Assembly: GCF_019112545.1 (NCBI RefSeq)
Contig: NW_025064901.1
Location: 196,164 to 260,163 of the forward strand
DNA: 64,000 nt
Direction of reading: 5' to 3'
DNA from: Guyanagaster necrorhizus
Lineage: Eukaryota > Basidiomycota > Agaricomycetes > Agaricales > Physalacriaceae
Below, piece by piece: positions 1 through 64,000 of the stretch. The notes beneath the pieces are model-generated. The model searched no databases and had not been told where the DNA came from. It saw only the letters and a program-made list of their open reading frames with translations. The position numbers were made by a program, and so were the translations under genes. Each line of letters starts with the position of its first letter. The stretch's first letter is position 1.

Positions 1-507
1 TAAATCGCAATACCGTTATGTCGCGATAATGAGCGTCCCACGAGTTGAAAAGGACGCCAGAGGACACCTTCAAATCAGAGATACTTGTGGCACTAGACAA
101 GAGTACAAAACTTACCTCCCACAGATATATCCGACCATTCGATGTTCCTCCGGCCGCATATTCTCCCCTGCGATCCACAGCGACACAAGACAACTTTTCT
201 GGTAATACCATTTTCAAGCTAATTTGGTCCTACTGGCATTATGGAGTTCGCCAAGCTGCCAGGAGAGAGTACGACGGACCTTTTGAAAGTTGTACATGTT
301 AAGAAGCGATTTATCTGGTTGGGCCGCTAAGATGAAGCCTCCCTGCGAATCGCCAGACTCGACGAATGCGGTACAGTGTGCACTGGCATTAGTCTGCTTG
401 AAAGAGGCCAAGGGAGTTCCAGTTTGTATATCATGAATAGCGACGTTGCCAGGGCCATTTGAGGTGGATGCCGTTGCGCAAAATATGGTTTCATGGAAAT
501 GCATCAT
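1..507 (-). CDS. IPI3: IPI3/WDR18-like WD40 protein, 5' part only
   Basis: N-terminal part of a WD40 protein resembling Ipi3/WDR18, a subunit of the Rix1 complex that acts in ITS2 processing and 60S pre-ribosome maturation in the nucleus. The ATG is at 507. Exon 1 reads TASTSNGPGNVAIHDIQTG and later FILAAQPDKSLL, matching the first blade of the family. A downstream exon (about 206-116) reads MVLPEKLSCVAVDRRGEYAA followed by GGTSNGRIYLWE. A clean intron at 115-68 (GTAAG to AAG) joins this to the final visible exon 67-1 (FNSWDAHYRDITVLRF). The first intron, between about 300 and 207, cannot be closed in frame with canonical sites while keeping the expected residues, so that junction is unresolved or frameshifted. 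The gene continues off the left edge. It is divergent from the DnaJ gene, with 192 bp between the start codons. Confidence 0.72.
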
Positions 508-699
508 GCATCCAATTTGAGTAAAAATTTGAGCCGAAAAAACTGGTCCGTAGTGGACGTCATCTTTGTATCACGTGATATGCCGATCACCGAATTCGAG
601 CTCTTTCCGTGACCTGAAATAGACGAGAATAGACGCCTTGCATCTTGACCTCCTTCCGTCACCAACGCCTCGTTCTTTCACCGCTATACTTGCACGACA
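508..699. promoter_or_regulatory. Short shared promoter between IPI3-like and DnaJ-like genes
   Basis: The two start codons (507 on minus, 700 on plus) face away from each other across 192 bp, so both promoters and both 5' leaders must lie here. No clear TATA box is visible. The stretch has CT-rich runs close to the DnaJ start. Shared control of a ribosome-assembly factor and a chaperone is inference from geometry only. Confidence 0.45.
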
Positions 700-1977
700 A
701 TGGCAACGAATCTCTACCAAGTCCTCGATTTGCATCCCAATGCAACTCCGGAAGAAAGTAGGGTTTCTCTCCAATCAGGTATCCTTATATGCTCACTGAA
801 TACCAACCAGTTCGCAAAGCATACAAGAAGAAGGCCTTGAAGACGCATCCTGACCGGCTTGCTCCTGATGCATCTCCTGTTGAAAAGCAGCATTCTGCGG
901 AGAAATTTCGCCAGGTATGTCCTGGGCTTGCTTACTCCGTTTCACAGCTCCTATTTAGTATAACAGGTAAACAATGCCTACGAGGTCCTTATCGATGCCG
1001 AGAAACGAAGAGTACGCGTGTTTTGCGTCTGTTTTCTGCCCCGTTTTAACCGCATGGCATATTCAGATCTTTGACTTACATGGCTCGTACCCGCCCCCGG
1101 AGGTTCCGCCTCCTCCCCCACCAAGGACCAGACATGACGGCTATAGATCCCAGCCTCGCTATCGTTCATCATCTCCATCCCCTTATGAAGAGACGGGTAT
1201 TCCAGATCCATTTGTGTTCACTGACCCATTTGTTCTCTTCGATAACTTTTTCAATACCCAACCCCACCATCATTCGCACGATTATGCCCCTCGGCGAAGT
1301 TTCACAGATAACTCGGTTTTTGATGATGATCCATTTACTTCTAGTCGTCGAAATGGCATCAACATCCTCTTGTCTGGCATGGGTGGTGGTCTTTTCTCGA
1401 TTGGAAGATCAATGCAGCAGCACGCCCTCTCACGCCCTGCAGTTGAAACTTCGCGGGCGTCACGTTTCTCGGTAGGCGGTGGTGGTCAGCGACGTTGGAC
1501 AAGTGAGAGCACTGTGACGCAAACGATTAACGGTGTGACCCACAGCCAACGCAAGCGACGAGATTGGGATGTGGGTTAATTTCCCTTGTCATTTCGAATT
1601 TCACGTTCACGATCTTCTTTCATTCCAGGGTAATGAACATGTTACTATAACGTATCCTGACGGAAGGTCAATTTACACGCTCAATGGTGTTGAGCAACCT
1701 CAGCCGCAAGCTGTTGAACCTCCATCTCGTGGTTATGTTTCGCCTGCGCACCCTAGTAATGTTCCGCCTCCACCTGTTCTTCAATCTAGTATGCCCCCGC
1801 CACCGCCATACTCAACTCGTCCAAATTCTTATCATAATCCTGGTCAGTACTTGGCATTAATGTCTTCATGATTTGACGTTGACGCGGGCAGAAGTGAACG
1901 CCGGGCCTTCGGCTCCAGACCCATCCTACTCGGACAGTCATGAAACTGCGCACACACGGTGGCGACACGGCCATTAA
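700..1977 (+). CDS. Class B J-domain co-chaperone, DNAJB6-like (6 exons)
   Basis: Exons 700-757, 811-914, 967-1011, 1067-1570, 1629-1842 and 1892-1977 join in frame to 336 residues. The N-terminus is a J domain (about residues 3-72): NLYQVLDLHPNATPEE, then AYKKKALKTHPDR with the HPD motif that stimulates Hsp70 ATPase, then NNAYEVLIDAEKRRIFD. A Pro- and Ser-rich stretch follows, with Phe/Asp-rich DPFVFTDPFVLFDNFF and a Gly-rich GMGGGLFSIG segment. Near residue 230 the text INGVTHSQRKRRDWDGNEHV and YPDGRSIYTLNG resembles the C-terminal domain of DNAJB2/B6 (NGRKI...NGQERVEV...LTINGV). There is no zinc finger and no DnaJ C-terminal peptide-binding domain, so it is class B. The expected role is an Hsp70 partner that suppresses protein aggregation. 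The ATG was chosen because it puts NLY of the J domain immediately downstream. Confidence 0.85.
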
Positions 1978-2503
1978 TGAGGGTGTCCAGACATCTCCTT
2001 TCACCCTGTTGTACACGCGTTGAACTTGCTCTTTGTTATATGTACGATCACTGGAATTTTTGGATACGTTACCTAACTACTGCTCGCTTCCTTCATGACT
2101 AACCAACCTACATTTTGTATTTGCGTTTCATTGTACTTATATCTGTCTGCTTTTGTATGACGTTCATAGTTGATATATGTTCCTCCGTAATATTTGGTCT
2201 AGTGAGAGAGTGTGTAGGTAGCTGAATTAGGAACATATAGGTTGCACAAAAGCAGGTTTATGTAATATAAGTTGGAGCCATCGGGCACCCAAGCGCCGAT
2301 GGAATGAGGATGGCGGATCCGGACTTATGATTACGCTTCAAGAGTCAATAAGGAGGGAGCAATGCTCCAAAACGACGAGGACTGCATTTAAAATACAATG
2401 TAAGTGCGTAAATATGACAGAAGACAAAAAGATAGCGTGAGAAACGTAAAAAACCGAGATCAAACCAAAAACCCAGCAAAAGTGAATAGTGGATACGGAT
2501 GCG
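1978..2503. other. Convergent 3' intergenic region
   Basis: Lies between the stop of the DnaJ gene and the stop of the Ste50-like gene, which point at each other. I see AT-rich 3'-UTR-like sequence and no supported coding region. The open frame at 2404-2658 overlaps the last exon of the Ste50-like gene on the other strand and is a shadow. Confidence 0.6.
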
Positions 2504-4940
2504 TCAAATTACTGCCGTCGTGCTCCGTTGTTGAACTGGGGGAAATGCAGACGACATTGGCGATGGTTGACCGTTGGCATCATCCAATGATACGGGAGCA
2601 GGTGCGCTGGTACTTGGTGTGGCAGGCTGAAGGCCACTATTTGCAACCTTCCCTATGAACCATGACTAGACGAAAAGATAATTACGAATACCATCAGGAG
2701 ACGAGCCAGATAGAAACTAACCGGCACCCAGCCACGATCTCCTCCTTCTTCTTTGACAGCCTAACATAAAGTCAGTGGCGTGTCGCTAAAAAAATGTAGT
2801 GCTACATACGTAAGACCAATGGTTATATCGCTTGAAGACTCGCAGAGCATCGTCTTTTGCCAAATCCAACTCCTCTTCTCCCTTCTTCTTGTAGTCCATT
2901 AATGCGACTCCCGGGAAACTCGTCGAAATAATGCTCAACGGAAGAATGGGCGTCTTCGATACCGGCGTCACCGGGGGTGAACCGCTAACGATAGCTGTGC
3001 TGCTCTTGGAGGCTGTAGCCTCTGCGATAGCGGAAGCCACGGGAACGTTAGTTTCCAACAAACAGCCTGCAGGTACCCATCCTTGCTTAACAATATCCGT
3101 ATCTACGATCCCGGACCCTGTTGGATCGCGTTGCACGACCCACCAGCCTCGAGCTCGTGAGAGTATAACGAAGGTGTCACCGCTAGATCGTACATATCAG
3201 TAAAGCATGGATAAAAGGAAACGTGATCGTAATATTTACACAACGACATCAAATTCATCCTCTTGTTCTGCCATGTAGGGATATATCGCTACTGCGTATG
3301 ATACCCCAGATGAAGCGACTGGCAATTCCCGCCCACTGTGGGATTGCTCTGGTGGGGCCTTAACACCATCATGTCCATTTGAGCTAGCCACAACGGTTGT
3401 TCCGGTCATCGCTGAGTTCGTTGATTGCAGTGTATTCTGTGTGGTTGCCGATCCTGGCGCTAATGCATCCTCACCGAGTCTTGGGTCCACAGATGGTGAG
3501 GCAACGCCAGGTTCTGGCCATCCTGGCTGAGGGCTCAAACCGCTCAAACTAGTAGGTAGTGGAGCAGGCGCTGAAAGATCTTGTACCTCAAGCTTCGGTG
3601 GCCGTGTTATTGGACGTGAGGGCTTCCCGTGACTGGGTCCGGTGGCTGTTCCATCATTGGACATAACCGATGATGCTTTCCGAGCAGCGTGCTTTTGTTG
3701 AGCAACAACTATCGGTGAACGGATATCTTTGATGTGCTTCAACATAAAGACGGGGTTTTTCTTGCCTTCCTTCAATTTTTGGAAGAGGAGCAAGGGTTTT
3801 TCGTCGTAGCTGAGACAGCGTTCTATCCTACTGCCTATGAACGGATCAAGATCAAAGGAAATGTAAGGAAGGTGGTCGACGTACCTGCGGACCCGAAACA
3901 TATGAACATAGCATAGTTTTCCCAGTTATCATTATTGATGCGGTATTTCTTCAGTGCGGCCGGAAGGACCTTCCACGTTGGATCGTCTAGACTGACTTTG
4001 AAGCTCTTCAAATTGTCCGAACTCTCCTGCCGTAACGGCTTCGTAACAGATTGGTTCGGATTAGGGGACTCGGAGGAGGAACCTGACCGTGACTTCTCCG
4101 GTGCTGAGGAAGTGGAAGGAACTGGTAGTGGCGGCTGTCCGTTGGAACGAGCATACGGAGCTATATCGTGTTCGAGTTGCTGCGGGGATGAGTGGGGGGT
4201 GTCAAGGTCGGCCTTGGTTGGTGACTTGGCAGGTTTGACGTATTGCGCCCATTTAAACGAAGGCTGTCGACGAAGTGGACTGCTATCATCCTGATGAATC
4301 TGTGAAGTTATGGAAGACTGATATAGGGAAAACCCGAAAGAGAACGTACCGATCGTCCTATTGACCCTCTGAAATTATTGTAGTCGTCAAGGAATGACTG
4401 CAAAGTGATGTTGATATTTCGATTCTCTTCTTCCAAAATACGCAATCTTTCGGCTGGAGAATGGAAGCCTAGATTATAACTAGTATCGGAAGAATAATAG
4501 CCGTCTCACCCTGATCCCTGACAGTGGCATGGAGTTTCTCTACGGTCGCATCCCCTAAGCGCTCTGGGGCTTCAGCTAGTGAATATATCAGGGAGTCTGA
4601 TAAGGAAAGGTAGATGGGCGGACGGACAAGGCGGTACATAGTCGTCGGCTTCTAACGGAACATTATGGGCAAGTTTTATCATGTACACGGCTTTAAGAAT
4701 GGCGAGACGTTGTCCAACGGTGGCTATTCCAACGTTCTTGAGGGTTTCGGCGTCGACCATGCAAAGGACATCACCGGATATTCTGTGTTCTGTGAGAGAA
4801 TTTAGAGGCCGTCGCCAGGAATGCCAACGAAACATACCCTTAATTTGACTTTCATATTGCGGGTAGCCGAGATTTGTTAACCAGTTGTGTACGTCGTTCT
4901 CATCCCAATCGACAATGCTGCGCTCAGCTTGGCCGTCCAT
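2504..4940 (-). CDS. Ste50/Ubc2-like MAPK adaptor: SAM, RA and two SH3 domains (9 exons)
   Basis: Exons (minus strand) 4940-4838, 4789-4628, 4575-4510, 4468-4350, 4299-3885, 3834-3240, 3182-2810, 2760-2722 and 2665-2504 sum to 2,034 nt, 677 residues. Domains in order: SAM (about 12-80; VDWDENDVHNWLTNLGYPQY, then HRISGDVLCMVDAETLKNVG), a short coiled coil (ERLRILEEENRNI), a Ras-association domain (about 245-345; FKVSLDDPTWKVLPAALKKY, then ERCLSYDEKPLLLFQKLKEG), a Pro-rich linker, SH3-1 (about 465-535; YAVAIYPYMAEQEDEF...GWWVVQRD...GWVPAG) and SH3-2 (about 575-632; ALMDYKKKGEEELDL...GWVPSWFIG). Ste50 binds the MAPKKK Ste11 through SAM and Ras/Cdc42-type GTPases through RA. C-terminal SH3 domains are known from basidiomycete members such as Ustilago Ubc2, which acts in pheromone and filamentation signalling. 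It shares a 139-bp divergent promoter region with the next gene. Confidence 0.92.
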
Positions 4941-5079
4941 GGTGGTGGAGAGAAGCAGAGGATCCTGCACTGCAAAATGTCATGCACGTGATGACCCGTT
5001 TTGAATTTCAAACTGCATCCGGGCCTGGTCCTTCCCTGCCCATTTGATGATCTGCCTGCATCGTGCTCAACATTGTTGA
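4941..5079. promoter_or_regulatory. 139-bp divergent promoter region
   Basis: Only 139 bp separate the ATG of the Ste50-like gene (4940, minus) from the ATG at 5080 (plus). A CACGTGATGAC sequence near 4984-4994 contains an E-box-like CACGTG that could serve either gene. This is positional inference. Confidence 0.4.
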
Positions 5080-7850
5080 ATGGACAATCCTTGGACAAAT
5101 GCTTGGGGAGACGATACACGACCTCACCATTCCCCATCACCTCCTACACGGTGGTCTGTTCCTGCCACTTCGGACAGTGACCATGAAGAAGCCGATATTG
5201 GTATTCCTTCCTGGTCATCCACTACCCTCCAGTGGAATGAGCCGACGGATATACATACCTCATTGTGGGGGGAGAAGTTGAAGAGCAAGTTTTCGTTGGC
5301 CAACGCTGACCATAAGCAAATGGAATCGACAGCCGAGCCGGACGTGACGTTGGAGGAGAATGTTCCTTCATCACCTGGGTCACCTCATGACTCTCCTGTT
5401 GCGTCGCCAGAGGTAGAAACCAGCGTTTTTAATCCTCCGTCACTCATACTGCCATCTTTTCGCGGCGAGAGTACTGAGGACTTCCGGCCAGAATCACGAC
5501 CCAGAAGCCCAGATGCATTTGGCAGTTTTGAGACTGGTCTTCGCATGGGTAACACAGAGGCGAACCTCTGGACACCATCCAAGCCATCCTTTCCCGACCT
5601 ATCTGATCCAGCTTCAAGTTCTTGGGAGGCCGACTGGACCCCCGCGGATGTGGGTTCCGAAACAGAGCTTTTCGATGAATGGGACATTGCAAAGCGGGAG
5701 AAAGCAAGGCGAGATTCTCATGTTGTATGTTTATCTCGCTCACCCTTTCGTGACTCGTCTAAAATGATGCAGCCTCCAGAATTGCTGGCCTCCGTTGTAC
5801 AGCGATTCGAGCAATTGTCTCATGATCTATGGCCTGATCAGTCGGACGACAAGGACGAAGCCAATCTTCAGTCTATTGAGGATATGCAGGACCTGTGGGT
5901 TTTTATTCTCGGAAAATATCTCGGCACTAACACGGTATGAAAAGTTCTTCCGCTATTCAGAAAATTGTGCCCGACAACCTCACCATTCCGCCCCATGCCG
6001 ACTTCTCAAGGACGTTCATATCCAAGAGAACGGCAGAAACCTTGAAGTTCACTAGACATGTCCCCATGGTAAGGATTAGTCCTCTGGCCCGTTACGTGGC
6101 GTCAAAGGGTTCCACAGCCTGGGAGGCTTCTGTGAAGGCCCAGCCTGAATTGTCACAAGATGATTTTGTTCCCGCGGGGTGGCGATTGATACCGAAGGAA
6201 AAGGATGTTGCTCCGTCTGTGATGGACACAAAGCAGAAATCAGCAGGAGGTTTATTATCCTTTTTCGGTCGTCGATCTATGACCCCACCCGTTACGGACA
6301 GGCCAGTTTCTCCAGTGGCCAAGGCCAATACGGGCGCGTCTGTATCTCCTAGGACCAGTATTGATACGCACAGGAGATCTTTTTCCTCTTCGTCACCCGT
6401 AATTTCATCACCTTTATCGCCAGCCCCATCTGCAAGCCCTTCAAGTTCTTTGCCGCCACCGCCTGATCGCGCAGCTACACCACCTCCTTCAGCTGTTTCC
6501 CGATTCTTAACTCGCTTTTCCAGAACCAAGCCCACAATAAGCCCTCGGAATTCCATTGCGTTATCATCAGATGATCTAGAATTCTTGTCTGACATTGTTC
6601 CTAGTGTGAGTGACGATGTAGATCCTCCAGCACCTTTAAGCATGGTTGAGTCTCCCCCCCTACCTGAGAAACTTCCACCTCCGCTGGCTCCACCATCAAA
6701 GAGTCGCCTAGCTAACGGTGTCCCAAAGTCAAACACCATCCTCCCAGATGGCTCACTGGGTATATTACCTCTATCTTATCCTTCTCAGCCTCTCCAGTCA
6801 TCTTTACAGGCATCCTCCTTAATGGACACCATGATACTCGTACCCTCAGCGCCGGAAACGGTGAAGAGCTCACGATTTGTGCCTTCTCGAAACACGACAC
6901 CTGTTACCAAGCCAATGCCTTCGCCGACTTTGTGCAGTACCCCGAGCCCATTTCAACTCTCCAAACGAATACCTACAGCCATCATGTCTTCCAATCCCAT
7001 CATGCAATCCGCAGTCCCGCCATTCTCCTTTACTCTTCCACCGCCTTCTACTTCCCGTCAGCAGACGCCAGTCCCTAGCCCACCATCAACCGCTCCAGCA
7101 GTTTGTTTACACAGTCCAGTGCCTCAAAATGCTACGGCACAATTGTCGCTGTTTGACGAAGAATTTTCTGACTTCCATACGATCCCAGCACTTGGCGATG
7201 GAGCTTCATCGTCCGCGCATGCTGACGCAAGCTTTTCCTCTTTCTCGTCAGAGCAAAGCCTCTTCTCTTCCGCAAGTAGCAACGGTCCGCATAACGCGGA
7301 CGGTTTTGATGATTTTGATGATTTCGTGCAACCCCCGTTACGTACCCCATCTCCGCCCGCCGTGCCAGAGAAAACTTCGAGCGCTCGACCTCCCAAAATC
7401 ATGCTGGCCTCGAGCTTACCTATCAGGTCTCCAACCAGATCACCTGCACAGCTTCCTCCTCAGAAACGAAAGGTCAATCGGTCAGAGCATCAGCGAACGC
7501 TCAGTTTGATGGAGAGTGCTGCTGCTCATGGGAAGTGGCCTGCACCACCCTCTCCCATTCCTCCCCCCCTGGAGCCTCCGCCTGGCGGTGTGAAAAAGGC
7601 AGTTCAGCTGGATATCTTCGGTGGGGACGAGAGTATATCATTGCCGATGCAACAAGCGCAGATAAATGCTATTGGTACGCTGACCGTATCACAATCGTCT
7701 CCTGAGATACTTGCGCCGATGCAGCCTGCATCAGCACCTCTGTTGCGGCCGCCACAAAATCATGTTCACACACCGACGTCAAATAACGCAGTCTCAATGA
7801 AGACGGGGGGGTTGTCGGCTCAAGAGTTATCATTTTTCGAAGGGGTGTAG
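5080..7850 (+). CDS. Unrecognised Ser/Pro-rich protein with acidic Phe-x-x-Phe-type motifs
   Basis: Three exons, 5080-5724, 5773-5898 and 5961-7850, give 886 residues. The second intron has a canonical branch site (CTAAC at 5927-5931). I do not recognise the family. The N-terminus is acidic and Trp-rich (MDNPWTNAWGDD). A predicted helical block spans exon 2 and its borders (PPELLASVVQRFEQLSHDLW, then DLWKIVPDNLTIPPHADFS). The remainder is Ser/Pro-rich and probably disordered. It contains EEFSDFHTI, GFDDFDDFVQPP and a conserved-looking C-terminal end LSAQELSFFEGV. The DxF/FxxF pattern resembles peptides that bind clathrin-adaptor ear domains, so a vesicle-trafficking adaptor is possible but unproven. 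A 39-nt stretch at 6069-6107 (GTAAGG to AAAG) could be an extra in-frame intron. Base composition matches the neighbouring host genes. Confidence 0.78.
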
Positions 7851-8060
7851 CTTCCATTGATTGTATCGCAAGGCTTTTGGACATACTTGTAATTTAAATC
7901 GTTTCGTTAGTATGCATGCTTCACTAACTGTTTTTCTTCCAAGCACCGTGTTCGTTATTGGCGTGCTTCACTGTGTGAATAGAATCCATTCAAGTCAGAA
8001 GCATAAGCTAATATCATCGTCATATTGATTAAACAAACTAAATTTCTCCTGTCATGTTGC
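7851..8060. other. Short convergent intergenic region
   Basis: 210 bp between two convergent stop codons (plus gene at 7850, P450 at 8061). AT-rich 3'-UTR-like sequence; nothing else seen. Confidence 0.5.
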
Positions 8061-10753
8061 TCATACGGCCGCCTCCAAATCGTCGTCTTTTGCCTCTTCC
8101 ATTCTAACCCACATCCCAGCCTATCAAGCAACGTCAGTAATGTGAGATGGAAAGGTAGAAGCGGAAGTCTCAGAAGACTTTCTAATGCATACCTTGGCGT
8201 ACATTGTCAGGTGTAATCCGAACATTATCTTATCCCTGCCTTTGGTCGTTCCAGAAGACTTGACCCAACTTGCCGGAGGAGTGCCTTCCACTGGCTGAGC
8301 ATCCATGGCAAGACTGAAAGAAGAGAACGTCTGCAAGAGTCGAATAAGGTAGTACGAGGCCTCGTTGTAAGCAAACTAATAAGTAAGTTAATTTGAATGC
8401 TTGCAATAGAAAGCAAACTAAACACTCTCACCTGTTGGCCCAAGCATATTCTCGGACCCGCATTGAAGGGGACGAAAATAAACGGATTCGGAGTTAAGTA
8501 CCTGTGCAGACGGCTATCGAGGAAACGGTCCGGATCGAACTCGAGAGCTGGACATAGTCGGCGCTAGAATCACTAAAGCTAAGCTGAAAGATACCTGCAA
8601 CCTACCGTCCGGGCCCCACAAGTCCGTCCGTCGGTGTATCAAGAATACAGAATACACTACCCTATAGTAGGGCATTAAAAGTGAAACACTTAAAAGACAG
8701 TGTACCAAGTAGCACTGAAAGCCTTACTGACCTCGTGTCTTTGGGAATGTAATATGGTGCGCACCCTTTGTTCGGAAGAGTGGTCGGCACCTTTGCAGTT
8801 CTAAGACATATAGAGGAAATCAAGAAGGCTAGGGAGAACACCCATTCCTTACCGAGAATTTCCCGGGCTTGAGTTTTTAACACAGTTAGCCATTTTAAGA
8901 TCGGAGGGAAAGCGTCACATACACAGGTGGATACAGCCGCAACGTTTCTATAATACACGTCTGATGAGTAGTCGCAATAAGGTGTATGAATTAGCACACC
9001 GTTTAAGAACGCTCGTAAATATTTCATATCACGAATATCCGCGTAAGTTGGTCTTCGTGTACCAACTTTTGCCAGTATCTCTGAACGTAGACGGGCAGCT
9101 ATATCCGGATGCTCACACATCATATATACTGCGAAGGTAAGAAGGGAAGCGGTCTGCATCGTGGATTCCGCTAAGTCGAGTTGAAATCGGACTAGTCTCA
9201 TTCACTTACTGTATCTCTTCCGGCTACAAGGATGTTCAGGAGCTCGTCTTGGATGATCTTGGTATCTGGAAAAAATAGTGATAATTAGCACATATTTTGA
9301 GTTCGATAAACGGGACTTCACGCATACTATCAGTATTTTCTACAAGACTGTCCAACAATGACATATCCTCCCCAATGTCCTTCTCGGACCTGGCCGCCTT
9401 GTAACCTTTTGCCTTCTTCTCAAGAGCTTCAGTTAGCATGGGTTGGACAAATTCGTCAACTATCTTTCGCGATGGCTTGACCGCATCTGCCCAGAATTCA
9501 CGAAGGGGCCAAGTGCGTCCTCCCTGGAGTCGAACAGCACTTTGCTCTTGTCCCTTGGCAAACGCTTTCACGAAAGCATTCGAAGGGTGGTTGACGAAAT
9601 GGGGATGATCCGCCAGAGGAGAACCAGACGGGTATGGTAGACCTGCCGACATCGAATTGACATCCTTTCCGAGCAGATATTCCGTGGCTGAATCCAACGT
9701 AAATCGGGCGACGACATCCTGCAAGTACGTTTACCCCATGTTTGCTAATATCACTCAGGGAACCTACCTGGAAGTCAACTGGATAGCCTTCCCTCAACCT
9801 AGTTTTGATTTGGGCGATTGTACCTGTAGCATGCCGCTCAAAGTTGTCGAAGTCACCGATGCGATCTTTATTGAAGAGCGGCCTGGTCATGTTCCGGTGA
9901 AACCTGATCAGAATGTTCATCATGGGTTAATGATTCGAGATTTGGAACATGCTGACTTCCACATGTCACCTGTTACAGACATCACTCAGATTCTGTTTGT
10001 GGCGTCTAGTCGTTGAAAATTCTTACCGTCCGAGTTAAAAACGCCAGCACCAAGAAGAGACTCAAAGATGGCATAAGTGCCAGGGCCTAGATTATTTGTC
10101 ACGGCATGACGCGATACGAGTAGCGTTAATGAAGACCTTTCTGGAATTCGTGAAATTGGGTAGCTAGGATGGCCTGATTACGCATGAGACGGTTGATAGA
10201 AGGGTCCACTGACATACTTACCTTGACATGCTCTGGTTCCAGCGTGACAATCTTGTGCGAAGGTAAGAATGAGGTTTACTGAAAACCCGAGGACTCTGAA
10301 ATCGCTCACCCGCGTCTCTGAGAACAGGCTGAAAGAGAAGGTGTTTCCGTACTCCTCGCTCCATTTCTGGATCCTTTCAGCTAGTATACTGTTTGTCAGT
10401 GAAAAAAACAATACTGTCAATGGACGATTCCACAAACCGGGATATCCGTTTTTAAAGCTGTAGATCATGCTCCGTATGATAGAAAGACTAGTCTCCCGAA
10501 CGGAGGGCATCATGATGGCACCCTTGGCAGCAGCATCTCGAAGCATGAAAAATCTGGAGAGCAAGTTCCAGAATATACCAACGATAATTTGGGACAAGAA
10601 AGGAGCGACTAAGTAAAGCCACGAAGGGAGAATGACACTGAAGTGTTGTAGCCCAGCTTGAAGCGCCCAGAAGACTGAACAAGGGAGAACGAGGACATGG
10701 GTGGTAATCTTGAACAGATACACAATCCCTGGGGAGGGTTGGAAGATAGCCAT
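8061..10753 (-). CDS. Cytochrome P450 monooxygenase, CYP63-like (17 exons)
   Basis: Seventeen exons on the minus strand: 10753-10438, 10380-10310, 10251-10222, 10173-10137, 10086-10027, 9969-9957, 9903-9768, 9718-9328, 9265-9210, 9153-9000, 8947-8923, 8867-8853, 8800-8732, 8661-8606, 8547-8432, 8375-8193, 8120-8061. They total 1,788 nt, 595 residues. The N-terminus is hydrophobic (membrane anchor). P450 hallmarks appear in order: I-helix oxygen-binding motif AGRDTT split over the 9210/9153 junction, K-helix ETLRLYPP (ExxR), a PERF-like FDPDRFLD, and the heme-binding [15 protein letters not shown] with its cysteine thiolate ligand. The heme region and the text [17 protein letters not shown] resemble the CYP63 family of white-rot fungi, which oxidises alkanes, fatty acids and aromatics; the family assignment is from memory of the motifs. 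Three exons are 13, 15 and 25 nt long. No stops or frameshifts. The start is the ATG preceding the membrane segment. Confidence 0.93.
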
Positions 10754-11544
10754 AGGCACCTTCTGAGCACTAGGTAAGAGATCTTGCTACTTATAGCTGC
10801 GGGTCTATGATGCAATCGGCACCAACATAAGTATTCCCAGGTGCATGTGGATAACAAAGGAAGTACATGTAATTCGAAGTGAACCAAGGCACACTTAACA
10901 TGATGCGGCATTCGGTTGTGATATCGCCGGAACCGTGCTTCCGTTCAGGTTGACGAACATAATCTAGGGTTGCGCCGCTGAAAAAGACGGGAAAAACAAA
11001 CGACCCGATGAAGGCGCATGGTCATTTAATTCCCCCAGAAGGATTTTTAGACGGCGCTACTGTATCCCGATGCAGGACAGTTAATATTATGTCTTACACT
11101 TCGGCGCTGAACAAAACGGTTGTCGGACGTAGTTTTCAAAAAGCCTAGATCAAAGATTGATACTTACCAGCCGCACATTGATTTGAGCCGGATGAGTGGA
11201 ATGGTTCAATTTGAATCCTCACCTTGCTTCAATCGTCATGATTATCATCAACACATGGTTGAAACCAAGATCCTTCTATCTCCAAGCTACCGACTCGGAC
11301 TTCCGATTCCCCTCGACCAAGCAGACCAGTAGTCCAGCCGTTTATGCGAGCGTAGTAAAGGCTGCTGGAGAAATTCCTGCGTTACTTCTTGGCAGTATGT
11401 CTCATATTGGTGAAGGCCTTCCGACCCAGACTCAAGGGACTAGTGTTTCTCTAGTCAATATTTCGCTAGGCTGAGTGAAAGTAGCTCACCGAGTAAGAAC
11501 TACGCATCCGAGAAAAAAGGTTTATGCAATACCCAACAAAGAGT
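10754..11544. other. Intergenic region with P450 promoter and MMS22 3' flank
   Basis: About 790 bp upstream of the P450 and downstream of the MMS22 stop. The open frames at 11120-11332 and 11196-11474 overlap each other, have no recognisable domain and no splice context; I do not call them. Any P450 control elements would be here, but I cannot name one. Confidence 0.5.
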
Positions 11545-14500
11545 TCATTCTCTTTTGCCAAATTCTGGACCAAAAGCCTTGAGTTGAGGACAGAAAGGAT
11601 GCCTTTCGAAGTTTTGAACGATCGCTACATCACACTGATAACAAAAATACCTTTCACGAAGATCGGACGTAAGGATACGAAGTCTTCCTCAGATATATGG
11701 TAGTCGCCGTCATCTTTTAGCTGAAAAGGAACATCCTTCAAGAGAGGGTGATGACAGCGATCTATGTTCAATATTCGGGACAAGAACCGGTGCTCAACGG
11801 TGACGCTGATAGGAACTAAAGACTCAAGCATTGCTTCGAAGAATCTGTTTCCCCATTCCTGCGGTTTAAACGCCATCAGTTGATGGACGACAGAAGCATC
11901 GAAATGTTGAAATACCACATATATCATTGGATCAAGTTCGAGCATACAACAGAGTCCTTGCAGGTGGACATAGTATTTCCAGGAAGTGTCGCCGTTAAGA
12001 TTGACAACAGTGTCTAATAATTTGAAGTACGTTGCCCAGCTCTATAGTATAGAATAAGAAAGAAGGTCAGAGCATCAGAAACAAGCATGGCAGACCTTGT
12101 CATTATCGTTGTGGACGACAACAGAGGCACACCCCAACCAGGTTGTGATACAACGATCGATGTCAGTAACTTTAGTCCTCAGAGATGACGATAGCTTCCT
12201 CAATAATTGATATGGTATCCAAGATATTTCGTGAAGGAACTATGCGCACATTTTAGCCCCCAGATTCAAGACAATCAGGGATAGTCACCTTGAACAGGGC
12301 TTGATCTTTAGATTTGAAATCGGGAGTGGTGGGCGGAGGTTTGTCTCCTAAAGCTGCCAACAGGGTCGGATCATCCATATCCAAATCAAACATTCCGTAT
12401 TCATCTTGGCTCCCTTGACTTTCCATAGTCGATGGTACTAGAGGGCGTTCAGGAGGAGGCAGGACTGAAGCTCTTGCATCAAAAAATCGGACAAGTATAT
12501 CTACAATCTCCCCTCCGATCCAATCTTCTTGGCGTAACTTGCTGTTCCTCACAATCTTAGCGATGCACACTGACAAAGTATGAAAATATGTCAATAGAAA
12601 TTAGAAACAACGCACGGAGTAGTTCGGGCTCCGGGTAATCGCGAGTCGCAGGATCATTATAAACGTCCAATATCCGACGTACACATCGCAGCACAGTCTG
12701 AACAGGTAGAACGGTATCGTTAAGCCTCTGGGGGACTACTGCAGGATCATATTCGTTCACTACGATGGCCACGATGGCCCGTAACCACTCTGTGACTCCG
12801 GCCAAAGGCAGTTTGAGCACGAGCATAAAACGGTAATAATGCATCAACGCCTGAATGGCGACCAAGCGCGTACCAAAATCGGCCCCGTCAAATTTGACAT
12901 AGGACCGAGCATGTGCGATCCGCGAAACGTGATTTTCAGGGTCCAGATAGATAGCTATCGCTGTCGCAATATGACGATTATGCAACATTGATAGCTCACT
13001 GGTGCTTGGCGGAGAGCGCTTAGAAAATGCCAAGGTTCCAACAGGCACAGCAAGAGATAGAAACTTCTTGACCCTCATGGGCAAGACCGAGGGGTCTGGG
13101 GGTCTTGTCTCACGTGCAAACTGGACGATGAGCTTCAGGAAGACGACGAAGGCACTGTCATGCTTTTGAACTTGGGACAGCATAGACAGGTCGTTGTTAC
13201 GCATGAACCCAGGTAAATTAAACTTTTCATGTCGCAAGTTTGCGAAATGTCGACTTCGGAAGACGTCGGCTAGATGAGTCAAAGTCGGAGAAACGTCGTC
13301 CAATTTCCAGTGACATCGGCTCCATAGTTGAAAACAACGTCGCACAACAGTGCCGATGTACTGATCACGCTTGGCCTTACTCTCTTCCTGAAGTGCAGCA
13401 TCACGGACTTTGTTTTCGACGAGACAAATTGTTTTCAGGGCCTTGGTGACGATTTTCCACGCGCCCGGAGCCTGAGGGGAAGATACTGTAGACCCATGCA
13501 ACGAGAACTGGGACAGCGCACAAAGACTGGACACCGTTGACCATATCCACTCACTAACCTGCAGATGGGTAGCGCCAACCGGCTCCGATAATATGTCTCG
13601 TTCCACGATTTGCCAGAAGGGATGGAGGCCACTATTGGAACCTCGCGCCGTTTCTCGGAACGTATCAGCAACATGGAAGACACATGTCCACAACTCAACA
13701 GTGCGAGTAGCAATTGTCACAGTCTCGAAAGGGCCGCTCTCCGGGATTGAAGCCATGCTGTGCTGCAGACCGTATTGGGATAAACATTGAACTAAGCGAG
13801 ATATTGACGTTAGTAGCGGGTTGTTATCTTCTGGAGCAAGAGGCAAGCGAAAACCGAGGCGAACGGACCATTCGACAGCTAACCAGCAAAGATTCAATGC
13901 GGGAATCTCCGTTGACGCCGCGATGAATTCTGGAGCGCGCGTCATTTCCAAGAGCCGGCTAATCTCGTCTTGGACAGCCGCTCGTAGGCCTGCATTATCC
14001 TCCGCGCCGATACGGAGTTGCCGAGACAGCTGAAGAGACGCTGTACGTGCTAGACCATTCCATCCTTTGATCGTTACGTCACCATCCATGTCGGGTATGT
14101 CGACGGCAAAGTTAAACAGACCTTCCCATATCTTTGGAAGCACGTCAGCGAACTGAGAAATAGACATGTCTGGGGCGAGGGTAATTCCCTGGAAGGAGTA
14201 ATGCGTTGGGTCGGGAACTTGCGAGTCGAGCGACTGACAGTGCATTAGCTCAAAAAGCCACCCTTTCCCAACATAGCTATCCCGTGCAAAGGAGATACCT
14301 TGGGATAGGAGCGGTACGTCCACAGGGAACTTTGTCGGACGACCTTGATGACTCGAACCATGCTGGGAACCGCCGATTTCGATCTGCGGTTCATGGTCAT
14401 AAAAGGCGGATGGGCGCGGTTTGTGCTGAAGAGCATCTGCTCTACGATTGACACCACTTTGTGAAGATGGCGCTAATGCATTGTTGAAATCCTCATCGGT

Positions 14501-17127
14501 CAAGTCGACGTTAAGTGATACGTTGTAGGATCGTTTTCCGGATCCGTTCGCTATCCTGGTACCCTTGGCTGCCGTAAAAATATATAGTCCATTCTTGTCC
14601 CGACGCTGTTCTTTCCTTTTCTTCTTCTCCTTGGCCACCTTTTCGGTGTCTCTGCACTGCACTCGAGGCTCGTCGTTCCCATCAGAAGCCGAAGGTTCCA
14701 CAGCGGAGTCAGACGATCGGTAGGCAAGCCTGTGTCGTGAGGATGCAAGCTTCTCTGATTGGTGAAAAGTCAGCTTAGTCTGACGTTCACGTCCCTTTCC
14801 GCTGCTCCGATGTCCCGTAGCAGAATGATATACCGATGATGATCGGTGTTTTCTACTTGTAGGCTGAATCCCCGTAGACGAAGCTGGATGACGCTTTCTT
14901 GACTTTTTGGGCCTCTGCCTTTCACCATCAAGCATGCAGTCAATAACGTCCTTCTCTTTGAGGATGTCTCTCCTCTTGGGCTGAGAAAATGGTCGTTGTC
15001 CAGTATGTCTGTAATCGTCCCCATGGAAGACTTCGTCATCCGACGTATCTGATATCTCGATAACGTCTAGCGCAGCATGCACGGTCTCGAAGTCAAATAA
15101 GTCGTCGTCAACAATGCGAGGTACATCATCATCGCCGCCGCCGTTGTCATTGTCCCTGTCACTTCCACTTTTTGGAACGTGCGATTTCTCATCTGAACTC
15201 TCCGAGTCCCCGAGAATTTGTCTGTTCGACCGCGGCTCCTTGGCTATCCTAGAACGGCTTTGTCCTGGAAGGATATTGACTTCCTCTGCCTCTCTACCTG
15301 ATGATACAGGAGAACTTTGGCGCCGGAATTTGCGGCCCTTGGCAGCAGTATTTCGCTCGCCAAATTTTCCCAACATGAAAGCCGGGTACATTCGTTTGAG
15401 AACTTTCATTCGTTTTCGGTCTTCTGAGTTTAAGTCACCTTCTGAATCGCTGCCACTGGGAGAAGCATTCTGATCTGGGGTAGGTTCGTTATCAGGAGAT
15501 TGTGAACGACCAACAGGATCATCTTCGATGACAATTGGAGCGTCGTACGTGTTGGATGGCATTGGTTCGCCATCATTGAACAAGTCAGGAGCACTTGGGG
15601 CTGGGGAAGACCTGGTAGACGCCATAGAATGGGGTGGCGGGAAGGTAGAGTGTGGGTCAGCGCGACTGGGCGACAGCGATCGCACGACTTTGTATAGCGA
15701 TGATGGTATCGGAAGATCAGCCTATGGCATAAATTAGGTTAAAGTCTTCCAGCACTTGGGAAGAGCACTTCACCACGATGTCAGTGCTTGTGTGTCGCGA
15801 AACCGATGGTTCATTGACCCGCTTCTCTCGGCGCTCTTCATCGGCTGCAGCTGCCTCCCTTTTTTCACGAGCCTTCCTTTCTCTCTCCACTCTCTTCCAC
15901 TCTCTGCGGGTCGCGCGCATCTCCTTGTCTTCATCGTCCGAACTAGACAGTTGATCAGGCAATCCTAACCGTGAAATGTGTTCTGGACTCCGACTCCAGG
16001 TTTCCTTTCGATGATGCTCCGTATGTACGTATTCCTGATCCTGAGTCTCTTCTTCATAATGTTCTTCGCGAGTTCTGTGGTGATGGTCGCCGCGACGGGG
16101 GCTTCTCATCTTGACGATGGCGTCTGGGTTGTCACGTAGTTGATTCTGGTAGAGCGCTTTGTCATATTCATACGGTTTGACTTGACGAATACTTCGAGTA
16201 CGGAAAGAATAGCGGGACTCGTTCTGAGCGAGATTGAAGCCTTCGCGCTCAAGAGCTTCGCGTTCTTCGGGGAGTATGACTGGCGGTGAATGTGGAGAGC
16301 GAGGAGAAGAAACATTTTTTGGAGGACTGGAACGGTTGGTCCTTGGCGACGAGGTAGGAGTGAGAGAAGACAACGGCATGTTTGGTTCAGGAGGATTCTG
16401 AGGTGAAAACTGGGATAGACCGTCAAGATCGTCATGGAAGGTTCCTGTGTTAATCGAAGTGGAACACGGAGGAGTCGACGTTGAAGCTTCGGGGGATTGG
16501 GAAAAAGTGGCACGGAATTTAGGCTGTGGACTATGTAGTGGTAACTTTGGCAGACCAGGTGCAGGAGCTGACGAGGGAGGTGTCGATGGACGACGATGTA
16601 CATTCAAGGATAAAGGAGAAGATGAGAATAGGCGTTGGTTTGCTTGGGAGCTACTAGCCATTGGCCCGGGGGATGGAGTCTCATAACTGTGGAGAAAATC
16701 CAAAGGGTCCTGTGAATCTTCTGGCCCAGCACTTATATCTTCCTCTGCTTCAAAATGTTGTCCAGACGCACCAGAATCCAGAGTTTCCCTTTGACTTGTA
16801 TCCAATATATGTTGAAGAAGGGGTGAAGAAGGGCTCGAAAGTCGCTTAGGAGCAAGTCGAAAGGTAGACCTTTGTAAAGGGCTTGGCCCTGCAGCGAGCA
16901 CTGAAACAACAGGGCCACCATGTGATAGCTATTATAGTATTAGCCATATAAAATCGCCCAACAGTGGGTTCACCAACCTTTGTACGTTTCCTTGGAGGGC
17001 TGTTCAAGTTCGACTCTTTATTCGCAGCGGTGACGACCTTAGGAGATATCCAAGTACGCCGCGCAAAAGCAGCAAGCTCTTCCAACTCCTCCGGATCTGA
17101 AGTTTCTACCACTTCGTCGTCTGTCAT
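11545..17127 (-). CDS. MMS22: Mus7/MMS22-family replication-repair protein (about 7 exons)
   Basis: Exons on minus: 17127-16974, 16900-15774, 15721-12616, 12569-12289, 12239-12096, 12041 to about 11651 or 11669, and 11624-11545; about 1,760 residues. Mus7/Mms22 works with the Rtt101-Mms1 cullin ubiquitin ligase in yeast to repair and restart broken replication forks in the nucleus. Family marks: a Ser/Pro-rich acidic N-terminus, SFRTRSIRQVKPYEYDKALY near residue 300 (the conserved RTR-RQ-KPYxYDxxLY block), KRMYPAFMLGKFGE near residue 530 (the LKRMxPAFM block), then a long helical C-terminal part ending with VFQHFDASVVHQLMAFKPQE. A charged coiled coil (REWKRVERERKAREKREAAA) lies before exon 3. 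The last intron is uncertain: GTATTT at 11650 would give a 26-nt intron, while GTCCG at 11668 gives a more plausible 44 nt; both restore the same frame. The start is the first ATG of an acidic leader (MTDDEVVETSDPEELEEL). Confidence 0.85.
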
Positions 17128-17594
17128 GGACTTAAGTTATTGAGACCCGGTCGCGGCTCGCGATGCATATAGGTTGTGTAGTGTGACGTGGAAGAAGTCA
17201 CGTAAAACGCGATGGCACGTGATGTGACACTCGAGTGCTTTGAAATTGAAGGAGTTTGCAAGTACCAATTTATACAGACACTGCTGGGGCCGGTTCCTTT
17301 TTGGCATGGAAATAGACATTCTGGAAATGTTGAGTGAACAAGGGAGGCAGTTGTTCAAAGTCAATGCTTAGATGTCTTGAGTCTATGTCTCACCTTGTTT
17401 TGTCTTCATTTCAAAGTCAATCATCTTTTCATCATTCACATCTCACTTACAGATTCTTGCCACTCATCTTCACTAGTATAAATAGATAGAGTGAGCAGTG
17501 AGCACTCTTGTCCTTGCACTTACTTCTCACATACACAGTACATTACTGTATTTTCTTCTGCATAATGTGGCTTCTAGAACTACACTTCAGAACT
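17128..17594. other. Edge between gene space and retrotransposon nest
   Basis: The MMS22 promoter must lie in the first part. After about 17,300 CpG disappears and the sequence takes on the CA/TG-rich look of the repeats. The text near 17476-17485 (AGTATAAATA) is TATA-like and is followed by CT-rich DNA, so this may be the remnant of another LTR, but I find no second copy in the window. The five bases before E1 are GAACT (17590-17594). Confidence 0.45.
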
Positions 17595-18055
17595 TGTTAC
17601 AATTTTTTCCTTTTCTCTTTGCTGTAACCCCTATTTATGCTTAGTCAGGGCACCTATACCAGTGCTTAGGACTGTGAGACCAGCTTAGTCATCACAACAA
17701 GCCAAGTCTGTCATTGTCTTTCAATGTGACAACAACACTTGATGATGCACAACAGTCCTTTTGTAGATAGTAATGATGCTCAAAGACAATGAGCACAATG
17801 ACTTGGACAGACACAATAAGTAGCAGTATATTTATCTTAATGAACAAGTAGTATATAAGTAGGATAGCTCTCGCTGTATAACCCCAGCTTTGAGCTAAAG
17901 TTTATTTATATCACCTTACTCTTGAGCTTTCTTGCAAAGGCCTTGAAGCATATTAGTCAATAGGACACAACAAAGTGAACTCTAGTGTGACTGTACAAAT
18001 ATGATACAATACTAGTTTATCATGTGTTTTGATCACATGTGACTTGAGTCTAACA
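17595..18055 (+). repeat. E1 5' LTR (gypsy family A)
   Basis: 461 bp from TGTTAC to CTAACA. It matches, in the same orientation, the solo LTRs at 26969 and 38980 and, as reverse complement, the LTRs of E2. Shared blocks include the CCCCTATTTATGCTTAGTCA text near its start and a TATATAAG box near 17853. The sequence just inside (ATTAGCTCAAAGCTT) is also found, inverted, next to the right LTR of E2, so it is the true 5' internal start of the family. Confidence 0.88.
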
Positions 18056-21000
18056 ATTAGCTCAAAGCTTCTGCTTCTCTTTCCTTACACACAATAAGTG
18101 CAAAGAAAACCAAATGCTACCTGCACAAACTACAACCTCCAATTTGACAGATGACTTCTTTAAACTATTAGCAGCCATCATAGAGATGCTTTTAAGGCTT
18201 TTGGCAATCATCCAACTTTATTAAAGATGCCAATCAGTCACTGCCTATATAGTCTGGCACTATCAAGCATTCCAACAGATCCAACAGATCCTCTAAAATG
18301 TCACATCCAACTTTCCCCTCCACAATATCCCTCTCTTTATCTGAAACTCCTTCCAGCCTCTGTCAGGAGCCATACCTAAAGTCAGGCCTAGCAGAATAAA
18401 TCTGTAGGATTCTAAGAAAGAAAAAGAATATTGATATTCCCTCTGAGCTCAGCTCAGTAACAGAAGAAACAACCTACATCTCATGGGATTCAGAAACCCA
18501 TGGGTTCTGCTAGGGTTTTCTCTAGTCTCAAACTATGAGGACCAGAACCTCCCTGATGACTTCTTCAATGATGAGCCATTCCCTGACTCTTCCACAGCCT
18601 CAATCAAGCACAGGATTGAAAACCATGCTAGAGACTCCTTTGATACCACTAGAATGGCTTCAGGACTCTAATCCACCTCATCTATGGACTCCAGACACAA
18701 TTTATTATATGTAACTCTGGAGTTGAGTCCAAACCTCTCTGAGCATGAGGATCTATACACTGAAGACATGGAGCTAGGAAGGGGATATATATTCTAAAGA
18801 CCAACTGTTCAAAACAAAATTGACTACTACACCAGAGATTTTACTGAAGAAATATGCACAGCAGAAGAGCAGGCTGATCTTGACTAAGCTGAGGCTGAGC
18901 AAGTCTGAAGGCAGAACCTACATGATGAAGAGCAGTATGACTGTCAGTTTAAGTAGTGACAGCAAAAACTTGAAGCTGTTATATAGAGATCTGCAAGCCC
19001 CACATGGTACAGACTCTGAACTGAGTCTGAGCCCTCTCTATTCCAAGAGTCCAGCACTCCCACCAGTACTGACCTGTGGGTAGGATTAGCTGAAGTCATT
19101 ACCACTAGCAAAGCTAGGCAGAACACTTATTCTCCTACTAGAAGAGAGTGTAGTTCTTTCACCCTTGCTGACACAGATATCAGTCTCTCTCATACTAACT
19201 CCATACTTGATGCCTACAGGCTTTAAGTCCCTCTACATCTCTGATAGGAGGCTTTGAAGATTTTTCAGAGGAAGAATCATGGCCCTCTTTCTTAATCTAA
19301 GATTCTATCGAAACTTCTGCCAATATTGCCATGAATTGGAGGAGCACAGAGTGCAAGGCAGCCACTAAAGCAACACTGACATCAGTATCAGATCCATTGA
19401 GCAGCCTTCTGCTCAACCCAGTCCTAGTACTCTCAATAACAATGATGACCAGCTCTCTGGTGACCATCCATCTCCTGGTCCCTCCAACTTATGATCTATC
19501 TGATGACTATCTTGTTGAGGACAGTGAAAAAGAGGAGAAAGATGTGGATGGGAATGAGGAGAGGATTTGGGACATCTCTCTTAAGTGGGAGCAATAAGAA
19601 TACTCAGAGGAAGAAACTGACAAAGAAGCACTGGTTGAAGAAATACAATGAACTAGAGAGAAGGAATATGAGGAACTGTATAGAGAGAGAGTAGCCTTTT
19701 TATGGAGGGATGCTCAGTGGTTAGCCTTGAACATAGAACAAAAGTATATTTATTCAGATAACAATAAGTGGCAGGATATTTTGCAATATTCTACCACTGA
19801 ATATGCTATTAACCTGTATAACCAAAGGCATCTAGAAGATCAACTTGGCAAACTGCCAAAGTACAAATCAAAGTTTGACATCCAGCCAATGCCATAGACA
19901 CTCTCCATGAACCTGAAACATGCTATCTATATGGCATCATCTATCTGAATCAACACCAGTCAATATTTGTACTTAACTCTCTTGATCCAAACATCAGCAA
20001 CTTAGTTCTCCTGATCTTAACCTCAGCTGACCACCCAACCTATTGGATTCTGAAACATATAGACTGGCAAGGGCAGCTAACTCCTTGGCAGACAACCACC
20101 ACCAGATAAAGCTGAAGGCAGCAGAAAAAAAACTGGTCAAGAATGATTCCAAGGCCATCTGACTAGGATTTACTATATAAAATAGAGTGATTGTGCAAAA
20201 AAAAGTAGCACCCATAGGGAGTCCCATTGCAGACAACAACTCTTTCCACTCATTCTCTGGACCACCAACCAAATGGTGGTGAACCCTCTTTGGTCAGTAG
20301 CTAAACTCAATAGAGGCTCTATTTAAAAATGCTGCCATTCTACAATGTCATTCTGATCTATTACAGAAACTCTGCCCTTTCAAAAGTGCTTCTGATGACA
20401 TTGATAGATTTCTGATTGACTGTAAACAATACTTTGAAGTGTATATCACCTTCCTCAGAACTGACATAAACTACATCACCTTCATGTTCTCATATTTCAA
20501 AGACAAGGCCAAAACATGGTGGATCTTAATCTTCTCAAACTTTTTTTCTGCAATCTGAAAACACTATCAATTACTCTCATGATCAGTATTCAAACAGATG
20601 CTTACTGACAAATTTATTGATTCAGCAGTGCAAAAAGTTCACAAGACAAAGATCAAGGAGTATAAAATGGGCAATAAGTTGGCCACTGAATACTTTGATG
20701 AATTGGAACAACTTGCAAAGCTTGTCAGAATCTGAGACAACATTGACAATAATGGAAGAATGGTCAAAGCACTCAAATAGGATGCTCTATCATCCTATAT
20801 CAAGATGATATCAGATATCAGAATGAACATTCTGAAGGGATATGATGCATAGTAGAAACATGTTATCAAGATGTACAAGGAATGGCAGCATCAGAAGGCA
20901 GAACAGATAAACCTACAGAAATACCATAAACTAATCCAGCTGATGAATTTGAAGCCTGGCAGTCAGACCAGCAAAACCAATACACTGTTGACAACTAATG

Positions 21001-22215
21001 CCCTTTTCTATGGAACATAGAAGACAGGGACAGAGACCACATACACTGAGAGTGAGAAACCAATAAATATTGATTGACTAAAAAAAAAAGAAAAATATTT
21101 CAATTGTGGCTAAAAGAGTCACATGTCAAAGGACTGCCTGAAGAAGAAATGAATGCACAAGAACATCTGGATGCAGATTGCCAAACTGCAGAAGGAAGCA
21201 GAGAAGCTCAGCATGGAAATGAAGATAGAAGAAGTAAAAGATAGAGCCAACTAGTGTGCAATTCCACTAGATCAGCCAAAGGACTTTATAGTGTGCAACA
21301 AACAGCTGCTGGATAGACTGATAGTATCTCTATAGTAACCCCTATGTTTAAATTATGCATGCATTTGAATATACTCAAACCCTCTACTGCTATGCACACC
21401 AAAGAATTATCTACAACAAAAACTCAACTGCCTATGAGCTGAACAGAGAGAGAGACCCCCACTAGATAGCTCAAGCCATTCAATATCAAATAGACCTGGA
21501 GAGCCATCAAGGATGCCAGAACAGAAGAGGAAGCCAAGGCTGTGCTCAGGAACTGGGTACACAAGACTAGAGCTAAAGAAGTGATTGATAAAATGGTGAA
21601 AGGAATGTGGAAAGCCAAGTGATGCTGAGCCCTGGAATGGCTTGATGAACTACACAGACTCTGAAGATATGTCTGATGAACCAAGACTCTGGACTGAGAC
21701 TTGACCATCAAGGCCCAGATTGAAATGCTCACTAATCAGTTCACACATACAGTGACAGCTCTGATCAACAGCAGCTGTACTAGCAGTTCTATCAATTGTG
21801 CTTTCATTGACAAGCACAAATTACCAACTAGAGCTATCACAGCCTCAATCTCTGTGTACAATGCTGATGGAATGAAGAACCAAGCTGGCTCAATTACTGA
21901 GTTTGTTGAGTTACAACTCACTATCAGTGATCACTCAGAAAGGATTGATTTAGCTATCACTGATCTAAAAACCAAGAAAGTATTTCTAAAGCATGATTGG
22001 CTCATATATCATAACCTGCTGATTAATTAAAAGACCAAATAGATCATGTTCATATGATATAAGTGTTGGAAGATTCTGTTTGAACTACTTGATGAGGACT
22101 CTGAAGATCAATGAGATGAAGAGATGGAAGATGGTGAAATCATCCTCACTATCAACATACAGCAGGTATTGTACATCCAGATGATATATCATGCCAATGA
22201 CCTAGCTGCTAAAGC
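18056..22215 (+). pseudogene. E1 Ty3/gypsy gag and protease, degenerate
   Basis: Leader plus gag of a Ty3/gypsy element. The retrotransposon gag core is visible around 20,340-20,560 (FLIDCKQYFEVY, KDKAKTWW) and 20,580-20,950, followed by a zinc-knuckle remnant at about 21,100 (YFNCG...SHMSKDC). The protease-like segment at 21,701-22,030 has NSSC where related copies have DSGC, so the catalytic Asp is lost. Stops are scattered through all frames. The coding text runs to 22215, where E2 is inserted with duplication of AAAGC, and continues at 37094 with reverse transcriptase. Confidence 0.85.
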
Positions 22216-22686
22216 TGTTAGATCCAAGCATCACATGAGCAGAAACATATGATAAACAGAAGTCTCCTCACACTTTGAGAGATCAACTGAGTCCACTGAT
22301 GCATATTCTAATCAATGTGTTACAAGGCCTTAGGATCAGCTCGAGTATAGAATGGTGTAAGAATAAACTTTAGCTCGAAGCTGAGGATTTATCAGCAAGA
22401 GCAAGCCTCCTTAAATGCTGTACAGTTTATGACTATTAATAATACTACCTATTGTATATCATCATGTCCTTTGTGTCCATTGTCCTTGGGCATTGTTACT
22501 GTACATAAAAGGTTGATTGTGTATTGTCAGCACAATGTATTGTATTGAAAGACAATGACCAACTTGTTCTAGTTGTGATGACTAAGCTTTATCTCATGGC
22601 CTTAAGCACTTGTTGTAGATGCCCTGACTAAGTATAAATAGGGGTTAATCATAGAAAAGGACTAGAATAAAGGAAAAATTATAACA
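22216..22686 (-). repeat. E2 3' LTR
   Basis: Left copy of the E2 LTR pair. The bases just inside it (22687-22701) read on minus as TTAAGGAGGAGGTAA, a good polypurine tract directly before the LTR, which fixes it as the 3' LTR of a minus-strand element. Confidence 0.9.
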
Positions 22687-25600
22687 TTACCTCCTCCTTA
22701 AGACTATCATTCTGATGGCTTAATTTAGAGATAATTTATAGGCCTTAATAGTGTCATCTGCATTCATCCATTTCTCATTTACTCATTGGTTAGATTCTAG
22801 GCTGTATTCCTTCCAACTGACCAAGTAATCAACTGTCATTGTTATGCTGCCACTATATGCTTTTACTTTTTGTAATTTGTGATGTAGTATCTGATTGATT
22901 TCATAGTGTTTTTCATCATCGATCAGGTCAGATGGAGGCAGGGATAGTTGTTGTTGATTTAGGAATGCAAGTGCAATATATAGAGTTAATAGTGCTTTGT
23001 TAAATATATTATAAATCTGCCAATGCTTTAGAAGATGGAGGCAATATGCAGAGGCCCCTATTTTAGTAGTTATAAAGAAAGTGTCAGTGCATTTATCATT
23101 GAGTTTGCACTTTGGTTATAGGAGGTGAAGGTTGGTCATATCCAGCCATACTTTGTCATGGACCAAATAGTTGTGTGCAAGTTGTCAGTGTCAATCATAT
23201 TGGGCTTTTATAGCAGAGACTGCTTTATTAAGGGTGTTTTTGGTTTCAGTGTGGATCTTCACCATGGTAGTGGCAAAGTCCATTGATATGAGGGTTGTGG
23301 TGTGTGTTTGTTTGGTTTGAGCAATATTGGGATATTGATCATAATTGATGAAGAATGGCATTTTGCCAGTTGTGGAGTGAATTTGGTTGTTATACTGGAA
23401 GGCCATGAGCACCAACTATTCTGTCTAATCATCCTGTCTGTAGTTGATAAAAAGTCAAAGGTATTTTTTGACTTCTTAGTTTGCTTATTCTATTTGCCCA
23501 TCAGTTTGTGGATGATAGGTGATAGATGTATTTTATCTGATGTTAAAAAGTCAGTATAAGTCATTGAGGAACTTAGAGATGAATTGTGGGCCTCTGTCCA
23601 AAATGACTACTTGTGGCATGCCATATTTGCTATAGATCTCATCATGAAGGATTTTTGCCCAGCCCTCTAATATGAGTTCTATAGAGCATGTGATAGGAAT
23701 GATCACCTTCAAAAACTGATTGACAATGACAATAATAGCATTATAACTATTGCATTCTGGTAACTCAGTGACCATGTCTATAGAGATGTGAGTCTGTGAG
23801 GCTGTTGGCACTTCATTCAGATGAAGGGGAGCTACTTGTGGTTGTGTGAATGCCTTTCCCCACTGGCAGATTTTGCAGGCTTTGACATATTGGTTAATGT
23901 CATTACCCAGTTTAGACCATCAGTATTCCTGTAATATGAGCTCCTTTGTCTTAGTGATGCCTGGGTGTCTAGCAGTTATATGATCATAGCAGATGGCAAT
24001 GATTTCATTCTATAGTATTTGATCTCTCGAGATATAGATTCATCTATCATAGTGAATCATTCTCCCTTTCTTTGTCATCTCACACTCATAGTTAAGCGAT
24101 AGAGCTACCCATTGATTCCATTTGCTCATGTCTCTCATGGCACTTTTGATCTTTTCATGAATTTCCTCTTTTGTTGACATTATCATGGCTCAGAAGTGCT
24201 TGGGCCTTAATAATGTCACTCTCTCATTGTCATGTCCTCCTTGATCATGATCAGCTCATCAAATAAGGAGGTCAGCCTTCTTGTTGGCTGTCCCTGCTTT
24301 ATGATATAGGGTGCATTGATATTGACTGAGTTCTGTTACTCATCTGGCTTGTCTTTAATTTAGCTTCTGAGGTTGTCAGAAATATTGGAGATTCTGATGG
24401 TCTATCTAGATTTTGAATACCTCTGTGGCCCTGATCAGATAGTGTCTCCACTCTTCTAGAGTGAGCATTATGATGAGCAGCTCTTTATCATAGATCTTAT
24501 AGTTTTGCTCTGTGGTTGAGAGGGCCTTAGAAAGGAAGGCTACAGGTCACCATTTTTCCTTCTGTTATTGGAATAAAATGGCACCAATAGTCCCCTCACT
24601 AGAATTGGCCTCTACTTGGAATTTCTCTTCTTGCATTAGAATGGCAAGAACTATGTTCTTGGCCAGCCACTTCTTGAGGTTGTTGAAAGCAGCCTGTTGA
24701 GAAGGATCTCATATCTAAGGAGCATTCCTGGTGAGTTGTGTCATAGGTTATACTACTTTGCTGTAGTCTTGAATGAATCATTGGTAAAAGTTTGTGAACT
24801 CTAAAAAGGACTAGAGTTCCTTTTTCTTGATGGGCTCTGGCCATTTAGTGATACTTGTGACCTTAACAGGATTCATTCATATACTTCCTTCACTGATGAT
24901 TACTCTGAGATATTTGGTTTTGAGCACCTTGAACTCACACTTCTTCACTTTGAGGAACAACTTATGTTTTCTCATCAAGGCTAGCACTTGTCATACTAGC
25001 CTCCAATGTTCCTCCCTAGTCTTTGACATAATTAGGATGTCATCGAGATCGATGGTAATCTTCTTAGTGGAGATGAGGTCTTTAAAGATGTCATTCATCA
25101 TCCATTAAAACATGGTGAGGGAGTTGGTGAGTCCAAAGAACATTACAGTTGGTTTAAACAGCCCCTGGTTGGTTCAGAAGGCCACTTTTCACTTGTCACC
25201 CTCCTTGATCTGTATATTGTTATACCCTCACTGGATGTCCAGCTTTATATAATATTTGGTGCCCCTTAGCTTATCCATCAATTCTGATATTAAGAGGAGG
25301 AGATAGCAATTTTTAATCATCATCTTGTTAAGCTTTTAATAGTCTTGGACCAGACAGAGTTTGTCATTCTTCTTTTTGATGAAGAAGAATGGCGATACCA
25401 TGGAGGATTTTGATGGTCAGATCCTTCTGCTGGTTAGATTCTCATTGAGGAACTTGTCAAGTTTCTGTTGTTCATTGTTTCCAAGTGGGTAGGTCTTGCA
25501 ATTGAGGTTGGCATTGGGAATCAGCTCAATGGCATGATCTCAGGGCTTGGGTTTAGGGAGCTCATCAAAACTCTCCTTTTCGAAGAGGTCCCTGTAGTCT

Positions 25601-25900
25601 TGCATCCATTTGGGTACCATTTCTTCAAACATCCTTTCTCTCTTCTGTTCATTGGCTCTGGTGGCAAGGTTGTTGGCATAATGCACTGCTCAGATATTTA
25701 TTTTGCATTGCAGGTCAATGGTGAGAATTGTCTCCCTGTTCTCCATCTCTTCATTCCAGTGCTCTTTGGAATCTGCATCTAGTAGTTCAAATAGTAACTT
25801 CTGGCATTTACATCAGGCAAATGTTATCTTCCTGGTTTTCCAGTTAATTAGTGGGTTGTGTCTAATTAACCAGTCATGTCTGAGGAAGATCTTCTTTGTT
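22687..25900 (-). pseudogene. E2 pol: RT, RNase H, integrase, chromodomain (degenerate)
   Basis: On minus, from right to left: reverse transcriptase (about 25,400-24,850), RNase H (about 24,750-24,350), integrase zinc-binding region (HPGITKTKELILQEY... CKICQ, about 23,980-23,870), integrase core (IDMVTELPECNSYNAIIVIV at about 23,780, then SKYGMPQVVILDRGPQF) and a chromodomain (VDYLVSWKEYSLESNQ, about 22,840-22,780). Many in-frame stops. The RT active site near 25,050 reads DLDD instead of YLDD. A chromodomain after integrase is typical of chromoviruses and is thought to target heterochromatin. Confidence 0.86.
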
Positions 25901-26963
25901 CTGAGATTGGTGACTGCTGAGTCAATTCACTCAGAATGATCTCTGATCATAAGTCATAATTTGACAAACTCAGTGATGGAATTGGCTTGGTTTTTTGTGC
26001 CATTGGCATTATATACTAGTATGAATGTGATAGTAGCTCTGGTCAGGAGATGGTGCTTGTCAACAAAAGCCCAATTGATGGAACTGCTGGTACAACCACT
26101 ATCAATTAGGGCTGTTATGGCATACATGGTTTGAGACATGAGAGTTTCAATTTGAGTTTTAGCCAGTAGACCTTGTTCTGGAGTTTTGGACTATCAAATA
26201 AACTTTCCAGACCCTCAGAGTTCATTGAGCCATTCCAGGGCATGGCAGTGCTTGGCCTTTCTGATTCCTTCAATAGTATCATCAACAACCTCTTTGACTC
26301 ATGTTTTATGGATCTAATTTCAAAGTACAGCTTTAGCTGCTTCCTCCATTTTGGCATCTTTAATAGCTCACCAGGTCCATTCAGTGCTGAATGGCTGGAG
26401 CCAATTGTCAGAGCTCTCTGCCCTTGTTTGGCCTGTGGGTGTTTGAGTTGCTTTCTGCAATTTATTAGTGTGTAGAGCAGATAATCGGAGTATATTTGAA
26501 TGCTTATATAAGTTAGATATAGGGGTAACTACAGAGGTACTATCAGTCCAACTAGCAGCTATTATTGACACACCATGAAAGTCTTTGGCTGACTCAGTGG
26601 AATCACTCACTGGTCAGCCCCATCTTTTACTTCCTTCACCTTTATACTCATACCAAGCTCTTCTTCTTCTTTCTGTAGTTTGGCAATCTGGGTGCAGATA
26701 TCTTCTTGAGTTCACTTCTTCTTTGGGCAGTCTTTGGCCATATGGTCTTTCTGCCCACAGTTGAAGCACTTCTCTTCTTTTTTCATTCAGTCAATATTTA
26801 TGAGCTTCCTTGCTCCTATGTATGTCATTCCTGTTTCTGTCTTCTGCATGCTATAGGTTGAGGCCATCAAGGATCCTGATGATTTCTCAGCAGTTGTCTC
26901 CAATGATTTGGAGTTATTTAGGGTTGACAGAGTTGATTTCTTCAAGTAGTCTTGCAGGGTCAA
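25901..26963 (-). pseudogene. E2 protease and gag zinc knuckle (degenerate)
   Basis: Protease remnant at 26,139-25,954 (ALIDSGCTSSSINWAFVDKH) with the catalytic DSG intact. Upstream, gag with the zinc knuckle (CFNCGQKDHMAKDC) near 26,770-26,720. The coding text is cut at 26963/26964 by a solo LTR and continues at 27440. Confidence 0.82.
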
Positions 26964-26968
26964 CTGTT

Positions 26969-27434
26969 TGTTATGATTTTCCAACTCTTCTCCCTTTTTT
27001 CTTCCTTTTAACCCCTATTTCGACTTAGTCAGGGCATCTAGTCTAGTGTTTAGCATCATGGGGAATAAGCTTAGTCATCACAAATGGCTAGACTATTATT
27101 CTTTAGAAACCTATAGTAACACATGACGAACACAATCTCCCTTTTATATATGGTAACAATGCCCAAGGACAAACAGCATAAATGACAAGGACTCCACAAT
27201 AAGACCAAGTATTATTAGATCCTCATGTACAGTATTTAAAGGAGCTCGCTCTTGCTGGGATACCCCAGCTTTGAGCTAAAGTTTACAATTATACTATTCT
27301 ACTCTTGAGCCAGCACTGTGGCCTTGTGACACACTGACCTGAAGACACAATCAGTGGATTCAGGTGATCCCTCGAAGTGTGAAGGGACATCTGTCTATCA
27401 TGTGTTTAGGTTCACATGATGCTTGGGTCTAACA
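26969..27434 (+). repeat. Solo LTR of family A (SA1) inside E2 gag
   Basis: 466 bp, TGTTAT to CTAACA, opposite in orientation to E2. Flanked by perfect CTGTT duplications (26964-26968 and 27435-27439). The gag reading frame of E2 continues on both sides, so this is an insertion reduced to one LTR by LTR-LTR recombination. Confidence 0.93.
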
Positions 27435-27439
27435 CTGTT

Positions 27440-27630
27440 CCACTTTCTGTCTTTGTCACTCCTTATACATCTTGATGATTTGCTCTTTTTATTTGTTATA
27501 GCCTACTGACATCAGGGCTTTGATGCTGATAGCTGAGATCATTATGATGTATGAGGAGAAGACTCCTCTCTTGAGAGTCTTGACCATTCATCCATCATTA
27601 GCTGTATCATTCTAAATACCAGCAAGCTTT
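27440..27630 (-). pseudogene. E2 gag fragment between two solo LTRs
   Basis: Minus-strand gag text (MVKTL, IIKMYKE) matching E1 gag at about 20,740-20,890. Bounded by the two solo LTR insertions. Confidence 0.75.
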
Positions 27631-27635
27631 GTGAG

Positions 27636-28134
27636 TGTTAGGAACATGCCAATCGAGTAGGCTTGAGTGCATGTGCAGAGTCCAGCAGAGTGCATGGGCA
27701 TCGACAAAGCTATTGGCAACATCATCTTTGAGTCAGAGCCTAAGGATCTGGATGGACAGAACAGAGTTCTGTCAGAGAAGCAAAACAGGAATATCCTTTG
27801 GAGTGGAGTCCGATGGATGAGGTAGAGAGGATTTGAAGTGAGTGTGAAGTGTAAATGGCTTATCCAAGTTGATATTTGAACTGAGTAGTTACAGTGATAT
27901 ACATGGCTTTATATACTAATGGTAGCTAATTCCGAGTTGGATTCTATTGGGTTCCAGTGTCAATATTTGCTATCAAGTTCAGGGTCTAGATATTACAATG
28001 TGAAACACAGATGTGAAATGATAATAGTGAAATAAAATTAATAGGTAATGGGAAGCAGCCAGAGTCTAGTGGGTAGTGTGATTGAATTTGTGGTTGGTTG
28101 GAGTGATATGGAGGCTGGCAGCATGCGCATAACA
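27636..28134 (-). repeat. Solo LTR of family B (SB1) inside E2 gag
   Basis: 499 bp, TGTTAGGAAC to GCATAACA on plus; the sense LTR is on minus. Perfect GTGAG duplications at 27631-27635 and 28135-28139. Same family as the LTRs of E3, E4 and E6. Confidence 0.93.
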
Positions 28135-28139
28135 GTGAG

Positions 28140-29866
28140 CCATTCTAGCTTATCAAAATAGTTGGTTGCTGCCTTGTCTCTCATCTTATAATCTTTGATC
28201 TTCTATTTGTATACTTCTTGTACTGCTGGATCAATAAACTTATTATGTAGTATCTGTTTGAAGACTGGCCATGAGAGATATCAGTAGTGCTTCTGAGTGG
28301 ATGATCAGAAATTTGGGGAGATGAGAATCCACCATGTCTTGGCTTTTTCTTCCAGGTATAAGATGGTGAACATGACTTTGTTCATGTCCATTCTGAGGTA
28401 TCTGATATATACCTTGAAATATTGTTCACAGTTGACTAAAAATTGATTGATGTTATCAGGTGCTCCTTTAAAAGGGTGGAGCTTTCATAATAGATCAGGT
28501 CTGCACTGCAGCACTGCTGCATTCTCAGGAAGGGGACTCATCAGGTTGAGCCATTCAGAGAAGGAGGATCATCACCACTCATCTGGTAGTCTCAGAAAGG
28601 AGTAAAAGGAGTTATCATCAGTGACAAGACTTTCTTAGAGGATAGCTTTTTTTTGAACAATGATGCCATCCTTTATGGTAAAGCCTAGTCATACTACTTC
28701 TGAGTCATCCCTGATTGGTTCCTTTCCAGTGCCACTTTCAGTGGCTTCATCAGATGGGGGCTGAGTCTCTAGGACTCAGCTTCCTTTGCCAATTCAAGAG
28801 TTCTGATATGAGTTCTGTGGGCCTGTCAGCTGAGGTTGGGATCAAGATAGCTGAGTTGTCATAGACTGAGAGGAAGTAGCAGAGTATAAAAAGGTGCTAC
28901 AGATTGACAGAGCCATGTATACAGCTCATTTTAGGGTGATGGGTGGTGACCACAGTATTGGTTAGATTGTTTGTAGTGCCTGATACTCTGGTGGTCTGCT
29001 GATCAGATCCTCAGAGTGATTCTTGTTATACTGCTGAGCAGCATAATCAGTCACTGTATGTCACAAGATCTCTGTTCATTCATTAGGTTCTGAATAGGCA
29101 TATAATTGTCCCATTCACAATGCCAATCAGTTATCATCATGCCATAAAAATGTTATCCCTCTGTTATACAGCTCCTGATACTCCTGTGTCCTTGCTCTTT
29201 GAATCTCCTTCTCCAGTGCTTCTTTATCTGTGTTTTCTGTAAGTCCATATGTGAGCTCTCTGTCTGCATGAGATGGTTTGCTACTCTCAGTTTCCTCATC
29301 CCCTTTGGGCTCATCAGACTCTTCCTCTTCCTCAAGAAGAGAAGTGGCAGGTGGGTTGTAGAAACTCTTCTTGCTCTCTGGTGGTCATACTGTCTTTGTT
29401 GATCCACTGCTCTGGCTGGGTGCTGAGCCCAGCAGTGGAGCCTAAAAAATCCAAGGTGTCAAGGTAGGTGACAGCAGATTGACTTTTGATGTCTGAGTTG
29501 TATCAATTTCCACCTGCTGCTCATGCTGCTGCCACTCTCTCATGATAGAGGTGAATGTTTTGGCAGTATCTGTCATCAAGGAGCTGCCCAACCACTCAGC
29601 TTCTGAGGAATCCCCAGAGAGTACAGGCAGAGATGTGGACATTGTCAGGTACTCATAGTCTGTAGTGCTTGAGGATGGACTTGTCATCCTTGAAAGTGGT
29701 ATTGGCACTAGGAGTTCATTGGAGAGGGGGATACTGGAGAGTTGAGGGATGTGAGACACTTCTTGGGACATTGTCCTGAGCTGGAGGAGCAATCTCATTG
29801 CTCTTGGTTCAGGCTTTGTCTGCCATGAGGACTTCTATGTTGGTCCAGAGTTCTGGAGCCCTGTTA
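28140..29866 (-). pseudogene. E2 gag, middle part (degenerate)
   Basis: Minus-strand gag text: the core with YFDKLEWL near 28,150 and a gag domain around 28,190-28,480, then a charged, Ser-rich N-terminal part (open stretches at 29,153-29,407 and 29,442-29,798). Interrupted at 29867 by E3 and resumed at 35540. Confidence 0.72.
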
Positions 29867-29871
29867 TATGC

Positions 29872-30362
29872 ATGCTGCTGGCCTCTGTGTCACTCCAACC
29901 AACTATGAATGTAATCACAGAAACCTATCAGACTCTGGTCACTCCCTATTACCTATTAATTTCATTTTCACTATTATCATTTCACATCTGTATTTCACAT
30001 TGTAATATCTAGACCCTGAACTCAGTAGCAAATATTGACATTAGAACCCAATAGAACCTGACTCAGAATTAGCTACCATTAGTATATAAAGCCATATATA
30101 ACCATTGTAACTACTCAGTTTGAATATCAACTTGAATAAGCCATTTACACTTCACACTCACTTCAACTCCTCCTTACCTCATCCATCAGATTCCACTCTG
30201 AAGGATACTTCTGTTCATTTCTCCAACAGAACTCTGTTCTGTCCATTGAGATCTTTAGGCTCTGACTCAAGAGTAACATTGCTAATAGCTTTGTTAACAC
30301 CTATGCACTCTGCTGGTCTCCATGCATGCATTCAAGCCTACTTGATTGGCATATTCCTAACA
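29872..30362 (+). repeat. E3 5' LTR (family B)
   Basis: 491 bp, TGTTATATGC to CCTAACA. It contains a TATA-like AGTATATAAAG near 30,080. Confidence 0.9.
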
Positions 30363-30401
30363 GTATATTCGAACTCAAATCCTTGAGTTAAAAATTTTAT
30401 C

Positions 30402-33400
30402 ATGTCCACCATATTTACCCAACCCACAGAAACCAATCCTGAACAAACCCAGCATACCCATCCAAACATGTTTTCTATGAAAGACATTCCAGCCTCTGCC
30501 TCAAAGAAACATCTCCACCACTTAGATCCATTTATTCTCTCTCAGAATCTGAACTCAAGGCCCTATAAGAGTTTATTGATGATAATCTATGCAATGAGTT
30601 CATTACTCTATCCTGCTCTCTGCATGGGGCTTTGATTCTATTTGTCAAGAAGAAGACCAGTGAACTTCAACTTTGCATCAATTACTGTGACCTAAACAAA
30701 ATCTCCAAAAAAGATCACTACTCTCTTCCTCTCATTTCTGATCTCCTTGACTCTGCCCACTCTGCGCACATCTACACCAAGCTTGACCTTTGGCATGCCT
30801 ACCATCTCATTTGCATAGCTAAGGAGGATGAATAGAAAACAGCCTTTCAGACCTGCTATAGTTTTTTTGAATGGCATGTCATGCCTTTTGGCCTCACAAA
30901 TGCTTCAGCAGCATTCCAATGATTTGTGAACAATATATTCTCTGATATGCTCAACATATCAGTAGTAGTCTACCTCAATGACATCCTTATATGTTCTGAC
31001 AATCCAGAAGATCACCAGAAACATGTTCATAAGATCTTATATAGGCTTAAAGCTAATAGACTCTACTGCAAAGATTCTAAATGTGAATTCAACTGGGACT
31101 CTATAGAGTACCTAAGCTACATCCTATCACCTGAAGGACTTTGCATGTCTGAAGAAAAAGTCAAGGCCATTGTTGACTGGCTGATGCCATGAAAAGTCAA
31201 GGATATCTAATTCTTTCTTGGCTTGGCCAACTTCTACCATTGCTTCATATATGGATATAGTGATATTATCATCCCCCTTACACAACTCACCTGCAAGGGA
31301 ACTCTATGAAAATTTGATGACAAATGCTTAGCTGCCTTCAATGATTTGAAATAGGCCTTTACACATGCTCTCATCTTTACTCACTGAGTTTTCAATCAAA
31401 AGATAGTGATGAAAACTGATGCCTCTGATTATGCTATTGCAGCTATTCTCTCCATCTATCTTGAAGATGGCAAAATTCACCTAATTGCATTCTGCTCCTG
31501 GAGCCTCTACAATGTCAAACTCAACTATGACACCTATAACAAAGAGCTCCTGGCCATTTTTGAAGCTTTTAAACATTGGCAGCACTACTTTGAAGGCTTC
31601 ACAGACTCCATCAATGTCATAACAGACTACAAGAACCTTGAATACTTTATCACCACTAAGATTTTAACCCACTGACAAGTCCACTGATTTGAATACCTAT
31701 CTCAGTTCAACCTAGTAATCCAGTTCCAACCTGGAAAACTTGGTGGAAAACCAGATGCACTTACTAGATAATGGGACATCTACCCTAGAGAGAGAGATAG
31801 CCAATATGCTTAAGTCAATCTCCACAATTTCTGATTGGTGTTTATCCAAAAACAACTTTCTGCATCACTCCATGCAACCTACCTTGAAGGCTCTACTCTC
31901 TGAGCCAGTGCCATCATGGACATTGACAAGCTCCACATCGATATCAAACAAGCACAATCTTTTGACCCTACATCCTCTGTTAGACTAAGGCCACTTTGGA
32001 ATTCTCTCCCTCTCAGTGATTCATTGATGAATCAGACATCCTCTACTTTAAAGGCTGCATCTATGCCTTAGAGTTCAGAGATCTCCATCTCTGTATACTA
32101 CAGAACAATCACAACCATATCTTGGCAGACTATTTTGATCAAAATCAGACATTAGAGCTTGTCCAGCAGAATTACACCTGGCCAAAGATGCACAAATATG
32201 TTCAACACTATATTAAGTCCTGCACAGTTTGTGGATGCAACAAGGCACCTAGACACTGCCTCTATGGGTTACTCAAACCTCTACTGGTCCCTGAACAGCC
32301 ATAGAATTCTATTTCCATAGATTTTATTGAACAACTACTGGACTCTAATAGATTTACTGCCATCTTAGTAGTCATAGACTGAGCTAGCAAGCAAGCCATC
32401 TTCATCTCCACTCATGACACCATTAACTCTGTGGAGCTCACCCAACTTTTCTTTATCCATGTGTTTTCCAAACATGGGGTACCCAGTCACATCACCTCAG
32501 ATCATAGCTCTGAATTTATTTCCTAATTTACTCATGCCTTAGCCATAGCTCTTGACATAGAACTCCATCTTACTTCTGGTTACCATCCAGAGGCTGATAG
32601 ACAAACTGAACAGACAAATCAAACTCTGGAACAGTATATCCACATTTACTGCTCCTACCAACAGGACAACTGGGACATCCTCCTACCCATTGCTGAGTTT
32701 GCATACAACAATGCCCCTAATATGTCCACTAGAATTTCTCTATTTTTCACCAATAAGGGCTACCACCCTAATATTACCATTCACTCTGAAAGGGACATTG
32801 CCTCTGCTCAGGCCTGAGACTTTGCAGTCAACCTTGATGAACTCCATCAAATATTAAAAGATGAAATCTCCAAGGCTCAGGCTTGCTATAAGATTCAAGT
32901 GGACAAGCATCAGATTTTGGTGCCTCCATTCACAGTGGGGGACAAGATCTACTTCAGTTTCAAACATATCAAAATCACCTGTCTGATCAAAAAATTCTCA
33001 GAGAAATACCTTGGCCCTTTCAAAATCATAGCCCAACTGGGTTCCCACTCCTTCATACTGAGGCTTCTGCTGGATCTCCAGTCTATTCACCCAGTCTTCC
33101 ATATGTCACAATTAGAATCTGTAGAAGAAAACACCATCCTTAATCAAATCCAACTATTACTGCCTCCAGTTGAAGTTGACAGAGAAGAACATTTCAAAAT
33201 AGCCTAAATTCTTGACTCCAAACTGGACCACTGGTTCTGCTGCCCACTGCTATACAAGATCCAGTGGCTAGGCTATGAAGGTACCAACAAAGAATTTGCT
33301 TAGTTACCAGCCTCTGAGTTCTCCACTGATGAATTCATTAAAGACTTCCACCATCAATACTCAGGCAAACCAGGACCCTTGTCCAAAGTTATTCAAACAT

Positions 33401-33430
33401 CTCATTTCTAATACAATGCTATTCTGGACA
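30402..33430 (+). pseudogene. E3 pol: RT, RNase H, integrase, chromodomain (degenerate)
   Basis: RT from about 30,526 (YSLSESELKAL, KISKKDHYSLPLISDLLDSA), with the active site mutated to YLND at about 30,975. RNase H at about 31,400-31,680 (MKTDASDYAIAAIL). Integrase zinc-binding region at about 32,120-32,260 (CTVCGCNK) and catalytic core at about 32,310-32,800 (YHPEADRQTEQ). Chromodomain-like end at about 33,200-33,390 (CPLLYKIQWLGYEGTNKE). Several TGA stops sit where Arg is expected (VVID*ASKQAIF), consistent with CGA to TGA. The coding part ends before 33,591, where the antisense gene begins on the other strand. Confidence 0.86.
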
Positions 33431-33588
33431 CCACTGGCACTCCACCTTACTATTTCAATTCTAACCACTAATTACCACTATTCAATCACCTCTTCTATAT
33501 TTTCAAAGTCAAAAATCTTGCATTTATATTTTTTGTCTACTACCAACATCCAATGCCTTTTTTTATATATATTTTATACAAAATATTT

Positions 33589-34903
33589 TTATAAAGAAGT
33601 AAAATCTGAACTCTTCTCCTGCTCCTTCAACTCCTCTATATCCTCATCCAGCCTCTTCAATATCACTTCCTGAAGATTCTCCACCTCCTGATCTCTCTCA
33701 TCTTTAAAAATCAGTCAGGCCTTCTTTCAGGCCTTCACCTCAGACTTCAAAAACAGCTCTGAAGGAGATGACATATCATCAGAACTGTAGTTGTCTTAAA
33801 GACCTACCATAGTACTATAAACATCTGCTACCTTGTCTGCCAACTCATCCACATGATGCATCAACTTGCATATCAATTTTGAAAGTTGGTGGAGACCAGC
33901 AGAGACCTTCATACTACTGATCATCTCACTTGCAGTGACACCTCAGTTGAATGAACAGATGGTCTTCTTAATCTTGCAATATGCACAAGTCTGCCCATAC
34001 CTGGTGCCTTCAGTGGCTGAGTGTGCATAACAACAGGCACTATCTTGGTGACAGTGCACACAGCTTTCTGAGAACAAAAGCTAAGTCAAACTATACAAGA
34101 AAACTAAGACACTTACTTTCACTATCCAACAACTCTTTATCTTCTGCCAGTCCCACCACTTTCAACTTTGCCCACTTCTTGAGACTAGCAACCACATCTA
34201 CCCCACTGCCATCCACTATGCTCCTTGATCTGAACTTGCATTTATGGCCCTTCTCTGCTGGATTCACTGCCTTCCTCTTCCCCTCTCACACTCTCTTTCT
34301 CCTCTTCAGAGTTCCTCCAGATTCTTCTGACTCATCATCTCCCTTGGTCCTCTTATCTTGCTCACCATCAGACTTCAGAGGCATATGGCCAGTCACCTTC
34401 TTGAAGTGAAGATCAGGGCCAGGACCAAACCATTCTGCCAGCACTTGATGCAGCCAAAAATCAATAGCCTCTGTGGGGGTTATCTGCAATCCATCCTCTA
34501 TAACTATCCCCTTCTGCCCTACCTCTGAGACTGAAGCCCTCACCATAGCCTCCACAGCCTCCTTCTCCTCAGCCTCTCTCTGAACCACCTCTCTCAATGC
34601 CTCTTTCACCTCTTTAGCCCACCTCTCCATAGTCTGCTGGACCTTCTCTCTCTTCCTCTCCAATTTCTCCTTCTGCTCCCTTTTTCACACCTCCCAGGCC
34701 ACATGGTCCACCCAGACCTTTTCCTCCTGCTCCCACTCCTCTTGCTATTTCAAATAGCTCTCTATAGCCTCTGCATATTCTTTTTCCATGGTCTGCCATT
34801 TCAAATGAAATAATTCATTGGTCTCTTCAGAGCCATTGGGGGTGAGTTCTCTCACCAAAGGCTCAGGAGTACACAAGTGATAATACACAGCAGGAGGTGA
34901 TAT
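33589..34903 (-). pseudogene. E3 antisense gene with intron and Zn2Cys6-like cluster (degenerate copy)
   Basis: Lies between pol and the 3' LTR, on the strand opposite to pol. Exon 1 (about 34903-34117) starts at an ATA where the E6 copy has ATG and encodes a Glu/Lys-rich coiled coil (EREKVQQTMERWAKEVKEAL), then AIDFWLHQVLAEWFGPGPDL, KVTGHMP and a basic stretch (KRRKRVREGKRKA). A 49-nt intron at 34116-34068 (GTAAGT to CTCAG) follows. Exon 2 (34067-33589) encodes CVHCHQDSACC and CAYCKIKKTIC, then helical ASEMISSMKVSAGLHQLSKL and a terminal coiled coil. A few in-frame stops are present (one TGA after SFN). The protein-level match to the plus-strand copy at 49211-50428 extends over the whole length, which argues for past coding function. 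Function unknown; a DNA-binding or gag-like role could be imagined from the cluster. Confidence 0.7.
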
Positions 34904-35033
34904 AGTTAGGGTGATAGTGGTAGTATCTGACTAAGTTGCAAAAAATTCTCACAGCCACCAACAATCTTCCATGTGAATCCACCAGCCATCAGGATCTGCA
35001 CTCTTGAGGGTAAGAATGCTAACAGGAGGATAC

Positions 35034-35534
35034 TGTTACACACATGCTGCCAGCCTCTGTGTCACTTCAACTAACCATGAATATAATCACAAAAACCCAC
35101 TGGACTCCAGCTGCTCCCTATTATCTATTAATTTTATTTTCACCATTATCATTTCACATCTGTATTTTATATTGTAATATCTAGACTCTGAACTCAATAG
35201 TGAATATTGACATTGAAACCCAATGAAACCTGACTCAGAATTAGCTACTATTAGTATATAAAGCCATGTATAACTATTATAACTACTCAGTTTGAATATC
35301 AACTTGAATAAGCCATCTATACTTCACACTCACTTTAACTCCTCCTTACCTCATCTATTGGATTCCACTCTGAAGGATACTCCTGTTCATTTCTCTAATG
35401 GAACTCCATTCTGTTCATCAAGATCTTTGGACTCCAACTCAAGAGTAATATTGCCAATAGCTTCATTAACACTCACACACTCTGCCAGTCTCTATATGTG
35501 CACTCAAGTCCACTCAATTAGCATGTTCTTAACA
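35034..35534 (+). repeat. E3 3' LTR (family B)
   Basis: 501 bp, TGTTAC to CTTAACA, preceded by an AACAGGAGGATAC purine-rich tract at 35021-35033. Confidence 0.9.
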
Positions 35535-35539
35535 GGCCC

Positions 35540-36617
35540 AGAGGTCAGACTCAGTTGTGCTGGGTTCTCTGAATACTGAGGTTGAGAGAGAGCAGTCTGC
35601 CCATATTAGTGCAAGTACTAATGCAACCTCTAGTTGAAGTCTATATCAGTTAGAGACATTGGCCCTTTCCAGTCAAGCCTTTTTAGTGTTCTGCTGCTGC
35701 TTCTGATGCTGCCAATCATACTCAGTAGCCTCATTTACCTCCCTCCTTCTGTTAATGATGCACTTCTTAAGCTTGCTTTAGGCTGATTATAGGGTGTTTC
35801 ACTGTCTTTGTTCCTTCTGTCAGAGGGCTTTATCATAATTGAATGGGATATTGAGGTCCCATATGGAGAATAAGCAGTGGATGATTTCATTTCAATTTTC
35901 TCAGATCTGCTGCTTGTCATTGAGTCTGTCTGAGGGGGCCCACTCCAACTCGGCACTGGTCCCAGTGGAGTGATGGCCTGAAGTACTGTGAGACTGGCTT
36001 CTAGATGATGCATGATGGGATCTCAGAGCCATCCAAGTGGCGTCAAGGGAATCTCTAGCATAGTTAGCAACCCCATGGGTTTGAGAGGTGCTGGAAGGAT
36101 CAGAGAAGAGAGACTGTCTGAAGAAGTCCTCCAGAAGGTTCTCATCTTTGTGGTCAGAGATGGAGGCTGGGACTCATAGGTTTCTGAATCCTGCAACATG
36201 AGGATCACTGTTTCTGCTGATAGTTCTTCAAGAGGGGTATTTATGTCTTTCTTCTTCTTGAACATTCTCTTGATGTGGATGGTTAGGCTCAGCTTCAGGT
36301 GAGGGACTTATAATGGGCTGATGAAATGTTCTTTGGGATTTGGGGATATCATGTAGGAGGAGGTCCAGGGTTATGTTTTGTAATATATGTTGAATGTGTT
36401 GAAACTTGTTATAGTGTCTGATAGCCCAAGCAGTAATTGAATGGCATTCTTGGCACAGCTGAATGATCACCAACAATCTCAACAATATTCTGATGATAGA
36501 TGCAAAGAGTTTGAAGAACTCTCAGTCAAAGTTTGGATCTGATATGTTGATAGAGGGCATTCAGTTTTCTCCACACTATAGTGTGTGAGGAAAGGAAAAA
36601 GAAAGCTTTAAGCTAAT
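35540..36617 (-). pseudogene. E2 leader and gag N-terminus
   Basis: Minus-strand text after the E2 5' LTR. The internal start (36617 downwards) matches E1 just inside its LTR (ATTAGCT-AAAGCTT). Gag N-terminal text (ETYESQPPSLTTKMRTFW, then LTMLEIPLTPLGWL) aligns with E1 at about 18,480-18,660. Several stops. Confidence 0.75.
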
Positions 36618-37088
36618 TGTTAGACTCAAGCATCATATAAGTAGAAACATGTGATAAACAGAAGTCTCCTTGCACTTTAGGAGATCAACTGAGTCTACTG
36701 ATGCATATTCTGATTGATGTGTCACAAGGTTTTAGGATCAGCTTGAGTATAGAATGGTGTAGAAATAAACTTTAGCTCAAAGCTGAGGATTTACCAGTGA
36801 GAGTGAGCCTCCTTAAATACTGTACAGTTTATGACTATTAATAATACTACCTATTGTGTATCATCATATCCTTTGTGCCCATTGTTCTTGGGCATTGTTA
36901 CTGTACATAAAAGGTTGATTGTGCATCATTGGTGCAATGTGTTGCATTGAAAGACAATGACTGACTTGTCCTAGTTGTGATGACTAAGCTTTGTCTCACA
37001 GCCTTAAGTACTTGTTGTAGATGCTCTGACTAAGCATAAATAGGGGTTAATCATAGAAAAAGACTAGAATAAAGGAAAAATTGTAACA
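36618..37088 (-). repeat. E2 5' LTR
   Basis: 471 bp partner of 22216-22686. In the first 210 bp I count about 27 differences from its partner, every one a transition. Confidence 0.9.
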
Positions 37089-37093
37089 AAAGC

Positions 37094-37864
37094 CAATGCT
37101 GAGAGAGAGAAGGTGTTTGAGAAAATGGTCTTTGAGTGGGCCTAAGACTATTAAGACTTATTTGACAAAGAAAGTTTTGACAAACTACTAGAGCTGAAGC
37201 CTTGGGACCATATGATTGAATTTATTCCAAATACCAATGCTAATCTCAACTGCAAAATCTACTCCTTCAGCAATCATGAACAACAGGAACTTGACAAGTT
37301 CCTAGACAAGAACCTTTTTAGCAGATGGATCTGACCCTTGAAGTCCCCAATGGCTTCATCATTCTTCTTCATTAAAAGGAAGGACAGCAAACTCTGACCA
37401 GTACAAGATTACCAGAAGCTAAATGAGATAACAATCAAGAATCATTATCTGCTCCCACTAATCTCTGAACTAATAGACAAGCTATGAGAGATGAAATATT
37501 ACACCAAGCTGGATGTCAGATAGGAATACAATAATGTGCAGATCAAGAAAGGTAATGAATAGAAGACTGTATTTTGAATGAACTGAGGGCTCTTTGAGCC
37601 TATGGTAATGTTCTTCAGACTTATGAACTCTCTGGTGATCTTCCAATGGATGATGAATGACATTTTCAAAGACCTCATTGCTACTGGAAAGGTCATGATC
37701 TATCTGGATGATATTCTTATTATATCCAAAGATCACACAGAATATTGACAACTTGTCTGCCAAGTACTTGCACTTATAAGGAGGCACAAACTCTTTCTCA
37801 AAGCAGAGAAGTGTGAATTTGAAGTGTTAGAAATGGAATACCTCAGAGTCATCATCAGTGAAGG
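37094..37864 (+). pseudogene. E1 pol continued: reverse transcriptase (degenerate)
   Basis: Continuation of E1 after E2. The text begins with AAKANAEREKVFEKMVF, in register with the residues before 22215, and proceeds to RT: SSFFFIKRKDSKL, ITIKNHYLLPLISELIDKL, and the active site VMIYLDDILIISKD near 37,710. It stops at 37864 in a VIISEG segment, where the family B tandem is inserted. The rest of E1 must be beyond the window. Confidence 0.85.
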
Positions 37865-38283
37865 TGTTAGGAACATGCCAGTCAACTGGACTTCCATGCA
37901 CATATGGAGACTGACAGAGTGCATAGGCATCAACAAAGCTATTAGCAACATCATCTTTGAGTTAGAGCCCAAGAATTTGGATAGACAAAACAGAGTTCTA
38001 TCAGAGAAGTGAAGAGAAATATCCTTCAGATAAAATCCAATGAATGAGGTAGAGAGGAGTTGAAGTGAGCACAGAGTGTAGATGGCTATCCAAGTTGATA
38101 TTTGAACTGAGTAATTACAATGATTATACATGGCTTTATATACTAATAGTAGCTAATTATGAGTCAGGTTCTATTGGGTTCTGATGTCAATATTTGTTAC
38201 TGTGTTCAGGGTCTAGATATTACAATGTGAAATGTGGATGTGAAATAATAATGGTGAAAATGAAATTAATAGATAATAGGAGC
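37865..38283 (-). repeat. E4 3' LTR, truncated (family B)
   Basis: 419 bp, TGTTAGGAAC onwards as read on plus. The last ~75 bp of the LTR and the tail of the element (chromodomain, antisense gene, purine tract) are missing; the text jumps at GAGCAG into integrase. Confidence 0.87.
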
Positions 38284-38974
38284 AGTAAATGTAGATATAT
38301 TATTCCAGAGTTTGGTTTGCTCATTTGGTTTGTCTATCAGCCTCCAGATGATAACTAGAAGTAAGATGGAGTTCCATATTAAGGGTGGTGGCTAGGGCAT
38401 GAGTGAACTGAGAGACAAATTCAGAGTCACAATCAGATATGATGTGACTGGGTACTCTGTGTTTAGAGAAGACATGGATAAAAAAAAGTTAGGCAAGCTC
38501 TGCAGAGTTAATGGTGTTATGAGTGGAAATGAAGATGGCTTGCTTGCTAGCTCAGTCTATAACTACTAGGATGGCAGTAAATCTGTTGGAGTCAAGTAAT
38601 TATTCAATGAAATCCATGGAAATAGAATCCTATGACCATTCAGAAACTGATAGAGATTTGAGTAACCTATAGAGGCAGTGTCTAGGTGTCTTATTGCACC
38701 CAAACTGTACAGGACTTAACATAGTGTTGAACATATTCATGCATCTTTTGCCAGATGTAGTCCTGCCAGATTAGTTCTAATGTCTGGTTTTGACCAAAGT
38801 GATCTACTAAGATGTGGTCATAACTGTTCTGTAGTATACAGAGACAGAGATCATCAGAGTCTGAGACATAGATGTGGCCTTCAAAGTGAAGGATGTTGGA
38901 TTCATCAATGGACCACTGAGAGAGAGAGGATTCAGAAGTGGCCTTGGCTTAGTAGAGGCTGTTGGAGGATATAG
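38284..38974 (-). pseudogene. E4 integrase (degenerate)
   Basis: Minus-strand integrase core and zinc-binding region of family B, parallel to E6 at about 51,365-52,060. Cut on the right by a solo LTR at 38980. Confidence 0.8.
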
Positions 38975-38979
38975 GGTCA

Positions 38980-39445
38980 TGTTATGATTTTTTCTTTAAT
39001 TTCTCTTTTCAACAGATAACCTCTATTTATGCTTAGTCAGGGCATCTAAACAAGCACTTAAAACTATGAGATGAAGCTTAGTCATCACAACTAGGCCAAG
39101 TTGGTCATTGTCTTTTGATGCAACAGCATTGTCCAATGATGCACAATCAGTCTTTTATGTACAGTAATGATGCCCAAGGATAATAGGCACAAAGGATGCA
39201 GCAACACACAATAAGTAGTAGTATAATTAGCTTAGACTTGTACAGTATTTAAGGAGGCTTGCTCTTGCTGGAAACCCCAGCTTCAAGCTAAAGTTTATTT
39301 CTACACTATTTTATACTCAAGCTGATCCTAAGGCCTTGTGATATATCGATCAGAATACACATCAAGTGAACTCAGTCAATCACCTGAAGTGTGAGGTGAC
39401 TTCTGTTTATCATGTGTTTCTGTTCATGTGATGCTTAGGTCTAAC
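38980..39445 (+). repeat. Solo LTR of family A (SA2) inside E4
   Basis: 466 bp, TGTTAT to CTAACA. Flanks GGTCA (38975-38979) and GATCA (39446-39450) are a target duplication with one G-to-A change. The E6 sequence near 52,060 shows the corresponding empty site. Confidence 0.9.
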
Positions 39446-39450
39446 AGATC

Positions 39451-41509
39451 AGAGAATTGTGCTTGTTTGATATCAGTGTGGAGTTTGTTGATATCCATGA
39501 TGGCACTAGCCTATAGGATGGGGCCTTTGAGATAGATTGCATGGAGTGATGTGAAAAGTTGTTTTTAGGTGAACACAGGTTGGAAATTGTAGAGGTTAAC
39601 TTGGGCATATTGGCTATCTCCCTCTTTAGAGTAGACATTTCATTGTCTAGTGAGTGCATCTGGTTTTCCTCCAAGTTTTCCAGCATGGAACTAGATTACT
39701 AGATTGAACTGGGATAGGTATTCAAATCAGCAAACCTGTTGGCAGATTAGAATCTTAATGATAGTGAAGTATTCAAGGTTTTTATAGTCTGTTACAACAT
39801 TGATAGAGTCTGCAGAGTCTTCAAGGTAGTGCTGCCAATGTTTAAAAGCTTCAAAAATAGCTAGAAGCTTCTTGTCATAAGTGTCATAGTTGAGTTCAGC
39901 ATTGTGGAGGCTTTGGGAGTGGAAGGCAATGGGGTAAATTTCACTATCTTTAAGATAAATAAAGAGAATAGTTGCAATTGCATAATCAGAGGTGTCAGTT
40001 TCCACCACTATCTTTCAATCAGAGACCCAGTGGATAAGGATGAGAGCATGTGTAAAGGTCTGTTTTAACTCATTGAAGGTAGCCAAGCATTTGTCATCAA
40101 ATTTCCATAGAGTTCTCTTGCAGGTGAGTCATGTAAGGGGAATAACAATATCACTATATTTGTATATGAAGTGATAGTAGAAGTTGGCAAAGCTAAGAAA
40201 AGATTGGATGTTCTTGACTTTTTGTGGCACTGGCCAGTCAACAATAGTCTTGACTTTCTTTAGACATGCAAAGTCTTTCAGATGATAGAATATAGCCTAG
40301 GTATTCTATGGAATCCCAGTTGAATTTACATTTGGAGCCTTTGCAATAGAGTCTATTAGCTCTAAGCCTGCATAAGACCTCACAAACATGTTTCTAGTGA
40401 TCTTCTGAGTTGTTAGAATATATGAAATGTTGTCAAGGTAGACTACTACTGATATATCGAGCATATCAGAGAATATATCATTTACAAATTGTTAGAATGC
40501 CACTGGAGCATTTGTAAGGCTAAAAGGCATGATATGCCATTTGAAGAAGCTATAACAGATCCAGAAGGCTGTTTTCTATTTGTCTCCTTTAGCTATACAG
40601 ATGAGATGGTAGACATGTCAAAGGTTAAGCTTAGTGTAGATATGTGTAGAGTAGATGGAGTCAAGGAGATTAGAAATGAGAGGAAGAGAGTAGCAATCCT
40701 TCTTAGAGATTTTGTTTAGGCTATAGTAGTCAATATAAAGTTGGAGTTCACTGGTCTTCTTGATAAATAGGACCAGAACCTTGTGTGGAGAGTGAGATAG
40801 AGTAATGAACCCATTGTGCAGATTATTATCAATAAACTCTTATAGGGTCTTGAGTTTAGATTCTGAGAGAGAATAAATAGGTCTGAGCAGTGGAGATGTT
40901 TCTTCCTTGAGGTTGATTTTGAGGTCATATAGCCTGTGTTCAGGTAGCTTTTCAGAGAAAGTATTGCTGAAAATGTCTGCAAAATCATAGTACTCTACTG
41001 GCACTGATAAAAGACCTGCTGATTTTATGGATGCAGCTTTAGCTCTAATATTAGATAAGGAAGGCTGGAGTGTAAACTGCTGACCACCTTCTTCTGCACT
41101 GGCTCAGACAAATGCAGCAGCAGATATGATGGAGATCTTTGAGTGTACTTTCATAGTAAAGGATTCTGAGAGAGGATAGAAATAGATGGATTCATATAGA
41201 AACAGAGCCCACCAGCTATCCAGAGCAGATTTGAAATAGGGTAAAGCTCTGGAAGTTAGATTGATGGAGTTCAGTGAGCACAGAAATTCTAAAATTAAGC
41301 TGAAGGGCTCAAAGAGAGATGGACTGTTGTCCTGTGGGCACAGAAGTCTCAGAGATGTGATAGAGGCTATATAATTGATTGGAGTGGGATTTTAGTTGCT
41401 TGAATGAAAAGTGATATCATTCTCAGCCCAGTCAATCAGTGGATTGTAGTGAGAGAGCCAGTTGTATTCTAGGACAAGATTGCAAGATGAATCCAGATAA
41501 GTGACATAA
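39451..41509 (-). pseudogene. E4 RNase H, RT and protease (degenerate)
   Basis: Minus-strand RNase H (VETDTSDYAIATILFIYLKD, about 40,008-39,730), RT (about 40,990-40,200) and the distal part of protease (CNLVLEYNW..., about 41,500-41,400). The RT active site near 40,440 reads YLDN and is followed by a frameshift. The protease is split by copia element E5 at 41510-41514. Confidence 0.82.
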
Positions 41510-41514
41510 AAGTC

Positions 41515-41850
41515 TCTAAGAAAGTGATGTACATTTGTAGCATCTAATAGAGTGCACTATTAGCTATAATATAGACCTCACACAGCATAGTGATAAACAG
41601 AAACACAGTGTTATATTCACTGTACCTAATAGAGTACACTGTTAGCTATAATGTAGACTACAGAATACCAATCAGTAATATAAATGAAGTAATATAAGTA
41701 GATACTCACTCTCACACAGTGTAGTGATAAACAGAAATGCAGAGAGGGTGCTCAATGAACCATATTCAATATATATAGTCCATCCTGATATAAAGAGGTA
41801 TCAAGCTCTGCCAGCAGGATACAATGGAGCTCCTGCTTGCTAATCTAACA
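41515..41850 (-). repeat. E5 3' LTR (copia)
   Basis: 336 bp. On minus it begins TGTTAG and ends CTTAGA, so the 3' terminus lacks the usual CA. The boundary is set by the AAGTC duplication and by comparison with the other LTR. Confidence 0.85.
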
Positions 41851-41989
41851 CTCCCCCTCAAGCAGAGTGAAGTCCAAGCTCAGTAGCAAAGTGCTTCACT
41901 TTGGCTGAAGATAAAGGCTTAGTGAGAGCATTAGCAACTATGTCCTCAGTGGGACAATAAACAAGATGAAGAAAGCCTTCACTGATGAC

Positions 41990-43380
41990 CCAGTGAATGA
42001 AGTGAAAGCGAATGTTGATGTGCTTGGTTCAGACATGATACTGATGATCTTTTGAGAGTGCAATGGCAGACTGATTATCTGAGAATAAAGTTGTAGCATC
42101 AGTAATTGGTGAGAAAAATTAAAAGAGTAGACTGTGAAGCCAGAGTGCCTCCTTCAATGCATGTGTTGCAGCCATATATTCAGACTCAGTGGTTGAAAGC
42201 AAGATGATCTCCTGCTTTTTAGATGACCATGAAACAGCTCCACCATTTAGCATGAAGACATACTCAGTAATGGCATGCTTATCCTCTGCCATGCTCCCAT
42301 CAGCATCCACATATCCATGCAAAACCTTTCTGTTTCTCCTAAACATCAGCCAGTAATCCCTTGTGCCCTTCAAGTAGTGAAAGATGTGTTTTACAGCCTT
42401 CTAATAGGCCTCTGCAGCAGCCATTGAATATTTTGAGACTGTTGTCATGGCAAATGCAATGTCAGAGCACATTCCAAGCATAACCCAGATCAAAGAGCCA
42501 ACAGACTCCCTGTAAGGGATATCTCTCATGACTGCAATTTCTTGGGTAGAGGCTGGTGCAGAAAAGGAAGACAAACAGAAATTAATATCCATTGGTGTAG
42601 AGACTGGTTTGAGATCTTCAAAGCCATAGTGACAAACAATGGCATTGATGTATGAGCATTGGGAAAGAGAAACAGAGCATGACTTATGGTCATGTGTGAT
42701 CTCGATACTGAGAATCCAGTGCAGCTCCTCTAAATCCATGACTTCCATGTATTTTGCTATATCTTTTTTTACCTCTTGCACTAGATGCAATGATAATGCT
42801 GTGATAGTGCAGTCATCAACATGGACAGCAATGACAGTCAAGTTTCAGCCCTCCTGCTTGTAAAACATGGCTTGATCAACATCACACTGCTTGAATCCCA
42901 GCTGCACCACCAAAATCTCAACAAGACATTGATACCAGTGATGACCACTCTGCTTCAAACTATACAGAGTCTTTATGAGATAGCAGACTTGACCAGGATA
43001 GGAGCCAGGCTCAGAATAGCCAGGAGGTTGACATATATAAATGATTTCTTCATTAGTGAGCTTTTCATTTAAGTATGTGCTCTTGATATCAACTTGATGA
43101 AGCTCTAGATTGAGTGCTGCAGCTATAGCAAGAATTGAATGGATTGATGCAAGTCTTGCAACAGGGGCATAAGTGTTGAAGTAGTCAATGCCAGATACTT
43201 GTGAGAACTCTTGTGCTACCAAGCAAGCTTTAAACTTGGCTATGCCTCCCTCAGCATCCTTCTTGATTTGAAAGATCCACTTTGAGCCTACAACATTTGC
43301 TCCAACTGGTTTTTCAATAATTTTCCAAGTCCTCACAGTCTTCAACATTGCAAGCTCTTCTTGTATTGCACCTTTTTACA
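41990..43380 (-). pseudogene. E5 copia RT and RNase H
   Basis: RT begins KTVRTWKIIEKPVGANVVGS and continues through KARLV-like KACLVAQEFSQVSGIDY, TYAPVARLASI and QVDIKSTYLNEKL. The active site is VHVDDCTI (about 42,830-42,805), with His in place of Tyr. RNase H follows with GYVDADGSMAED and WSSKKQEIILLSTTESEYMA. Only a few stops (at about 42,842, 42,400 and 42,118), so this is among the best preserved coding stretches in the nest. Confidence 0.88.
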
Positions 43381-43679
43381 AAGGCCAATCAGACTGACAC
43401 TTCACTTCAGCTAGACTGCATGGCTCTAAGGCTTCTGCATCAGCTGTTGAAATGACCATGGCATACTTCTCAAGAAAGTCAGCATCCTTGAGTATCATCA
43501 ACTAATCTGCCTCTCCCTCTCTCTCAAACTCAAGAGGTTTATTGTTTTCATTGACAACTAGTAACTGAACACCAACAGGTGCCACAGAATCACTTGTACA
43601 TGCTGATACACTGCCTTTGCCAGAGATGAGGTCCAGCATCCACTGACTAGACTTTTCAGTGCATCCAAAACAGGTTTTT

Positions 43680-45463
43680 TCAACTATAGGTTGGACTGTA
43701 GGCTAGAGTTCAGAGATAGGTGACACCTGTGATGGTTTTGCAGTAGGTGGATTGGACTGAGTTTTTGGCATTGATAGAATCTTGTGTAGCTCAATGTCTT
43801 CCTCTCCTTCAAGATCATCAGTGGTAATACAAGTTGTGTTGAAATAGATATTTCACTTGATAGACACTGTCTTGCTTTCTGTCCAGTAGATATGGGATCC
43901 ATTGCTTGTTTCATCAAATCCAATCCACCAACCTTCATGTATGCAGCCACTCAGCTTCATAGCCTTAGTCTCAAAGCATATCCAGCATTTCTCTCCTCAT
44001 TCTCACAACCCTTTTAGATCTGGCTTCTTTCCTGTGACAGCCTCATAAGGAGTCATCCCATCTAGAGTCTTTGTTGATGTTCTATTGAGAACCTATACAG
44101 TATGGTGAATAGCCTCAGCTTATAAGAAGCAGGATAAGCTGCTCAAATGCAGCATAGCCCTGACTTTTTCAATAACTATGCAATTATACCTTTCAGCCAC
44201 TCTATTGTGCTGTGGCATATCATGCACAGTCATCTTCCTTGCTGTGCCAGTAGTTTTCAGATATAAGACAAATGCTTTGTCAAAGTATTCATCTCTATGG
44301 TCTGAATAGAGGATTTTTACAGGATGGTCATGCTGGGTGCAGATGTGAGCTTCATAGGCCTTATACACCATGAAAGCTTCACTCTTCTGGTGTAAGAATT
44401 CAAGGTAAGCCCAACAAGTGCTGTCATCAATGAAGAAAATAAAGTAACAGCATTTATGCAGGGATTCCATGGGTGCTGGTCCTCATAAATTAGAGTGAAT
44501 TTCACCTCCAATATCAGTTGCACATTCTCTCCCTCAAGTTTTAGACACTGGCTTTCATGTAACTTTAGCATAGACACATGACTCACAGAACTGTGGTTCT
44601 CCAGATGATTTGTCAAGCTTTACTTCAGTTACAAAGTCTTTTTTGATCAGATGATGAGCAACTTTAGATAAAATGTGGCTCATGTGGTGGTGCAATTAGT
44701 CTAGAGTAAGCATCTCCTCAGCTGTCTCAGCCAAATCTCTCTTATGATGAACCCAATATAGGCCACCATCATCTTTTGAGACAACCTCAACTACCTTTCC
44801 ATCTGATGCACAAATAGTGCATTTTCCACCATCAAAAGTCAACTCGAAACCAAGATCATCAAGTTGGCCAACTGAAATGAGTGTATAGTCAACTTCAAGA
44901 GAGTACATGATCTCAGTGAGTTGCAGGTTGCTTGCATTTGCACCATCTGACATATTAATGCTTATTATGCCCTTTTCAGCTGTAGAAAATTTTTGAATGT
45001 TCACAGCATAGAATGCCTTGGGTGGGACAGACTGAAACAAGTTGAAATCATTACAGTAAGGGGAAATATAGCATGTATAGCCAGAGTCATAGAGTTCAAT
45101 ATGAATTTGAATATCAGGTGAGTTTGTGATGTTAGTAATGGCTGCAACTGACTCTTCAGAAGCAGATACATCCTCCAAAGTTGGCATGCCAGATGTGGCA
45201 TCTGATTGCCTGTCAACAAAGAAGTTCACATCACTCCAGTTAATATCTGAGGATAACATGCTGCTCAGCTCATCCCATGATTCATCACCAACCTTTGAAA
45301 AAAGGTCAATATCATTGTCTTTATCCTCCAAGTCCTCTGACAAGCCCTCAACTTCAGATTCATCTAACTCAGAAACTGCAGCTAGTGACAGCATGTCACT
45401 AGCATCATCAACTCTGAATGCACCACCAGCTTCCCAGTCCAAATCTGATGATTCTTTAGCCAC
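43680..45463 (-). pseudogene. E5 copia protease and integrase
   Basis: Protease with ELYDSGYTCYISPY (DSG motif) at about 45,100. Integrase zinc-binding remnants (HHHMSHI ... CESCVYAK) at about 44,700-44,570. Core with IDDSTCWAYLEFLHQKSEAF, HRDEYF and a glutamate region near NRVAERYN. Stops interrupt it at several points. Confidence 0.84.
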
Positions 45464-45468
45464 ATTGG

Positions 45469-46321
45469 CTATTTCACCCTTTGATCCAGAGGCCTTGCTG
45501 TCATTGTCTGATGACTTCTTCTCAGGGCATTTGTTTTTGAAGTGTCTTTTCTTCCCACATTCTCAGCATAATTTTTTGCCAGATTTCTTGCCCTTTTTAT
45601 TGCCATCTGAGCTTGATGAAACAGACATGGCTTCATCTTGCTCCAAGTCCTTTCTCTTTCCAGACTGCCAACTATGCTTAGCTTGCTCACACTCCAGTTG
45701 GTCATATTCCTCAGAAATAGCATGGATCAGGTTCTCAGGATTGACTTCCTTGTTGAAACTAAAAAGCTTTGCTGCTATAAGGAGAGTCAATGCATGCTTG
45801 GCAAGATAGGGAGGGATAGAGATGAGAATTGTTGAGTGGTAATCCTTCTCCTCAATGATGACACCAATGGAAGCTAATGACTCTTGTTTCATTGATAGAC
45901 TGTCAAGAAACTTGTGAACATTGCCTTTTGCCAGACAATGTGACTCCATAAACTGCTGCCAAAGGTCAGTTTGTGCATAGTCACTCTTATCAGTAAACTC
46001 TTTTTCAATCTTTGACCAGGCTACAGCAACTGTGGGAAGTCACTGAATCTTCATAGCAACTGAGTCAGGAATCTTCAAGAGCAGGAGGTTCTTGGCTACA
46101 GTCTCATCTTTCTCCTATTCATCTAGCTCAGCTATGAGAGCTGTTGTGGGTGCAGTGAGAGAGGGTTTAGACTTTGATCCATCAAAGTGATCCCATTTTT
46201 CTTTGGCTTGAACACCAATGGAAAAGCAGAGGTAGAAGATGGACCAGTTATCACCAGACATGTTTAGTGTGGGGACATTCGATAGTAAGTCTGTAGTCAA
46301 AACAGCAATGGCAGAAGTCAT
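45469..46321 (-). pseudogene. E5 copia gag
   Basis: Starts MTSAIAVLTTDLLSNVPTLN with SGDNWSIFYLCFSI (a copia gag N-terminal pattern with a conserved Trp). It ends in a Lys-rich stretch and a zinc knuckle remnant (CGKKRHFKNKC) near 45,560. A stop replaces one residue in the knuckle. The plus-strand open frame over this region is a shadow. Confidence 0.83.
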
Positions 46322-46377
46322 TTGAGTATGAAGAATGGGATAGAGTAATTCTTGAGGCTATATAACCTCTAAGAAAG

Positions 46378-46701
46378 TGATGCACATTCATAGCATCTAA
46401 TAGAGTGCACTGTTAGCTATAATGTAGATCTCACAGTGTAGTGATAAACAGAAACATGATGTTGTATTCACTGTATCTAATAGAGTACACTGTTAGCTAT
46501 AATATAGACTACAGGATACTAATCAGTAATATAAATGAAGTAATATAAGTAGATACTCACTCTCACACAGTATAGCAATAAACAGAAATATGATGAGAGT
46601 GCTCAATGAACCATATTCAATATATATAGTCCATCCTGATATAAAGGGGTATCAAGCTCTGCTGGCAGGATACAACAGAGCTCCTGCTTGATAATCTAAC
46701 A
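46378..46701 (-). repeat. E5 5' LTR (copia)
   Basis: 324 bp, same termini as the left copy. It holds an internal duplication: ATCTAATAGAGTGCACTG near 46,395 recurs as ATCTAATAGAGTACACTG near 46,477. Confidence 0.87.
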
Positions 46702-46706
46702 AAGTC

Positions 46707-48591
46707 AATGGAGAAGATGTCTCCAGAAGGGAAATAGATAGAAATAATTGCAGTTTGAGATATGCAGCTTCTGACAGAGCTATCAAATAATCAGAGTTGC
46801 ACACTAGAGATGGTTTTAATAGGAATATTATTGGCAGCTATATATTTAATGTCAATAAAGCAGTAGCTAGAACCAAAATTAATAAGAGCAAGAAAATGCA
46901 GAATGGTAGAAGCTGGAGACTCATTAGACTCCATACTAGTCAGTAATTCTGCTGAAAGTGGAAGATGGAAGGATTGGTTGAAAACAGATGTTGTGTTAAG
47001 GGTAATAACCTCCAGTGTGCAAATAGAGTCAATGCAACTCTGAATTCATATGAAGGAAACAGAGTTGCTTCTTAATTTTCCAACTCAGTTGGAGCTAGTT
47101 CCTTGGGAGTGATGTCTACTTCAGCTGTATGACTCTTGGTAGAGACCACTGCCTTCTGCTTGTTGCAATCTTCAGTTTTATGTTTAGCTCCACAGAATAT
47201 GCAAAGGTTGTTCTGGCACTGGTGGTCTTTTTCTTCCTGAGTAAAATGGCCATCTTTGTCTAGCTTGTCAGCATAGAGCTTAGGAGTGGTAGATTTTGAT
47301 GTGGAGCTGGAGTCCAAGGAAAAAGAGTTGGACCTCTTGGATTTGGGGTTGAAGAATTGGTTGAAGGCATTATTGTCCCAGTTTTCATGAGCAATTTCAG
47401 TCTTCCAGGTTCAGTAGCAAGCATCAAGTTCTTGAGCAAGAAAGCACATGTCACAAAGGTTGTTTGGCTTTCCATGGTGGGCCATGTCATCCTTGATACA
47501 GATGCAAAGACCACAGTAAAAGGCATAGTAGAGAGAGTTATCTCTATATCTAATTTGTAAGGCATACTGATTGAATTGAACTATATACTTTATAATCCAG
47601 TCTTCATCATACATCCAAAGGTGTTCTAATGCATCTTCAGTATCTCTGATGGCATCAAAAAGGCCAAAGTTGCTATGAAGCTCATCTAAAAAAGCCACAT
47701 AGGAGAATTGCCAGGCTGATGAATTCCATAGATTGGGGTTAAGACTGTCTGGTTTGAACCAGTTAAGTGTAGTGCCAGCCAGAAAGGAAATGGCATAGTT
47801 GACCTTGCTAACATCCATTGTGAATGTGGTAGATCTGTTGTTGAAGTTCAACTGAAGGGAGACTATGAAGGTCTTCAGTTTGTAAGAATTGGAGCTGTTA
47901 AAAGATTCTAGTTTCTTGACTTTGGTTCAAATAGTGGCTGGCTTAGAGTGATTGAGAGAAGTGGAGACTCCTCATAACAGGTTCATGAATTTTAAGAACA
48001 TGTCCTGCTGGTTTAGATTGTTGCTTCCTGCAGAGCTGTCAGAGCTGCTCAAGCCATTGGGACTATCTGGTCTTTCTGATCCATCTAGTCCACTTGGCTC
48101 TCCTGGCCCTTCTGAAAAAGGGTTTAGTGGATTATCATCTGGTTCCTGTCAGATGAGAGTATGAGTAGGAGTGTCTTCACCTCTGTCCTCTGAGTCTGGG
48201 CTGTCTGAATTCCTATGCATGTTGCTTAGGAATAAGAGGTCTATCAGAGGGTTGGTTCAGGCACCATACATTAGGCTGGCCTATCAGGCTCCATTGGTTG
48301 GCATGCTGGTGGTGTCAAAAGAGTTAGGGGAATCATCATAATTAGATTGGCAGACAGTGAAGCTAGAGTAGGTGTAGGTTTCTCTATGGGAAGGTTGTCC
48401 TTCACTGGAGGCCAATCCAAAAAGACCTGGTTGTTTCTTCAAGGTGGAGATTAGGATGTCTTTCATGGAAAACATATTGCAATAGATAGGCTGGGTTTGT
48501 TCAGGATTGGCTTCTGTGGGATGAATAAATATGATGGATATAATAAAAATTTTTGACTCAAGGGTTTGAGTTTGAATATACTGTTAGGAAT
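46707..48591 (-). pseudogene. E4 protease start, gag and leader (degenerate)
   Basis: Minus strand: leader next to the LTR, gag start MFSMKDILISTLKKQPGLFG (48,475), gag core at 47,851-47,411 (VSKVNYAISFLAGTTLNWF), zinc knuckle CIFCGAKHKTEDC (about 47,200), then protease (LALINFGSSYCFIDIKYIAA), where DSG has become NFG. Broken by E5 at the AAGTC site. Confidence 0.82.
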
Positions 48592-49080
48592 GTGCTAATC
48601 AACTGGACTTTTATACATGCATAGAGACCAGCAGAGTGCATGGGCATCAATAAAGCTATTGGCAATATCACCCTTGAGTTGAGGCCCAAGGATTTGGACA
48701 GATAGAACAGAGTTCTGTCAGAGACATGAAGAGAAATATCCTTCAGAGTGAAATCTGACAGATGAGGTAGAAAGGAGTTGAAGTGAGCATGAAGTGTAGA
48801 TGGCTATCCAAGTTGATATTCAAACTGAATAGTTACAATAATTATATATGGTTTTATATACTAATAATAGCTAATTTCAAGTCAGAATCTGTTGGATTCC
48901 AGTGTCAATATTTGCTACCAAGTTCAGAGTCTAGATATTACAACATGAAATACAGATGTGAAATGATAATGGTAAAAATGAAATTAATAGGTAATAGAAG
49001 CAGCCAGAGTCCAGTGAGTTTCCATGATTGAATCTGTAGTTGGTTGAAGTGACATGGAGGCTGGCAGCATGCACATAACA
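48592..49080 (-). repeat. LTR shared by tandem elements E4 and E6 (family B)
   Basis: 489 bp, TGTTAGGAAT to CATAACA as read on plus. On its left lies the 5' leader of E4; on its right (49081-49095) lies the purine tract and tail of E6. It is therefore the 5' LTR of one copy and the 3' LTR of the other. Confidence 0.88.
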
Positions 49081-49210
49081 GTATTCCTCTATTAGCATTC
49101 TTGCTCTCAAGAGTGCAGATTCTAATGGCCAGTGGGGCCACATGGAAGATTGTTGGTGGCTATGGAAATTTTTTGCAACTTGGTCAGATACCACCACCAT
49201 CACCTTAACT

Positions 49211-50428
49211 ATGTCACCTCCCACTGCATATTGTCACTCATATACTCTTGAGTCTTTGGTGAGGGGATCCATCCCTGATGGCCCTTAAGAAGCTAAGGAA
49301 TTATTTCATCTGGAATGGCAGACCATATGGCCTGAGAGGCACAGAGAAAGAAGCAGCAAGAGGGATTGGAGAAGAAGAGAGAGGTGGTGGAGGAGGCATT
49401 GAAGGAGGCTGCTTGAAGAGAGGCTGAGGAGAGGAAGGCCTTGGAGGCCATGACAAAGGCTTCAGCCTTGGAGGTAGGGTAGGAGAGAATGATTATAGAG
49501 GATAGGTTGCAAATGACCCTCATAGAGGCTATTGATTTTCATCTGCATTAAGTGCTAGTAGAATAGTTTGGTTCTGGCCCTAGTTTTTACTTCAAGAGAG
49601 TGACTGGTCATATGCCTCCAGAGTCTGATGATGAGCAGGGCAAGGAAACTGAGAGAGATGATGAGTCAAAAGAATCTAAAGAGACCCTAGAGAGGAGGAA
49701 GAAGGTGTGAGAGAGAAAGAGAAGGGTGGCAGATCTGGTAGAGAAGGGCCATAAATGCAAGTTCAGGTCAAGGAGTGTAGTGGATGACAGTGAGACAGAG
49801 ATGGTTGCTAGTCCCAAAAAGCAGATGAAGTTGAAAGTTGTGGGGCTAGTGGAGGGTGAAGAAATGTTGGATGGTGAAAGTAAGGGTCTTAGTTCTCTTG
49901 CATAGTTTAACTTAGCTTTTATTTTCAGAGAGTTGTATACACTGTCATCAAGATGGTGCATGGTGTTATACATGACTGGTAATCAAAGGCACCAGTCGAG
50001 GGTGGACTTGCTCTCACTGCAAGATCAAGAAAACCATCTGTTTGTTCAACAAGGGCATCACTACAAGTGAGATGATCAGTAGTGTGGAGGTCTCTGCCAG
50101 TCTCCACCAGCTTTCGAAGTTAATATGCAAGTTGATACATCATGTGGATGAGTTAGCAGACAAGATGGCAGATGTTCATGGTACTGTAGCAGGTCTCCAG
50201 GATGATTATGGGTCAGACAATATGTTGTCTTCCTCAGAGTTGTTCTCAGAGTCTGAGTTGGAGGCCTAGAAGAAGGCTTATCTGCTTTTTAAGGATGAGA
50301 AGAATCTGAAGGTGGAAAATCTGTGGGAGGCAATGTTAAAGAGGCTAGATGAGGATATAGAGGAGTTGAAGAGGCAGAGGGAGAGTTCTGGTTCTGGTGC
50401 AGGCCTATTGGATTCTGCTTTCTTGTAA
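49211..50428 (+). pseudogene. E6 antisense gene with intron and Zn2Cys6-like cluster
   Basis: Opposite in strand to E6 pol and located between pol and the 3' LTR. Exon 1 is 49211-49879, starting ATG TCA CCT (MSPPTAYCHSYTLESLV). It encodes KREVVEEALKEAA, REAEERKALEAMTKASALEV, IEAIDFHLH, KRVTGHMPPESDDEQGKETE and EKGHKCKFRSRS. The intron is 49880-49928 (GTAAGG to TTCAG, 49 nt). Exon 2 (49929-50428) encodes CIHCHQDGAWC, a 14-residue linker, CSHCKIKKTIC, then SASLHQLSKLICKLIHHVDE and a terminal coiled coil (LKRLDEDIEELKRQRESS), ending at TAA 50426-50428. Several stops are present (TGA in the linker, TAG before KKAYLL). The copy in E3 (33589-34903) matches throughout and has the same intron. No host homologue is recognised. 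It is probably a former gene carried by family B. Confidence 0.72.
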
Positions 50429-50439
50429 AGATTTTGTAT

Positions 50440-53400
50440 GAAATATATATAGAAAAGGCATTGGATGTTGGTAGTAAAGAGAAAAAAAATGTAAATATAA
50501 GATTTTGACTTTTTGAAAGTGTAGAAGGGATGATTGAAATGGTATTCAGTGGTTAGAATTGAAATAGTAAGGTGGGGCTCCAGTGGCATCTGGAGTAGTG
50601 TTGTATCAAGAATGGAATGATTGAGTGACTTTAGATAAGGGTTCTGGTTTGCCTGGATATTGATGATGGAATTCTTCAATAAATTCATTGGCAGAGAACT
50701 CAGAGGCTGGTAACCAAGCAAACTCTTCATTTATACCTTCATAGCTTAGCCACTGGATTTTGTACAGCAGTGGGCAGCAGAACCAGCAGTCTAGTTTAGA
50801 GTTGAGGATTTAGGCTATTTCAAAATGTTCTTCTCTGTCAACTTTGACTAAAGGCAGTGGTAGTTGGATTCAGTTAGAAATAGTGTTTTCTTCTATGGGT
50901 TTCAATTGTGACACATGGAAGATGGGGTGAATAGACTGGAGATCCAATGGAAGCCTCAGAGTAAAGAAGTGGGTACCAGGTTGGGCTATGATTTCAAAAG
51001 AACTAAGGTATTTCTCTGAGAATTTTCTGGTTGGGCAGGTGGTTTTGATATGTTTGGAACTGAGGTAGACCTTGTCCCTCACTGTGAGCAGGGGTGCTGG
51101 AATCCAATGCTTGTCTGCTTGGATCTTGTAGTGAGACTGAGCCTTAGAAATTTTATCCTTCAGTAATTGATGGAGTTCATCAAGGTTGACTATGAAGTCT
51201 CAGGCCTGGATGGAGGTGATGTCTCTTTCAGGATAAACAGTGATGTTGGAGTGGTAATCCTTATTAGCAAAAAATGGGGAAATTCCAGTGGACATATTAG
51301 AGGCATTGTTGTAGGCAAATTCAGCAATGGGTAAGAGGGTGTTCCAGTTATTCTGTTGGTAGAAGCAGTAGATGCAGATGTATTGTTTCAGAGTTTGGTT
51401 TGCCCATTCAGTTTGTCCATCAGCCTCTGGATGATAACTAGAAGTAAGATGGAGTTCCATATCAAGAGCTAAGGCTAAGGTGTAAGTAAATTGGAAAACA
51501 AATTCAGAACTGTGATCAGATGTGATGTGACTAGGTACTCCATGTTTGGAGAACACATAGATAAGAAAAAGTTGGGTGAGCTCTATAGAGTTAATAGTGT
51601 CATGAGTGAGAATGAAGATGACTTGCTTGCTAGCTCAGTCTATGACTACTAAGATGGTGGTAAATCCATTGGAGTCCAGTAGTTGTTCAATGAAGTCCAT
51701 GGAAATGGAATCTCATGGCCATTCAGAAACTGGCAGAGGTTTGAGTAACCCATAGAAGCAGTGTCTAGATGCCTTATTGTGCTCACAAACTGTGCAGGAC
51801 TTAACATAGTATTGAATATATTCACACATCTTTGGCCAGGTATAGTTCTGTCAGACTAGTTCTAATGTCCAGTTTTGACCAAAGTGACCTGCCAAGATGT
51901 GATCATGATTGTTCTGTAGTATATGGAGATGGAGATCATCAGAGTCTGGGATATAGATGTGGCCTTCAAACCAAAGAATGTTGGATTCATCAATGGACCA
52001 CTGAGAGAGAGAGGATTTCAGAGTGGTCTTGGCCTAGTAGAGGCCATTGGAGCACATAGGGTTAGACAATTATGCTTGTTTGATATTAGTGTGAAGTTTG
52101 TTAACATCCATGATAGTACTAGCTTATAGGGTGAGGCCTTTGAGATAGATTGCATGGAGTGATGCAGAAAGTTGTTCTTGGATAAACACAGATTGAAAAT
52201 TGTGGGGGTTAACTTGGGCATATTGGCTATCCCCCTCTTTAGAGTAGATATCTCATCATCTAGTGAGCACATCCAGTTTTCCACCAAGTTTTCCAGGGTG
52301 GAACCGAATTATTAGATTGAACTGAGATAGGTATTCAGACCAGCAGACCTGTCAGTGGATTAGAATCTTGGTGGTGGCAAAGTATTCAAGATTCTTGTGG
52401 TCTATTATGATGTCAATGGGGTCTGCAGAGCCTTCAAGATAGTGCCACCAATGCTTAAAGGCTTCAAAAATGATTAGAAGCTCTTTTTCATGGGTGTTAT
52501 AGTTGAGCTTAGCATTGTGAAGGCTCTAAAAGCAGAAAGTGATGGGGTGAATTTCACTATCTTCAAGATAAATAGAGAGGATAGCTGCAATTGCATAATC
52601 AGAGGCATCAGTTTTCACCACTATCTTTCAATCAGGGACTCAGTGGGTAAGGATGAGGGCATGTGTAAAGGCCTGTTTCAACTTGTTGAAGGCTACTAAG
52701 CATTTGTCATCAAATTTCCATGGAGTTCTCTTGCAGATGAGTCATGTAAGGGAAAGAATGATATTGCTATATTCATATATGAAGTGACAGTAGAAGTTGG
52801 TGAAGCCAAGAAAGGATTGAATGTCTTTGATCTTTCATGGCACTGGCCAGTCAACAATAGCCTTGACCTTTTCTTCAGACATGCAAAGTCCTTCAGGCAA
52901 TAGGATGTAGCCTAAGTATTCCATGGAATCCTGATTGAATTTGCATTTAGAACTCTTGCAGTAGAGTCTATTAGCTCTAAGTCTGCATAAGACCTCATGA
53001 ACATGTTTCTGGTGGTCTTCTGGATTGTCAGAATATATAAGAATGTCATCAAGATAGACTACCACTGATATATTAAGCATGTCCAAGAATATATTGTTCA
53101 CAAATTGTTGGAATGCTGCCAAAGCATTTGTGAGGCTAAAAGACATAATATACTATTTAAAGAAACTATAACAGATCCAGAAGGCTGTTTTCTATTTGTC
53201 TCCTTTGGCTATGTGAACGAGATGGTAGGCATATTGCAGGTCAAGCTTGGTGTAGATGCATGTAGAGTGGGCAGAGTCAAGGAGGTCAGAAATGAGGGAA
53301 AGAGGATAGCGATCCTTTTTGGAGATTTTGTTTAGACTGCAGTAATCAACACAGAGTTGGAGTTTATCAGTCTTCTTCTTGAGAAATAGGACTGGAGCTC

Positions 53401-54210
53401 CATGTGGAGAGCAGGATAAAACCTGTTGCACAGGTTATTATCAATAAACTCTCATAGGATCTTGAGTTCAGATTCTGAGAGAGAATAAATAGGTCCAAGC
53501 AGTGGAGATGTTTCTTCCTTGAGGTTGATTTTGAGGTCATATAGCCTGTGTTCAGGTAGCTTTTCAGAGAGGGTATCATTGAAAATATCTGCAAAATCAT
53601 GGTACTCTACTAGCACTGTTGTAAGATCTGCCAGTTCTGCAGATGTGGCTTTGGCTCCAATATTAGGCAAGGAAGACTGCAGTGTGAACTGCTGAGTGTC
53701 TTCTTCTGCACTGGCTCAGACAAATGTGGCAGCGGATATGATGGAGATCTTTGGGTATGCTTTTATAGTAAAAGACTCTGAGGGAGGATAGGAATAGATG
53801 GGTTCATACAGGAATAGAGTCTGCTGGCTACTTGAGATAGATTTGGAATGGAGTGAAGCCCCAGAAGTTGGACTGGTGGAGTCTGGTGGGCACAAAAGTC
53901 CCAGAATTGAGCTGGAAGGCTCAGAGAGGAGTGGACTGTTGTCTTGTGGGCACAAAAGTCCCTGGGATGCAGTGGAGGCTATAGAATTGATTAGAGTGAG
54001 ATCCTAGTAGCTTGAGCAGAAAGTGATACTGTTCTCAGTCCAGTCAATCAGTGAATTATAGCGAGAGAGCCAGTTGTATCCTAGAACAAGATTGCAAGAT
54101 GAATCCAGAGGAGTGACATAGAAGTTGATGGAGAAGGTGTCTTCAGACAGGAAACAGATGGAGATGGTTGTGATTTGAGATATATGGCTCCCGATGAAGC
54201 CATCAAACAA
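50440..54210 (-). pseudogene. E6 pol: protease, RT, RNase H, integrase, chromodomain
   Basis: Minus strand: protease (LALIDSGSSHCFVDTKYIAA at about 54,370, then LGYNWLSRYNSLIDW), RT (LQLCVDYCSLNKISKKDRYP; active site VVVYLDDILIYSDN intact near 53,060), RNase H (about 52,700-52,400), integrase core (FSKHGVPSHITSDHSSEF, SSYHPEADGQTEWANQTL at about 51,460) and a chromodomain-like end (about 50,800-50,690). Fewer catalytic losses than E2-E4, but stops and frameshifts remain. It converges tail to tail with the antisense gene ending at 50428. Confidence 0.85.
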
Positions 54211-55310
54211 TCAAAGTTGCACACTAGAGATGGTTTTAATGGGGATTTCATTGGCAGCTATATACTTAGTGTCAACAAAGCAGTGGCTAGAACCAGAATC
54301 AATAAGGGCAAGAAAGTACAGAATGATACTAGTTTGAGAACTATCAGATTCTATAATAGTTGGTAATTCTGCTGAAAGGGAAATATGGAAGGAGTGATTG
54401 GAAAGAGATGTTGCATTGAGAGTGATGACCTCTGGTGTGTGAATAGAGTCAATGCAACCCTGAACTTGCATGGAGAGAACAGAGTTGCTTCTTAGTTTTC
54501 TGACTCTGTAGGGACCAGTTTCATAGGAGCAGTGTTGACTTCAGCTGCATGACCCTTGATAGAGGTCACTGTCTTCCATTTGTTGCAGTCCTTGGTCTTG
54601 TGTTTGACTCTACAGAACATGCACAGATTGTTCTGGCACCAGCAGTCTTTTTTTTTCTGAGTAAGATGGCCATCTTTGTCTAGCTTATCAGCATAGGGCT
54701 TAGGGATGATAGATTTTGGTGTGGAGTTAGAATCTGAGGAAGAAGTGTTGGATCTCTTGGATTTGGGGTTGAGGAATTGGTTGGAGGATTTATTGTTCCA
54801 GTTTTCATAGGCAATTTTGGTCTTTTGGATCCAGTAGCAAGCATCAAGTTCTTAGGTAAGAAAATGCATATCATGAAGATTGTTTGGCTTCCCATGATAT
54901 ACTATATCATTCTTGATATGAGTGCAGAGGCTATAGTAAAAGGTGTGGCAGAGAGAGTTATCTCTGTATCCAATTTGTGAGGCATACTAGTTGAATTGAA
55001 CTATGTACTTCATGATCTGATCTTCATCGCACATCTGAAGGTGTTTTAATGCATCCTCAGCATCTCTGATGGCATTAAAGAGGCCAAAGTTGCTATAAAG
55101 CTCATCTAAGAAAGCCATGTAGGAGAATTGCCAGGCTGGTGGATTTTACAGATTGAGGTTAAGAATGTCTGGTTTAAACCAGTTAAGCATGGTGCTAGCC
55201 AGAAAAAAAATAGCATAGTTAACCTTGTTAGCATCTGTTGCAAATGCAGTAAGTCTGTCATTGAAGTTCAACTAAAGAGAGACAATAAAGACCTTCAGTT
55301 TGCAGGAGTC
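54211..55310 (-). pseudogene. E6 gag and protease N-terminus, cut by E7
   Basis: Gag with zinc knuckle-like CMFCRVKHKTKDC near 54,610, parallel to E4 gag. The match to E4 (around 47,880) ends at 55310, where the LTR of E7 begins. The remaining gag and the E6 5' LTR must lie beyond the window. Left flank pentamer GAGTC (55306-55310) is the expected target site. Confidence 0.78.
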
Positions 55311-55841
55311 TATTAAGCCCAAATTCTATATGACCAATAATACATGATAAACTGATAGAACCTCACACTTTGGATTATACTATCAGAGTCCACTGATGTG
55401 TTGTTGGCATTGTGTGATCAAGGCAGTTGCAAGTCACTCAAGATAAGATGGTGGAGAATAAACTTTAGCTCAAAGCTGGGGTATTATAGCAAGAGCTACA
55501 CTACTTAAATACTAAATCCTTATCTTTTCAATAATATAACTACCTAATTGTCTTTGTTGATGCTGTGTAGCATTTTGTCCAGTGTTACTAAGATATCTAC
55601 AAAAGGTATTGTCTTGCTGTTGTGCTGTTACTGCTGTTACTGCTGCACAAAGATAAGAGAGGCTTCTCAGTCTTTGTGCTGTTGCATGACTTCACAGCAG
55701 TAACCAGAATTGGGGTGGTGCTGATGACTAAGCATTTCCATAATCCTAAGTGCCAAGTCTAGGTGCCCTGACTAAGCAGAAATAGGGGTTAATCCTGAAT
55801 AAATTAAGGAAAATAATAGAAAAATAAAAAAAATCATAACA
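55311..55841 (-). repeat. E7 3' LTR (family A')
   Basis: 531 bp, TATTAAGCCC (TG to TA at the first dinucleotide) to CATAACA as read on plus. Related to family A by the AAACTTTAGCTCAAAGCTG and CTGACTAAGC-AAATAGGGGTTAAT blocks but clearly diverged. It is followed by TTACTCTCTCCTTAAG (55842-55857), on minus the same kind of purine tract as in E2. Confidence 0.85.
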
Positions 55842-58800
55842 TTACTCTCTCCTTAAGACCATCATCCTGATGGTTAATTTAGGGATAAGTCCTCCTAGCC
55901 ACTCACAGGTGGCCTATCTGCTGGATCTGTAATGTTAGTGATTGTCCTCACTTGATTAGAGCAGAGATCTATCAGAGTATCCTGCTGATATTGCAGGTAT
56001 TGATGGAAGCTCCTTCTTTTCATTGTTATTATATGTTGTGGTCTGCCACCCATTTGTGACTTGCTAGTCAAAAAATGTTCTGGACATTGCTCTTTGGTGT
56101 ATGTTCTATTTATCATCATATTTTGCAGATATTGTGAATTAGTAGAGTATAATATTGAACATGTCCCCTGCTGGTGATGTTGATTGATCATGAATTTTAG
56201 ATCAACATATTTGCCCATGTTGACTCTGTTGTTTTGCTGTTCATAATTATGTATTGCTTTCTCTGCATTCATATACTTCTTGTTGACCCATTGGTTAGAT
56301 TCTGGACTATAACCTTTCCAGCTTACTAGGTAGTCAATGGTTATTTTTATGCCTCTGCCTTGTGCCTTAACTTTTTGGTATTTGTGGTTTAGGACTTCAT
56401 TGATTTCATAATGTTCTTTATCATCGATGAGTTCTGGTGGAGGCAGTGGTAGTCATTCTTGATTTAAAAAGGTAGATGTGATATATGGTGTTAATAATGT
56501 CTCATTGAAGACATTATAAACTTTCTATGTTGCCAGTAACTACAACTTGTATGCAGAGTTGCCAATCTTAGCAACAACTTTGAATAGTCCTATTTATTTG
56601 TCTGCCAATTTTTGTTTCAGGCATGGGAGATAGAGATTTGTGATATCCAACCAGACTTTGTCATTGGTCAAGTATTCATGAGCAGATTGATGGTGTTTGT
56701 CATACTGCCTCTTCATGGTTATGGCAGCCTTTTCAAGGGCTATCTTTGTTTCTTCATAGATTTTTGCCATTGTTGTTGCAAAATCCAATGATGCTGGTGT
56801 TGTTGTGTGTACCCATTCACTTTGTGCAACTGGTAGATTTTGTCCATAGTTGACAAAGAAAGGTGTCTTATCAGTTGCTGCATGGACCCTGTTGTTGTGT
56901 TGGAAGATGGCTAGTGCTAGCCATTCAGTTCAATCATCTTGTCAGTAGTTGATGAAAAGTCAGAGATACTTTTCAACTTCTTAGTTCACTTGTTCCATTT
57001 GGCCATCTGTCTGAGGGTGATATGCCATTGAGACATTTCATTTGATGTTAAGGAGTCAGTACAAATCATCCAAGAATTTGGACACAAATTATAGTCCTCT
57101 GTCTGAAATCACTACTTGAAGCATGCCATACTTCATGTAAACCTTATCTCATAGGATTTTTGCTCATCCCTCTGATGTTAATTCTGTCAAATGGGCAATC
57201 AGAATAATTGCTTTTGAAAAGTGATCAACTATGACAATGATCACATTATAGCTGTCACTTTCGGGAAGTTCAGTTATCATATCCACTGAAATATAGGTCC
57301 ATAGTGATGAAAGAACCTCATTTGGATGGAGTGGAGCTGCTCAGGGTTGCATCAAGGATTTGCTACATTGACAAACCTCACAAGACTTGACATATCAAGT
57401 GATATTATGGTCTATTTTGAACCACCAATACTCTCTTAATACTAATTTTTTTGTTTTAGTGATCTCAGGATATCCAGCAGTTGCATGGTTATGGCATGTG
57501 GAAATGATATCACCATGAAGCCTCTGATCCCTTGGGATATAGATTTGTTCATCATAACAGATCAATTCCTCTTTCTTTTTTAGTCTCCACTCATGGTTGA
57601 GTGATGGAGCTATCCTTTGATTCTATTTGTGGGGATCCCTTATGGCACTCTTGATGCATTCATGCATCTCCTCTTCTGTGGGCATGATCATGGCATGAAA
57701 GTGTTCTGGTCATAGGATTATAGCTTCCTTATTGTCATCTCTTCCTTGATCATGATCAGCCCTCCAACTGAGAAAGTCAGCCTTTTTGTTTGCTACATCA
57801 GCTTTATAGTGTAGCATGTACTCATACTGTGATAATTCCATGACCCATCATGCTTGTCAGCAATTAAGTTTTTGTGGATGATGAAAATATCAGAGATTTT
57901 GATGATCTGTCTAGATCTCAAAGGTTTGGACTGCTCCAATGAGATAATGCTGCCATTCGGCAAGGGCAAGCATTATGGTGAGGAGTTCCTTGTCATATAT
58001 CTCATAGTTGTGCTCAGTAACAGTGAGTGCTTTTAACATAAAGGCAATTGATCATCATTTGCCATCCTGTTCTTGTGAAAGAACTGCTCCAATAGTGCCT
58101 TCACTGGAGTCAGCTTCCACCCTGAATTTTTCATCCTGACTTAGTATGGCCAGAATGACATCTTTAGCCAATCAGTATTTGAGATTGTCAAATGCCATCT
58201 GTTGGGAAATTCTCCAAGTCCATGAGGAATTTCTGGTCAATTGTATCATAAGTCAGACTATTTTGCTGTAGTCCCAGATAAACCATCAGTAGAAGTTGGT
58301 GAATCCAAGAAAAGATTGCAGTTCCTTCTTCTTTGTTGGTTCTAGCCACTCAGTTACTTCTGCCACCTTGACAGGGTCTATCCTGATGCTTCTTTCGCTG
58401 GTAATGACTCTGAGGTATTCAGTTTCTAATATCTTGAATTCACATTTCTCAGCTTTGAGGAAAAGCTGATGCTTCCTCATCAACATTAGTACCTGTCATA
58501 CTAAACACTGATGTTCTTCTTTAGTCTTGGACATGATGAGGATGTCATCCAAATAGATTGTTACCTTTCCAGTGGCAATGAGATCCTTAAAGATGTTGTT
58601 CATCATCTATTGAAAGGTTGCTGGTGAATTAGTGAGTCCAAAAAATATAACCATTGGTTCAAACAAACTATAATTAGTTTGAAAAGTGGTCTTCTATTCA
58701 TCATCTTCTTTAATGCACATGTTGTTGTACCTCCACCAAACATCCAATTTAATGTAGTATCTGGTGCCTTGGAGTTTGTCTATCAACTCTGAGATTAGAG

Positions 58801-59700
58801 AAAGTGAATAACAATTCTTGATCATCATTTTATTGAGCTTCCAATAATCTTGAACTGATCAGAGTTTTCCATCCTTCTTTTTGACAAAGAAGAAGAGAGA
58901 AGCCATTGGTGACTTTGATGGCTGAATTCATCTACTGGACAAATTTTCATCAAGGAACTTGTCCAGCTCTTGTTGTTCATTATTGCCAAGTGGATAGCAC
59001 TTGCAGTTCAGATTGGCATTTGCATTGGGAATCAATTCTATAGCATGGTCTCAGAGCTTCAGATCAGGTAATTCATTGAAACTTTCTTTTTTGAATAAGT
59101 CCTGATAGTCCCTTGCCTATTCAGATACCATTTTCTCAAATGTCTTTTCTTCTTTATCAGCATTGGCTTTTGCTGCTAGGTTATTGGCATGGTGGATGGC
59201 TCAAATGCAAATAGCTCTTTGTAGGTCAATGGTGAGAATGGTCTTACCATTCTCTATTTTTTCATCCCACCAGTCTTCAGGATCTTCATCTGATAGTTCA
59301 AATGGAATTCTCTGGCAATGGCATCAAGCAAAAATGATGCAGCTGGTTTTCCAGTTGATTAGTGAATTGTGCTGAATCAGCCAATCATGATCAAGAAATA
59401 TTTCCTTGATTCCTAGATCAGTTACTGCCAAATCAATTCATTCAGAATGATCCCCAATAGTGAGCCTTAGCTCTACATATTTGGTAATTGAACTGGCTTG
59501 ATTCTTTGTCCCATCTGCATTATAGACAGGAATTGGGGCTGCCATAGACTGAGTGGGGAGATTGTGTTTGGTGATGAAAGTATGGTTGATTAAACTTCCA
59601 GTGCACCCACTGTCAACTAGAGCAGTGACTTTGTGAGTGCTATAAGATGTAAGAGTCTCAATTTGGGCCTCAGCTAATAAATCTTGCCCAGAAGTTCTGG
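55842..59700 (-). pseudogene. E7 pol: protease, RT, RNase H, integrase, chromodomain
   Basis: Minus strand: protease (ALVDSGCTGSLINHTFITKH near 59,610, catalytic DSG present), RT (active site TIYLDDILIMSK intact near 58,550; LMRKHQLFLKAEKCEFKILE at 58,486), RNase H (about 58,150-57,850), integrase (about 57,400-56,600) and chromodomain (DYLVSWKGYSPESNQWVNKK, about 56,330-56,270). Several stops; otherwise the least disturbed gypsy pol in the window. Confidence 0.86.
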
Positions 59701-60822
59701 ATTGATAGATGAATTTTCATGGCCCATGTAATTTGTCAAGCCATTCCAGGGCTCAACATCATTCTGCTTCTCACATTCCTGTGATCATATCATCGATCAC
59801 TTCCTCAGCTTGGGTCTTGTGTACTCAATTTTTTAGTATGGCTTTCACCATTGCTTTGTCCTTCACATCCTTGATGGCTCACCAAGTCCATTCAGTGTCA
59901 AATGGTTTTAGCCATCCAATGGGGTTCTCTACCCTGGTTCAGCCCATGAGCAATTGAGTTTCTTTCTGAGGACTCTCTGTCCTTGTTTGGCCCTTTATTG
60001 GCAGTTGAGGTTTCTGTTTCGATTTCTTAGGTGATTTCAATAGATGAGTGGTACTGTCAGGTATATTTGAATGCATGCATAATTTAGACATAGTGGTGTT
60101 TCTACAAAAGTAAAGTCAGTCTGTTCAACAGCTGAGGGTGACAGTCTATTCTTTGAAAATTTAGCTGAGATCATAGAATCACTCACTGCTTGGCCTGGTC
60201 TTTTACCTCCTTGGACTTGTCATCCTGTCTAAGGTCTTCATCTTTTTTCATCAACTCAGCAATCTGTACCTGTATATCTTCTTGGGTGTGCTTATTTTTC
60301 TTCTGAGGACAGTTCTGTGCTATATAGCCCTTCTGGCCACAATTAAAACACTTTTCCCTCTTCTTGAGATGGTTCACATCCATTGGCTGATCTGTTCCAG
60401 TATATATCATGCCTATATTAGTTCACTTCTCACCAAATGAGGAAGTTGAGGCTGAGCCTCCAGGCTTAGTGAGTGTGGTCATATTAGAGATGGAGGACTT
60501 CATGTCCTGTCCCTGATGTTTCTGTCCACTCCATGATAGGGTGGACAATTCTGCCTTCTGCCATTGTCATTCTCAGTACATCATGATAATACATGCCTTC
60601 CATTCATCATATCTGATCAGGATTCCATATATTGGAGATGATCTTGAGATAGGAGGCTGGAGCTCCCATCTTCATATATTCGATCATCCTTCCAGTGTTG
60701 GATGTATCATCTCAGATCCTGGTAAGTTTGCCAAGTCATTCCAACTCATCAAAATAGTCATTAGCTGATTTATCTCCCATCTTGAAGTCCTTTATCTTCT
60801 GTTTGTAGACCTCTTAGATAGC
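59701..60822 (-). pseudogene. E7 gag C-terminal half
   Basis: Zinc knuckle CFNCGQKGYIAQNCPQKK at about 60,340-60,290, preceded on minus by gag text ending VYKQKIKDFKMGDKSANDYF at about 60,810-60,750. Interrupted at 60823. Confidence 0.83.
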
Positions 60823-62207
60823 TGATAATGTGCTTATTAATGACTAAGTGACTAAGAGAGGCAAATGAGAAATGAACTCTCAATCACCAACACCTAACCA
60901 CTCAATACACAATCACCAAATACAGTTGAGGTCAGTTGTTTCAACTATGATAGAAGCACTCTTGCAGTCTTAAATAAAATCAAAGAAACAGTCAATAAAG
61001 ACAGTTATTCACCTCTATCTTGCTTTCAAAGATGCAATACTTGTGAGAGTAGTTTATAGCAATGTTTAAGTATAATTAGGACTTAGAATCAATGCCAAAT
61101 TGTGCTCCAAATCAACTTAGAATATTCCAAAATCCAATGAACTCCAAAACTCAAATACTAAGTCTATCAAGCACTTAGGCTTGACTAGCTGCACTCTTGG
61201 CTGGCTAGTGGTCCTCAAAACCGAAGAACTTGTATTCTGACACCGAAACCCAAAATACAGTTATTATTCCAATCCAATCCTCTCTAAGTGACAAAGCAAC
61301 TTAAATAAATCACTAAGTCGAAGCAGAACTCAAAATCCGTTGTCCCAGAGACTAGCTACAGTGGGCTAGAAGGCCTGAACATGGGGGTGAGTCGCTTGCT
61401 TGCTATTTTCCCCCCATTCCCTTCTTTTATACACTAACAACAGGTATAGAATCTATAAATAAAGCATTCAAAATAATATTTCTCCTGTTTAAAGCGGAAT
61501 CACACCATTATTCTGAAATGATGACACTCCTGGACTCCCCTAGGCTTGCCCAGACCTGCCTGGTCACTGCACAGCTTTATTTTAAGCCTACAGTGCCTGT
61601 GAGTATCTAACTCCTTTCTGTCTACTCAGAGTTTTGATCCTCTGAGTTATTCTGAGTAGCTTGATCGATCAGGCCTAGTCAGGCCCAGTCAACTGGTTCT
61701 ATCCACTCTATTCCTCTCAATTCTAAGTCCCTTGGATCATCTGATATCTAGGAAATTTATATTTAGGCATTTGAGTCAAAACTCACAGTGCTAGCCACAG
61801 ATCATTGGGTCTCTCTTCTTACTGCTCCTGGATGATGCTATCTCTACTCAATACTCCACAACTGGCTATGGTATTATACCTCTAGCTGTCTTAGAATATA
61901 CTTGTCTTAGTGGCATGTAGAATTGGTCTCATTTGAGATACTATTTCTAAGTCCAACTTGGACTTAGTATTTTCCAAAGTGTGGTGCTGGACTTTTCTAA
62001 GTTCAAATCTGACTTAGGATTTTTATCCTTAGGCCATGTTATTTTTACAAAGTTCAATTTCAACTTAGTATTAGTGACTAGCATAACTATCAGCTCAGAG
62101 CCTCAGCTATAGTCCTCTACTGGCTAATGATCCTCAGTTACTAGCATATTCTAGTGTGTTATGCAGAATTTGCAAATTATAGGGCTGAACATGTAGCCTG
62201 CATATCA
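60823..62207. repeat. 1,385-bp insertion in E7 gag, LTR-like, family C
   Basis: Begins TGATAATG and ends GCATATCA, so it has TGATA/TATCA inverted ends. E7 gag runs up to both edges and reads through if the insertion is removed. No open frame of note. A TTTTATAC TATA-like box is at about 61,427-61,434. It retains about seven CpG between 61,220 and 61,690, more than the surrounding repeats. It carries about 13 copies of CTAAGT/ACTTAG. No target duplication is visible. Probably a solo LTR of a family not otherwise present here. Confidence 0.6.
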
Positions 62208-64000
62208 CCAAATCTGTGAACTTATTGATGATCATTTGTTTGAAGACTGGCTATGAGAGATATTGATGATGTGATCATGTAGTTGACTAAAACATGGGAG
62301 AAATCAAAATCCACCATGTTTTGGCCTTCTCTGCCATATGAGTGGTGGTGAAGATTACCTTGTATATGTCAAGAAGGAAGTATAAGGCAAATACCTGGAA
62401 GTACTGATTGCAATCAACAAGAAAGCAGTCAATATTGTCTGATTGCCCCCTGAAGAGACAGAGTTCACTTAAAGGATTGACTTGACATTAAGGATTTGAG
62501 CATCCCCTGCAAGGGTGGTCATAGGGTTTGAGATCCTGCTGGCAGGTGGGATGGTCCATGCAGGTGAGAGTCCTGAGAATGAATGTAAAGAGCCATCATC
62601 AGCGATGGGACTTCTTAGTAGTGGTATTTCTTTCCATATGATCTGTTCATTCTTGATAGTCTACCTCTAAGCAATGGCCACAGGGTCATCCTCTGTGAGA
62701 TCAGGTAGGGCCAGAGCTTCTGGAGCCTTTCTGCTACCTTCAGCTTCATCTGGTGATAGTTGTCCAGCAAATAGTTGCCAAACTGGCAGCCTCCATGAGT
62801 TTAGGTAATAGCTGCTCAGTTGGGGCTGGCTTTGAGAAAGCTGAAATGCCATACTGTGGATGGCTGAGGTGGCAAATGAATATCTTGATGATATTGTTCA
62901 GATCATAGGTGCCATATTGGCTGGCTTGCTCAACACAATGCTCAGCATCTATGACCTTGGGGTTGTACCATACTTCAGTCTGTATGGTGGTAATGCCTGC
63001 ATCTGATGCCCTAAGTATTTTTTATTGTAAATAAAAATAGCCCACTCAGTGGCTGTATATTATAGAATTTCCATGTGCTTGACATAATCAGTGGTGGTGT
63101 ACCTTCATCCTATGGGTGACATTAACCAAGTGTCATCCATCTATAATGTAGTTGTATCATCCTAATACAACTCCATAAAGTCTTTCTGGTGTGCTTCTTG
63201 CACCAATTCCTTCTGCTTCTCTTCATACATCTGGATATTCCATATGCTGACCCAGTCAGTTAGAGGGTCCTCAACTTCTCCATCATGATCCTCCTCCCTT
63301 TTATTATTCATGTCCTCGCTCATGATCTTGCTGCCTATATCTCTCTTCAGGAGGGAACTGTCATACAGGTTGTAGACCTCCAGGATGGCCATACTAGAGC
63401 TGCATGCTGGGTCTGGTGTCATCAGGTCCAGATTGAGGAGAAGGCTGTCACTCAGGCTGCTCTTGCTGCTCCTTGTTGTTTTCTTCCTCTGTTGCTGCCA
63501 TCATTGCTCTGTGATACTGACAAAAGTTTCAGTAAAATCAGGGATTGAGAAAAAGGACAGTGAAGTTTCTATCGAGAAACCTCTTAATATTGTCTGTAAG
63601 GTCGATTCCTTCATCATCCCCTCTGACTGCTCCTCAGTCTGCTAATATCTCATCTCTCTTGATGGGGATATCATCAGTTTTTGTGATGGTATAGATCCCA
63701 TAAGATAGTGAGCAGTCATTGTTCTAGATGTTGATCATGTGGACAACTTCCTCAACTGATCCTGCCCAGAGATCAAACTTGGTAATGGGAGTGACAGATT
63801 TCCAGAATAGAGAGTTGGGTATGCTGTTAGTGATGGTACCAATGAGCATACTGGTTCCTCTTCCTTCTGAGCCTCTTCATTGTTCCCTCTTTTGGATGTA
63901 GAGATAGTATCCAAAAAGGGTGTTTTCTCTCATGATTTTATTGTTGATCCATGCCTGCTCCTTGAGATACTCAGGAATGTTACTGAGATGTCAAACTTTG
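62208..64000 (-). pseudogene. E7 gag N-terminal half, running off the window
   Basis: Minus-strand gag: the gag core with a KAKTWW-type motif (AEKAKTWW region near 62,320) and upstream acidic, Ser-rich text (AFQLSQSQPQLSSYYLNSWR near 62,850; RKAPEALALPDLTEDDP near 62,690; a Lys/Glu-rich stretch EDMNNKREEDHDGEVEDP near 63,290). The 5' LTR of E7 is not reached. Confidence 0.75.

Follow-up and report, generated by a model that had tools for sequence, protein, structure and literature searches.

An intron-containing gene antisense to pol, very probably an accessory gene, in a Ty3/gypsy family of Guyanagaster necrorhizus

A family of Ty3/gypsy elements in the basidiomycete Guyanagaster necrorhizus very probably carries a real accessory gene, which lies between pol and the 3' LTR, is encoded antisense to pol and contains one short intron. 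An extra gene of this structure, position and orientation had been put forward in a preliminary description of two copies, and it proves to adjoin most of the pol ends examined across the genome. By transversions, the cleaner measure in these decayed elements, its second exon is under purifying selection at the protein level. We favour, with moderate confidence, a reading in which the product is a nuclear protein that binds nucleic acid in dimeric form and acts as a regulator of the element encoding it.

The gene and its host element

The window, that is the whole stretch of 64,000 nucleotides that was analysed (C22:196164-260163), contains two copies of the gene, and the searches described below covered a genome of 53.3 Mb in 109 contigs. 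Both elements, E6 (gene at 49211-50428, plus strand) and E3 (34903-33589, minus strand), hold a two-exon reading frame antisense to pol; the coordinates first given for them are exact and the two frames align across both exons. In E6 the gene runs from an ATG at 49211 to a TAA at 50426-50428 on the plus strand, with exon 1 at 49211-49879, a 49-nt intron at 49880-49928 (donor GTAAGG, acceptor TTTTCAG) and exon 2 at 49929-50428, which encodes a cysteine cluster and a heptad-like helix. In E3, on the minus strand, the gene starts at 34903, where the start codon is now ATA, and comprises exon 1 (34117-34903), a 49-nt intron read from 34116 to 34068 (GTAAGT...CAG) and exon 2 (33589-34067), ending with a TAA at 33591-33589. 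Both of these copies are dead. Exon 1 of E6 has seven in-frame stop positions and, as seen against its relatives, an internal deletion, and exon 2 has two in-frame stop positions ahead of the final TAA; in E3 there are three in exon 1 and four in exon 2 ahead of the final TAA. The stops had been described as falling at different places in the two copies, which is true of most of them, but two positions, codon 205 in exon 1 and codon 112 in exon 2, are stops in both copies.

In both elements 130 bp separate the position of the antisense ATG from the inner edge of the 3' LTR (48582-49080 in E6 and 35034-35534 in E3, each TGTTA...TAACA), and the end of the gene is about 235 bp from the matched end of pol. 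The C-terminal end of pol, which is convergent with the antisense gene, lies at 50663-51634 on the minus strand in E6 (C22:246826-247797) and at 32383-33354 on the plus strand in E3 (C22:228546-229517). E3 retains a 5' LTR at 29862-30362, so that the element, with LTRs of 501 bp, spans about 29862-35534, and it is flanked by a 5-bp target duplication with one transition (AGCCC/GGCCC). Its LTRs are 84.7% identical over 503 columns, with 77 transitions and no transversions.

Domain names for the E6 pol end were taken from two relatives, whose pol ends match the Pfam profile SH3_Tf2-1 above the cut-off (E about 1e-15). They also match Chromo over nearly the whole profile (E of 3e-4 and 8e-4), at 21.0 and 19.8 bits and thus under the curated cut-off of 25.1 bits, while the integrase core (rve) scores 19.4 bits in one of them, likewise under its cut-off. 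With the SH3_Tf2-1 match and the sub-cut-off integrase core and chromodomain, the element looks like a chromodomain-type Ty3/gypsy element, in which an integrase is followed by a C-terminal chromodomain, as in chromoviruses.

Several other features surround these copies. The gypsy copies are interspersed with the remains of a Copia-type element (42404-45562), which matches RVT_2 and Pol_BBD, and next to E6 is a frame resembling a Ty3 capsid (47414-47926), scored under the curated cut-off and perhaps the gag of a neighbouring gypsy copy. Another element family is represented by two further long repeats that are 67% identical (22757-26457 and 56262-59968), and tblastn with the antisense gene gave no significant match in either repeat. 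A host gene with a Mus7/MMS22 domain is encoded on the minus strand at 12557-15718. The GC content is 0.45-0.51 in the first 18 kb of the window and mostly 0.37-0.44 beyond, among the nested elements.

Occurrence in the genome and state of the copies

Protein searches of the genome gave at least 150 matches to exon 2 (150 scored of 261 candidates) and at least 146 match rows for exon 1 (142 scored of 380 candidates), and DNA searches gave at least 75 match rows with E6 (40 scored of 265 candidates) and at least 42 with E3 (40 scored of 266 candidates). Given such numbers for the two exons, the likeness between E3 and E6 is far beyond chance; the same amino acid is encoded in 129 of 224 comparable codons of exon 1 and in 105 of 158 of exon 2. 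The differences between the two copies are not mostly synonymous, as had been thought at first, since 23 are synonymous and 95 nonsynonymous in exon 1, and 29 and 53, respectively, in exon 2. Constraint is visible only across the wider family and in transversions, not between E3 and E6.

A census of pol ends, 123 of which were scored out of 2293 first-look candidates, found the gene at 115, where this means an exon match or the 3' end of the gene and not necessarily a whole gene, part of it at two, its loss at four and no match at two. At 111 of the 123 there is an exon match on the opposite strand within 3.5 kb, among 190 listed places made up of 150 exon-2 protein matches and 40 from the other searches. 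One of the remaining 12 has an exon match at 3.7 kb. In 351-base slices, eight others gave three with the 3' end of the gene, two with part of it, one in which it is lost and two with no match, and at the last three the gene is lost, as established for two by direct reading and for one from the coordinates of the matching pieces. In the reverse direction, a listed pol end accompanies at least 96 of the 150 exon-2 places. Two of the gene-less copies, L078 (C4:1797000-1797700) and L079 (C69:43600-44200), have one common deletion and are 96% identical over 602 columns, which argues that a gene-less copy has itself been copied again; this may have occurred by transposition, perhaps helped by full copies, or by segmental duplication. 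With four of 123 pol ends lacking the gene, and two of these with a single deletion, it appears that the gene is not needed in every copy.

The main alignment comprises 77 copies anchored to the relative L059 and divides by CpG ratio into 26 young copies (at least 0.3), 43 old copies (below 0.1) and 8 between. Loci L001-L058 comprise the strongest DNA matches of E6 and E3 together with others from the same lists, with L001 and L009 excluded because they are the same places as E6 and E3, and the 19 loci L059-L077 were picked for long open frames, so that the young set is enriched in open copies. C-to-T change, compared between the 26 young and 20 of the old copies, reaches 0.53 at CG versus 0.11-0.28 elsewhere. 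In E3 and the aligned copies decay is almost purely transitional, and many old copies are nearly devoid of CpG. The ATG survives in 21 of the 26 young copies and in 28 of the 43 old ones. Among the 24 young copies that could be assessed, the spliced frame runs uninterrupted from ATG to stop in 6, a figure that is not a rate because 19 of the 26 loci were picked for open frames, and the unspliced frame in 4; the spliced frame is open in none of the 37 assessable old copies (6 of the 43 could not be assessed).

The predicted protein and comparable antisense genes

In young copies, exon 1 encodes a charged N-terminal stretch, which is probably a coiled coil, then a middle block and a basic stretch, KRKFRSRS, of a type that resembles a nuclear signal. 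Exon 2 encodes the pattern C-x2-C-x6-C-x14-C-x2-C-x6-C followed by a heptad-like stretch, and the second CX2CX6C half is basic (CSRCKIKKTAC). Five of the cysteines are kept in all 26 young copies and the sixth in 25 of them. Together, the basic stretch, the cysteine cluster, which would be expected to bind metal, and the helix suggest a nuclear, dimeric nucleic-acid binder.

The gene product has no Pfam match above any cut-off; every match in Pfam and the PDB is weak, and coiled-coil proteins account for several. Searches of a protein database that may hold few fungal proteins, and for which there was no fungal positive control, found no homologue of the 271-codon frame of one copy at E up to 0.001, of four long open frames at E up to 1, or of an X-marked spliced copy at E up to 10. 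A scan of viral contigs found no match to the antisense gene and is uninformative, since pol had no match there either. AlphaFold, applied to an open stretch of 97 residues from E6 exon 2, gave a model that is too weak to use (mean pLDDT of 50.7; a single helix, of 37 residues).

The six cysteines, arranged in two CX2CX6C halves and followed by a probable helix, recall the Zn(II)2Cys6 proteins (PF00172), in which the linker between the halves is about 5-12 residues. Here the linker is 14 residues and the basic residues are in the second half rather than the first. Two frames of the gene, compared with Pfam at E up to 10, did not match this profile, and with the longer linker and no Pfam match the gene is not assigned to Zn(II)2Cys6.

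Antisense genes in this position have precedents. None had been thought to be described in fungi, but Boty-like Ty3/gypsy elements of Botrytis cinerea and Sclerotinia carry an antisense gene, brtn (Zhao 2011, as reported in PMC7264820; also cited in PMC8365987). Boty is described as a fungal Ty3/gypsy element with a chromodomain (PMC4227169) and a Monilinia transcript as resembling BRTN (PMC5987419). As far as published descriptions go, the gene reported here is like brtn in being antisense and in lying between pol and the 3' LTR of a chromodomain Ty3/gypsy element (PMC7264820, PMC4227169). In plants, the antisense genes termed aORF-3R include gene23 of Grande, that of RIRE2 and ORF4 of Retand, which has a TRP28 domain; the accounts given of them place the gene23 protein in the nucleus and predict that TRP28 binds DNA (PMC7264820, PMC11963269). 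The gene of G. necrorhizus occupies the same place in the same orientation, antisense to gag-pol and between pol and the 3' LTR, and like these genes it is present in most copies (PMC7264820, PMC11963269). Set beside them it has a conserved intron and the six-cysteine cluster, and TRP28 (PF04195) is absent among the Pfam matches of two of its frames at E up to 10. Unlike the element described here, Retand is ascribed to a plant non-chromovirus lineage (PMC7264820, PMC11963269). Hence, the family is a further case of known antisense accessory genes, as found in plants and in one other fungal element, and among the open-licence PMC literature no title on such a gene in basidiomycetes was found.

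A retroviral parallel is offered by HBZ, which is spliced and of the bZIP, coiled-coil type. HBZ of HTLV-1 is named among antisense genes (PMC11963269), and the resemblance lies in an antisense gene read from the side of the 3' LTR and in the nuclear site of HBZ; the analogy is one of working only, and no kinship is claimed.

We propose that the gene, with its one short intron, would be read in the direction of pol, beginning on the side of the 3' LTR. Since the genomic RNA is of the opposite sense, the intron of the gene would survive copying of the element, and a spliced gene could therefore persist in a retroelement. The protein would enter the nucleus by means of the basic stretch, bind nucleic acid through the cysteine cluster, with the protein acting as a dimer, and regulate the transcription, silencing or integration of its own element. 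Analogy with Grande gene23, TRP28 and HBZ makes regulation of the element the most likely role. A more specific version is offered tentatively, namely that the product is a zinc-cluster-like regulator, made from a spliced antisense message, that binds the LTR or host chromatin and sets the activity of the family; it would be a convergent counterpart of HBZ, and gene-less copies would be served in trans.

The gene could also be real and its protein act elsewhere, in the particle, as a nucleocapsid-like RNA chaperone. A cysteine-rich, basic protein would suit RNA binding equally well, but the CX2CX6C halves are unlike the CX2CX4HX4C knuckle of gag and an antisense gene would presumably be expressed apart from gag-pol, so that we regard a role in the particle as unlikely.

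Constraint on the gene and its meaning for the family

Because decay is strongest at CpG, transversions were relied on for dN/dS, and transition values were given little weight since decay dominates them, as the LTR pair of E3 illustrates. Across the 77 copies the transversion dN/dS of exon 2 is 0.22 (95% bootstrap 0.13-0.40; 0.15 in young and 0.25 in old copies), close to the pol control at 0.19 (0.11-0.34; young 0.16, old 0.19). In two shifted plus-strand frames of exon 2 the value is 1.43 and 5.83 (77 copies), and in the five other frames overall it ranges from 0.56 to 8.96, versus 0.15-0.25 in the frame of the gene. For exon 1 it is 0.48 (0.30-0.88; young 0.61, with an interval of 0.25-2.21, and old 0.48), and the reading frame has the lowest value of the frames in old copies and not in young, where frame +2 is lower (0.35) than the frame of the gene (0.61). 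Exon 2 is thus under purifying selection at the protein level by the cleaner measure, and the whole gene is held less tightly than pol, exon 1 only loosely. The preliminary description took a dN/dS near 1 as evidence against a functional gene. By transversions exon 2 is clear of that value and exon 1 less firmly so, while by transitions it is nearly reached, with decay dominating: 0.90-0.91 in exon 1 and 0.81-0.84 in exon 2, compared with 0.52-0.61 in pol under the same decay. Reverse frame -1 is as low or lower by transitions (0.84-0.85 in exon 1 and 0.78-0.80 in exon 2), and transitions therefore do not single out the frame of the gene.

A separate, earlier alignment of 58 copies to E3 was used to place changes by codon position. 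Transversions shared by three or more copies are distributed 11/3/17 over the three positions in exon 2 (p=0.008) and 1/6/18 in pol (p=0.0001). Exon 1 shows no pattern (9/12/14, p=0.58), and for the LTR the counts are 11/8/4 (p=0.20). Singleton transversions have an even spread in both exons and pol and an uneven one in the LTR (11/12/25, p=0.02). When CpG-like columns are set aside, shared transitions too differ among the three codon positions, with p=0.002 for exon 1, p=0.0008 for exon 2 and p=1e-10 for pol, and the LTR shows no such difference (p=0.54).

The donor GTAAGT is present in 74 of the 77 copies, and the intron measures 49 nt in 60 copies, 50 in three, 51 in eight, 52 in four, and 54 and 56 in one each. 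In some copies the intron length leaves a single open frame of up to 487 codons, with the donor still present. The conserved signals suggest that the antisense intron is spliced. When indels common to two or more of the 77 copies are considered, none of six in the intron is a multiple of three, so that its length varies regardless of frame, and all three in exon 2 are, each of 21 nt. In exon 1, 11 of 15 distinct indels in young copies are multiples of three, and only 5 of 25 shared indels are so among the 77 copies, part of which alignment splitting may explain.

These patterns bear on the idea that the region is a conserved cis-acting stretch of DNA or RNA, or specifies an antisense noncoding transcript that makes dsRNA, with the frame incidental. 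Retroelement antisense transcripts can act as RNA, according to PMC7264820, and the codon signal in exon 1 is weak and transitions show little constraint; against this, the transversion dN/dS of exon 2 is lowest in the frame of the gene, its shared indels keep the frame, the cysteines are kept, and length changes in the intron ignore the frame. A purely noncoding region was accordingly ranked low, as an improbable account. Passive capture of a host gene or fragment, carried as cargo, was ranked low as well, and we give it little credence. No Pfam or protein-search match points to a source and gene-less copies exist, but with the gene beside 115 of 123 examined pol ends and exon 2 constrained by transversions, a captured gene would have to be old and kept, and a captured spliced host message would be expected to leave no intron. 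Also considered and ranked low was an env-like third gene on the sense strand with the antisense frame as its shadow, which is very improbable because, although some copies have open frames of up to 259 codons here on the sense strand, the transversion dN/dS of the three reverse frames of exon 2 (0.56-6.06) is in every case above the 0.15-0.25 of the antisense frame.

An accessory gene whose protein regulates its own element from the nucleus is thus the reading that we prefer, and it places this family beside the plant, fungal and retroviral elements in which antisense accessory genes have arisen. Its copies are numerous and of graded age within one small genome, and some have open frames; the conserved intron would mark antisense splicing cleanly, and copies that lack the gene occur naturally. 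The function of such antisense genes is thus directly testable here, by RNA-seq and simple reporter assays.
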